NCBI GenBank assembly: GCA_964036195.1
Contig: OZ038451.1
Coordinates: forward strand, 24,631,927 to 24,695,926
Source of the DNA: Sphaerolaimus hirsutus
Lineage: Eukaryota > Nematoda > Chromadorea > Monhysterida > Sphaerolaimidae
DNA length: 64,000 nt
Direction of reading: 5' to 3'
The notes below the pieces were generated by a model that saw only the letters and a list, made by a program, of their open reading frames with translations, did not search any database and had not been told where the DNA came from. Below, one piece after another: positions 1-64,000 of this stretch. Within the stretch, counting starts at the first letter, position 1. Each line of letters starts with the position of its first letter. The translations under genes and the position numbers were made by a program.

Positions 1-3000
1 GCCTACTACGGGGTCGGGGGGCGGAGTCTCGACTGCCCCGTCTGCGATTGGTGCGACGGATTTGGGTTTGGGATAGGTGATGGTACGTGGATGCGGCGGT
101 CTGTGCCGGTGCGCATGTAATCCCGGTGCACATTTTGGCCAAATAATTTCCGCATTTTTCCATCACACTGATATTTTATAAGTAAATCGGTCGTCGTTCA
201 TAAGTAAATCGGTCTTCGTGCTGTCAATTCTCTACAAAATACACCGAATGGCGTGCCAGTTGCTGTATGTATGCATAATTTACAAAATTAGAGATTCTTG
301 GCGCCAATAACAATGGGTCTACATGTGCACTGGGTTTACATGCGCATCGGGTTTTCGCCGATGCGGCTTCCATTCAGCGTGTAAAGGTATCGTTGGAAAA
401 AAAAGAAAAGGAACGACACGAAAAAATGACACGACAAGACAAAGACAAATGAAACACGAGTGAAACCGCCACCAAACACAGAACCTCACACCACATCCAC
501 ACATCAACCTGATAGCGATGGCAGTGGTCTGGAGCGCCTGCTAACGACCCTGACCATCACTTGTCCACCGGGACCCGTCTGCGAGCCGGAATTTGAACCA
601 TCCCCGAGATCGGCGGTCTCGCCGCTGCCGCCGGCGCCTATGCTGCTCACCACAGCGGGGGAGCCTGTTCGAAGGTTCCATTTGTTGGCACACTGCCAAT
701 TGGCCGGCACAAAGGACTGGGGTTAAGCGAAAGTAGGCGTGATTTTAGAAGACTGCACGAATTTGGGGGACTGAGTAAACGGCGCGGAGCGGTGGAGAGG
801 CGACGCGACACGTTGCAAAATTATTGGACGCATGGAAATGGACACGTTGTAAAGTGAGCGCGCGGGCTGTCGCCTACCATAAATCGCCTCTATATAAAAT
901 GCATGTGAACGTGACACAGATGCTGACAAACCGCCGTAAATATTTATCGTCGCATATATTTAGTAAGAATTAGTTTATTCGGGGTTGTAGATGATTCGCA
1001 CACGCTGCTACTACGAACGCATGCTTATTAGTGGGAATCCTACCAATAAAACACGCCACTCTACAAATTACTGCTTTAGTAAATTACGGTTTGAAAATCA
1101 GAATGAAAGTACAGTGTGATTGGCATAGGCAACAGCGTGTTTAATTCTGATCCCAATTGATCAATTTCGTATGGTTCAATCGAAACATAGAAGAAAAGCA
1201 TTGGTCAATGTCGATAAAAGTTCTAGAAAAAAAACCTTTACGTAATTTATTTTATTTTCAAGGTATAAATTTGACATTTTGACATGATGTAGGCCATTTG
1301 TGTACACCCGGTGTACAATTGATCTGTTGAGAACAATACCGACTGCAGCTAGAATGGATCACCCTGTACCATTATTCTGCGGCTAAAATACTCGGTTAAA
1401 AATGAACGAATCGCAAAAGCAACCCAAAGCAAGTGCCCTAAATTCGATCGTTACCGGACTGATTGACTAGGTAGGCTTCATCGTCAGCGACATCCTCCAC
1501 CCAGCCTACACACACAAAAGTTGGCAACAAATAGTTAATATCGCAGATAGACTCCGCCCACATACCAATTTGGGTGTGCAGCGGCCGCTGGGGGCCGCAG
1601 AGCAATTTGAAGCAACCCTTGAGTAGAATCTCGTACTTTGCCAGCTCGCAGCGTTCGATTACATCGACTATGTCCTGGCGAAGTTCGGTCATCGATTCGA
1701 AAGACATTCTGAGAGTGGGTTAGTGGGTTGTGGAAATGAGGTAGGTGGGATGATTGGAGGGAGTATGATGGGGAAAGGTGAGAATTGGTGAGATTTGTTA
1801 CAGATTCTATTTGGCTGACGCCGCCAACAGGATGTTTATCACAATTTTTTGGAATTTTTGAGAGAAAAAAATTACAGCGAGATATTTTCGATTCAAGCGA
1901 ACGACCGGGGAACACCCTTCCAGCACCTACGGAACCAGACTGACGTTTTCTTTGAACCATTCAGACTCGAATCTTTCAAAAATTCGCGCGTAATACTCAA
2001 ATATATTAAACAATATTAACCTGGGCACCAAGTCATCGCCAACGACGCACGAACACACAAAACTCTCTGTGAGTGCAACACCCGCCTGGTTTACTACGCA
2101 GCCGGGAGGGGAAAATGAAACCACTCGCACGTTTGGATAGCGTCGTCTGCGAAAAAAGTTGGGATATACTCAACTCAGTAGCGCAAGACATTCCGTATTT
2201 TATTGGCAGCAGAATGAAAGCGCTGCGCACACTAGTACACCACCGAAATTTGGGAAACTCATAAATCTGTTTTGAACACATTTGAGTAAACTAGAATGTG
2301 GAGTCTGTCAACTGCAGTTGACGGCGATCAACAATAATTCAATCTTCTACACTCAAATGCATTCAAAACAGATTTATGCGTTTCCCAAGTTTCAGTGGTG
2401 TACTAGTGTACACAATAGAGTAAACACGGATCCGATTACACGAAACCTCTCATGTTTCCAAAACAAACCAAAAAACTTCCACGCCCACCTCAAAAACATG
2501 CCCACAAGTGCCGCAACGCCAGCGCCCAAACTGTGACCAGTTATAGTCAAATTATAGTCCGGGTACAAGACGAACATGTCGTCGAGCACGTGGTGCTTGT
2601 CGAGCTCGGCGAGCACGTGGTGGGCGACGCGCATCATGCCCCGGTGCACGCGCACGCCGCCGTCCAGCGAGTCAGTTGACAGTGGAGTTGACGAAGGTTG
2701 CTCTGATACACTGCGAGCGGATGAGGATTTCGTTTTGATTGCTTTGAAGTGACGTGAACTGTGGATAAGGACTGTAGGGTTCGGATAAATAATCAAGGCC
2801 GTATCCAGGGGGCGGGGGCTGCAGCCCCCCCCCCCGTTCCCGTGATGAGACCTGAAAAACACCGGAAAATGCTACTTTCGGGACCTTTTTGCGAGGTGTA
2901 ACGCAAAAAAAGAAGAGCGTAAGCGCGCATTTTCCCCCCAGACATGAGGAATATCACCAAATTCTATTAAAATTCACTCGACGGTGTGTTTTTGCTGAAT

Positions 3001-6000
3001 TTGTATGTATATTTACATACATATACGGCGTTTCATGGCGCTGGCGCCAACACCAATGGCGCCATGGCGTGGCGCCTACTACTGGCATACGCGATATGGC
3101 GCCATTCCGTCCATTATAGGTGAAAATTTAGGCGGGGGCTGAGCCCCCCCCCCCACCCCCCGTTCGCCGTCTTCCGTAAACAAGCAGCCCCCCGCTCAAA
3201 AATCCTGGATCTGTGGAATAAACGTCAACGGAATAACAAACGTCCCTGTGGATAACTATTTACACATCATTTAAAAGATGGTGGCGGTAACTCATTTCAT
3301 ATTGATCATCGATATTCACATTTTATATTACCAATATTTACATATTATATTACCAATATTTACATATTATATTACCAATATTTATGTTATTCAACTTGGA
3401 TGGCCGGTCTTTTTCAACGTGTTTTTTTCAAAGACGCTGTTAAAAAAAGCAAGACATCGAACCCGTTTTTAAACGTTTTGGTTAAACCGTGTCGTAAAAA
3501 CGTTTTCCATCCCTAATAGCACTATTTTCATCCAATCACTGCTAGGGTTCAAACGGGATCCCGATCCCGAATCCCGAAAGGTCAATCCCGATCCTGAAAT
3601 CTCAAAAAGCTAATCCCGATCCCGGAAGGCCAATCCCGATCCCGAAATCCCAAAAAGCCAATCCCGATCCCGAACAGTCAATCCAGTTTGAACCCTAATC
3701 CCTGCTACAAAAATCCCAGCTCAGCTCAAGCCGCACAGCCCAAAACAACGTACACATCACTCTGCTGGCCGCCGGTGCTGAGCGGCAGCGACGCGGGCAG
3801 CGCGGCCAAGTCGGTGACCACGTCGCGCAGCGACATCGACCCGCGAATGGCGATGACGATCGTGCGCGTGCTCACGTCAGCGCACGCCACGAAGGGCACC
3901 TGCGGTCGACAGGGTTTCCAGAGTTGACTATTGCCGCAAAAGGAGAAGTGAAATGCGAAGTGAAAAGTGTAGGGGATTGTTTTTGAATAGGGCAACATTT
4001 TCGATTGCAAAGTTGGGCAGGTAAGCGCAAAAATTGGCACTTTTTCCACTAATCATAATTACCATCATCAGGAAAAAAATGAGTTTCTAAGTCAGAATTC
4101 ATCCTTTAAGTTTTTTTATTATGTTTTATATTTAATTTTCCCTTCTAATTTCACTTCAATTTGAACTTGGTCTACTTTTGAGGCGTGAGTGTAAAAAAAT
4201 ACAAATTATCCACCTCGAAAATTTGATTGTGAAACGAAACGTAGAAGAGTTCCGCATCTCTGATATTTGTAGTCAATAGAAAAGCGGCGGTATTGCACCG
4301 ACAGCAGTTGTCTCGTCGGACCAGCACCTGAAGTAAATGTTGTATTAAAAAAAGATTGGCAACAGTTTTTCAGATATTTTAAAAGTTCAGACAAGGCATG
4401 AAAATTTTGAGCACTTCTCGAGTAGATGTTTTACAAGTTTGCGTGGGAGCGTCCTATTCACAAACATTCCATGTTGTTTTCATAGATTTCGTAGCATTTT
4501 TCGTTTAAAGGAAATTAAATATATCCATAATTACTGATGCACAAAAAAATATGATCCTCAATAGGATACACTAGTAAATATGTTTAGCGAGGGCTCAAAT
4601 TTGCACATTTATGCATGCTTTATAAATGCCAACCAGTTACGCGATTTTGAAAACCTTTTAATATTTAAAAAACGTGTTTAAACACAGGCCGATTCATAGA
4701 ATATAGTGCCTTTTTCAACCTAGCTACAAAATATATTAAAACCATCGCACAAAAGCAATTCACCTGGTCGCATCTGCACCTGTCGCAGCACCTGACCGAG
4801 TTGACGAGAGCGGCCCAAGGTTCTAAACCACAGTTGTTCCACACGTAGTACGGCCAGCCGTAAATCGCCAGTGCGAACTGCACCATGCGTGAAGCGTACT
4901 GAACATTCATCCAGTCCGGCACCGGCCCGCTTTCAGCCAGGCCGGCTGAAGATTGTGGATGAAAAGTGACGTTTCAGTGTGAAAATGTGAGGTTCTAAAG
5001 GTTGGGTGTTTATAGCGTTCCAAAAATTGGGTTTTTTTAAGAGAATATAATTAAATATTATATTAGAAAATCACTCATAAAATAAAATATAATCAAATCT
5101 CTTAAAAAATTAACCAACCCCCACCAGGGAAAAACCCTAGAAAAATATAACTAAATAAAAAATTATATTTTTAAAATATATACTTCCCGAGTATTTTGGA
5201 ACGCTAGGTTGACGTGACAATGAACAAAGACAAACGCAGCGAGTGAAGCGGCTCGATCGGCCTCGACTTGAGCACGGTGTACTCCTGGTTGGCGAGCATC
5301 AACAGACCGGCCCACACGTCGGTCGGCACCAGGTCCAACTCGTGCATGTGGAACACGTCGGTTAACAGGTCGGCCACGTCCTCGAATGCGGCCTGCGGGA
5401 GCACGTTCATAGACCAAGTGTTTTAGACATTGATAGATATTTCAGAGTCGAAAACATGGAACCTTTTAGATACGACGTCTAGGGATGAAAAGACGTTTTT
5501 TAAACCAAATTTAACAAAATAAATTATTATTTTTTTAAAAACGTTGGAAAAACGCCGGCCGTCCATGCGTAACATCATATTTACATTCTTATGTGACGTG
5601 ATGGTAAAAGTGAAAAGTGGGTAATGTGACAGGCTATCCAGGCTTCAATTTGTCCCTGTGACAAACGACCTGTAAGCATAGGGGATTTTGGGGTTAGCAT
5701 TTTGGGGGGGGGGTTAGCCGGTCAACACGCGTTAATAACTCGGGAACCGCTCGGCGAAAAATGTTGAAATTTGGATATGTTATGGTTTCAGGTCGGGGCT
5801 CTTCCAGAATCCGACGATTTTTTTCTACGACCCCCCAGACCGGAGATAGGGGGGTCTATAAAAACACTGTAATTTGCGTTTTTTTGGGTGTCGCCAAGAA
5901 CATGCAAACTTTGAACATCAATAGCTCGGTCATTTGTTAACCGATTTTAGTCATTAAAATGTTAAAATGATCACAAATGTTCGGAGAGTTCATTTCTGAG

Positions 6001-8592
6001 GTCAAATCGAAGATACACATTTGTTTATATATCGATTTAGCCCGATTTCGACATGCAAAATTTCCGCAAAAGTTTGCTTTTTGAACATGCTATCCTATTC
6101 TCCTGATCGAGAGAAACCCAATGAAACAAAATTGAGATCGATATCTCTTTCCGATCAAAAGTTATGGCGCTTCAAACTTTTCCCTCCCATCCACATAAAT
6201 AAGCACATGCATGCAACTTCAAAACTCCATATCTCGGCCATTTCTCAGCCGATTTTCACTGATGAACACTTAAAATGATCAGAATGACATGTAGATATCA
6301 TTTTTATCCACAGTTTATTTGTATGCATTTTCATTATGACAATTTAATTCAAGAGTTCGCATTAATTTCTTGTATGGGAAATCTGCTGCAATATAGGGAT
6401 AATCTGGTCCTAAAAATGAAATCTCCATGTTTTTCTGATCATTTTAAGTGTTCATCAGTGAAAATGGTGAGAAATGGTTGAGATATGGAGTTTTGAAGTT
6501 GCATGCATGTGCTTATTTATGTGGATGGGAGGGAAAAGTTTGAAGCGCCATAACTTTTGATTGGAAAGAGATATCGATCTCATTTTGTTTCATTGAGTTT
6601 CTCTCGATCAGGAGAATAGGATAGCATGTTCAAAAAGCAAACTTTTGCGGAAATTTTGCATTTCGAAATCGGGCTAAATCGATATATAAACAAATGTGTA
6701 TCTCCGATTTGACCTCAGAAATGAACTCTCAGAACATTTGTGATCATTTTAACATTTTAATGACTAAAATCGGTTCACAAATGACCGAGCTATTGATGTT
6801 CAAAGTTTGCATGTTTTCGGCGACACCCAAAAAAACGCAAATGACAGTGTTTTTATAGACCCCCCCTATCTCCGGTCTGGGGGGTCGTAGAAAAAAATGG
6901 TCGAAATCTGGAAGAGCCCCGACCTGAAAACATAATATATCCAAATTTCAACATTTTTCGCCAAGCGGTTCCCGAGTTATTAACACGTGCTGACTGGCGA
7001 ACCCCCCCCCCCCCAAAAAAAATGCTAACCCCAAAATCCCCTATGCCTGAAGTCCAGTGTGACGAATCGTCCCAACACCTACAAAACATATACAAAAAAA
7101 TCGCCCCCCAAAAAGCCACCTTAGCATTATCATCCGGATTAGCGCAAACGCACAACACCCTCAATCTTCTCCTCCACACTCTCTTAGCCCTCTCCCTAGC
7201 CAAACTATACTCTGAACTGTGCACGGCGCCGAGCGGGTCGAACACCAGGAAGAGGCCGAGCACGAAGATGATCACCACGAGCCACTCGAGCACGACCGTG
7301 GCCGCTACTGAATGGATCACGTAGGACGTGCAGTCGGAGAGGGGTTCTGGGGGGAGGGGGATGTGTGAGGGGGTTGTTGGGGGTGATCGGTGACAGTTTC
7401 AGAGCCTGTTAAGTGTCAAATGTCAAGTAAAATGTCATGTAAAGTGTGAATTGTCATGTAAAATGTCATGTAAAGTGTCAATTGTAGTGCTAGTTCAGTA
7501 ATAAAAATTTCACTTTTGGTTTTGATTGACATTTTACATTACATTTGACACTTTACTTTACAGTTTCAGGGTCTAGGATTGGCTATGTTTCAGGGTTATG
7601 TTGAGTGAAATTTTCGGACAAGACTGTGTAGTTTCAATGAACTGGTTTGAAATTTCAGTTTGAATGTTAATCGGAAAAATGAAAAATTCTGTAAAAAGTG
7701 CGCTGCAAAATTGATCCCTGTCAATTAGCCGTTTAGCCGAAAATTGAAACACTGGCTGTTAATCACTTGAAAGGCTCTGATAAAATATGAAACTACTAGT
7801 GGTAGGTTACAACTCACGCGCAACTGCCACAGTTCCATAAACATTAATCCCAATCTCAGTCAAAAACAGCGGCACTCGAAGGTATATTATCAAAGACAAG
7901 TGCCTTCTTGGATACGAGTCGAGGATCGTTCCTTGCGCAGATACATAGGCCGTCAAGAAGCAAAGCGCTATTAGCTGAAAAAAGCAATCATGTAACACCG
8001 ATATAAATGATAAAGATTTTCACACGGATTTCATGTGAGGACAACACGGAAGTTCAAAAAAAAAAGATGAAATTTAGAGAAACAAAATAGATGGAAAAAA
8101 TAGATGAAACAGAAAGTCTTTCTGATATAAATGTATGAGTCATGCACTTTACATTGACTTTACACTACATTTACACAACTTTTTTACAAACATTAAACAT
8201 TCATTTTCAATCCAAATGTGATATATATGGAAAATTTCATCTATTTTTCAACTCGGGTATTGTCCTCACATAAAAACCGCGTCAACGCGTAAATTCTAAA
8301 AAGTAAAACACCACCACGTCACCAACCGTTGCATTAAGCACCAGCAGCATAAGAATATATGTAGCCAAATGCTGACCATCCGGACAGTGGTACTCAGTCG
8401 GAAAAAAGTATAACCCGAAAGCCACCGCGAACCTGCGTTCGGAACAAGTCACAAAAACGTCCGGAAATTGGAAAAGTGCCAGAAAAAAGCAACACACCAG
8501 AAAAACCGCAAGATTCCTTCGGCTATGTTGGGAAATACGAAGTCGTCGGAACCGATGGCCCACCGGCGTCCGAAAACGCACAGCGACGGCAT
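1..8592 (-). CDS. DAGLB: Diacylglycerol lipase, beta-like (13 exons visible, 3' end off window)
   Basis: Membrane sn-1-specific diacylglycerol lipase, which makes 2-arachidonoylglycerol. In-phase exons from the ATG at 8592 are: 8498-8592, 8287-8432, 7818-7931, 7120-7346, 5236-5392, 4764-4945, 4214-4327, 3756-3899, 2489-2700, 2021-2146, 1566-1708, 509-664 and 1-41 (partial). All junctions are GT-AG and the phases sum to 619 codons (human DAGLB is 672 aa). The N-terminus reads FGRRWAIGSDDFVFP, as in DAGLB. Four hydrophobic segments follow in exons 1-4, then a Cys-rich NCCRCN segment, IRGSMSLRDVVTDL, and the lipase elbow GHSLGAG with Ser at about residue 450. The likely catalytic Asp is in DDLVPR at about residue 502. 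The His-containing C-terminus is left of the window. The 2700 and 3756 boundaries are the least certain. Introns are loaded with inserted elements, including a 1.4 kb hairpin between exons 4 and 5. The gene is divergent from the TLC gene at 9413. Confidence 0.93.
2225..2412. mobile_element. CACTAGT-type palindromic element in a DAGL intron
   Basis: GCACACTAGTACACCACCGAA ends are mirrored by GGTGTACTAGTGTACAC, with inner arms ATAAATCTGTTTTGAA / TTCAAAACAGATTTAT. It is a relative of the element at 18008. Confidence 0.6.
2797..3215. mobile_element. CAGGGACGTATCC-type hAT-like element in a DAGL intron
   Basis: CAAGGCCGTATCCAGGGGGC ... AAAAATCCTGGATCTGTG with paired runs of C/G and an inner GGCGCCATGGCG block (3030-3110). 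Confidence 0.55.
3309..3385 (+). repeat. AT-rich tandem repeat in a DAGL intron
   Basis: About three copies of a 24-bp unit, ATATTACCAATATTTACATA. Confidence 0.8.
3543..3697. mobile_element. hAT-like MITE, TAGGGTTCAAACGGGA type (DAGL intron)
   Basis: The termini TAGGGTTCAAACGGGATC and CAGTTTGAACCCTA enclose repeated AATCCCGATCCCGAA. The flanks ATCACTGC and ATCCCTGC form a 7/8 target duplication. Confidence 0.75.
5677..7045. mobile_element. 1.37-kb long hairpin in a DAGL intron
   Basis: The arms CATAGGGGATTTTGGGGTTA ... TAACCCCAAAATCCCCTATG match at about 95% over roughly 600 bp on each side. A loop of about 150 bp lies at 6283-6433. No open frame with family similarity was seen. Confidence 0.85.
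7397..7575. mobile_element. Decayed relative of the introner-like family in a DAGL intron
   Basis: TTTCAGAGCCTGTTAAGTGTC ... GACACTTTACTTTACAGTTTC is a foldback of the same TGTAAAATGTCATG-type repeats, with eroded termini. It lies in the 7347-7817 intron. Confidence 0.45.
8433..8497 (-). other. 65-bp minimal intron 1 of the DAGL gene
   Basis: The donor reads CTG|GTGTGT and the acceptor CGCAG|G. Removing exactly 65 bases joins FFW to FAVAFGLYFF, which restores the first membrane segment expected for DAGLB. Reading through instead meets a stop. Most other introns of this gene are 0.3-1.7 kb, so this one gives the minimal intron size for the genome. Confidence 0.85.
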
Positions 8593-9412
8593 CTTGTCGC
8601 CGCGTTTGAAACCTCTAAGCGACGTTTGCTGCAACGGAGAGCCCCCCGGAAGCCCGGGTATTTTTCATTTTTGGAAGCGGGACGGAGATCTTATCTGAAG
8701 TTGGCAGTTGGCCAAAATTTTCGAAATCGTTATTAATAAAATAGGCTAAAATGGGTATAAAAGCACGTATGTAGACGAAAATAGCAATTATGAAAGTAAA
8801 AATCGCCAAAATAGAGCAAATTTTAGCAATTATGAGCAAAAATTGGGGGAAAATCCGTACATGTACAATACGCAACCGGTAAAATGGACGTAGGCCAACT
8901 TTTCATATGACCCGATCCGTTTATGAGATAAGTCCATAAGTCCCCTTGAGATACAAGAACTGTCCTAAAAAAAATTCCACGCAGAATATTCTGCGTTATC
9001 ACTATAATGCCTCCGACAGAACGATGTAAATATTCGACGAAAAATGTTATCGACTGGCTCCGATCGAGATTGCCTTTTATTTGCATCCTCATGTTTTTCC
9101 GCTTTTTAATGTCAGCAAAATTTATTTGAATATAGCGCTTCTTTATGTTTTAATTTTTCAGCTATTTCACAACAAAATTTCACGGCAAATTTAATGAAGT
9201 GTAAGCTACAAATAAAGTTCATGTTTCCCCGTGATTAACTGCTCCAGATTTAGGTCAGATAGAACAGTATTTACATAAAACATATTTATTTTATAAATCT
9301 TTACATTTTACTTCCTTCATTATTGAAGCCCCCACCCCATCAAAACATATCCCCATCCTATATACCAGTTAAATAAATTCCCTAAAAATATTCCATTAAA
9401 CCCTCGTTAATT
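8593..9412. promoter_or_regulatory. Divergent intergenic (bidirectional promoter) region
   Basis: These 820 bases separate the DAGL start (- strand, 8592) from the TLCD4-like start (+ strand, 9413). No coding exon or recognised element was found. AT-rich stretches near 9340-9400 could hold the TLC-gene promoter, but no clear TATA box or initiator can be assigned. A shared promoter is inferred from geometry only. Confidence 0.4.
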
Positions 9413-12400
9413 ATGGGCGCGGCGCCTATATATGGCTGCATTGCAATTTGCACATTGACTTCAATGTTTATTTCACTGTGTGTAATTCTAAATCACTACA
9501 TTCCAAGGTTGGAGAAAGTAAAGAAGGCAAGGATTAGTAATGAGTGAGTGAGGCTCCAGTCCGCAGAGCTATGGATAATTACGTATTACTTCGAATTACC
9601 CCCCTTCAATTGAATAGTGAAGGAATAGATACTGAAAATGAATACTGAAGGAATAAATACTTCAATTGAATACTGAAAATACTGAAGGAGTAATCACCCA
9701 CTCTAAAAGCCCCCCCCCTCACCCCTAGAATTTATGTATCCTGGTGCCGGTACTTATCTAAACCTGCTACACATCCTGGCCCGTGACACATCTAGTGCGC
9801 CCACTACACATCTGTACCCGCTACTCATCTATCACTTGGAAGCAGAAGGATGGTTGCCAGCAGCAGCTGGCTGGCGTACCCAGTAAACATCAAGAACATG
9901 TCTGGTGGTGGCTGGTTGGCTTGTACCCAAAAGACTTAGAGCTACATTTTTCACTCTATTGCAAGAAACCTATATCAAAATATTTTGTAAATTTTTATAT
10001 AAATAGTTGTTTAAATGAAATGATTTTAAATGAAAGAACAGAAGCTCATAAACCAAATACATTACTGACAGATACTTTGATACAGGTGTCTAAAAAATAG
10101 AGTGAGAAAACGTAGCTCTAAATCACAGCAAGAAATGGGTGTGTGATGTGCCATGAAGTGTCTTCATGTTGACACTTCCCGACGCTGTGAAGCGCTGGTT
10201 GGCGCTTCCCGACGCTGTGAAGCGCTGGTTGGCACTTCCCGGCACTTCACAACCATGCAAAGTATGCTGTAATAGTTAGTGAAGTGCACTTCATGAACTT
10301 TTATCACTGTAATGATAGGTGAAGTGTGTGGAAGACACTTCACAAACAATCTCGAAAAACTTTGTGATGTGTGGTGAAGTGTGTGGAAGTGTCTTCACAG
10401 ACACCAATTCACGCACATCCAGCCCGCTTCCACACACTTCACGAACCTATTTTTTTGCTGTGAATCCTGTGAGTGATATGCCAATCAGCCGCTGTTGCTA
10501 GACATGTCCTTGATGTTTACCAGCTGTGCCACCCAACTGCCATGCCATTAACAACCTTTTTTATGTGTGTGCCGCTTTGGTGGTTCATAGATACACAGTG
10601 CATATTGCATGAAATCTGCAACTGTGGATGTGTAGTGGGTACATAAATATGAGTAGCGAACAGCACTAGATGAGTGGTGGGTCTAGATGAGTAGAGGGTT
10701 TAGATGAGGAGCTCGCCCTACCCAAATTAAACTGCCTCAAATTTCACTAGCAAAATAATAAAACCCCTGTGGGTATTTTGAGGATCTACAGTGGTCTATG
10801 TAATGTGGGCCATACAGTGCAATTTGTCATAATATGTGTTCCATCATTTTAAAAGACAAGGAAAAAAATTATCATCGCATTGCACTGCGTCCGATCAGTA
10901 CTACAATCACTAAATGATAGTGTGCTACATTTTCAGAATAGTCTCATCATTTCATGCTGTGATATGTGGAGTTTGCGGTCTCTATGTTATTTCTAACACA
11001 CACTTCGATGTCCTGAATGCTCAGTAAGTTTCACTTTTAAGTGAGGGTCACTTGCACAAACACAGCCAAATATTTTTTAGAAAAGATTCTGTGTGTAGTT
11101 AGGTAAATATATACATAGTAATTACTAGTAGTTTCTGGCATTATTTCAAAAAAATTGGAAAACTCACCAACTTTTAATGCATTTAAGTGCACCAGAATGA
11201 GTTAGGTTACCTATTTAGTTCTCCCCACCGCATTCTTGTGAATTCAAAGTGTTCAATGTAAAATTGTAAAAAATCTATTAAATATATAAAATTATTCCCT
11301 TGCAGGCACTGGTTGATAGATATTTATGTCTGGATATGGGCAGGATATGGGTTCTATGACACGCTGTCCCTTTATTATATTTATAAACTGGACAAAAGTG
11401 TTGCCGTTGACCAATGTAAAAAAGGTGTAATTGGATTCATTTGTGGTCCAGACAAGTTGTACATATTCCATCATGTTGGCATTCTAATGCTGGCCATACC
11501 ACTGTGGATGGTTCGCTGCAAACATTTTCTTTTAATTTGCGGAGATCTACAATAATAACTGCAGTATCTACTTCTAAATGTTGATAAGTCCAAATTTCCT
11601 AGTCTATGCTGCATCGTCTATAGGCGATCCCCTGTGAAATCGCCTGTGGGCCAAGTAAATGGCTCAAACTTTTCGTAATACAATTTTCACCTGATCACTC
11701 GCATTGAGTCACCTTCTCTAATCGTCTTGTATTCTGTCTTTCAAGGCCGTTTTTAGGGCAGAATACAAGACAATTAGAGAAGTTGCTTCAATGCGAGTGA
11801 TCAGGTGAAATTTTTATTTAAAAAAGTTTGAGCCATTTACTTGGCCCACAGGGGATTTCACGGGGGATTGCCTATATGAACTTTTAGACAAATGTTGGGG
11901 CTTACTTTTGTATGGGCTAAAGTCGTCCATCAAGTTCGGCCGCGGCACAATTTAAAAAAAAATTTTTTGATGTGTCTACGGGTGGGTGATCAGCGGTGTA
12001 CCACACAGATCTGGGGGAAATCACTAAAAATAGATAAATAGCTGGGCAATTTGGGGGTTACACCCTATTGGAGACCCCTGATGCTTCCCAATTGATCTTC
12101 TAAATAAAATTTAACTCATTGTACTTTTTTTAACAAAAACGTGTGCCGGATCCATTTGATTTTTTAACAAAATGGACTGGTACTGAAGTGAGTCGCCAGA
12201 AGCCGCCCCACGGGGTATAGTAGGGGTGGGTGTTGTCTACCCTCTCCCCAAATTTCAGCTCCTTACTGCCCCCACAGTTGGAGATATGGCAGTCGCAGTG
12301 TCAAAAATCAAGTGGGTGCCACATCTGAGTGGGACACCAAAAAAGCCAAAAAAATTTGCATATACTGCAACCCACCCTGTAGTGAGTTGCAATGGCCTCC

Positions 12401-15400
12401 CCATTGATGCGACGTATGGGGGTGTTGTGAGTATATACCGTATTTCCTCGAAATACCCCCCCCCCCTTGAAATACCCCCCCCCTCGTTTGACCCCCCCCC
12501 CCCTCTCGAGACCACTATGAAACAATCACCCCCCCCCCTCGAAATACCCCCCCCCCCAAGTTGAGTGTAAAGAGAACGTACATGACAAATACTGCAGTTT
12601 GTGTTCTGCGTAGTGCAGAACACACGTTAAAACAATGTCGGAATCATGTTAGAACAGTGTTTATACCATCTACGTACTAATATTAGTCTACAGAACTAGT
12701 GATGGAAAAGCGCCAGAAAAAAGGGCGCCAGGCGCCAATGGCGCCATGGCGCCATTCAGAAAGTGGGCGCCAAGCGCCAAGGGCGCCACAGAAAAAGGGC
12801 GCCAGGCGCCAAGGGCGCCATGGCGCCATTCGGAAAGCGGGCGCCAGGCGCCAAGGGCGCCACGGAAAGAGGGCGCCAAGCGCCAAGGGCGCCATGGCGC
12901 CATTTGAAAAATAGAGCGCCAGGCGCCAAGGGCGCCAGGATAAATAAGTGCATACAACACCCTGCGTGTGCTGAAAGTGTTTCTACAGCACCCTAGTACA
13001 TGCATTCACTACTTAATTTGCGTTCTCCAGGGTGTAATGAACAAAGACAACACTAGCAACAAAAAAATTTGAGTAAAATTCACATGACAATTCAATTCAA
13101 ACACAATGGATATTGTCATTTGACAACAATCCATTCACTTCAAATTGACTTTTCCAATCAATGTTTCCTCGAAATGGACAAAAAACGGAATTGCAATGAT
13201 TTGAATCCGTTTATTTATGATTTTGCAAGTTCAACGTTCCATCATTATCGTCTTCTGATCTGTCAGACACATCTGGGGCCAGTTCCGCAAGTAGACAAGT
13301 TAAGAGTTAAAAGTTAAGAGTTGAGTTAAAGGTTAAAAGTTGAGTCAAAAGTTGAGTTAAAAGTTAAGAGTTGAGTTAAAGGTTAAAAGTTGAGTCAAAA
13401 GTTGAGTTAAAAGTTAAGAGTTGAGTTAAAGGTTAAAAGTTGAGTCAAAAGTTGAGTTAAATGTTAAGAGTTGAGTTAAAGGTTAAAAGTTGAGTCAAAA
13501 GTTGAGTTAAATGTTAAGAGTTGAGTTAAAGGTTAAAAGTTGAGTCAAAAGTTGAGTTAAATGTTAAGAGTTGAGTTAAAGGTTAAAAGGTGAGTGAAAA
13601 GTTGATTTAAAAGACAAATGGGTCATTTGTTGCAGAAGCGCGATACGCTGATCTTCAATCATATTTTGTCCCCACACGGCCATTTTGAAACAATGTTCCG
13701 CGATTTTTTTTTTAGCGTTAATTTTTTTGGATATGTTATTTCCATATGTCGTGCATACAACATTGGCATCATGCCAGCAAACAGCCGTATCAATACCAAT
13801 TTCACATTTTTATTTTTTACCATCATTTTCCACTTGTCTCTTAACTCTCAACTCTTAACTCAACTCTTAACTCTTAACTCAACTTTTAACCTTTAACTCA
13901 ACTCTTAACATTTAACTCAACTTTTAACTCAACTCTTAAATTTTAACTTTTCTCTTAAACTTTAACTTTACTCTTAACTCGCCATTTGTCATTTTACTCA
14001 ACTCTTAACTTTTAACTCTTAACTTGTCCACTTGCGGAACCGGCACCTGATGAACCGTTGCACAAAAGATTTATACCCACTCACACCACTTCGTCCATTT
14101 TTCTGGTGAATTCAGATCATCCATGAATGCGTTTTTCATCTTTTTTACCATTTATACAGCACTCACCTTGAAACCCTGCTGGCGCCTTTTTGGCGCCCTT
14201 TAAAAACAGGGCGCCAGGCGCCAAGGGCGCCACGGAAAAAGGGCGCCAAGCGCCAAGGGCGCCATGGCGCCTTTCAGAATGTGGGCGCCAGGCGCCAAGG
14301 GCGCCACAGAAAAAGGGCGCCAAGCGCCAATGGCGCCATGGCGCGGCGCCCTTTGGCGCCCTCAAATGGCGCCAGCGCCATGGCGCCATTCCATCACTAT
14401 ACAGAACCTTATAAATGGCGATTTTTGTTGCATTTTTCGACGTCTGCGTACGTTTCAGATGACAATTTCGTACTTGGTTTTCAAAAAATTTCTTGTGAAA
14501 TAATAACCCCCCCCCCCTCGAAATACCCCCCCCCTCGAAATACCCCCCCCCCCTCGTTTAACCCCCCCCCCTCTCGGGACCACTATGAAACAATCACCCC
14601 TCGGGGGGTATTTCGAGGAAATACGGTACTCTCCTCCATTTTCAGCTTTCTGCTCCCCCCGCAGCGGGAGTTAGGGCACCCGATGTGAAATCAAAAATAG
14701 GTTGCCGGGTCTGGCCGGGAAGGTGTTTAAGAACTTCTTCCTGGTACATTTGTATGAATTTTAATGCAAATTTTTGAAAAGCCACTGCTGTCAAGTACAT
14801 TATGCAGAGGCAGAAAATTGGATCTTTAAAAGCATTAGTTATTGGACAGACATAAATTGTGGGGAATGAAAATTGAAACTTAAAATGCAATTTTCTCAAA
14901 ATGCATTTTGTGGACTTACCAACTTTTACAAGTAGACTCCTCAATTGTGTAAAATCCTTGATGTAAAAACAATTTACAGATGTACACCGATGGCAAAGGT
15001 CACTTCTTTTGTGCCTGCCTCATGGCAGATTCATTGAGTAACCCATTTGCAAACTGCAGGACAGTGCTATCCAGTGTGAGTCTGTTTCAAGCCTAAAATC
15101 AATCAGTGTTCAATCATAAGTTCAATTATGTCTTTTGGATTTCAGATGGAAAGGAAGAACACCATTTTGTACAGTGTCAATTACATCACATTTGTTCTGA
15201 CATTCTTTCTGTGCAAAATTGTTTTGATTCCATTCATGATTCAAATCTATGCATACAATTTAAATGTATCATTCTTTGAAGGATTTTGGCAATTAAATGC
15301 CCGCTGTAAAATTGGCACGATTGTACTTTATGCGTTGTATTGCTATTGGTTTTATAACATGTTTCGAGGAGTTTTTGCTCACTTTAGGAAATTACGTAGT

Positions 15401-15430
15401 TGCATGACACAAAAGGGGAAACTGTCATGA
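9413..15430 (+). CDS. TLCD4: TLC-domain membrane protein, TLCD4 (TMEM56)-like
   Basis: Multi-pass TLC-family protein; the human TLCD4 function is poorly defined and lipid-related. Five in-phase GT-AG exons are 9413-9543, 10937-11023, 11306-11510, 14980-15075 and 15146-15430, giving 267 aa (human TLCD4 is 263). Exon 1 encodes a TM segment and the basic tail RLEKVKKARISNE. Exon 2, IVSSFHAVICGVCGLYV, matches the TLC start (RVVSTCHSLVVG in human). Exon 3 has the conserved HH in DKLYIFHHVGIL. Exon 4 has ACLMADSLSNPFANCR, aligned to the family LLAELSSPFVNQR. Exon 5 has two TM segments and a basic C-terminus ending GKLS. Donors GTGAGT (exons 1 and 4) and GTAAGT (exon 2) are strong; exon 3 uses ATG|GTTCGC. 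Intron 3 (3.5 kb) contains a three-level nest of mobile elements. The poly(A) signal is at 15451. Confidence 0.87.
9751..10720. mobile_element. Element with (ACACATCTA)n termini in TLC-gene intron 1
   Basis: ACACATCT/ACTCATCTA arrays at 9751-9835 are inverted at 10622-10715. The core at 10150-10450 is built of GAAGTGTCTTCA and CTTCCCGACGCTGTGAAGCG palindromic repeats. Confidence 0.5.
11619..11876. mobile_element. Short hairpin MITE in TLC-gene intron 3
   Basis: TATAGGCGATCCCCTGTGAA ... ATTTCACGGGGGATTGCCTATA, with inner inverted arms CCAAGTAAATGGCTCAAACT. Confidence 0.7.
13273..14046. mobile_element. GGTGCCAGTTCC-type foldback (K subfamily) with a minisatellite inside
   Basis: The termini GGGGCCAGTTCCGCAAGT and ACTTGCGGAACCGGCACC are inverted. 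On the - strand it reads CAG|GTGCC...CCCCAG|, the same layout as the introner-like family. The left arm carries the 50-bp tandem repeat and the right arm an inverted, diverged version of it. It is nested inside the element 12697-14399. Confidence 0.7.
13361..13610 (+). repeat. Minisatellite, 50-bp unit, about 5 copies
   Basis: The GTTAAGAGTTGAGTTAAAGG unit recurs every 50 bases, built from sub-motifs GAGTTAAAAGTT. It appears to be an expanded arm of the enclosing foldback. Confidence 0.85.
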
Positions 15431-15450
15431 AGCTGTTCACTTTTAATTCA

Positions 15451-15456
15451 AATAAA
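15451..15456 (+). terminator. Poly(A) signal AATAAA of the TLCD4-like gene
   Basis: AATAAA begins 21 bases after the TGA at 15428-15430. A second candidate, AATAAAATG, lies about 25 bases further on. Confidence 0.6.
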
Positions 15457-15691
15457 ACGTATTCAAGGATTGTCAATAAAATGTATTCAAGAAAGGATTT
15501 ACTTAAATTTTACAGAATGCACACATAAAACATATTAAATGCATGTGACCTCTTTCCTACCCTCAAAGTTGGGGGAGTTATTCGAAGGGGGTTATTTTTT
15601 CCTCACTCGGTTTATAGTGGGAGTTATTTGAGTGGGGGCTTGTTCATGGTAAGCAGTGAAATGAGAAGTGAAATTAACAGTGAATTGAGAG

Positions 15692-16597
15692 TAGTGATGG
15701 AGAAGCGTCAGAAAAGAGGGCGCCAGGCGCCAATGGCGCCATTCGGAAAGCAGGCGCCAAGCGCCAAGGGCGCCACAGAAAAAGGGCGCCAGGCGCCCAG
15801 GGCGCCATGGCGCCATTCGAAAAGTGGGCGCCAGGCGCCAAGGGCGCCACGGAAAGAGGGCGCCAAGGGCGCCAGGAAAAATAAGTGTGTCCGAACCCTG
15901 CGTGTGCCCAAAATGTTTCTCCGGCGTTGTAGTGTTTTTACTCCAATAACTTTGTTCATGTTCTCCAGGTGCCGGTTCCGCAAGTGGACAAGTTAAGAGT
16001 TAAAACATAAGAGTTGAGTAAAATGACAAATGGCAAGTTAAGAGTAAAGTTAAATGATAAATGATGAGTTAAAAGACAAGAGTAAAGTTAAATGACAAAT
16101 GATTAGTTAAGAGATAAGAGTAAAGTTAAGAGTCAAGCAAGTGTATCCAAATCTTATTTTTCGTATCCAAATCTTATTTTTTGTATCCAAATCTTATGTC
16201 GAAAAATAAGATTTGGATGCAAAAACATGAGATCTGCATACGAAAAAATAAAATTTTAATACACTTGCTTGACTCTTAACTTTACTTTTATCTCTTAACT
16301 AATCATTTGTCATTTAACTTAACTCTTAAATTTACTCTTGTCTGTTAACTCATCATTTATCATTTAACTTTACTCTTAACTTGTCATTTGTCATTTTACT
16401 CAACTCTTAACTTTTAACTCTTAACTTTTCCACTTGCGGAACTGGCCCCAGGACCTCCAACAAAAACCAGACAAGCAACAAAAATGTTTTGCAGAAATCA
16501 TAGTCACATGTGATGTTCAATTCAAACACAATGAATTGTGAATTGTCATTATTTTTATTTTTTTGGCCGCCCTAGCCATGGCGCCATTCCATCACTA
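15692..16597. mobile_element. hAT-like element, TAGTGATGGA type, second copy
   Basis: It has the same termini as 12697-14399 and a perfect duplication ATTGAGAG at 15684-15691 and 16598-16605. It too carries a K-subfamily foldback (15969-16451) and GGCGCC arrays. Confidence 0.88.
15969..16451 (+). mobile_element. K-subfamily foldback with GT...AG ends
   Basis: CCAG|GTGCCGGTTCCGCAAGT ... ACTTGCGGAACTGGCCCCAG|GACC spans 483 bp. The arms contain AAGTTAAGAGT repeats. It is nested in the element 15692-16597. The AG|G edges are duplicated as in the introner-like copies. Confidence 0.7.
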
Positions 16598-16782
16598 ATT
16601 GAGAGCAATGCAGGGGGTATTTTTTGCTGCTTGTATTGTAGAATACAGTGTTATAGCTGGCCAAGTTTTTTCAACAACATGGTGGGAACTAAATTTTGCT
16701 GTCGTAAATAATTGGTATTATAACTATTATCCATTGGCTTTCTTTAGCCAGAGTGGGACCGGACCCACTTACGGATTATAAC

Positions 16783-17660
16783 CATAGTTGTTAAAAAGTA
16801 TTTACTTTTACTCGATAGATACGTATACTCGAGTACTGCGTAAATATGTTTTTATTTTCTAGCGAAAAAGATACCGGCACTCACTTAGTCGCGTCTTTTT
16901 GTAAGTACGCGAGTATAGAAAACGTATTTCAGATAGGCTTTTATATAGGGTTTTTTAAAGCAAACAGGGGAAAAGTGGAGAAAAAGCTAAACGTACCATA
17001 TTTCCTCGAATTACCCCCCGGGGGGTTTATTTTTCCAGAGTGGAAATTTTGAGGGGGGGGGATTTCGAGGGGGGGTTCATTATTTCGCCAGGAATTTTTC
17101 TAAATCCAAGTACTAAATTTTTGTTCGAAACGTACACAAACTTCGAAAAATGCAACAAAAACCGCCATCATAACACTCTATGGACTTATATAGGTACGTA
17201 GATAGTACATATATAACCGGTTCTAACAAACACAGTCATTGTTTTTAACATAGGTATGTTCTGCGTTTCCCGGATCACAAACCGCATTACGTTCTCTATA
17301 TACTAAATTGGGAGGGGGGTATTTCGAGGGGGGGGGGGGGTATTTCGAGGGGGGGATATTACGATGAAAATCCGGTAGTGCAAAATATCCAAAAAGCTTA
17401 CAAAATAGGCAAAAAAAACATTAATGAGTTGAATTTAAAGGTGAAAAATTGAAGCAATAAGTGATTTTGAGTGAAAATTTGGGCAAAGTTCTTGAAAAAT
17501 ACCCAGTATTACGTGTTCTGGGAACAAAAGTCATTTACTCACGTTTACTCATGAGTAAAAGTACAAGAATTACTTTTCGTTTTCTGTACTCAACAGCGAG
17601 TATAAAAATAAATACGTTTACGTTTACTTTCAAAAAAGTTCAGTACTTTTAACAACTCTA
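16783..17660. mobile_element. hAT-like element, (C)ATAGTTGTTAAAAGTA type
   Basis: The ends CATAGTTGTTAAAAAGTA and TACTTTTAACAACTCTA are flanked by ATTATAAC and TTTATAAC (7/8). Sub-terminal sequence is rich in TACTCG/TTACTTTTACTC. A CCGTATTTCC-type element (about 16996-17376) is nested inside. Partial relatives lie at 38690-38830, 40290-40388 and 52135-52590. Confidence 0.75.
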
Positions 17661-18007
17661 TTTATAACGAAGACAAAATTCTGTGTTCATGTTCACAAAA
17701 ACAAAAACTTTAAAGATAAGCTAATTATGAATGCTCATCTACAAACCACTTTACGTGTACATGTGAAATACGCTTTTGCAGTTGTGTTTGTTGAAAGCTG
17801 TATGTAACTGAGCACAGAATGATTGATACCTTTCGATGGCTTTTTTGCTGAAAATAAGAAAATGTTGTCAGCGCGCCATTGCATGAAATTCGAAACGTGA
17901 ACTTGATAGGTAACAACAATTCGGCCATAACGAAAAGTTAAAAATAAAATAATGTTCTAAAACATTCACTATACTAAAAAAGTCGACCGAAGCAAAGTAC
18001 CTATTGT

Positions 18008-18205
18008 GGCCGCACACACTAGTTTACTAACACAAGTAAACTCAATTTGGGTGCCCATAAATCAGCTTTGAACGTATTTGAGTTTACCAGAATACGTTAT
18101 TTTACATCCTCGTCAACTGTAGTTTACATACGCCTACATTGGTAAACTCAAATGCGTTCAAAGCGTATTTATGAGCTATGTTAGTAAACTAGTGTGTGCA
18201 GCGCC
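18008..18205. mobile_element. CACTAGTTTAC-type palindromic element upstream of the SR/coiled-coil gene
   Basis: GGCCGCACACACTAGTTTAC ... GTAAACTAGTGTGTGCAGCGCC, with inner arms AAATCAGCTTTGAACG / CGTTCAAAGCGTATTT. Related copies lie at 2225-2412 (DAGL intron) and 35700-35893. This copy ends about 270 bp before the start codon at 18472. Confidence 0.65.
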
Positions 18206-18471
18206 ATTATCAACTGTAGGAGACCGGAAAAAATAAATGATAAGTGGGATCATTTCCCTTTTGACCCCATAGGAATATTGCTGGCGTCCGCACCGTTGTG
18301 TCCGTAAATACAAGGTGCGGCATCCCAAATATTTACCGCAACAAGAAAATATTTATCAACAGCTTACCGACGTTGTGGGCGGGGCGAACGCATCCGATAT
18401 TTGGCGCATTTCCAATTTTACAAAAAAGAAAATCCCACCGACGACCGTCTTCCGGTCAATAACAGCGCAAA

Positions 18472-21400
18472 ATGGGCCGGCATACTTCCTCCTCCGGTCG
18501 CCACCGCGAGTCGTCTTCCACCGTGACGTCCAGCCGCAAGCGCAGCCGAAGCCGCAGCGCGCGCGGCGACAAAAAGTCGCGCCGCAGCAGGGAGGATAAG
18601 TCGCCGCCGCCGCCGTCGCGCCGTAGCAGGGAGGATAAGTCGCCGCCGCCGCCGTCGCGACGCAGCAGGGAGGAAAAGTCGTCGCCGCCGCGACGCGACA
18701 AGCACAAAGAGCGCAGACACGAAGAGTCGCCGCAGCCGCCGCCGCGGCACGACAAAGCGCAGAGACACAGGGAGACGCGCAGACACGAAGATAGAGATTA
18801 CAGACACGAGGACAGAGATTACGACCAGCCGATGTCCGTGCACGAGTGCGCCAGCGAGGACGACTTCAAGCGGTTGCATGTTTGTGCGTGGGTCGGGTGT
18901 TTCATGCTTTTGCCATGCAATGGCTGAGGATTGTCTGCGAATTGATCATGGTTTTTGCTGGAGATTGAATAAGAATGCATTGCGATGCACAGGATACTTT
19001 AGCACTCGAACTATTCCTTTGCTGAAGTCATGAACGGGCAGTGAAAGCGGCATTCATAAGAAATATGCATCAAAGTAATCGTTGATTGTAAATCCGGTTC
19101 GGTTACCGCCCCCCCCAAAAAAAAAAATCCAGTCGCCACAAAATCTATCTCGATGCAAAAGTTTTGGTTACTGTTCATCGAACCACCCACCCCAAATCGA
19201 GTTTTGAGAAGTTTTACCCCTATTTTTCCTCAAAATCAGTAGTTTTCATACATTTTTACTATTTTCACTCTTTAACATCACTAGTTCATCTGCCTTATTC
19301 TTTATTTTCAACTATTTTTATGATGAAATATAAAGATTGCGGGTAATATTCCTTCTAATAAACACCTTCCCGGACAAGTTCACCACCCATTTTTTTATTT
19401 CACTTCGCAAGCAATATCTCCGTCCATGGCGGTGTTATAAAGCTGAAACTTTGTATATATAAAGTTGTAAGACCCCTCTACTCCCCAACAATGAGGGAGG
19501 TGCGGCGACTCACTACAGGGTGGGTCGCCCTAGATGCAACAATTCTTTTGGCGTTTTTGGTGTCCCAAACAAGTTCGCCACCCAACTGCATTATAAAAAA
19601 ATGTTGTGAGAACATACCTGATACAAAATTGAATCAGATATGAACCCTAGTTCTGCCCATTAAATTTTTTCAGTAGGGCACCCACCCTGTCCCATAAACA
19701 GCAGATTGAAAATTTCACTTTAAACCAGTTTTTTTGTATCACACTTAAAAAGTTGGTTTACAAAGTTCACTAGGGGAGGGTCTAAGGTTCAAAGTTATGT
19801 AAACAACATAACCTCTAAAATGCTTCCATAAGGAAATTTATTTGGGGTGAATGAAAAAGTGAAAATTTTGTCAAATTTTGTTCCTGAAATGACATCATTT
19901 TGACATCATAGAATTCACCCCAAGTAAATTTCCTTATGGAAGCATTTTAGAGGTTATGTTGTTTACATAACTTTGAAGTGTGATACAAAAATTGGTTTAA
20001 AGTGAAATTTTAAGTCGGCTGTTTATGGGAAAGGGTGGGTGCCCCACTGAAAAATTTTTTTGGCTGAAATAGTGTTCCAACCTGATTCATTTTTATATTA
20101 GGTATGTTGTTGCAACATTTTTTTATCGCAGTTGGGTGATGAATTTGTTTTGGGACACTTGGGCTGTTTTTAGAAAATGGTTAACTTTATATGCAGTGAC
20201 CCATGCTTTAGTGGGTCATTCGCAGCCGCCCCACTGGTGGATCGTGAAGGGGGTTGTTGGCAAGACATCCCCCAAATTTCAGCATTATACCACCATCACA
20301 GCTGGAGATATGGCTCTCGTAGTGTAGCCAATCAAGTGGGTGGTGAACTTGTTTGGGCCACAAAAAAATTGTTGCATATAGGGCGACCCACCCTGTAGTG
20401 AGTCGCCGCACCTCCCCCGTTGTTGGGGAGTAGAGGGGTCTTACAACTTTATATATACAAAGTTTCAGCCTTATAACACCCCCATGGATGGAGATATTGC
20501 ATTTGAAGTGAAATAAAAAAATGGGTGGTGAACTTGTCCGGGAAGGTGTTTAGAACGGCATACTGTAAATTCGTGTAAATTAATGTAAAGTCGTGTAAAT
20601 TAATGTAAATGCGTGTAAATTAATGTAAATTCGTTTTTCAGTCCTACGTGCAAGGGCAAAGGAAAAGCTGAAAGAAGTCGATCGCATGGAGGAAGACCTG
20701 AAACTCAAACGCGAGGAAGTTGAGAAGGTATTTTGATTGACTGAGGCCTAGTACACATCTAAACCCATTACACATCTAAACCCGCCACCCATCTAATTCT
20801 ACCCATGACACATCTAGGATTAATAGATTAGAGTACTTTTTGACACGCCCGCTCTACAGTTGGTGGCAAACACAAAGGCATATATCTCTATGCCTTTGTG
20901 TTTGCCGCCCACTGTAGAGCGGGCCTGTCCACCAATATCACTATCATCCAACCAAATTCGGGCCCCCTTACGATGGAAACAATGCACGCTGCCAGCGCCG
21001 CTGAATAATGAGCTATGTTTGATTGAATGATAGACGTTTATCGATCCAACATGTAGATAATCGCTGTTGATCCAGAAACTGGCTAGATGTGTAATGGGTT
21101 TAGATGTGTACCGGCACAGGGCCTTTTGATTCACGCTTTTATTTTTTATTTTTTTAAATAAAAAACAACATATTCTTATCACAGGCTAAACAAGACACTG
21201 CCGATTTGTGGAAGATTTACTACACCCTGCAGCAGGAGCTACAGACAGCCTACGATGACAACACAAAGTTGCAGAATGATAAGAAACTTCTGGAGGAGGA
21301 GTTGGAAAAGAAGCGTGGTACCGGTGAGTTGTCCCGGTGATGCCGTGCACGTGAATGGTGTTTGAATGGGGGTGTGTCGGTGCACAAGTAAACCCGGTGC

Positions 21401-24400
21401 ACAAGTAGCAATGTCCGGTGCCAGTGTAAACCCGGTGCTTAGCTACGGCCCCCATAATTGAGCACTGAGTCTTCATGGGCACTGCAGAGGTTCAGGTGTA
21501 GCTGGGTTTTTTTACAAAGGTTAAAAAAGTTCTATTTTTAAAAAAGCTCGAGCATCGAAACTTTTTTTCTAAACGGGGACGTGAAAAATCCATCCGTGAA
21601 AAGCAAGTTCTATCCCTAGTTGGAATAGTAAGATCTTTCCGTATTAATGTTCGATATTACCTAAGGATGTTGATAAACATATTTTTAGTTAGTTGATTTG
21701 TTGGTTGGTGCTGCATACACTATTTAATTAGTTGTGCATAAATCAAATCAAGTAAAGTCAAACGTGATTAATACCGCTTGATTAACTTGCTTAATTATCT
21801 TTTGAAATTTCAGCTGTCAAATGGTGTGCGCAGTAGGCAGTACCATTTGATCAAAACCCAAATACACGCGTGCGTAACTTCGTGGAGGTCCTCACTTTGT
21901 CTATTTTTGTTTCAAAATTTGCAACCCCCAAGTGAAAAATGTGCAAGAATGGGCAACCCCCAGCAACCCCTAACACAGACGCCGGCAATGACCCTGTCAA
22001 GCTACGCGATGAGTTGATGTCTCTGCAGCGGGAGAAGTTGCAAATGCAGGGCAAATACAACGAAGTGGTCCTGGAAAGCCAGCGGTTGTCCGACCGGGCC
22101 TCCTCCATTGAGCCCAGGATCGCCGAGATAGAGGAGTACAGTAAGAAGTTGCAGGTGGTCATCGACGGCATGTTGGAGGTGAGAGATAGTTTCAGCGGTT
22201 TTGCGGGGTTTCAATACACCGTATTACCTCGAATTATCCCCCTTGAATTACCCCCCCCCCCCCTCAATATGGGCCGGGGGAATAATAAAATGTATGCAAT
22301 GTACATGATGTATTTATTACTGCTAATTTGAATTGCAGCACACTACGACTAGTTTGTGTAGCTATATACGCTTTTATCCTGTTTGGATTTGGACATTTAT
22401 TACCTGTTTTGGGTACGCAAATGCCTACTATTTACCACGATCTTTGCGAAACTTTCTGACGAAATAATCACCCCCTCCTCTCGAATTAACACCCTCAAAT
22501 TTTGCTGGCGAAATAATAAACCCCATGTGGGTATTTCGAGGTAATACGGCATAGGATTTTTCTAGGTGTAGAATGTAGGAAATCGCTTAAACTAGGCGAA
22601 AAACACAAAAATAGTATTAAAAAGACAAATAACAAAAAAATAGTTGAAAATGGGCAAAAAGGTGAAAAAATGAACGATTTTGAGTGAAAATTGGACTTCC
22701 AGCTTTGATTCGTGTTGTGGAACTCATGACCTAATCCCTCATGCCACCATAGATCCGCTCGGGTCTCACGTCGATCCGGTCGGAGGTGGCCGACATGTCG
22801 TGCACGCGCGAGCACACCGAGCGCCACCAGCGGTGGAACTCGCTCCTGCTGGTGACCAGCGAGCAGGCGGGCCGGCTCTTGCACAAGTTCGGACCACGTG
22901 CTGAGCGAGCGGCCGATTTGAGCGGCTTGCAAACCAGGATGACCGAGGTGGTAGCTTGCAGATAGATGCCATGTTATCAATGTGAAATGGATAGCGGGAA
23001 AGCCTTTGATGTTAAGAAATAGAGACTTAGGTGTCCTGGCAAAGATTGTGTTTCCGTGTGAAGCACAAACTTTGGTTATTTTTTAAGTCATCGATAAGTT
23101 GACAAGACCCACGAAAAATTAAGTCATAATATTGTCACTGCATACAGGGGAAACTTTTGTTTGCCTCTCCGAAACTTTTGAGAAGTAGGTACTGCTGGAG
23201 AACTGCTAAAAAGAATTCAGAAAAGATTTGATGAACTAATTGGTGTGACGTTTGGTATAATATCGTGTCCGCGTCACTTCTAGTGAATGTCTAATCGAAA
23301 TTTCTAGTTGTTTAAAGATTTTAAACTGTTCAAATACTTCGTAAATTACATACATGTTCTCCAAAGTGTTCGGATAATGAACATTTGTTTCCATTGTTCG
23401 CAGTGCCACTCAACAGAAATTTTATCTGCGTGTTTATCAATCTTGCACAAACTTCTTTGCACCACCACAATTGAAAAACCTACTCCCTCTGAAATTTCCG
23501 TCTATACTTTTTCCTACCGGAACGTAGATATGATTCGGTCGTTAGTGTTACCTCAATTTTATGTTGGCATCTGTCCAACTGCGACATTTCACCTCTAAAT
23601 GGGTTCACGTTCTATAAATTGTTGGCTGTTTTGCCCTCGGTTTGCGTTCAGCGAAGCTCCACCTGCGGTCCGCCCCGGCCCTCCCAAGGAACACTGTTCA
23701 AATGTTTTGCATGGATTGAAGATTGAAATTACTTATTGAGGGGGCTATTTAACTTATTGTGGTAGATAAAGGGGGTATCAAAATGGGTGCCACTTATTGA
23801 TGAGTACAGTGAAAGTTTATCGTATAAAATACCATAAATATAAGAAAAAAGTTCGGAAAATATGTGATTTGAATTTCGGGAAATATTACGGCTTGGGCTT
23901 TCAGCGATGGGCTTCACATTTACGAATATCGAATCCCGGAAAATGGGCGCTGCTCGTTGGCACGATATACCGATTATTAAATAGTCGCTCTTCAGAAAAG
24001 ACAATATCGTACACCGACACAGAAACTTCGTATAATAGTTACATATCCATCAAATACTTGAGCACTTTTCTACTATTCTATGCAAAGCTGTAACTGAACA
24101 GTTTTCCTTTGGGAGGGGACGCTCTGAGAGCGCTGTTTTGATGCGGTTCCACATCTAGTGTATAGCGCAAATGCGTCGCTGTTACAGACACACTGCATGC
24201 AATTTACTTGGCGTTTTGCCAACTGTCTTTTTTTCAAGTATTTATTTGTCGAATTATGGCCTGCCTTCGCGACATTCACGTACCTCTGACCACCGCCTAA
24301 AATAGCATTCATGTGTTTGTGCTGCGGTGCATTTGCGCTATGAACAGAGCGATATGCAGGCTGGCGGTTGATGTTTGGTGAGCTGGCACTGTGCCCTGTT

Positions 24401-26574
24401 TGACCCTCGGCGGGTCTACAATAGCTCCGCTTTGGGGGTATCGTGTTCTCGACATTGGAACGTTTTTGATCATTTGATGTTTTTTTTCAGAAAAAAAATA
24501 ATAATCAAAATTCACCTTCGCATGTCGTTTGCATGTTACTTAATGCCTACATTAAAACATGATATACTCCAAATTGACATTGGTGTTGTAGACCCGCCAG
24601 TAACAGATATTAATCCATCTATCGGAGGCTCAAAATGGCCTGTTTTTCAGTGCCAAATTTTGAGCCTTCATAAATGGCACGCCGGTATGTTGATTCGTTT
24701 TCTAGTTGATCGCTTTTTGTCATTTTCTGCGGAGAATTCCATCACTTTTTCACTGTGCACCGTCAACTCAGTCACCACTAGCCCTATATAGTCAACAATA
24801 TCCATTTTTCAGCTGGAAGAAAGGTCGACCCGAGAGCAGCTGGCGTTCAACGAGCGCTTGGGGGCGATTTTGACGGGCGTGGCCGCTGTGGCGGCGGAGT
24901 GGACGGAGCTGGAGACGGAGACGAAGCAGTGCGTCAAGGACACCAGCGCGGACATTTGTCGCGTCAATGAGCAGTTTAGACGCGCCGCCTATGGGGTGGG
25001 TTTCAAATTTGACCACATTGTATGTGAATGTCGACGTCTGGCTGGCCTTCGGCCATAGATAGTATATACCTTATTTGCTTGAATAATTCCCCCAGTAAGA
25101 CGAGTGAGGATATAGAAATTCCCCCTTAAGAGTTTTGATAAATTTTTGTCCCCAATTTTAACAAAAACGGCACGTTTTTCGGTTAATAGCGCATTTTTTT
25201 GTGAAATGAGTTGATAGAAATACGTTTCACAAATTTGAAAAAAATCCTCCCTCTGAATAATCCCCCCTCGAATAGTTGCCCCTTCAAAAAAAAGTCTCGC
25301 GAAATAATAATTCCCCACGAATGATTATTCAAGCAAATACTAGGTATATCCTCATCTATACTAATAAACAATCACCCAACAAACTAAAATCAACAAATAA
25401 AAATGTCCATTCCCAGAAAGGGCTGCCGGCGAACGGGCGCACGCTGCGCAGTATCTCCGTGGCCCTGGAGGACGTGACCGCCAATCTGCAGGGCGCCATC
25501 GCCGCCGGCGGCACCGCGCCCTCCGCTGGCAAAGCCGTGCTCAATGGCGCCAAGGCTGCGCTGATCAGAGTGGGTTTTTAGGGGGGGGGGCAGGGACGTT
25601 CCCAGAATTTTTGAGCGGGGGGGGCGGATTGTATACGGAGCCCGGCGAACGGGGGGGGGGCGCCGCCCCCCCCCCCTAAAATTTGACCCCTGTAGTAGGG
25701 GAATGGCGCTATGGCGCTGGCGCCATACGTAGGCGCCACGCCATGGCGCAAATGGCGATGGCATTGGCGCCAAAACAGCAGTATACGTCTGTATTTTACA
25801 GCGTACACAGCGACATGGACAGGAATTGAGTCCATTTTCACTGGCGTTGAGGCCGCGGAAACGGGCCAGTCGAAAATATATGTTGCGAAGGGAAAATGCG
25901 CGCTTGCAAAAAATTTTCAAACTGTCGACAAAATGGTGTTCTGAAAGAGCCTGTGCCGCTGTGCATTTTTACCCGCTGTGCATGGTTACCCGGCGTGCAT
26001 TTTTCGCTGCCCGGTGCGCATTGTTGCCCGGTGTGCATGGAGCGTCGGCCGCCATGCACACCGGGCAACAATGCACAGCGGGCAGCGAAAAATGCACGCC
26101 GGGTAAGCATGCACAGCGGGTAAAAATGCAGAGCGAGTCTGGCCCGTTCTGAAAGTGCCATTTCTGGCACATTTTTTGGTCCAGCCCGGGAAGGGGGGGC
26201 GGCCGCCCCCCTCGCCCCCCCCCTGGCTACGTCCTTGGGGGGGGGTGGTTTGATCTTGGCTCTGGGTTTGGCAGGTGTGGTGTGAGGTATTGAGGTTCAA
26301 GGGATAGTAGCCAAAGCCAAACATTTTGCTTTAACATAGATAGATTGCTGAGCGGCGTCTGGATTATATAGCTGGAGCGTTTGTGGGGGGGGGGATAACC
26401 CCCTGTAAAACCCCTGATGGTTGGCTCACAGCCAACAGGAACCGCACAAACAAAGCAAAATCCTTGGAGTAAATATAATTTCTAGCAATTCTGGAGATGT
26501 TGATTTTGTAAATTTTATCAATTCAGGTGTTGAAAATGCTCGAGGAGCCGTCGCAGAATGATTTCACGAGATAA
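18472..26574 (+). CDS. SR-rich N-terminus plus coiled-coil protein, family not recognised
   Basis: Eight in-phase exons (18472-18883, 20642-20727, 21185-21323, 21979-22178, 22753-22947, 24813-24995, 25417-25569, 26527-26574) give 471 aa ending in TAA. Exon 1 (residues 1-137) is Arg/Ser/Lys-rich, with two copies of a SRRSREDKSPPPP unit and later RHEDRDY repeats. This resembles SR-type nuclear or splicing proteins by composition only. Exons 2-6 are heptad-rich (KEKLKEVDRMEEDLKLKREE, LEEELEKK, LEERSTREQLAFNERL), predicting a long coiled coil. Exon 7 is Ala/Gly-rich (LQGAIAAGGTAPSAGKA). The last exon encodes only VLKMLEEPSQNDFTR. The exon 1 donor (T|GTGCGT) was chosen because it alone keeps the phase. 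I know no family with this architecture; a nuclear RNA-processing or chromatin scaffold is a guess. It converges on the anoctamin gene. Confidence 0.8.
19359..20552. mobile_element. 1.19-kb long hairpin in SR/coiled-coil gene intron 1
   Basis: The ends TAAACACCTTCCCGGACAAG and CTTGTCCGGGAAGGTGTTTA are inverted, with arms of about 500 bp. The axis lies near 19880, at TTTTGTTCCTGAAATGACATCA. A partial relative (TGAGTCGCC...CACCCTGTAGTGAG) lies at 12190-12390. Confidence 0.82.
20565..20638 (+). repeat. Short tandem repeat before exon 2 of the SR/coiled-coil gene
   Basis: About four copies of TCGTGTAAATTAATGTAAA, ending at the polypyrimidine tract of the acceptor at 20641. Confidence 0.8.
20751..21112. 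mobile_element. Element with (TACACATCTAAACCC)n termini in SR/coiled-coil gene intron 2
   Basis: Both ends are short arrays of ACACATCTAAACCC, inverted at the right end. The centre is a perfect-looking hairpin of GGCAAACACAAAGGCATA. The larger relative at about 9751-10720 (TLC-gene intron 1) has the same terminal arrays. Confidence 0.6.
22217..22553. mobile_element. CCGTATTACC-type element in an SR/coiled-coil gene intron
   Basis: CACCGTATTACCTCGAATTA ... TATTTCGAGGTAATACGG with C-rich sub-termini. It begins 38 bp after the exon ending at 22178. Confidence 0.7.
25066..25348. mobile_element. CCTTATTTGC-type element in an SR/coiled-coil gene intron
   Basis: ACCTTATTTGCTTGAATAAT ... ATTATTCAAGCAAATACTAG, in the same family but with AATAATTCC in place of the C-rich GAAATACCCC. 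It ends 68 bp before exon 7. Confidence 0.65.
25591..26237. mobile_element. CAGGGACGT-type hAT-like element next to exon 7 of the SR/coiled-coil gene
   Basis: CAGGGACGTTCCCAGAATTT ... CCTGGCTACGTCCTTG, set in poly-G so the duplication cannot be read. The inside holds GGCGCC palindromes and a 180-bp hairpin of TGCACRSCGGGTAA motifs at about 25960-26130. It starts 21 bp after the exon donor. Confidence 0.7.
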
Positions 26575-27237
26575 ATTTTGGAGAGAGAAAAACTACAGTA
26601 TTTTTGTGCTTGTGATTCTGACCCACGTTGTTAAGTGTCTTTTTGCTTGTTTTTGCTTTAAAGGTTAAATTTCAGAAAACGTGTTTTTTTGTGCACAAAC
26701 TGTTGTCCTGCGTGAGGAATGGTTGGTCTCGTTCCAAAATTTATGTTGCCATTCATATCATTCTGGTTAGATTGTATTCACGTATTCCGGTATTCAATAG
26801 CTGTATTTATGTGTGTAGTGTTAGCTGTTAGACTTCGTATATACTGGGCTGGCCGCATGCTTAACACAGAATGCTACCGTAATTTGATGAATTTGCCCTA
26901 TTGTGAAGTTTGTGAATATTTTTAGTAAATTTTTGTGATACGTTGAATTTCAGTGCAAAGTACGCAGTCGGCAGACCATACTAGTTTTTCCCCCAGTGTG
27001 CCAAGCTGAGTGTGATTTTTGAAATGAAAACATTAGTCTATACAGCTCTAAAGGAAAATTGTACATATTGTTGAGTTGGAACTGATTTTTCTTTCTATGT
27101 AAAATTCACAATGTCTAAAAAGGACAGGGTTTTCTCCATTCACGCTTCAAAAATCACACCGCAATTCGTGTAAATATATTGTATTCACAGATAAATGGGT
27201 TTTATCTAACTATTTTGTTCAGATAAATATTCTCGGG

Positions 27238-27243
27238 AATAAA
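27238..27243 (+). terminator. Candidate poly(A) signal of the SR/coiled-coil gene
   Basis: AATAAA lies 660 bases past the stop codon at 26572-26574. It is the best candidate before the convergent anoctamin 3' end. 26575-27237 is then 3' UTR, with no other structure seen. Confidence 0.4.
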
Positions 27244-27338
27244 ATGGAAAGTGAAGGAGGGATAGCACAGATCAGGATAGCAAAAAGCAAAGTACCATAA
27301 TGATACAGATAAAGTATAGATCACAGATCATTGTTGAT

Positions 27339-27344
27339 TTTATT
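27339..27344 (-). terminator. Candidate poly(A) signal of the anoctamin gene
   Basis: TTTATT on the + strand reads AATAAA on the - strand, about 20 bases after the anoctamin TGA at 27363-27365. With the + strand signal at 27238, the two convergent transcripts would end within about 100 bp of each other or overlap. Confidence 0.5.
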
Positions 27345-27362
27345 TTAAATCAAACCACATTT

Positions 27363-30300
27363 TCACTTGGACTTGTGCGAAGCTTTCTTTTTCTTGCGAG
27401 TGCTAGTCGACGCGTTCAGGTCATTGACACTGAAAAACAAAAATGAGGGATGTACACTGGTGGAAAATTTAAATGAGAAATTCAATGAGAATTTTAATTT
27501 TTAAAAAAACGCCAACACTAACAAATTCATCGCTTGTGTTGGCAGTGCACCAAGCTGCTTACTTTCTCATTTTGCTATTATGTACAGGAATTGGAAATTT
27601 CATTTATATTTACCAGCTAAAATTTAAAATATCAAAAACCATTCAGAAAGGGGGTGCCACTTTTGGACAATATAAAGAACTGTTGGCCCCACATTCAAAC
27701 CAAATTTCAGCTGAATTGGGCCTTACGTTAAGATTATTATTATTAGTTGAAAGAATGGTGAACCTAATTTCTCATTTAAATGTACCGCCAGTTTGAGTAT
27801 TTTGTTTTGTTTACGATTCTGACATCATTCACTGCATCTAAATTACCTATTAGGCAAGCTCAAATCCGGTGTGACGTCATGATGTTTCTTCCTTCGATAA
27901 ACAGGCGCGTGTGACATCGACTTGCGTTTTTTCTTGTATGACGTGGTGGTGTTGTATTTTCGAACGACGCCCTCTTCGAGGATCCTGGTCACTTGGTAGC
28001 GCTCCTGGAAATGGATAGTGTGTGTGCATTGGCGATGGAATGGCGCTGGCGCCCTTTTCTCTGGCGCCTTTTTATCACTAGTGTACTGAAATAGTTGAAG
28101 TGAAATGAGAAGGGAAATTACTTTTTATTTATATATATTTTTACTTCGCTTTTGCCAATTTGCTTGCCATTTCACTTCGCATTTGCCATTTTACTTCTCA
28201 ATTTACGGAACTGGCACATGGACTGTCAAACGTTTCAAATTCATTATTACTCTACCCAAAACAACTGATCTTCCCCGAATCACCCCGTCACTCACCCTCC
28301 TCATAGCCAGTCTGACGTGCATGGGCACGTCGGGCACGGCCGCCCTGATCAGGTACATGCCGATGACGGCGAAGTGCTCGAACACGAGCGTGAGCGCCAG
28401 TCGCCTGCTGGCGGTGCACGGCTGCGGCGCGAAGTACTGGTCGCAGAAGCCCGACGTGTAGGACACTATGAACGCGTTGCTCACCACACCGCAGTAGGTC
28501 ACGAATTGTAGGATTGGCAGCCACATGCCTGTGGAGGACGATGTGTTGGCGTGAAAGCGAATACCGTATTTGCTTGAGTAATCCTCCCCTTGAATAATTC
28601 CCCCTCTTGAATAATTCCCACTATTAATTGACATCGACACCAAATGTCAACTGGTTCCGATCCAAATTCAAAGATTGCTGACGGGCCAACGAACGGTGTT
28701 CAAATGCAAACTTTGAATTGGGATCGGGACCAGTTGACATTTGGTGTGATGGCAACTAGTGTGTGTGGGGCCATTCTCACCAATATCCGCAGCGATGAAA
28801 GCGACCGGCCGGCGGTTCCACCAGAGCAGCCGCCTCGCGTCGATGCGCATGTCGATCAGATTGAGCACCAGCGCGAGCAGCGGCGCCAGCGGGAACGACG
28901 CGGCGAACAGGCAAATGTAGCCGAACTGGACCACCTTCTCGCCGTACTCTTCCAGGGGGCACTCCCGGAGCTTGTAAAATGTCATGTGAAATGTCAAATG
29001 TCATGCAAAGTGTCAAAGGTCATGTAAAATAACCTGAAAAATGTTTAAATGTCAAGCAAGGTGTCAAACGTCATGTAAAATTGCAAACAGAGTTTTACAT
29101 CTTCCACCGAAATTTACATCACGTTTGACATGATATTTTACATTTTTTGCATGACATTTTACGCGGCACTTGACATTTTACATGACATTTTACAGGTTCC
29201 GGGAGTGTCACCAGCGTGAAGTCGCCTGTGTCCGGCTTGGTGTACTCGCGCAACAGCGTGCTGTGCTCGGCGCTCACGCTCGCCGCCGAGTCGAGCGCGT
29301 CTAAAAAGTCGGTGTCAATGGCCGCCGCTCTATCCGAATGCCCACTGCCAGTCGGCTGGTGTTTCGGGTGTGTCCTGGGTGCAGTCCCAGACCCTGTAAA
29401 GTGTAAAGTAAAGTGTAAAATGCCATGTAAAATGTCAATTTTAAGAAAAAAAGATAAGATTTTATCTCTGAACTTTTCATGACAATTGACACATTACTTG
29501 ACATTTGACACTTTACTTAACACTTTACAGGATCTGGGATTGGCACCAGGGCGCGATGGTGTTCTTGAAGCGTTTCACCGTCACCGGCTCCCTGTATTTG
29601 GCGCAGCACCGGCGCTTCAACGCGCGGTAGACCGTCTTTAGAAAGGGCCACACGATGTCCAGGTAGAATTTGGGCACGGGCTTGAGCAGCATGAGCACGA
29701 GCACCTGGAAGGACAGGAGCGACATGCAGTCGCCCCGGTTGCACGTGTCCTTGTATTGTTCGCCCCAGCCGAAAACGCCGTATTTTTGGAAGCCCTGCGT
29801 GTTTTGTGTGTATTTGCTGGGTGAAATTGTTAGGGGCAGTCCCCCTCATGTAAAGTGTCAAATGTCATGTATAATGTCTTTTAAAACACGTAAAAACGAT
29901 TTTATTGCCGAGCTTTTGACATTTTGCATGAATTTTGACAAATTGGCATGACATTTGACACTTGACTTTACACTTTACAGGGTGCGGGACTACCACTAGG
30001 TGGATCTATGCTGTCCGCATTGTTACCCTCATAAATATACCTACCGCATTTGATCGAAATACCCCCAGGGGGTTTATTTTTTATAGGGGGTATTTTCCAG
30101 AGTGCACATTTTAGGGGGCTTTTTCTAGGAATTACGGTACACCCAAAAATCATATTGTGTTAAACCAACGTTTTCCTCCGCTCTAAAGAAGGCTATATAA
30201 AACAGCGATGTGTAGGTGTTGACGAACTGAAATGCGAACAGCTTTATGATGAGCGAATCATTGAACTCTGACTGCGTTCGATGATTTTCTGCATTTTGTT

Positions 30301-33300
30301 GGTTCTCATTGCAGATTCGATAAATAAATACAGGGTGCGGCAATTTAGACGGACACTTTTGATTTTGAATAACTTGACACTGGGTGGTCTGATGAAACTT
30401 TAATCGTCACGGAAACGTTTAATTGTCACTTTATTGACCATCACCTCGTGATATAGTTCAAACGGGATCGACTTTTTGTGACCGCAATCGGGATCGGGAT
30501 TGTTTTTTCATTTTTCGGGACCGGAATTGGGGTCTCGGGACCGGAATCGCGATCGGGATAAGGCGCTTGCGTAATTTGTCGTAAATCAAGGTGGTCGTAA
30601 AGCGACGATAATTGGTGTTTGCTTGGATGACACGTGAACGAGTGGAGCTATCGCAGCCATATTTTGTGGAAACCTTTCCTATTTAGTTGTTAATGTTCAC
30701 CTAAATTTTGTATTTCATCCGACCACCCAGTATCAAGTTATTCAAAATCTAAAGTGTCCGTCTAAATTGCTGCACCCTGTACATTTGAACAATATGAAAA
30801 GATGCAGGTTTCGTCCCTTCTCATGGACCTGCCCCCATATTTGTGCGGACTGTTTTGTCGTCATTTTCCAAACACTGATGCACCATCAAACCAACCCCAA
30901 AATGTGAGCCTCTTAGCCGCGTACTGATAAAGTTTTCCCAGCAGCATTATGCTGGCGGCATTAGCAATTGATGGTATCGCGCTGCTAACTATCAGACAAG
31001 TTAAACGGCCGCCTCGCTGTGCCGCCGGCAAAGTATCGATGCAGTTGTAGGTGACTCGGGCCACGATCTGCGCAGTTTCCCTTTGCGGTGCACCGTGTAA
31101 GTTAGAATGACCACTTGAAGAACGATTACCAGGGGGCAGTCCCAGACTCTGTAAAATGCAAAATGTCATGCAAAGTGTCAAAAGTCATGTAAAATGCCCG
31201 GTAAAATGGCAAACACGTTTGCCCTTTTACATGACTTTTGTCACTTTGCAGGACATTTGACATTTGACATTTTACAGGGCATTTTACAGGGTCTGGGACG
31301 GGCACCATCACTCACTTTGTTCACGATGACGCCGACAACGCTGATAAATACGATTACGATCGCCGTGCTGACGAATGCCGCTGACAGCACGAACTTTTGC
31401 AGTCGCCGCCATTGCGGGTAGATCCAGGACATTTCGCCCGTTATCGGGTCGGGTCGGCACTCGGTACCGAAGAATTCTGTCGGGAAAATGAAGTGATAGG
31501 TGAATACAGCAGTAATATTTAGTTTCGGTATAATAAAAGCGTGAAACATAATAAATATGCTGCAAGCGACGGGATTGTCGTGAGCGGACCGGACCCTGAA
31601 ATGTCCCGAAAAGTGATGTGAAAAGCGCCGGAATCCCATCCTACGGATCCGTACGTTCCGACTCCGAATCGCGTGACCAACTTAAGTTTGAAGCCATGAA
31701 CGTAAATAGAATATACCGTATTTCCTCAAAATACCTCCTTGAAATACCCCCTCGAAATACCCCCCCCCCTCCGAAATACAGTGTTTATACCATCTAGGTA
31801 CCTACATACTTATATACCCGAGTACTTATATAGGTAATGTACTTAAGTGCATCTCAATTTCTGATGATAAATATTTACCCGGCCTGTCAGGTTCCGTGTG
31901 TTCATAACTTTCACAGTCCCACATGTACGCCAATGTGTTATTATTGCGCTTCCATATTTCCAAGAACAAAGTGCCCCATAGGCAGATAATCATAGCAAAC
32001 GGTGCGCTGAATTGGTTGTCGAACGCCAAGCGAATTGCCTCGAGAACATCTGCCATTGAGCTTATTCTGAGATGTTACAGATCATAAGGTTGCCGCCAAT
32101 AATATCGATTTTACAGTGGAATCACATTGGGCCCAGACACGCTAGTTGACATCTACGCCAAATGTCAACTGGTGCCGATCCCGATTCAAAGCTTGTTGAC
32201 GAGTGGACGAACGATGTTCAAACGCAATCTTTGAATTGGGAACGGAACCAGTTGACATTTGGTGTCGATGTCAATTAGCGTGTGGGGTCATTGAACCGCA
32301 CCTGAAATCCGCACCACATCGGACCAGTATTGCCGAATTTACATCACCAGGCGCGGTTGTCGTGAATCCCGTGATGTTTGTCACGTTTTTAGACACACAG
32401 TCAGAGGGAATGATATCTCTTATGCTGCGATAATAAATTGATTCATAAATTCCCTCGTCTGGTTAAAATAAACTTTATTCAATGACCTGGGGGCAGTCCC
32501 AAGCCCTGTAAAGTGTAAAGTAAAGTGTCAAATGTAAAGTCAAATGCAAAGTAAAGTGTCAATTAAAACAAAAAAGAAAAGATTTTATTACTGAACTTTG
32601 CATGACAATTGACAGTTTACTTTGCACTTGACTTTACATTTGACACTTTGCTTTACACTTTACAGGGCTTGGGACTGCCACCTGAGGGTACTCCCAGACC
32701 CTGTAAAATGTCCTGTAAAGTGTAAAATGTCATGTAGTGTCAAAAGTAATGTAAAATGCCCTGTAAAATGGCAAACTAGTTTGCCATTTTACAGAGCATT
32801 TTACATGACTTTTGACACTTTGCATGACATTTTACAGGGTCTGGAAGTGGCACATGCTCGCAAACGAAGCCACTCCTCACCTCAGAAACAATCCGTAAAG
32901 AAATACAGCCAACCCTGCGATCGCAGGCACCCAAAGCACGGTGATAAAAGTGCCCTGCCAGGCGAAATACAGTGCTATTTTCTCGCCGAAATAATTTCTG
33001 ATACGCCATAATGGCTGGAATTTGGTGCACAAAGTCCACGTTCTGTTCAATTCTGCTCGTGCATCTTCACCGTCGATTGAACTGGATACCTTAACAGTTT
33101 ATTTGGATACATCTGACGTTTGCCAATTGGCGGTGAAATAACGTGTGCATATATTTATTGTATGGACTGTACGCTTTACATTGAAAGCTACCATATCCCA
33201 TCCAAAAAAGAACATTTTAAAATATTATTTCTACAAAAACATTGCATGCACCATTGAAAAATCAACACACAACACAAAACAAGACTTGATTCATCAAAAT

Positions 33301-34922
33301 ATGGTAACATCCAGTGCAAAGCGTGCCGTAAGGCATGTAGCTAGGTATACTTAAAATTAAACGTACCCTTTTGTCATACAGCTGCGGGTCCCTCTTGCGC
33401 AGCATCTTGTAGTAAGGGTCGTCGATGGAATTGTCGTGCAACACAAACTGGTCAATGTACGCTTTGCGCATCAGCAGATACAACAAGCCTGCTCGATTTT
33501 CGTGGATTCGTGTTTTTGATTTGTCAAATTTAAATTACATAAATTCCGATGATAATGTTTAATTTGACTGGCCTCTTTTTCTCAACGTCGCGTCATTTCC
33601 GTTCGTGGATGCTTCTGGTGAGAAATCGCAGAAGCCCTTCAAAGCTTCATTGATATCCAAGTTGATAAGTATATTGTACACTAGAAGGTTTCGTTGACTA
33701 GTGCGCAAAAAGGTTCTCTCATTTCCGGCGCCAACGAAAAGGTGACGTTTTTCCAATTCGAAAGGTGCGCTGACGTAGTCCACTTCGTCGTCGGTGAGGA
33801 AATACTTGCCAAAAATTCGTGACAACGTTGATCTTGTGTCTTCGATGGCGCACTGAAATATATAGTGAGCGTCTTACTTTAATCCATATTTAGCAATGCT
33901 ATGGCATAAACTCATTATCATTGAGTATTGAGTGTCTGCACGACTCAGTGTCTTACTCAATTTATAAAATATGCTAAACGAAATTTTCAAATTTCGCGCA
34001 GGTGCACATTCATAAATTTTTATATTTTGAAATTTTGAGTACCGTTAATTAAAGTTCTGGTGCCAGTTCCGCAAAATGAGAAGTGAAATGGCAAGTGAAT
34101 TGGCAAGTGAAATGGCAAAAGCGAAGAGAAATTACCTTTTATTATTATTTTTTTACTTCGCTTTTGCCAACTCACTTGCCGTTTCACTTCGCTTTTGCCA
34201 TTTCACTTCTCACTTCTCATTTTGCGGAACTGGCAACCGATGTGCAGATCCAGTGTCGAACTTTGCAGTGCATCACTTTAGCTCACTCCTTTCAGTGGTA
34301 GCTCCAGTCGCGTCCTTTCAGCCTCCAGGGCGATCCTCTCAAATGAGCAATAAAACTTCACGAACACCAAACGGCCCACTTGTTCCTTTTCAATGAAAAT
34401 ACCATCTGACACAGCCGCCTGTTCGAAACTGTGCCTGCGACAGTAAAAAAATGTTTTACCGAAAAATTAATGTTGATGCGAGCGTTTTAAATATCAATTG
34501 CACCTGGCTGCGGCGAGGGGCAGGTCTCTGGGGGCAGTCCCAGACCCTGTAAAAACCCTGTAAAGTGTAAAAGACCCTGTAACCACGAACCTTTGGACAT
34601 AAGATTGGGATCCAAAAACATAAGATTAGGATACAATACAGAAATATTTGTAGAAATACGGTATACACATACACGACACTTTACAGGGTATTTTACAAAA
34701 CACATGACATTCTACATGGTCTTTTACAGGACACCTGACATTTCACAGGGTCTGTTCATGACACAACACTTTACAGGATCTTTTACATGACACCTGACAT
34801 TTTACAGGGTATTTTACACTTTACAGGGTTTTTTACAAGGTCTGGGACTGACACCTGGTATCGTATACGAGCACATAATCGACGAATGGCAACGATGTTT
34901 CGTCGGCGGCTGGTCGGGCCAT
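27363..34922 (-). CDS. Anoctamin (TMEM16) calcium-activated channel/scramblase, about 17 exons
   Basis: Exons from the ATG (34922; in-frame TGA upstream): 34855-34922, 34504-34527, 34287-34434, about 33571-33852, 33367-33488, 32881-33014, 32302-32424, 31879-32066, 31306-31476, 30876-31129, 30170-30304, 29547-29794, 29212-29374, 28781-28952, 28296-28528, 27847-28004 and 27363-27429. The product is about 896 aa. Diagnostic segments in order: FVDYVLVYDT (dimerisation domain), IRNYFGEKIALYFAW, LFLEIWKR, RTQSEFNDSLIIKLF..FQFVN..FYIAFF, EEYGEKVVQFGY, FPLAPLLALVLNLIDMRID and ADIGMW. The TM7 (EYxE) and TM8 (D..xxD) calcium ligands are present. The TM6 site reads KFYLDI where NNLFEI is typical. The tail is Lys/Arg-rich. 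The junction between exons 4 and 5 is unresolved: no GT donor in the right phase was found. Several introns are single foldback elements. The subtype is not assigned. Confidence 0.93.
27455..27792. mobile_element. Short mariner-like element in the last anoctamin intron
   Basis: CACTGGTGGAAAATTTAAAT ... ATTTAAATGTACCGCCAGTT. TA precedes the left end; the right flank is changed. It fills most of the intron 27430-27846. Confidence 0.6.
28617..28775. mobile_element. CACTAGTTGACA-type element in an anoctamin intron
   Basis: AATTGACATCGACACCAAAT ... ATTTGGTGTGATGGCAACTAGT is a hairpin directly after the donor of the 28781 exon. A half CCGTATTTGC element abuts it at 28560-28616. Confidence 0.6.
28953..29211 (-). 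mobile_element. Introner-like element in the anoctamin with a CTG instead of CAG 3' end
   Basis: A 259-bp foldback. The 5' end is CTG|GTGACACTCCCGGAACC. The 3' end is CTCCGGGAGTGCCCCCTG|GAAGAGTAC. Exact removal restores FTLEEYGEKVVQFGY, which has the TM7 calcium-ligand pair (ExxE). The nearest AG acceptor in frame (GAAGAG|TAC) would delete two Glu, including the first ligand. Confidence 0.8.
29375..29546 (-). mobile_element. Introner-like element that is exactly an anoctamin intron (29375-29546)
   Basis: A 172-bp foldback: CCCTG|GTGCCAATCCCAGATCC ... GGTCTGGGACTGCACCCAG|GACACACC. The splice completes the Trp codon of NTIAPW and keeps the frame into the next 163-nt exon. Confidence 0.88.
29833..29998 (-). 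mobile_element. Introner-like element inside a larger anoctamin intron
   Basis: The termini GTAGTCCCGCACCCTGTAAA and TTACATGAGGGGGACTGCCCC are diverged copies of the family ends. Splicing at its own ends does not keep the frame. The in-phase solution is donor 30169 and acceptor 29795, which makes it an internal passenger. Confidence 0.65.
31130..31305 (-). mobile_element. Introner-like element in the anoctamin (31.2 kb), also ending CTG
   Basis: A 176-bp foldback: GTGATG|GTGCCCGTCCCAGACCC ... AGTCTGGGACTGCCCCCTG|GTAATCG. Excision at exactly these points keeps the frame (VSDG..NRSSSGHS) into the next TM exon. No in-phase AG acceptor was found in the following 20 bases. Confidence 0.75.
32137..32290. 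mobile_element. CACTAGTTGACA-type element in an anoctamin intron
   Basis: ACACGCTAGTTGACATCTAC ... GTCGATGTCAATTAGCGTGT has near-perfect inverted arms around TCGTCCACTCGTC-like sequence. It fills most of the intron 32067-32301. Confidence 0.65.
32487..32681 (-). mobile_element. Introner-like element, second of a head-to-tail pair
   Basis: On the - strand it runs GTGGCAGTCCCAAGCCC ... GGGCTTGGGACTGCCCCCAG|GTCATTG (195 bp). It begins at the base after the CAG of the neighbouring copy, inside one anoctamin intron (32425-32880). Confidence 0.8.
32682..32853 (-). mobile_element. Introner-like element, first of a head-to-tail pair
   Basis: On the - strand it runs GTGCCACTTCCAGACCC ... GGGTCTGGGAGTACCCTCAG (172 bp), abutting the next copy with no spacer. 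The functional donor of this intron is upstream (CTGAG|GTGAGG at 32880), so this copy is a passenger or an extension of an older intron. Confidence 0.78.
34059..34238. mobile_element. K-subfamily foldback in an anoctamin intron
   Basis: GGTGCCAGTTCCGCAAAATG ... CATTTTGCGGAACTGGCAACC with arms of AAGTGAAATGGCAAG repeats. It lies in the intron 33853-34286 but is shorter than the intron. A related half copy is at about 28098-28216. Confidence 0.65.
34528..34854 (-). mobile_element. Introner-like element that is exactly anoctamin intron 1
   Basis: A 327-bp foldback between FVDYVLVYDT (exon 1) and the 24-nt exon 2. It starts GTGTCAGTCCCAGACC and ends GGTCTGGGACTGCCCCCAG. Internal short repeats of TTTACAGGGT/ACCCTGTAAA form a long imperfect hairpin. 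The phase (2) is kept across the splice. Confidence 0.88.
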
Positions 34923-35349
34923 TCTGTCACCACAGGTTATATCATTGCAGAATTGTCAGTTGTCTCGTATTTACATAGCCATTGTTTTAATTGAGTGCGT
35001 GCACACTTCTGTCGTGATGGATTAGTATTCCTAGTGTGTCCATTGCAGCGAGGAAACTCGACGCTGGGATGATAGTTACCGTGTTCCATTCGTTAGGCCC
35101 CATGGGAGTTTTGGCTAGTTCTCAATAGGATTTTTAGCTGTGTCAAATGCACATTGTGGTAATGGTCGCAGTAATAATCAATTCAAATCTAATAATTCAT
35201 TTTAATGAATTCGTGTACAATTCACACTATTCATCGAGTGTTTAGGGCCATCGAGTGGCAAAATGGCAACTCAGATGGCAAAGTCATTGGATGGCGGTGT
35301 GCCCCTGGTCTGATGCAACTAGTGAGTGACACACAACAAGGGGGCGCTT

Positions 35350-36405
35350 TAGGGCTCGAACTCGACTTGACTCGACTCGTGACTCGAGGGTAAAACAGGG
35401 TATCGACTCGACTCGTCTGACTCGACCGGAAAAATATGGCCCAAACTCGAGACTCGAGGTTTTTGCCCGACTCGACTCGAAATTTTGGCAAATTTCGAGT
35501 CAGGGTTTCCATTGAATAATGTCCAAAAGTATCAATTTGATATGAAATTTGAAGCATATTTTTCAAAAATTTTGCAGGCGAGCGTGCATTTCCACACCAC
35601 ATGTGTGATATATTGTGGATTGGCTTGGCATATGTATTGAATGGTGTTAAAATTTGAATTTCTTATTACCATACAATTCTACATAATGTGCATGTGCACG
35701 CTTTTAGCGCCAGATTTTGGTAAACTCATAAATCGGCTTTGATAAAATGCATTTGTGTTTACTGAAATGAGTTATTCTTAATCCCCATCAACTGCAGTTG
35801 GCAGATACATCATTATGGTAAATTCAAATGGGTTCAAAGCCAATATATGAGTTTACCAAAATCTGGCAGTAAACTAGCGTGTGCAGCGCCACATGTGAAA
35901 CACACACACACCACCTCAAATGCATTGCACAATGTTGGCACTGATCCAAAAAATTTTGTAAAAGATTTTCCATCGCTAGGCCGATTTTATTTTTGCAACT
36001 TTATTTGTAGCAAAATGAGTGATAAAAAGTCCTATTTTTGCTTTATCTTGATATTTAAATGAACTGTTGGCATTTAGACTTCATTAAGTGGGGGTGGAAC
36101 TCATATACACCACCAGACACTCGTTTGCTTGTGGGAAGTTCCCAGATTGATACTCACTTCTGTGTGCTCGATCTAAAACCCAAATGAACCATATATATAA
36201 GTGTGTGTGAAAACATTGGTAGATAAACCAGTATCAAAAATTACTGCAAGGGTCATACCAAAAAGTAACGCATCCGACTCGACTGGAGACTCGAGATTTT
36301 TGCCCGACTCGACTCGACCTTTCACTGGCTCGCCCGACTCGACCGGAAAAAATTTGGGGTTAATACTCGAACTCGAGTTTGAAAAAAATTGAGTTTCGAG
36401 CCCTA
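35350..36405. mobile_element. hAT-like element, TAGGGCTCGAACTCGA type
   Basis: A 1,056-bp element with ends TAGGGCTCGAACTCGACT and TTTCGAGCCCTA and CGACTCGA arrays next to both. The flanks GGGCGCTT and GGGTGCTT match 7/8. A CACTAGTTTAC-type palindrome is nested at about 35700-35893. Confidence 0.78.
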
Positions 36406-37353
36406 GGGTGCTTACTTCATGGAATACGGTAACTGTAGGCACTAAAGTGCATCAGTTATCGAGAATAAGTAGCATTCCACGCTCAGCTTAATAGTACGGT
36501 TGCCAGGCAGCGAACTGAGCTTCAAGCGCAAATGCGCTAACTAGCTACCTAAATACAAAATAAATACAATTGGATCGAGGTCTGTGGACAGGGGCACGAA
36601 ACATTACTGTCGTCCGACTGACTTTCAATTATCAATTCACTTGTTGCATATGTAATGCGACGGTCTTAACCGTCAATGACGCCATTGGACTATGTTCGTT
36701 GGGTTTTTTCGTTCATAGCAACAGTTTTCATAAATACCGTAGAAGGAAATGGCCCTGTGCCATTGCGCATGTAAGCCCATCATGCATGTAGACCCGGCAT
36801 GTATTTAATTACACCTGGCATGATGAAAGTAGGCAATAAAACACATGAAAATCTATAAAAAGTATGAAAGTTAGCGTTATTGGTTGAAAATGTGGCTAAA
36901 ATTGTTCAAAAGCAGTCCAGATAGCTAGATAGCCAAGCAATTTACGGGGGGGGGTTGTTCAGGCGAAAGTGGCCAAAAAAATTGCCTCACGTCACGCGTC
37001 ACGGGTTTACATGCGTAATAGGCTTGAACCAAAGGAAATTTCTCTGCGCGACACTATTTGATTTTTCTCGCCATTTCATTTCGACACAACTTGAGCTATT
37101 CTTTCAACGTGGGATCGACCTCAAATTTTTTTTAACAGATAATAAAAAGCCGGAGCAGTTCGTGTCAGAGTTGTTAAAATTGTAAAGTTAAAACCTATTG
37201 CACGGACATTTTTGACGTGCCAAGTTAGCAGTGCAGCGATATTTACTTTAAATGAGGCTCGCACACATGTGGCCAGTCCAAATATTTCGCTCCTGTAGGT
37301 AGGTGGTATACAACCAAGACATTGTTGTCTCTGGCTGTCAAGCGAGCCTTGTA

Positions 37354-38612
37354 AACTGGTGGACAATATAAATGGAAAATTCACAAAATAACATTTTAAA
37401 AATCACACAAGCAAGCCATCAGGCTGTCACTTAGTGTGAGGGTGCCCCAAAGTATATACTATATATAACCGAAGTGGCACCCCCTCAGGCCACCCTTGTT
37501 GCTGAAAATATTTTTTTTCCACTTTTTTTCTGGTCAATATAAATGGAAAATCCATACAAATTTTTGTTCAGGCCGGAATTTGATTTATTTATAAAATGTG
37601 TTTGGGATGGTTTAGGCCACTGATTTTTTGGGACATATGAGATGGTAACTTCCTGCAACTATTCCACCCCCTCACAACCGACGCAATCCCTACACCAAAA
37701 TTTTGCTGAAGATCAAACCTGAAATATTTTTTTGAACAAAACATATATTGGAACTAATGTGTCTTACACAGCCCCAGGCTTATGATACAGCACATGGTGG
37801 CCAGGACTGGCTTCCTAAGTGTCATGAGCAACATGTGGCTGGTCCTGCACCACATTGTTGCACGAAGATTGCATTTATGGCCATCAGTGGAAATACCACT
37901 GTTCAAAGACAGCATTTCCGTAAAAGCGTGACCGGCCTCTGCAGCATCTGCATGCAAATCATTAAATGCTAGTGCCCATTGAATTCAGGCAACAATTATC
38001 TGTTAAACATATACCAGGGGACAACTGGAAATGTGTCCTGTATTTAGTGTAAATGGGCCAGACAGATGAAGAGGTCATTCCCAGAAAGTGTAAATTTGTG
38101 GTTTTTGCAATCACAATCAAAATGTTTGCACTTATAAAGTTCTTAATATGTTTGAATGTCATGAAGTGGCTGATATCTGCAAATTAGGATGGATTTTTGT
38201 GAGGCAGCAGCAGTGTGGGGACAGCAGCGGGTAAAAATCACCCTGCAACCTATGTGCGGCTCTGAGCGAGCCATTAGTGATTTTTTTTCCATCAAAAAAC
38301 TGCCAGCACAAGCGTATCCAATGCTTGTGTTGGCAGCATGCCAAAAATGGCAGCGCGCTTTCCCGCAGCAATATTCTGTGTGGGATTCCAAAATTTTCCA
38401 TTTATATTGGCCAGAAAAAAAATCGGAAAAAATATATAGAAGGCTGTCACGGCTAACCAGGGGGGTGCTAGGGGGTGCCATTTGGGGACAATGTAAAGAA
38501 ATGTTGGCCCCACATTCACACAAAATTTTAGCTAGATTGGGCTGATCATTTGCACATGAGAATATTTCGAAAATTTATGTAGTCAATTTTCCATTTAAAT
38601 TGTCCACCAGTT
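37354..38612. mobile_element. Tc1/mariner-like non-autonomous element
   Basis: The termini AACTGGTGGACAATATAAAT and ATTTAAATTGTCCACCAGTT are flanked by TA on both sides (37352-53, 38613-14). There is no transposase frame. A shorter relative lies at 27455-27792 in the last anoctamin intron. Confidence 0.65.
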
Positions 38613-38884
38613 TATCAGGCGTGTCAGAATGTTGAGTTTGTGTGGAAGGGGATGGGCGAAAAAAAATAATAAAAATTACTGACTTTTTCAAAGTGCCTAT
38701 ATGTAAAATGCTTTTTACTCACCTGAGTACAGAAAATTTAAAATAGTTTTTTACCCATACTCATGAGCACATGCTAGTAAAATACTTTTTTCCAGGAAAA
38801 TTTAAAATCGCGTACTTTTTCCCAGAAAATGAACTTGGCCACCTGACGCTACACGCCAGACCACCGCAGCTCAGCTATACACTA

Positions 38885-40103
38885 CCGTGCAGAATAGTTG
38901 GGACTTCTCACCCCTAGGAAACAGGAGCCTTTTTGTCCACCACACTTTTGTTGCTTCCCCTTCTTTTGCACCTTGCCCAATTTTGATTCTGTTCAAGTAT
39001 GTTTGGGTTTGGGGATGGGGTTACAACCTGAAAAACAATTTCCTCCAAATAATCCCCCAGTCCCAAGATAAGGGGGCCTTAAAGAAGCACATACAGTTTA
39101 CATGACAATTCTGGCCAGGTGTCTAATGTTAAATAGCTTGGCCATTTCTGGGCCAATTTTGACTGTTCAACATTTAAAATGATCAGGACAACCCATAGAT
39201 TGCATTTTTTATGTCGGATCAGTGATGACTAAATTCCTTATGTCTATTTGACCCAGTTTTTCAACATGACAAATATTTTTTTCTGAACATGCTATCATAG
39301 ACAACAAGGATTCATATAAAACAAAATGAGCTCAATATCCCATTCCAATCAAAAGTTATGGGACTTCAAACTTATTGGTGGCATCTAAATTCCTTATGTT
39401 GATTTTACTGGGGTTTCCAACAAACAAATTTTGTTGTTGTACATGCCAACATATACATTAGACTTAGAGGATTCATTTTGCAGAAAGTTTTTTGTAAATA
39501 TCACTTTCCAATCAAAAGTTATAGCACTGCAAACTTCCATCTTCTTTCCATACAAAATAATTTCACATAACATATTCACAGTTGAGCCAAGTTTTATGGC
39601 CAATAGAGCAAAGCTGAAATTCACACACCAAATAGCCCCACTGACTAGTGTGCCTACCTCCATTTTCCAGTGGATGGCAATGGATGGAAAACTGCAGCTG
39701 AAACAAAAGCATGCCACAGTGTCACATATTCATAACAATATGCTGTTCATGCTTAAACATTCCTTGCCATGCTCACAGTGTGGTGATGCAGGCAGGCAGT
39801 CCCTATATTGAAAAATGTCATTAAAATGAATGTCGGAATTGGATACAGACCATACATTATGATATGGGGTCGATACAGCACAAAATAAGTCCCAACTATT
39901 CTAAACATGAAGAAATTGGGCAAAATTTTTAATACTCACACAAAAAATGCACATAGCAACTCAAGGGGCGGTCATCCCGGGCACATGTAGCCAACCCCCC
40001 AGGATACCCACCTATGGTATCCAAATGTTTTTTGTACATTTGCCATTTTGAAATTTTGGCAACATTAGTCATGCAGCGAAAAAGTCCCAACTTTTCTGCA
40101 CGC
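38885..40103. mobile_element. Tc1/mariner-like non-autonomous element, second family
   Basis: CCGTGCAGAATAGTTGGGAC ... GTCCCAACTTTTCTGCACGC is flanked by TA (38883-84, 40104-05). It is internally diverse and without a recognisable transposase. Confidence 0.65.
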
Positions 40104-42815
40104 TAGCGTATTTATCACCAATGTATAAAAAAGTAATGAACATCTGCGCAGCGAATGCGCTCAAAACCAGTGAATTCAGGCAAGTCCATTCACCCATCCG
40201 TTGAGTTTCATTGCGCGCTCGAGTCGATTGATAATGTGCCGCTGAATAGATAGCTATAAATTCACAGTATTTTTATAAACACAGTATAAACTGGTACTGG
40301 TACTTTTTTCAGAGGAAACGTAAACGTATTTACTCAGTACTCGAAGATACGTATTTGTGAGTAAAAGTAAATACGTTTTAACAACTATATTCGAAACGAC
40401 CACGATTCATATTAGAAACAAACGAGAATAGGCCATTTTCGAATGCTTCATTCAAATTTTAACGAAGTATTAGTAATTACGCTTCGGCAGTGGGCACATC
40501 AGTTGAATGCCTCCATGCGCTGCAACGAAATCTTTTTTTTTGTTGGTGGGAACTTTGACTGACTCACTTTCAATTTCCAATTTCAATTTCCTCACTTTTA
40601 ACTGACAACGGATGTACGCATGACATACACCTAACAAATTGTGAAAAGAAATGCAAAACAAAATGCAAGAAGAAAATAGCAAAGGTGATTATAATAGGTA
40701 TAATAAATAAATATTCGCATGCAACAAGCGTCTGGCATCACCCACGAAATTTCGGAATGAATCAACCGTATAAAATTGGCAAGACAAAAACAAAAAATGG
40801 CAAGTAAAAAATCGTGAACGAACCACCACAGGGCTGACAAAACTACTAAAAAGACCAGAATCAATTATCTGCACCACACACACAGTGTAAATATTTACTT
40901 TTTCAAACATACCTATTTATTTAGTTTTCAGTATCGATTCACTAAGTAAATATGTATTTTCCATTTTTTTTGCGTGAAAGTGCGCAATTTCACATAAAAT
41001 ATACATTGGCGGGTTGTTTTCATTGGTTCTGTAGCAATCTTGATGTAAAAGTCACTATTCTCGGGTTTTAAAGACTATTCCATGTCGAATTTTCGTTTTT
41101 AGGTCCACGAACGTTCTATCAAAAACGGTATATTTACACAACGAGTCAACGAGAATTTTTTTGGCAGAAATCACCTCAAATGCTTTCTGATGGCCATACA
41201 GCCATTGTACGGCTAGGCGCCATGGCGCTTTTCTATCACTACTCGGGAGCTTTTTTAAAAACAACAACGTTTCTTTAAAAACGTTTTCCATCCCCAGGAG
41301 TATATAAAAAAATGGCTACTTCAAAAAAATGAAAAGGTACTCATTTATGAACATATACAACACGCAGAACGCACTTACAAATACCTAAATCAGTATATTT
41401 ATCCAAACAAAAATGATAACTACAGGCAAAACTATTGTGGTATAAATATTCCAGTCACTTTACACCCTGCACGCCCTCCCGCTGGAAGCGTGCCAACTAT
41501 GTTTTACCCATGCGATTTTCATAAAAAGTTGAAAAAAGTCATCTCTGTTAAAGCTATACGTAACTTATTCACAACAATGTTTTTTTGATTTTTTTTATAC
41601 AAAAATAGCTTCAAATACAAATACATGCTTCTTCATCGTTGGCACGCTTCCAACGTGAGACATAAATGAGTGCGCGGACAGAGTATCATGTCCGCCAAGT
41701 ATACATCAGAAACAATACGTTTCAAGTAAAAAATTGGGTTAACAAGATGAAATGCACAAGAAAGATTGCACAACTTTGTCAGTAAAATACATCACGCAAG
41801 AAGCAAAATGACCCGTGTTGAAGACAACTTTCAGCCGTGCTGAAGGCGCTCGATAAGTTCGATCTGCAATAGTGTGAGGGGTTATGTAAGTTGGGAAGCG
41901 GGTGAATGAAGGATGCATCAATATGGATGGCCAGAGTTTGAACAGATCGGTTAGAACTCTCTCTGCAAGTAAACCCGCTCTGCCACTGATTATGACAACT
42001 CTGCAAGTGTATCTTGAACTTTGACCCTCCGAGTGGTTGGATAGATAGCTGAGCGGCCTTCAGGATAGATAATAGCTGAATAATTTTTTTTTTGGGGGGG
42101 GGGGGGTTTGGGGGGTTGTGGTGGTTCGATATGAAGGCTATTTCAGAGTGTAGAAAAAGCTAAGGGAGAAAAATCGCTAAAAGTAGGTGTAAAATAGCTC
42201 AAAATGGGTATACAAGAGCATATAGTACTAAAAATAGCTGAAAATAGGTAAATAGGAACAACAACTAGTATTTTGGAGGTGAAAATGTAAAAAACGTTAT
42301 GAAAAATAGCGATTTTGAGCGAAAATTGAGGTATAGTTTCTCAAAAAGCGCTCCAGATAGGTAGATAGCTGAGCGATTTTTTTTGGGGGGGGGGGGGGGT
42401 TTAGGGGGTAGTAGTCAAAACTTTGCCTTCGGGATAGATAGATAGCTGAGCAGCATCCGGGATAGATAGATATCTGGGCGGTTTGGAGGGGGGTAACTCC
42501 CCCAACACCCCCCCCCATTCGAGACCCCTGACTCTCAATGTATTAACCTTCTATGGTAAGCTTTTTGAGCACTGTTGCATGTCCGATTTCACTTGACGTC
42601 ACAAACATGTGACAAAAGGCGATATACATACATTACGAGTTGACATAAAAATTGATTTTTATAATAATAAAATAACTTAAAATAAAATAAAATGATTCAC
42701 TTATAATGCAATAGCTCCATAGCCATTATGTGGCTATAAAACACATGAAAATGTCAGGGGTCTTGCATATTCGGACCCAAGCGGGAAGGGAGGGTTGCTA
42801 AATATATCCCATAAG

Positions 42816-42976
42816 TAGGGATGGCCGAGGGTTTCTTTCAAAGGTTTTTCTAAAGCGTTGTTTGAAAATACCGGATCATCGAAACCGTTTTTTTTTGTAA
42901 AACAACCCTCTTTTTGAAATAACGTTGCTTTTTTAAAACGCCAGCTCGTTGAAAAAACCTTTTACGGCCATCCCTA
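42816..42976. mobile_element. hAT-like MITE 30 bp downstream of the C1GALT1 stop
   Basis: TAGGGATGGCCGAGGG ... TTTTACGGCCATCCCTA, flanked by CCCATAAG and CCCATAAC (7/8). It lies in the presumed 3' UTR of C1GALT1. Confidence 0.78.
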
Positions 42977-43006
42977 CCCATAACACTGCAACCCCACCTG
43001 AGCTAT

Positions 43007-46000
43007 TCAAACTGCAGTAGAATTAGTCGCCTCAGTCGGAGCCGGCAAATCGTCAGGACCTCGATCCCTAGTCGCCGCTTCCTTGGCAGCCTTAAAAAGG
43101 TCATCTTCCGACAACATTTCCCCTTTCAGTTGGCTGCCGTCGGCGGCGACAAAACGCCCGTTGATGCCGAAAGGTCGCAGGTGATAAATCAGGTATTCCA
43201 TCACGTACATTTGGTTGGGCGACACGTAATGGAAGGCGATCGAGTGGTCGCTGCAGCACCCCATGCCCTGGGGGGTTGATAAGGGGGTTGGTGGGGGTAG
43301 GGTGGTAGTTTGAGAGGATCTTAATTTTGGAAAAGTCTGATTTAAAAGATCAGATTTTTTTATATTACACGATGCTTTTTTTCGATTTCAAACAAGAATG
43401 TCAAACTTGCAGTACTGTAGGTATGGAAAAACGCGCTTTTTCCAACGACTACGCTTTTTTAAATATAAACGGCGCTTTTTTGCACATTTTTACCTTATAC
43501 CAACTTTGAGCCATTTTAACCCATTTTGAGCTATCAAATCATTACATATATAGCTTTTTGAAGAATGTTCGTGACTTAAAAAGCGGCGTTTTAAATAAAG
43601 CGGTTGAAAAAACGCTGGCCATCCCTATAGTACTGATTCATAAGGTATTTAAAAGCGTTCGTGCCATTTAAACATAAAAATCAAACAGCCAGAAAAAATC
43701 AATTTATCCTATCTCTATTTCACGGCTGTACACGAATTGCACCACAATTTAAAAACAATCCCACCTGCTCAATAGGATAATAAATATACTTCCAGAACCA
43801 AAAGTTCGGATCGACATGTCCCGGAATCAGGTGGTGCTCTGGCACGAAGGGCAGAAATCTATATCTGCCCTCAAAATCCCTGCTGTCGCCCGCTTTAACG
43901 CCCACGCGATACATGCACTTGCCCATCTCCGCGTCCTCCGCACCCGTGTGGTCCTGGGGGGCAGTCCCGGACCCTGTAAAATGCCCTGTAAAATGTAAAA
44001 TGTCATGCAAAGTATCTACATTTGCCATTTTCGAGGGCATTTTTCATGACTTTGACAGTTTACATTTTACATTGCGTGACATTTTACATATTACAGGGCA
44101 CTTTACAGGGTCTGGGATTGGCACCTGCTTGCACTTTGACTTGTCTGGAAGCGCCTCCTCTACGAAGCGGCGTAGAGCCTCGCGCGACAGCACGTAGCCA
44201 GCCCCGCCCGACATGTACCTGGGGGATGGAAAGTTAAGTAAAGTGAGGTAAGGTAAGTTGAGTAAGTTAAGTTGATACTTGCATGTAGGGTCCAAACAAG
44301 ATCCCGATCCCGAATCCCGAGACATTTAGGGATTTTGTGGTCCCGATCCCGATCCCGAAACTTTTGAAATCGCAATCCCGATCCCGAATTTTTTTACTCA
44401 ATCCCGATCCCGGAAAATTTGCCGACTTAAAAAAAACATTTTTGCAGTAAGAATTGTGACCATTCCTTAAATATGATAACTTTTTTCCAATCCCGATCCC
44501 GATCCCGAAAAAATGCTAATCCCGGTCCCGATCCCGAGACACCAATATCGATCGCAATCCCCAAATCTCAAAAGACCAATCCCGATCCCGAAAGCTCAAT
44601 CCCGATCCCGATCCCGAAAGCTCAAAAAGCCAATCCCGACTCCGATCCCAAAAAGTCAGTCCCGTTTGAACCCTACTTGCATGTGCATGACGATTGTGCT
44701 GATAATAAATACACTGTAGGGTTAATATCCTAAGTTTGACGAATGAAATCAAAAACAAAATACTTTTAGACTATATTTTGAACTTTTCTTTTCTGGCACT
44801 ACCCAAACAATCCCCCAAAAATCCTACAATAAACCACACATATATGCAACTCACCCCTGCGGATTAAACGGTTTGAACTTGCAACCAAACCAAATAGGCT
44901 CTTCAGGACTGTGTGCCATCAGCATATATCTCAAATTCTCCACAATGACATAAGTGTCGTCATCAGCTTTCATAAACCAGTCATAATCATTTAAATAATT
45001 GTCGTAGACGTATTTGTAAGCAGCTTTTGTCTTGCCCCAAAGCCAATTTCTACCCTCTTGCACATCGAGTTTTACTGCTGGTAACTCAGCGTCAGCTTCG
45101 GATGAGATGAAAATGTACTTGTTGCACCTGTGCGTGATGGACGTTGGATTAAAGTAGAGTGACAACTTAAAATGGTGTACTATTGGCGTTTTTTACACAT
45201 GTGTCAACTCTGATTTCGGCTTGACGTGTCGCAGAGTGATCTTCCAATGCACTTGCGACAATTTTGAAGAAAAAATATTACGCATTGGCATATCGCCCTG
45301 CGACACGTGAAGCCTAAATCTGAGTTGACATTGACAAGTTGACACCCACGTGTCAACTAGTCTGCGGGACACCATTATTCGAGTTATGGCCCAATTTTTA
45401 AAGATTTCCGACCTTCTGGCCCAGGTGGCTTTGACGTGCTTTGCGCGCTTCTCGTGGTTGTCCTTGCCGGTGAGCACCCAGCACAGGACGCGCACGCGCT
45501 TCGCCACCGCCGCCGCCACTATGTCCTCGCCTGCGCGTGAATGTTTTTACATGTTTGAAGCGTTGTTTGTAACGTCGGCCGCTTGAGTAATGGCCACACT
45601 CGAATGCGATGAACTAAGTTATGTTTTGAGGCACAGACGCTTTTATGTGGCGCATCATTGCCACTCGATCAGATGACAATGCTAAATCTCGTCAAGTGAT
45701 ATACTCGGCGGAGATCACTCTTAGTGTGGAAACCTACCATAACCCATCTGAATAATGAACCAAAAATTATACAGTTTTCTCATCATAATACTTCGATTTT
45801 AATATGGAATAATTAAGTACGACATTTATCACAAGATTTTATTGATTAAATTAAGGTAGGATTCTCCACATGAATTCGTTTAAGTAACTGTTTGTCACTT
45901 TACTACTTTTAATTCGCAGTCCGACGAGTATACATACATTAAAAAGTTAGAATTGTCACTTTCCACTTGACCTATACAGCATTGGCGGCCCGCACACCAG

Positions 46001-47218
46001 TTGACACGCGTGTGTCAACTGGTCTGTGTCAACTCAGATTTCGGCTTAAGGTGTCGCAGAGCGTTCTCCAAATGCACACGCGGTAATGTCGAAAAATATG
46101 GATTACGGCAAACGCATTGGAAGACCGCTCTGCGACACGTGAATCCGAAATCAGAATTGACACAGACCAGCCGACACACAAGTGTCAACTGCCAACTAGT
46201 GTGTGGGCCGCCAGTCTCTCCTCAACCCACCCAAATGATTATGCTCATCACTGGAATGGAACTGCACTGGCCGGTCGGGCCCCGCGGCCTGCTGCAGCAC
46301 GCCATGGTCGTGCGGGTCGTTGTGTCCGCCGAAGCCGGCCGCATCGTGATCGTCGTGCACGTGCTGCGCCGCCGGCGCCACGGAGCCGGGCATGGCGGGT
46401 TTGTGTTGAGTTGCCTGTTGTCGTTGCTGCTCTTGCTGTTGTCTCGATAGTACGTGGGATCGCTGATGCGGGTGGGGGTGTGATTGAGGTTGGGGTTGGG
46501 ACACCGAACCGACACGAACGGCCGGTCCAAGCATATTTTGGAACCGATTACCGAAACCGAAAAATACCTGTACCGGTACCGAACACCGGAACCAAAAATT
46601 TTGAGGAACCGAGAACCGATATCCGAACCGAAATCTTTTGGAACAGAGAACCGGAACCGAAAATTTTGAAATTCCCAACCCTAATTGGAGGTGGGGTTGG
46701 AGTGTAGTCGATTTGAGTCGATCTATGGCTCTAGACTGGTCGATCTAGTCGATCCGGGCTGTTCTTCAATCAGCAAGGTGCAAATGAAATAAAAATTCAA
46801 TTAAAAATAATTTTTTTCAGAATTCATTGGTTGGGCCCATCACATCATCCGTGTCGAAGGCAGCGATAACACACGTCAAAATTACTATTTTCATCACAAA
46901 ACCGTGGTTGATAACTTGATAACTTGATAACGTGGTTGGTAAAACCATACAAAACCACAAGTGAATGCCACTAAAAGACGTAGTTTCTTACGAAGTTTGC
47001 AGACGTTTTCCAAACCCTCCATGCCATCCGTACAATATTTAATTGTCACAAACCCAACCAACAATGCCGACAAGAGTGCGCTCCATATCCTGCTGGTAGG
47101 TGGCCACGTAGGCGTTCAGGTACATGTAGCTGAGCGCGAAGCCGAACACGATGCCCACGGTGAAGTTGAGCAGCATCGAGCGCAGCCGGCTGGGCCCGCC
47201 CGCGCCGCTCGACCACAT
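43007..47218 (-). CDS. C1GALT1: Glycoprotein-N-acetylgalactosamine 3-beta-galactosyltransferase 1 (core 1 synthase)
   Basis: Golgi type II enzyme that adds Gal to GalNAc-Ser/Thr to form the core 1 O-glycan. Seven in-phase GT-AG exons (47072-47218, 46231-46462, 45413-45530, 44855-45127, 44125-44218, 43765-43953, 43007-43267) give 437 aa, compared with 363 in human. A short cytosolic tail and signal anchor ([17 protein letters not shown]) sit in exon 1. A Gln/His-rich stem fills exon 2, which explains the extra length. The catalytic domain begins [10 protein letters not shown], then [17 protein letters not shown]. The metal-binding motif KADDDTYV is at about residues 219-226. [40 protein letters not shown] and [10 protein letters not shown] follow. 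The gene looks complete and functional. Almost every intron contains one TIR element, and intron 5 is itself an element. Confidence 0.96.
43418..43627. mobile_element. hAT-like MITE in C1GALT1 intron 6
   Basis: TAGGTATGGAAAAACGCG ... AACGCTGGCCATCCCTA, flanked by CAGTACTG and TAGTACTG (7/8). Confidence 0.75.
43954..44124 (-). mobile_element. Introner-like element that is exactly C1GALT1 intron 5
   Basis: A 171-bp foldback. On the - strand it begins GTGCCAATCCCAGACCCTG and ends with GGGTCCGGGACTGCCCCCCAG. The two ends are inverted copies and the middle is TGTAAAATG-type repeats. The flanks are CAAGCAG| and |GACCACAC, leaving CAGG at both edges. The upstream exon ends KSKCKQ and the downstream exon begins [14 protein letters not shown], as C1GALT1 requires. 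So the spliced intron and the element share both boundaries. Confidence 0.9.
44286..44675. mobile_element. hAT-like element with (CGATCC)n arrays in C1GALT1 intron 4
   Basis: TAGGGTCCAAACAAGATCCC ... CAGTCCCGTTTGAACCCTA with a perfect 8-bp duplication, CTTGCATG. Most of the body is variants of AATCCCGATCCCGATCCCGA. Confidence 0.88.
45186..45372. mobile_element. CACTAGTTGACA-type inverted-repeat element in C1GALT1 intron 3
   Basis: GTGTCAACTCTGATTTCGGC and its inverted copy bracket a core with GACGTGTCGCAGAG. It has the same design as the copy at 45990-46215. Confidence 0.6.
45990..46215. mobile_element. CACTAGTTGACA-type element in C1GALT1 intron 2
   Basis: GGCCCGCACACCAGTTGACA ... TGCCAACTAGTGTGTGGGCC is a strong hairpin. 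Sub-terminal TGTGTCAACTCAGATTTCGG repeats are inverted between the arms. Other members are at 28617-28775, 32137-32290, 49628-49860 and a half copy at 53660-53775. Confidence 0.7.
46491..46683. mobile_element. TAGGGTTGGGAATT-type MITE in C1GALT1 intron 1
   Basis: TGGGGTTGGGACACCGAACC ... GAAATTCCCAACCCTA with GAACCGAGAACCGGAACC repeats. The duplication is unclear (ATTGAGGT against ATTGGAGG). Confidence 0.6.
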
Positions 47219-47746
47219 GGCTGCGAGTTGACGGGCGACAATGTGAATACACATACTAGTTGACAGAAAATTCCTGTCAACTAAATTTTGGTTAATTTGG
47301 GTGTGATTTCAACTTTCCTGTGTGATAGAGTGAAGTTAATTTTATATTGTGTAGTGACACTCAATTGTCATGTTTTTCTGTTAAGTGTGATGCTTTTTTA
47401 CTCCTTTTCAGAGCTCAAACTCGCAAACACACTGTAGGATAGTAAGTGATATATTTCTTTTCTGCATTTAAATGCATAAGCCCCTGTTTACCTAGATCCG
47501 AACGCTTACGATTTTTTAAAACGATTCATTCACAGCCCCCCCTAAACTTTTGGGAAAATTCACCCCATTACAAAAGATAGCCCAAAGAGTTGTCTAAATG
47601 ATGTATGGTATGCCCCCAATATAAGGCCGTGTGGGCCGTGTAAACGGCCACCACATTTTTTTATACAAAAATGCACTGATCACCTTGGTCCGAACGTTTC
47701 TGTTTATATGCTTATATTCTGTTTTCAGGCCAGAATTTGGCCATAA

Positions 47747-48156
47747 TACAGAACAGAGTCCTGGCTTAGTGCCAAATGCCATTTCGACGGTTTCTTTCCA
47801 GGCAGAAATAAGATTAGGATATTTTCAATTTTCACTGTTTTGTATTGCGATCACGATCAGCTGTGATTGTGATCATTTTATCTCCTAATGTTAGATCTAT
47901 TAACACAGAAAATGCTTCCACCAGAAAGAGAAATCTTAAGCGGTGTAGGTTTTAAAAAAACCGCTTAAGATTTCTCTTTCTGGTGGAAGCATTTTCTGTG
48001 TTAATAGATCTAACATTAGGAGATAAAATGATCACAATCACAGCTGATCGTGATCGCAATACAAAACAGTGAAAATTGAAAATATCCTAATCTTATTTCT
48101 GCCTGGAAAGAAACCGTCGAAATGGCATTTGGCACTAAGCAGGACTCTGTTCTGTA
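47747..48156. repeat. Perfect-looking palindrome abutting the assembly gap
   Basis: TACAGAACAGAGTCCTGG at the left is repeated inverted up to the first N. The axis is near 47953 (AAAAAAACCGCTT / AAGCGG). The arms run past the gap on one side. Confidence 0.8.
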
Positions 48157-48356
48157 NNNNNNNNNNNNNNNNNNNNNNNNNNNNNNNNNNNNNNNNNNNN
48201 NNNNNNNNNNNNNNNNNNNNNNNNNNNNNNNNNNNNNNNNNNNNNNNNNNNNNNNNNNNNNNNNNNNNNNNNNNNNNNNNNNNNNNNNNNNNNNNNNNNN
48301 NNNNNNNNNNNNNNNNNNNNNNNNNNNNNNNNNNNNNNNNNNNNNNNNNNNNNNNN
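48157..48356. other. Assembly gap (200 N)
   Basis: 200 unknown bases, a conventional scaffold spacer, placed directly at the end of a palindrome arm. Confidence 0.99.
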
Positions 48357-49088
48357 AACGCACACACAGAGGCTATAAAAACTTTTTAGGCTCATAAAAG
48401 TTTCAAGTTCTCAGAAGCAACTCACCGGTGGCTCTCACTAAAACAGTTGGGACTCAAAATTCCATGATTTAGGTCCCTGGCTGTCGAAATAAATTCCACG
48501 CAAATTTAGATGTTTCTTTCCAAATTACAATGTGAAAATGGAATAAATAAAATCGTTTGGGTAACGCCAGCAGAAATGTTTATGTTGGAAAACGCTTAAA
48601 AATGCGGCAACAATGGATGTATTATTGTTAATAGAATGTTAGAATAGAAAATACAGAATTAGACAAACAATGTTTCCACAACAATCTGTCAGTCGATCAT
48701 ATTTTCAGCTAGATAAACCTGCGATTTAGTCGACAGCTTTTCAACGCAATTTATACATTGAATAAAAGCGATAAATTTTAAGTGTTTTATATTAGCTTAA
48801 ACAATTTTACACGCTGACATCGAATAAATTCGAAAAGGCACCAAAGAAAAAAAATCATTTTCGTAAAACCTAAATGTTCCAGTTTAGCATCAAACATGCA
48901 AATCGCGCGGCAAATTTAGATAAATAAATATAAGAAAAACCCCGATAATAAATGTGTACAGTGGCTAAATGTGCAGTTTTCGCCTGCATACGAAGGTTAC
49001 TGCAAATGATGCTGATATGCTTTGTATAAATGGGCACAAGATGATTAAACTACCTAGTTCTTCTGGACGAAAGGGTTTGATATTGACA

Positions 49089-49378
49089 CACCGTATTTGC
49101 TTGAATAACCCCCCCCCCCGTTAAATGGGTGAGGAAAGAAACATTTCCCCCTCGAATTATCCCCCCTCTAGGCGTGTGATAAATTTGTTGTGTTCAATTT
49201 GAACAAAAATGCCTGTTATTTTGTTAATAAATAGAGCACATTTGTCAAATGCGTTGATAGAAACATGATTGAAAATTTGGACGAAGTAATAAATCCCCCT
49301 CTTAAAAAATCCCCCCACTTGATTAGTTCCCCCTAAAAATGTCTGACATAATGGGGATTATTCGAGCAAATACGGTGT
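49089..49378. mobile_element. CCGTATTTGC-type element
   Basis: ACACCGTATTTGCTTGAATA ... TATTCGAGCAAATACGGTGT, a complete copy in the gene-poor region. Confidence 0.7.
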
Positions 49379-49459
49379 ATACCTATATACATTGTGGCTG
49401 GCAGCGCACACGAACACACATGGACGCATTTGAGTTTGCAGGAATTATTTACTGTCCAT

Positions 49460-50076
49460 CAGGGGTTTAGTAGGGAGGGGGGGCGGGGGGGTCACCCCCC
49501 CCCCCAAATCCGCTAGCTATCTATCTATCTGGAGCGATTTTTGAAAAAAATTCGCTCAAAATCGCTAATTTTCACATCTTTTAATAGTTTTTCACCTCCA
49601 AATTCGCTAGTTCATGTTCATTATCGCCTATTGGGCCCACACACTAGTTGACATCGCAAATTCGCGTCAACTCAGTGTCAATTGGATAAAACAAGAAGTT
49701 TGTAAAAAGCATCACACTTAACAGGAACAATGAAAATGAAGTGTCATGATGTAAAATTAACTATGCTCTATCAGATAGATAAGTTGAAATCACAGTATCA
49801 CTTAAATTCAGTTGACATTTAGTTGACACGAATTCAGTTGACATCCAGTGTGTGGGGGCCCATTTTGGCTATATATGTGCTTATATACTTATTTTTAGCC
49901 ATTTTTCACCTACTTTTAGCGATTTTTCCCCCTTTTCTTCCTTCTATACCTCGGAAAACCCTATATATTGAACCCCCACAAACCCCCCCCCCCATTTTCC
50001 AGCTATCTATCCCTCCGGAGGAGCGATTTGCTATCTATATGAACCCCCGCGGGGGTCCAAATCTACAAAACCCCTG
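49460..50076. mobile_element. CAGGGGTTT-type hAT-like element with CTATCTAT arrays
   Basis: It has a perfect 8-bp duplication, CTGTCCAT (49452-49459 and 50077-50084). It starts CAGGGGTTTAGTAGGG and ends AAAACCCCTG. A CACTAGTTGACA element (49628-49860) is nested inside. Confidence 0.88.
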
Positions 50077-53025
50077 CTGTCCATCAACCCGGGGTCTAGT
50101 GGGGGGGGGGGGGGGTCACCGCAGCGCCGATGCATATCACAATTTTTTGTCTGATGGTGTACCGCATGTTCAAAATATGTTATATGTCACGTCCGAACAG
50201 ACAGACGGTTGCGAGCGGGACAAAAAAATGTCCGAATTCAGCATATTTTCGCACTTTTTTAGGTTCTTTTCGCGGATGAAAAGTGAATGATAAGTTCACT
50301 TAGGCAAATGTTTTAAGGTTGGCACCATGCTGCCCAAATTTGTTTCGACGTTTGTTTATTGACACAATTGATAACGACAACCAGAAAAAAGGGCCAGATG
50401 AAAAATCACTATGACAAAAGTTTCTATGATGAATTTTTTTCCGCTGAATTAGAGCACAGACATGTAAATAAATATGTACAGTGCAAGAAGCATCCATCCA
50501 CTCCACAACAATTCGCAAAACCAAAATACGTATAAGCAGCCGTTCCGTAGGAAAAAAATGTCAACACAAATGCGTCAACTCAAATTCTCGCATGCCTCAC
50601 CTCACCATTTGATACTCTCTATTTTCTACTAAAAAATTTCTCTCGTCGCAAAAAAGGGGCCGGAATCGTTGAGGCGATTGTGCCCCGACATAAATATAGT
50701 TCGCACTTGACATTTTTAGAATGGTCTTCAAATAAAGCGACGGCGAATTTATGATATTTGCGTGTTTGCATTTTGCCAAACCCGACACCTACGCGGGTAG
50801 TTATCTATTGTCGGGGAAAGTGGCGCGCTCGTGAACGTTCAAGTTTGACCAAAAAAGTAATCTCTCAAGTCACAGATGCCTGGCGTGAATAAGTGTCCTG
50901 GTGGGAGAGCTGAATTGCAGATACCTAGCGTTCCGAAAATCTACGGCGTATTATTTATATTTATTTAAATATAAAAAAATCTTTTTTATTTATTTATTAT
51001 TTTTTTCTCGAGAAATTTTATTACCTATATTCATTTTATAAACAGAAAGTATAAAAAATATCTCCTTTATATTTTTTCTATATTTATTTAGGTACATATT
51101 GTCTGGGTGTCCATAAAATTTCGTTCGGATAGAGCAAAACTGTTTCGGGGAGGGAAATGGACTTGTCGCCTTCTTGCACACAAGAACACACAAGAATAAC
51201 ACACAACAGTTTTTTCCAAAAAAAAGATGCGGAGGATGGACTTGTCGACTTTCAGCCCAAAACTAAGTGGACTTGTCGACTTCTTGCGCAATTTTTTTGC
51301 ATTTTTCCCAAAAAATGTCAAATTTGGCACTATGCCATATGGGCATGTGAAGTCAACAAATTTATGGAAAAAAATGAAAAATGTGCAAACGTAGCCCCAA
51401 ATGACGTATCCGGGCCTAACTCGAAATTTTCATATTTTGGAATGTCGACTTTTAGAATTGGACGCCTCAATTATATTTTATCTTTTGAGAGATTTTCTGA
51501 GATTATATTTTTATTATGATTTCTAAAAAAAACGTTTTTGGAACGCTAAGTACAGTCACGCTTTTTTCGAGACACCCTATTCATTCTATTTATCTGAATC
51601 ATAAATACGTTAACCGTTTCAACAAAATTCAAAGTCGCAAAATCCAAATCCAATCGCAAAATTGCGATAGAATGAATCGGGTTGCCCGAAAAAAGTGTCG
51701 GGCCAATTAAATTCCGCCCGGTCTGTTTTTCCGACGATTTATGATAGGGCAATGAAGAAAATATGATGACATGTAATACAGGTAATACCCACAAAAATAT
51801 GCGCAAAAATTCACGGCCAGAACAATTCGAAATCAATGAAATTAAAATTTGCACGCGGACATTTAAATCTATGCAACGTCTAAATTACACAGAAAATATG
51901 CAGACAAAATGTGCGACACCAGGCCAGGAGAAAAAAACGTGCATGACAACGGAATCATGCATACGAATGCAAATGGCAAGATGGATAGATACCTGTTTAT
52001 TTCAACCAGGAATCCAGCCATCTCACGTCGCAAGGCCGATTTCCAGACCCTGAGTAATTCATGCACTAACGAGTGCACATTTTATCGAAATATACACATC
52101 TCATGTGTCGATAAATATCACATCAGCAGTTGCCCAGAGTTGTTAAAAGTACTGAACTTTTTTCAAAGTATGTGTATGCGTAAAGTATTTTGTTTTTACT
52201 CACACCCTGAGTACAGAAAGAGTAAAGTAAAAAAGTTTTACTTTTACTCGCGAGTAAAATACTTTTTTCCCAGAAAGCGTAAATGCGTAAAAGTGAGTAA
52301 AATAACCTTTTCTTTCTGGAAAATGTAGAAGGGAGCATTATCAATGTTTACCCTGGATGACAAAAATGTTTTTTTCTTCATTTAATAAGTATTCTTTATG
52401 AAAAGCAGTGGTCTCTAATGGCAAAAATACTCTTTCTGTACTTGCAAGAATTACTCTACTGTACTCGAATACTCTCAACAAGTAAGCGTACAGTCAAGTA
52501 CAGATACTTCTCTCAAAGTATGCACATGCGTATTTACTCGGTACTCGAGTATGCGTACTTTTTGAGTAAAAGTAAATACTCATTAACAACTGTGCGCCCA
52601 TGAGCGGAAATTTATCAAATAGCGTAGAAATAAATGCGCATTCAGATGGGAAGAGATTTCATTTCGGACGGGTATTTCACATCGGAAGTGAGATTCGACT
52701 TTGGAAGGCAATGTAAATATTTATAAGCACCGAGTAAAAAATAATAGAGATTAGATAGCTGATCAAATCGCTTGTTTTTTGTTTGCACCTGCAGCGCGTA
52801 ATTTAAAAAATACTCCTACATAAATACCTCGGGTGAACACAAACATACATTTTTACTATGGAACAATTAATTACGAAATTTATCACAAGATTTTATTCAT
52901 TGAATTATGGTAGGTTTTCATAATTACTAGGTGTGTGGTCCGCCGAGTATATCTTGTTTTCACGAGAATTTCTAACTTCAAGACTTGATCAAGTGAAACT
53001 TGGGGCTGAGGATGACCGGTAACCA

Positions 53026-53240
53026 GTGGCGTAGCCAGGATTTTTGAGCGGGGGGGGGGGGAAGGGTATACGGAGCCGGGCGAACGGGGGGGGGGCGGCG
53101 CCCCTCCTCCCTAAAGTATTTGCGGAATGGAGTTATGGCGCTGGCACCATTCATAGGCGCCGCGCCATGGCGTAATTGACGTTGGCGCCAATGCCTACAA
53201 TATAAGAAAGAATATATATATATATACCTAAATGTATGAA
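53026..53240. mobile_element. Partial CAG-GGCGTAGCCAGG-type element
   Basis: CAGTGGCGTAGCCAGGATTT opens a G-rich, GGCGCC-bearing stretch like the complete members at 57936 and 58858. The right end was not located. Confidence 0.45.
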
Positions 53241-53785
53241 AATGCTACCGCATTTGGTCATTTGAAGCGGTATTTCCCTGCGTTTTCCGTCTGGTCCGGG
53301 AAATTTTTTTTTACATTTTCAATTTTCACACATGATATATTTAACATTTTACACGGCCTGAGGCGGGAGTAGGTCCAGGGAAGACACATCTAAATGATTC
53401 AACCCCAATTTCTAAAAACTGACACAAGGTCTGCAATAAAAAATGCCTATAACAATTAAAACACAATCCACATTCTAAATAAATACGTGATGGAACCCAG
53501 TCTGTAAACGCCAATGTCTCGTTCTTTCTGAGACAGTCCACGCACATTCAAACAGATGTTGACGACATAAATTAATTGTAAATGCATGTGCTACGTTGGC
53601 TGCGTCAGAAGCGTGTACCTACAGCCGGTGCTACAGAAAATTCAGGGAAATATTGTACAAAATAGGTTGACATGTGTGTCAACTGATCCGTGTTAACTCA
53701 GATTTCGACTTCACGTGTCGCAGAGCGATCTTCAAATATACATGTGGCAATGTTGAAAAATAAATATTGTGTGGGCGGCCATTGC

Positions 53786-54246
53786 CAGGGGTTTCCAAGA
53801 TTTCGGCCCTCGCGGGGGCTGGATAGATAGCAAATCACCTCTCCGGAGGGATAGATATATGAAAAAATTTTCTGGGGGGGGGCTTGGGGGGGGGCAAAAT
53901 ATATAGGCTTTTTCAGTGCATAGAAGGCCGAAAGGGGAAAAATCGCTAATAATCAGTTAAAAGTGGCTAAAAGTAGGTTTAAAATGGCTAAAAACAGGCA
54001 TATAACCGTGCATATAGCCGGAGAGCACGATTTTGAAGGTGAAAAACTATAAAAAGGTGCGAAAATTAGTGATTTTGAGCGAAAATTGGGGCAAAATTTC
54101 TCAAAAACCACACCAGATAGATAGATAGCTGAGGGATTTTTTTTTGGGGGGGTCTTTGGGGGTAGTAGCCAAAAATTTTGCCTCGGGATAGATAGATAGC
54201 TGGCGGATTGGGGGGGGCAGCCCCCCCCCCCCCTAGGAGACCCCTG
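53786..54246. mobile_element. CAGGGGTTTCC-type hAT-like element
   Basis: 461 bp with a perfect duplication GCCATTGC at both edges. The ends CAGGGGTTTCCAAGATTTCG and CTAGGAGACCCCTG enclose GATAGATAGC motifs and G/C runs. A related unbounded copy is at about 42030-42530. Confidence 0.88.
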
Positions 54247-55552
54247 GCCATTGCTGTAAATGTCACTGTGCTGTACATGAATAGCGGTTTAACATTTACA
54301 CGGTAAATATTCATGTAAATGTCGCATGGTACAGTGGAAATTTTGGTTACGCATATAGAACGTTTTAGTCGCTGTGCGGAAATGATTTTTTAATGACACC
54401 CATCCAAGGAAATATTACAAGAATTTGTAATCCTTCATGCCATTTGCATCCGGGTTCAATTTTTATCCATCAAATGCATCCTGTTTAGTAGATTTCTCAT
54501 TTCCGCATTTGAAGTTACTAATGCGAAAACGATGGTAAGTGGAACGCAAAATTTCAGTGTTACGAGCCGATGAACATGGGTTTGATAAACGATGTAAATA
54601 TTATTATTTTATATCAATTTACATCACTGCGATGATTGGATGGTTCCTATTTATGTGCAGATAAATATCAAAAAGGATTTCTTAGTGCACTTCTGGTCAC
54701 AGCTGCTACAAACGTAATTACAAGCATAATAGTAGGGCATGAAATGACCGACAGATTGGATAAACAACAGCAACATAAATCAGGCTGCCAATAATGTCAG
54801 ACTTCAGATTTAGGCGACTGTAAATCCGATAAATCCGATTTGATTGCCAAAATAATTTCGCGCAATATTACGAGCACACAGCGAGCTAAAAATTCTACTA
54901 CTACCGCAACTGGAAAGGCCAAACCTGTGACATCGTTTGTGCCTAAAATCGAAACGTCAGTGGAGGGGATTCGCAGATGTTGCCAAGGCGATATTCACAT
55001 TTGGCACTCAGCCAAAAACGACACCTTGCCAATCTAAGTGAGTTAAAGCGCAAATTTGCAAAGTTTTGGATTGAATGTCCTCAAGTATCCTCGCTTCGTA
55101 TCCTCTGTGCATAAAACTCTCCTTTAGTGAACTTTAAAAGCGTTTAAAAGTCTTCATCGGACGCCGCATTGACCGCAACGCGTATAAACTGACAATAGCC
55201 GGATGCGTGGCACAACTGTTTCCATATTGGGAAACGGCTTTTTCGTACGACCCGCCTCTGGAGCATCGGCATCGGGTTGAAATGTGGGGAATTGGGCGTG
55301 GTAGCAGGTTCAGGTGTCGCAGTTAAAATTTGGTTGGTGCGTTTTTCATGAAACAAGTTTCCAACATGGATTTTTCAACATTTTGGATATGAGAATACTA
55401 TTGTACGATTTATATTGATCTTGCGTCATTTATTTTTCTTAAAACGAGCAATCCCAGTGAAATTACATAAATATTTCGAAATCGAAAACGCGCGAAAAAA
55501 GGAAGGGACAACGTGAAGCTGCCGTAACAATCTGCGTCGCCCTATTTACAAG

Positions 55553-55567
55553 ATGGATTCTTATGAG
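55553..55567 (+). CDS. Possible first exon (MDSYE) of the gene at 58.5 kb
   Basis: The ATG is followed by four codons and a GTGTGT donor. The phase fits the exon at 58476, and the upstream 100 bases are non-repetitive and UTR-like. The link rests on phase and position only. Confidence 0.25.
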
Positions 55568-55901
55568 GTGTGTTTCGATCTGTTCAATCTTGTTTTGAGA
55601 TATTTTGCAGCCGTAACATCGTCTTATTATACTTGCAAAGTGCCCAACTTGTCAAAACCGATTCCATAGCATCTGTGACGGATTCAAACATTTCATTTCC
55701 CCATTCGAAGGAGCAACGATGGGCGGACGGCCGTACTGATCGAAGTGAGATTTTTATAATTTTCCTGTTTTTATGTTACTGATTTTTTTTACGATTTTTG
55801 GATTCCCGCGTCACCATATGCGACGAGTGTTGCCGCGTGGTGCCGTATAATGGCTCTTTCCTATGTCGCCATTGCATTTCTGAGTTTAGTTAAAATATTT
55901 T

Positions 55902-57378
55902 ATAAACAGGGTGCACGCCAGGTCCGCCACCCAAATTCTGAGTCGGTGCCGGACGCCATATCTCCGGTTGTAGTGGGGGGATTTATTCAAAATTTTGAGG
56001 GCATATACTCGAAAGCCACCCACTACTATACACGGGCTGGGGAAGGTCGGCGACCCACCTGAGTGTGGGTCGCCGTATAAATGTATAGTTTTTTTGAAAA
56101 AATCGCTGTCCACGCGAGGCCCGCCACCCGTTGTTTTTTTTATATAACGGGCTGCCAAACTAAAACTGTTGGGGGGAATTGATCGAAATTTTTAGGGGGT
56201 GTACACGACAGCCCCCACTACTTTTCACGGAAGGTTGAGCCCCCTGGCGACCCCCTTAAGGGTGGACTGCTGGAAAATAAAATGATATTTTTGAGAATTC
56301 GCTGTCCAGGTTTGGCACTGGACAGCAAAAATAAAAATTACATTAGAATGTCCCTTGGAGGACAATGTATACCACTGTAAAAAGTGTGTATTCAAAAAGC
56401 AAATTTTAAAACGAAGATTTGATCTGGTTTGAAAGTGTATTTGACACCCATGCACAAGTTCCAGATTAAATTTCGATTTAAGTCAAATCTTTAATACACA
56501 CTTTTAAAGCTGGTTTACGATGCCTTCTAGGAGATGATTTAAGGTAAAAATTCGCGTAAACAACATTACCCCAAAAATCAACCATAGAGGAGATTTGATG
56601 GGGGTCAACACAAAAGCTGTCCCACAAGGTGAATTTTGTTCCTGGAATGATGTCAACGATGACATCATTACAGTGACCCCATCAAATCTCCTCCATGGTT
56701 GATTTTTGGGCCAATGTTGTTTACGCGAATTTTTACCTTAAATCATTGCCTAGAAGGCATCGTAAACCAGCTTTAAAAGTGTGTATTAAGGATTTGACTG
56801 AAATCGAAATTTAATCTGGAACTTGTGTATGGGTGTCAAATACACTTTCATACCAGATCAAATTTTCATTTTAAAATTTGCTTTTTGAATACACGCTTTT
56901 TACAGTGGTATACATTGTCCTCCAAGGGACATTCTAATGTAATTTTTATTTTTGCTGTCCAGTGCTAAACCTGGACAGCGAATTCTCGAAAATATCATTT
57001 TATTTTCCAGTGGTCCACTCTCAGGGGGGTCGCCAGGGGGCTCAACCTTCCGTGGAAAGTAGTGGGGGGTGTCGTGTACACCCCCTCAAAATTTTGATCA
57101 ATTCCCCCCAACAGTTTTAGTTTGGCAGCCCGTTATATCAAAAAAACAACGGGTGGCGGACCTCGCGTGGACAGCGATTTTTTCAAAAAAACTATTCATT
57201 TATACGGCGACCCACACTCAGGTGGGTCGCCGACCTTCCCCAGCCCGTGTATAGTAGTGGGTGGCTTTCGAGTATATGCCCTCAAAATTTCGAATAAATC
57301 CCCCCACTACAACTGGAGATATGGCATCCGGCACCGACTCAGAATTTGGGTGGCGGACCTGGCGTGCACCCTGTTTAT
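55902..57378. mobile_element. 1.48-kb long hairpin sharing its axis motif with 19359-20552
   Basis: ATAAACAGGGTGCACGCCAG ... CTGGCGTGCACCCTGTTTAT. The axis near 56640 reads TTTTGTTCCTGGAATGATGTC, matching the axis of the 19.4 kb hairpin. GGTGGGTCGCC motifs occur in both. Confidence 0.82.
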
Positions 57379-57935
57379 TATATGCAATTTCTGTGTGTGA
57401 AGAACAAATGAATGGTTGCTCACTGTCTTGACCCGGCGCTAATTTAAGAGTTTCATTCCAAAAGGTGCACATGTCCGCAAATTTCGATTTTTCAAAATAG
57501 AATTTTTAAGTTTGGCGCTGGGCAGACAGCACCATGTTTTGAGTGACAATACCTGCATCATACTTTTGCGATAACTTGGACAGGTGTCTACACTTCTTTG
57601 TAAACCCAAGTTTTTTCGCCCAAGTATTAGGGAATTTTGGGATTGGGATTGTTTATTTTTAATTTTCAGGATTGGTATTGGGATCTCGGGATCGGGATTT
57701 TGGTGGAAAAATTCTGGTATTCAGGTTTTGTTCTCTAAAAATTCACAAAAACTTCTAAAACACACTTGTATGCAAAAAAGTGAAACAAATTCAAACTCCG
57801 ATTTTGTGTCTGAATTAAGACCTCCTATTCAGGAGTAAATATGTAATTATGCTGTTTTGAAATGTCAATGTTGTGTGTGGATGCCAAACCACGAGTAAAT
57901 GCCTAGTAATAATTGCTTTTTTACTTCGATGGTGT

Positions 57936-58389
57936 CAGGGACGTATCCAGGATTTTTGAGGGGGCGGGGCTGCTTGTTTACAGGGGCCGGCGAGCGAGGG
58001 GGGGGGGCTCAGCCCCCCCCCCCTAAATTTTTCCCCTATATAGGGACGGAAATGCGTTTTGGTGCTAGCGCCATACCAAGGCGCCACGCCATGGCGCTAT
58101 TGGCGTTGGCGCCAGCGCCAGGAACCGCTTTATATGTATGTAAATATGCATACATATGCAGCGAAAGTCGCAAAAATGCGTTCATTTTCGAGGTTATTTG
58201 TTTACAGGGACCGATCCGCTAAAAATACCAATGTATGGGGAAGAAATTGAGCGCTTGCGCGCAAAATTTTTAAGAAACATCGAAAAATGTATAGGAAAAA
58301 TTGCATTTTCCGGGACTTTTTAGGTGTCACCCCGGGAAGGGGGGGGGGGCTGCAGCCCCCCCCCCCGCCCTCTCCTGGATACGGCCCTG
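57936..58389. mobile_element. CAGGGACGTATCC-type hAT-like element
   Basis: 454 bp with a perfect duplication GATGGTGT at 57928-57935 and 58390-58397. The ends are CAGGGACGTATCCAGGATTT and CCTGGATACGGCCCTG. Confidence 0.9.
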
Positions 58390-58475
58390 GATGGTGTGGG
58401 ACTGGCCTCTTCTAAATATGTGCACATTTATGCAAGCTAATGAGTGATATAGAAAATTTTCGAATTTCGTTTCAG

Positions 58476-58828
58476 TACATCATCAATTTGCAGGGCTATG
58501 CGTGTATTAGTATCTGTATAACGTGTTCACGAGCCCACCACCAAGATAATCACGTTTTGGAAGAACGCTTTTCCGAAGATGATTTTTTCCTGGTTTGTTT
58601 TCCCATTATTTGATTCATTTCTTACCACATATTAGCTTACTGTGCAAAAATCACAGAGTCGATTTGAAGACAGGGGAAAGCTGCGAGAAGCTAAAGAGTG
58701 GCGTGGCGAGGTGAGTCACAAAGATAATTTTTACTGTCTTTCTGAACCATCGACAGTTCATTTTTTGACATTTCCATTGTTCAGGATGAAAAGGGCGTAT
58801 CAAATATGTCAAATGCGGGATTAGATAG
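58476..58828 (+). CDS. Three in-phase exons of an unidentified gene (partial)
   Basis: Exons 58476-58592, 58636-58710 and 58785-58828 are open, joined in phase (0,0,2) and bounded by clean sites: TTTCAG|TAC, CTG|GTTTG, ATTAG|CTT, GAG|GTGAGT, TTCAG|GAT and AG|GTTAGC. They encode YIINLQGYACISICI..., then a polar stretch HVLEERFSEDDFFL and FEDRGKLREAKEWRGE. The two small introns are 43 and 74 bp. I do not recognise the protein. A possible first exon is 55553-55567 (MDSYE, phase 0, GAG|GTGTGT), which would give a 2.9 kb intron holding a 1.5 kb hairpin. No downstream exon was found. An element inserted at 57936-58389 ends 86 bp before the first exon. Confidence 0.5.
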
Positions 58829-58869
58829 GTTAGCCAATATTTTACATATGTTTTACGCAGGGACGTAGC

Positions 58870-59664
58870 TAGGGTTCAAACGGGACCAGTTTTTCGGACC
58901 GGGACCGGGACCGGGACCAGAAATTTTTCTTATCGGGACCGGGACCGGGACCGGGACTAGGTGGTCGGGACCGGGACCGGGACTGGCATTTTTCAATTGT
59001 CGGGACCGGGACCGGGACTGGGGCATGCAGACCGGGACCAGGATTTGCCGAACCAGATACCAGGACCACAGCCCCCTTTTGAGCCCTATCGGGACCGATA
59101 ACTATTTGAATGCATATTTTCAGAAGTTTTATACGATTTTCACACTTCAATCAATCTACATTCAATCAAAATTGTCATCAAAAATAAAATAAAAGTAACA
59201 AAATTCAATTGAGTCACAAAAAAATGACATAATGCACGAAAATTGTGACAGTGAGTATTGATACATAAGCTGGCGCAGTGCTTTCTGAAGGAAAAAAATT
59301 TTCAGCCTTCTCTGATGTCGAACATGAATGAGAATGTTTGGAACTCACCAAAAAAAACGTCAAAAATTCGTTGACGGAGAGAATGTGCCGACTGGCGCGA
59401 ATTTTTTTCAAATTTTACAAGTATTTAAAAAGCAAAATTTGGATCCAGTCTGGTCAATTTTTCTTATCGGGACCGCTGAAAAATTCCGGGACCGGGACCG
59501 GGACTGGGTGGTCGGGACCGGGACCGGGACCGGGACTGGCCTTTTTCAATTGTTGGGACCGGGACCGGGACTGGGGTGTCGGGACCGGGACCGGGACCGG
59601 GACCGCCCCAGTCCCGACTTTTTGCCGAACCATGTACCGGGACCGCGGTCCCGTTTGAACCCTA
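58870..59664. mobile_element. TAGGGTTCAAACGGGAC-type element nested in the 58858 element
   Basis: The perfect duplication GACGTAGC is itself part of the host element's terminus. (CGGGAC)n arrays fill both ends. 59110-59460 between them is unrelated, non-repetitive sequence. Confidence 0.9.
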
Positions 59665-60578
59665 GACGTAGCCAGGATTTTTGAGGGGGGGGACTGTATA
59701 CGGAGCTCGGCAAACGTGGGGGGCGGCGCCCCTTAAATTTTACCCCTGCAGTATGGGAATGGCGCTTTCCGTAGGCGCACGCCATGGCGCCACTGGCGTT
59801 AGCATTGGCGCCAAAACAGCAGGATATTTCTGTATTTTACAGGCCTGTACAGCGCCATGGAAGGAAATAGTGTCCATTTTCACTGGCTTTGAGGCTGCGG
59901 AGACTGGTCAGAAGAAATATATGTTGCGTGAGGGGAAAATGCGCGCTTGCGCGCAAATGTTTTTAAAACTGTCGACAAATCGTCTTCTGGGAGTGCCATT
60001 TCTGGTACATTCTTTGCTCCGGTCCGGGAAAGAGGCCGCCCCCTGGCTAGGGTTGGGAATTTCAAAATTTTCGGTTCCGGTTCTCGGTTCTCGGTTCTAA
60101 AAAATTTCGGTTCGGTTCTCGGTTCCTCAAAATTTTCGGTTCCGGTTCTCGGTTCGGTTCTTAAGTTCGGTTCCGGTTCGGTTCTTTCGGTTCCAAATTG
60201 TCAAAAATTTCGGTTCCGGGTAATGAAAAAGTCGGGTATCGGGTAATGAAAAAATCGGGAATAAGAAAAATATAAGCTGAACGAAGGAAAAACAACATAA
60301 CACAACCCCCCCTAAAATTTTGCCCCTGTAGTGGCGGAATGGTGTCATGGTGCTCGCGCCATGGCGCCATTGGTGTTGGTGTAGATGCCCCAGATGGCCA
60401 AAACTCGGTGCGCATGTAAACCCAGTGCGCATGTAGACCCCTTGCTTTGGGGGCCAGGTACATATCCAGGATTTTTGAGCATGGTGTCTGTTTGTTTACT
60501 GAGCCTTGTGTACGGGAGGGGGATTCAGCCACCCGCCCTAAAAATTTGCTTACATGGTCATGGAATGGCATCATGGAT

Positions 60579-60920
60579 AGGGTGTCAAAAATATTTTTTT
60601 TACGGAAAACGGAAAGGTAAAATTTTTTCACTTTACGGAAAATGGAAAACAGAAAGGTAACAAAAAATTTCTGCCGGAAAACGGAAAGGTAAAAAACTTT
60701 CACTCAGCGGAAAACAGAAAAGTAAAAAAAATTATCGGCCGGAAAACGGAAAGGTAAAAAATGTTCAGCTGCCGGAAAATGGAAAACGGAAAGATAAAAA
60801 ATTTTCAGCTGCCGGAAAATGGAAAATGGAAAGGTAAAAAAATTTCAGCTGTTGTGAAATGGAAAACGGAAAGGTAAAAAATTTCCTGCGGAAAAGCGGA
60901 AACGGAAATTTGAAACCCTA
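60579..60920. mobile_element. TAGGGTGTCAAAAAT-type element with (GGAAAACGGAAAGGTAAAA)n
   Basis: It is flanked by ATCATGGA and ATCATGGC (7/8). About nine degenerate copies of an approximately 35-bp GGAAAACGGAAAGGTAAAAA unit fill it. Confidence 0.82.
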
Positions 60921-61105
60921 ATCATGGCGCTGGCGCCATTGGCATTGGTGCCAAAAATCTCTGATATATATGTAAATACATGTACATAAAGAGAGACTGG
61001 CACCCCAATCGCTGTATTTTATAGAGAATTAACAGTATGATTACCAATGTACTTCTAAAATAGCAGTGTGATGGAAAAATGTGGGAAAATGCGCCTACAT
61101 GCGCA

Positions 61106-61581
61106 CAGGGGTCTCCTAGGGGGGGGGGGGGCTGCCCCCCCCCCAAATCGGCCAGCTATCTATCTATCCCGGAGGCCGCTCAGCTATATATCTATCCCGA
61201 GGCAAAATTTTTGGCTACTACCCCCAAAGACCCCCCCCCCCAAATCGCTCAGCTATCTATCTATCTGGAGTGGTTTTTGAGAAATTTTGCCCCAATTTTC
61301 GCTCAAAATCACCAATTTTAGCACCTTTTTATAGTTTTTCACCTTCAAAATCGTGCTTTCCGGCTATATACCTATTTTTAACCATTTTATACCTACTTTT
61401 GGCTACTTTTAATTGATTCTTAGCGATTTTTTCCCATTTCTGCCTTCTTAACCTTGAATAAGCCTATATATTGTGCCCCCTGCCAGCCCCCCCCAGAAAA
61501 AATTTCCGCTATCTATCCCTCCGGAGGAGCGATTTGCTATCTATCCAGCCCCCGCGAGGGCCAAAATCCTGGAGACCCCTG
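61106..61581. mobile_element. CAGGGGTCTCC-type element, innermost level of the nest
   Basis: The perfect duplication CATGCGCA is at 61098-61105 and 61582-61589. It belongs to the same family as 53786-54246. Confidence 0.9.
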
Positions 61582-62272
61582 CATGCGCACCAGGTTTACA
61601 TGCGCACTGGCACAGACCCCCACAGACTGCTGTTTAGGCAGGATCGTGAACACATGAGGCTGCGCGACCAGTGAGATGAAATCACCGGTCGCGTGAAGCA
61701 AGAATTGCGTGCTTGCGCGCAGAATTTTTACAAATCACCCCAAAAATTGATGCCGGAAGTTACATTTTCATGCATCTTCCAACTCTCACCCAGGAAGGGG
61801 GGGGGGGTGGCCGCCGATTATTGTATAAAATTTCGGTTCTTTCGGTTCTTTAGTTCGGTTCCGGGTCTAAGTGCCGGTTCTCGGTTCCGGTTCGGGTATT
61901 TTTTTCGGTTCCGGTTCTCGGTTCTCGGTTCCAAAATTGTGCTCGGTTCTCGGTTCGGTTCGGTTCGGTTCGGTTCCCCAACCCTACCCCTGGCTACGTC
62001 CTTGGTTTTACGTAAGCTTAAGCTACCAGCATCCGTAGCCTAGCTTTCTCCTTGACAAAGTAACGACCTGTATATTTACACAAGTAAATACTGTAAAAAA
62101 GACCAGCTCACAGTTTATCACCGATTTGTGTCACCAGGTTGTCACTCAGGGTTGTGCATTGCTTTCCAGTTGAAATTTCCAATGAATTTTTTTTGATTAT
62201 TTCACCAATTGAGCACAGGTTTGCTAGTTCACGCAACGTTCGCATTTAGCTGAATATTTGTCGATTTCAATT

Positions 62273-62580
62273 ACCGTATTACCTCGAAATACCCCCATGG
62301 TGGTTTATTATTTCGCCAGAAAAATTTGAGGGGGGGTAATTCGATGGGGGGTGTTTATCTCGTCAGAAATTTTTCGTAAATATCGTAGTAAATAGTAGGC
62401 ATTTGCGTACCCAAAACAGGTTATAAATGTGTCCAAACAGGATATATTTGGACATAAAAACGTAAATAGCTACACAAACGAGTCTATGTGTAGCTGCAAT
62501 GCAAATTAGCCTATTATCTCCCAGCCCATTTTGAGGGAGGGGGGTTATTCAAGGGGAGATAATTCGAGGTTATACGGTAC
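62273..62580. mobile_element. CCGTATTACC-type element
   Basis: TTACCGTATTACCTCGAAAT ... TAATTCGAGGTTATACGGTA, a complete copy with G-rich and C-rich sub-termini. Confidence 0.7.
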
Positions 62581-62856
62581 CTATATCAAAAAATATCAAT
62601 TCATCTTGTGAGAGGTCTTGTATTTTTTTAGCCGGCATGGTAATTAGGACGATGATTTAGTTGACATTTTACCTCAGACATTGAAATTCTATTTTCGATT
62701 ATCTAAGCTGAAGTTTTAAGTCATTGCCGGCGGATCTATAAATATATAATCAGTAAAAAAATGGCTAACGCCAAACAAAAAGTGGACGCTGCCTCCACAG
62801 CAAATAGAGATGAAGTGTGTCTCTCAAATGGACATGAAGTGAATGGACATGTATTG

Positions 62857-64000
62857 ACTGTTAAATGCACAAAAGCAATATATCATTACATCTGCATTGT
62901 GAGAAATGTCTCACATGGAACCCAGACTTTTACTTATTCAATAGTTTTCAAGGCAGATTACAGTGTTAGACGTACACATCCATGTAAAAAGTTTCACACC
63001 CTTCAACTATCTGAGACAAAAAGGAAAAGAATTCACTCAAGTTTATCACAGCTGCGTGTAGGGTTGGAAAAAAATCGATTTTTTTTTAACGACCCCGATT
63101 TTTAAAAAAAAAAGTCAATTTAATAAAAATCGCTGGGGTCGTAATTAGTCCGATTTCACTCGAAAATCGCCTCTGAGAGTGATAAAATACATGTAAATTG
63201 ACAGGCAGTGTACAGTTATTCTTTCTATGGTAATATAAGTACTGTACAGCTGTGGAAAACCTTAAAAGTCAGTTATTTTGAAGTTTAAAAGTAATAAAAT
63301 TGTTGTATTTGCTGCGTGAATCAAATTTCATCGACCATTAGCAATTTTGTTTGCAGAAATTGCTTGTTTTCACTGAGAACACAATAAAATCATTTTTGAA
63401 GTGAACATGAATGCATTTTCATTCATGTTTGATAAGAAAACACATAGCAAAACAATGTATACTACCCCCAATGATTCACAGCCTACCTTACATGCTTGAA
63501 AGCACACAGAAATGGGTGCTACACCACCAAATTGCTTGTAAAAGTGATGAAAAAAACAACTGGTAGACTGCTTGCATGAAACTGCGCGCATGCGCGCAAA
63601 ATTTTTGCGTTTTACCTTGTGCACGAGTACTAAATTTTTTCCCCAGCGATTTTAAAAAAAAAAAAAATCGGCGAAGGGGCTGCGATTTTTTTATAAAAAA
63701 ATCGGAATTTAAAAACAAAAAAATCGCTTAAAAAAATCGCTTGCCAACCCTAGCTGCGTGAGCTGTGCTATGTGTGTGTTTAAAACCAAAAAGCTCACGC
63801 TGCTATGATAAACTTGAGTGAATTTTTTTCCTTTTTGTCTCAGATAGTTGAAGGGTGTGAAACTTTTTTTACATGGATGTGTACGTCTAACACTGTAATC
63901 TGCCTTGAAAACTATTGAATAAGTAAAAGTCTGGGTTCCATGTGAGACATTTCTCACAATGCAGATGTAATGATATATTGCTTTTGTGCATTTAACAGTC
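62857..64000. repeat. Large palindrome running off the right edge, with an ORF in each arm
   Basis: 62857-63058 is repeated in inverted orientation in 63760-64000. The element at 63059 sits near the axis. The left arm contains an open frame starting ATGGCTAACGCC at 62761 (MANAKQKVDAAS..., with SHGTQTFTYSIVFKADYS), and the right arm carries its inverted copy. No family is recognised; it could be a foldback element or an assembly duplication. Confidence 0.75.
63059..63752. mobile_element. TAGGGTTGGAAAAAAATCGA-type hAT-like element in the terminal palindrome
   Basis: The perfect duplication GCTGCGTG is at 63051-63058 and 63753-63760. AAAAAATCG-rich arms enclose a unique centre. Confidence 0.9.

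Follow-up and report, generated by a model that had tools for sequence, protein, structure and literature searches.

Introduction

Non-autonomous DNA transposons that act as introners, and whose duplication completes a splice site, were reportedly found in Micromonas and Aureococcus by Huff et al. in 2016. Introners of these two genera are named in the available portions of PMC7789003 and PMC9860276. Introners are an established phenomenon, with copepods among the carriers named in the part of Gozashti et al. (2022; PMC9860276) drawn on here; there, their splicing is described as mostly preserving length, and a type from Chrysochromulina carries its own donor, co-opts an acceptor and has a 4-bp duplication and no TIRs. 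Hairpin introners of the dinoflagellate Amoebophrya, as presented in excerpts of PMC7789003, have inverted repeats at both ends, direct repeats of 3-5 nt at the boundaries and a predicted hairpin that joins the exons. Concerning DNA transposons, PIF/Harbinger sequences are reported from fungal introns that arose recently (PMC8476143, in part). NuwaI, of the PHIS superfamily, is described in the accessible sections of Han et al. (2015; PMC4482050) as making a 5'-CWG-3' duplication and having a TIR that usually starts with GGG, and it is reported there from animals only, one crustacean included. The word 'intron' is absent from the text of that paper (PMC4482050). In the literature searched, which was covered in part, no work joining NuwaI or the CWG duplication to introners was found, and the excerpts of PMC3257199, PMC5408686 and PMC10901741 hold nothing on elements turning into introns, the last of them citing Huff et al.; those of PMC12235515, PMC12595863 and PMC4732748 contributed nothing further.

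Here, a family of foldback elements is described from a 64-kb window (the whole stretch of DNA that was analysed). Judged from the DNA, it is probably a non-autonomous foldback DNA transposon with a CWG target, NuwaI-like and of the PIF/Harbinger-related PHIS superfamily, which acts as an introner.

The foldback family and its copies

With up to three mismatches, the window contains 11 matches to the terminus GGTGCCAGTCCCAGACC, where shuffled sequence is expected to give 0.09; ten of these matches are element ends, and the one at 58393 is not. We were able to delimit eight copies of the family in two minus-strand genes, seven in an anoctamin gene and one in C1GALT1, together with a ninth on the plus strand (E8, about 7390-7583), a decayed relative with ambiguous ends and no recognised target duplication, which is excluded from all counts of eight. 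The presence of one family in two unrelated genes, proposed in an earlier note on this DNA, is borne out, with more copies than had been claimed.

All eight copies start with GTG, and their opposite end is GGGACTGCCCC or near it. Bases 2 and 4 are the positions at which the two consensus ends fail to match as an inverted repeat, and base 2 is the T of the donor GT. Read as a TIR, the 3' end starts with GGG in six of the eight copies, with GGT in E2 and with AGG in E5b; E7 has one extra C. The foldback arms (first vs. last 70 nt) are 76-94% complementary. The elements themselves are non-coding, and no transposase was detected among the 17 ORFs of the window that were scanned with Pfam. NuwaI elements are mobilised by a DDE transposase with a Myb/SANT partner, and an autonomous element could be situated at another place of the genome. 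DNA scans of viral_contigs and genome_contigs gave no match to the 19-base core of the terminus. Two more terminus patterns (19 and 17 bases) yielded one and three matches, respectively, in viral_contigs; none of the four ran into a GTAAA motif and they were dismissed as chance.

A constraint on RNA structure would predict that both arms of a copy evolve together. Among nine copies (E8 included), the own partner was the best match for only 6 of 18 arms, and mean arm identity was 0.833 within copies vs. 0.810 between copies; no concerted evolution is claimed. The termini of E1 (29194-29211 and 28956-28973) do carry complementary departures from the consensus (CACTCCCGGA and TCCGGGAGTG), which gives its two arms the look of a matched pair, a pattern that does not extend to the copies in general.

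Concerning age, the copies (E8 included) are 60-83% identical to one another, and 79-88% identical to a majority sequence of seven copies that was itself built from them. On these figures a recent burst is not apparent, and the description 'active or recent' given previously is not upheld, with the reservation that the distances may be inflated by subfamilies. That coding sequence has stayed intact next to exonic copies diverged in this way is in itself an argument for the splicing of those copies.

Insertion in C1GALT1

The copy E7 (43957-44124, minus strand, 168 nt) is located in a coding exon of C1GALT1, between two CAG triplets. Without the element and one CAG, the gene encodes a protein that aligns gap-free over 218 residues to C1GalT1 7q4i (E-value = 2.6e-108), which we take to be the Drosophila protein and which was the only C1GalT1 among four solved chains matched. 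Identity to fly C1GalT1 amounts to 149 of the 218 residues (68%), the alignment runs across the join, and neither a stop nor a frameshift occurs over its length. The genes of the window have the character of animal genes, and the closeness to arthropods that this one comparison hints at is suggestive only. Third codon positions beside the element are G or C in 11/15 and 13/15 cases, which is coding-like on both sides. The predicted protein argues strongly for E7 as a clean and decisive case of insertion into a coding exon. Its predicted intron (43954-44124) consists of the element and the 3' CAG (43954-43956, minus strand), a presumed target duplication that would supply the AG of the acceptor. 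A peptide pattern for relatives of C1GALT1 matched 22 stretches in genome_contigs, none of which was confirmed, and nothing in viral_contigs.

Splice sites were scored with base weights. For E7, the outer pair reached 7.3, the fifth of 39 in-frame combinations, and each of the four above it (14.9, 13.5, 8.5, and 7.9) would leave some element sequence in the mRNA. The donor CCT/GTAAAG (the slash marks the splice boundary here and below) combined with the outer acceptor scored 6.2 and would add six residues.

Insertions in the anoctamin gene

Four of the eight copies (E7, E1, E2, and E6) appear to lie in coding exons and the other four in ordinary introns. E1 (28956-29211, minus strand, 256 nt) interrupts an anoctamin exon, is flanked by CTG on both sides and has no terminal AG. 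Third positions around it are G or C in 14/15 and 13/15 cases, and its downstream junction abuts the conserved anoctamin stretch EEYGEKVVQFG. An internal acceptor, ACAAG, displaced by one base from the ACAG of the family, is in frame and would add 6 aa with the outer donor or 12 aa with the inner donor. In both E7 and E1, as far as the predicted proteins tell, there is no host sequence between the element and conserved coding sequence.

E2 (29378-29546, minus strand, 169 nt) is also placed in an anoctamin exon, with a predicted intron at 29375-29546 in phase 2. Its exact removal keeps the frame, and the outer donor with the outer acceptor scored 4.5, second of 34 in-frame combinations, the best being the inner donor with the outer acceptor (5.5). 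By third positions, the upstream side is coding-like (14/15) and the downstream side less clearly so (8/15). The triplet is CTG upstream vs. CAG downstream, which would agree, in this one case, with an acceptor created by a single base change.

E6 (34531-34854, minus strand) is a longer copy of 324 nt, set between CAG triplets in the apparent first coding exon of the anoctamin. Third positions are G or C in 4/7 and 6/7 cases; a 24-nt coding-like remnant is followed by the donor-like CAG/GTGCAA. The donor of the element could alternatively pair with an acceptor whose end, at 34435, is 93 nt past the CAG of the element. The enumeration for E6 was limited to one intron, and a reading with two introns falls outside its scoring.

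The remaining copies, E3, E4, E5a, and E5b, are probably not intron gains, judging by their surroundings. E3 (29834-29996, minus strand), E5a (32490-32681, minus strand) and E5b (32685-32853, minus strand) follow in-frame stops in ordinary anoctamin introns; before E5b, the coding sequence ends in FLR with an in-frame stop at the donor-like GTGAGG. E5b and E5a are the first and second members of a tandem pair. E5b is flanked by CAT and CAG; E5a has CAG on both sides and arms that are 94% complementary over 70 nt. The single CAG shared by the pair (32487-32853, minus strand) gives the junction CAG/GTGGC, which resembles a zero-length exon or a recursive splice site inside the host intron.

For E4 (31133-31305, minus strand, 173 nt, flanked by ATG and CTG), the evidence is mixed, and the copy most likely sits inside a short older anoctamin intron (31315-31068). 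Alignment to anoctamin-6 (8bc0) gave 52.4 bits when the sites of E4 were ignored and 44.3 bits with the element-internal acceptor, while the corresponding values against anoctamin-10 hardly differ (49.8 vs. 48.5 bits). The site weights strongly favour the internal acceptor (18.7 vs. 6.5) and speak against the older intron. The DNA just after E4 is non-coding in composition (third positions 3/15). An exonic placement, in which exact removal keeps the frame, was set aside for the short older intron on the anoctamin-6 bits and this composition.

At three copies, E7, E6, and E2, GT...AG stands at the element edges. The earlier note had read three spliced introns as beginning and ending at the inverted termini (43954-44124, 34528-34854, and 29375-29546). 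The element plus its 3' CAG reproduces these coordinates exactly and the ends are as described at all three; splicing itself is deduced from frame and homology, strongly for C1GALT1 and more weakly for both anoctamin cases. The statement that the elements carry both splice sites has to be narrowed to the donor, present as GTG in all eight copies, since the AG of the acceptor comes from the flanking CAG, an apparent target duplication. The coding frame, which was said to be unbroken, is kept on exact removal in C1GALT1 and at E2. E1 is exonic and lacks the terminal AG.

Flanking triplets and other foldbacks

The two flanking triplets are identical in five of the eight copies, reading CAG or CTG in four of these and CTA in the fifth, E3, which fits this count only when its 3' end is slid by one C. 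Permuted partners gave 2.50 identical pairs on average (P = 0.043, which is marginal). The flanks would fit a 3-bp CWG target duplication, and the flanking CAG looks like a target-site duplication. A scan that made no use of the family's sequence found eight foldbacks between identical CWG triplets in the window, whereas three base shuffles gave 0, 0, and 0. E1, E5a, and E6 are among the eight, and one more represents a related second family of the same design. When any triplet was allowed, the window yielded 39 foldbacks, seven with CAG/CTG flanks and 11 with TAA/TTA flanks; the latter being commoner, CWG is not the sole class present.

The second family is located at 15966-16451 on the plus strand (CAG, GTGCCGGTTCCGC ... 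GCGGAACTGGCCC, CAG), downstream of the ORF of a TLC-domain protein (15080-15427, plus strand; Pfam, just above cut-off). As no clear coding sequence was found around this foldback, it was left out of the predicted introns. Anoctamin introns also contain sequences whose ends resemble these, near 34066-34240 and 28100-28217. Another foldback type (ATTTCGGCTT...) was observed at 45210-45322 and 46035-46154, in and near C1GALT1, between CTG and CTG and between CAG and CAG triplets.

Other repeats of the window include dense short spaced repeats with inverted copies at 13254-16453, with spacings of 19 and 12 nt and partly inside the related foldback, and a very large inverted repeat at 55897-57383, whose arms of 707 nt are 96% complementary and separated by a 73-nt spacer. 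A 181-nt inverted repeat with 100% complementarity (47764-48356) immediately precedes a 200-N assembly gap and is possibly an assembly artefact. Pfam also identified a class 3 lipase domain (2395-2871, minus strand), which is diacylglycerol-lipase-like by eye.

Hairpin and internal splice-like sites

Folding z-scores (60 shuffles each) of the eight copies lay between -7.3 and -21.3, and that of E8 was -4.3. An internal GTAAA is found in all eight copies and TTTACAG in six. In predicted ensembles with 60-nt flanks, the unpaired probability of the inner donor was 0.00-0.08 in seven copies and 0.34 in E3, the donor tested in E6 being located one repeat deeper in the element than that of the TIR, and the unpaired probability of the inner acceptor was 0.00-0.15 in the seven copies containing one. 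For the outer dinucleotides the range was 0.00-0.86, with the outer GT buried in E2 (0.00) and mostly so in E4 (0.18). According to these predictions, the hairpin may steer the spliceosome to the element ends by burying the internal sites, a reading against which the buried outer GT of E2 and E4 counts. The outer donor GTGCCA is weak. With standard termini, the inner acceptor combined with the outer donor leaves 19 nt in the message and shifts the frame.

Proposed mechanism and alternative explanations

On the sense strand, E7 and E6 read exon-CAG/GTG(element)CCCC-CAG/exon, and E2 reads exon-CTG, GTG...CACC, CAG-exon. The predicted introns of the unrelated genes (E7 in one; E2 and E6 in the other) share sequence up to both splice boundaries. 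The donor would be the GT of the element and the acceptor the AG of the duplicated CAG; the spliceosome would then take out the element together with one triplet, giving back the original frame without a scar. The long hairpin would hide GTAAAG and TTTACAG and, on the folding predictions, keep the outer sites of most copies more accessible. Since CWG reads CAG on one strand only, the strand of insertion would decide whether an intron forms. Where the triplet reads CTG, no terminal AG arises, and the exonic copy E1 would have to rely on its internal in-frame acceptor or on another route of removal. Against this reading stand the weak outer donor, the rank of the outer pair in E7, the buried outer GT of E2 and E4, the marginal triplet match, the commoner TAA/TTA flanks, the departures from GGG in E2 and E5b, and the lack of a transposase among the scanned ORFs; moreover, only three of the four exonic copies end in AG, and all eight copies come from two genes of one window. 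Overall, with splicing predicted throughout, E7 stands as a very clean case of insertion into a conserved exon, E2 and E6 as probable cases, and E1 as an instructive misfit.

Could the internal sites (CCT/GTAAAG and ACAG/GG) be used instead, which would exonise at least some of each terminus and add codons? By base weights they score equally or better in E7, E2, and E4, and the internal acceptor of E1 is in frame because of its one-base shift. The frame shift caused by the inner acceptor with the outer donor in standard termini, the predicted pairing of the inner donors in seven of eight copies, and the residues that would be added to a C1GALT1 stretch otherwise gap-free to the fly make this rather unlikely. 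It is also unlikely that the foldbacks simply fell into pre-existing introns, the coincidence of ends and splice sites being secondary and no intron gained. Such an origin apparently holds for half of the copies (E3, E5a, and E5b after stops; E4 most likely), and E2, placed in a variable linker, would allow a short older intron through the in-frame combination 29584-29356. E7 and E1, however, adjoin conserved coding sequence directly, as seen in the gap-free homologue alignment for the former and the neighbouring conserved anoctamin stretch for the latter, and removal of element and triplet closes the frame exactly.

Inverted-repeat transposons can also be removed from animal mRNA by 'SOS splicing', a hairpin-guided process that does without canonical sites. 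Excision of this kind, independent of splice sites, in place of canonical introns would agree with the strong predicted hairpins of all eight copies, with the weak outer donors, and with E1, placed in a conserved exon and lacking a terminal AG; we consider it improbable in view of the exact GT...AG ends of three of the four exonic copies and of the difference between the two triplets of E2, which is the one that creates the acceptor. Finally, the interrupted genes could be non-functional copies or alternative haplotypes from which nothing is spliced, as a single assembled sequence with a 200-N gap (48157-48356) might suggest. This appears very improbable, as the 218 residues of C1GALT1 hold 149 identities to the fly with no stop or frameshift, and diverged exonic copies, if old and unspliced, should have let the coding sequence decay.

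Returning to spliced introners as the preferred reading, a bolder proposal, which we put forward tentatively and with considerable doubt, is that the choice of a CWG target pre-adapts transposons to scarless introns. The triplet would serve as an acceptor on one strand, the T of the TIR would complete the donor, and the hairpin would mask the internal sites; strand alone would decide between an intron and a mutation, and a second route of removal, either in frame or guided by the hairpin, would make exonic copies inserted the wrong way, such as E1, tolerable. If this is true, E1 next to GT...AG copies would constitute a natural experiment inside one gene, in which canonical splicing and hairpin-based transposon excision could be compared. 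Intron gain in animals is poorly documented, and the target preference of a transposon could make intron formation predictable from strand and triplet.

Comparison with known systems

The introners of Micromonas and Aureococcus differ from the present family in duplication length and in hosts. No counterpart to the proposed dependence of intron formation on the strand of the CWG was found in the literature searched, which was covered in part; the family itself most likely belongs to a kind of introner that is already known. In Amoebophrya, the splice sites are mostly non-canonical in the portion of PMC7789003 drawn on, while the present family has canonical GT-AG ends and belongs to an unrelated organism. 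The fungal PIF/Harbinger case involves a DNA transposon of the class to which the present family probably belongs, but one lying inside gained introns, and the excerpted text (PMC8476143) does not state whether its ends are the splice sites or whether a CWG duplication occurs. Compared with NuwaI as characterised in the accessible sections of PMC4482050, our family may share the CWG duplication, and its 3' end, read as a TIR, starts with GGG in six of eight copies; in contrast, one of its TIRs starts with GTG, and it is represented here by non-autonomous copies only, with no transposase for placement. Concerning the introners of Gozashti et al. (PMC9860276), as far as the consulted part of that paper describes them, the family stands apart by its apparent 3-bp CWG duplication, its TIRs within long foldbacks, its diverged copies, and splicing that is predicted from DNA. 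A match to one of the animal families of that work is possible, the comparison having been made with its main text. What the two have in common is the occurrence of similar introns in unrelated genes, likeness up to both boundaries, TIRs, and short target duplications, with the introns predicted and the duplications presumed in the present family.
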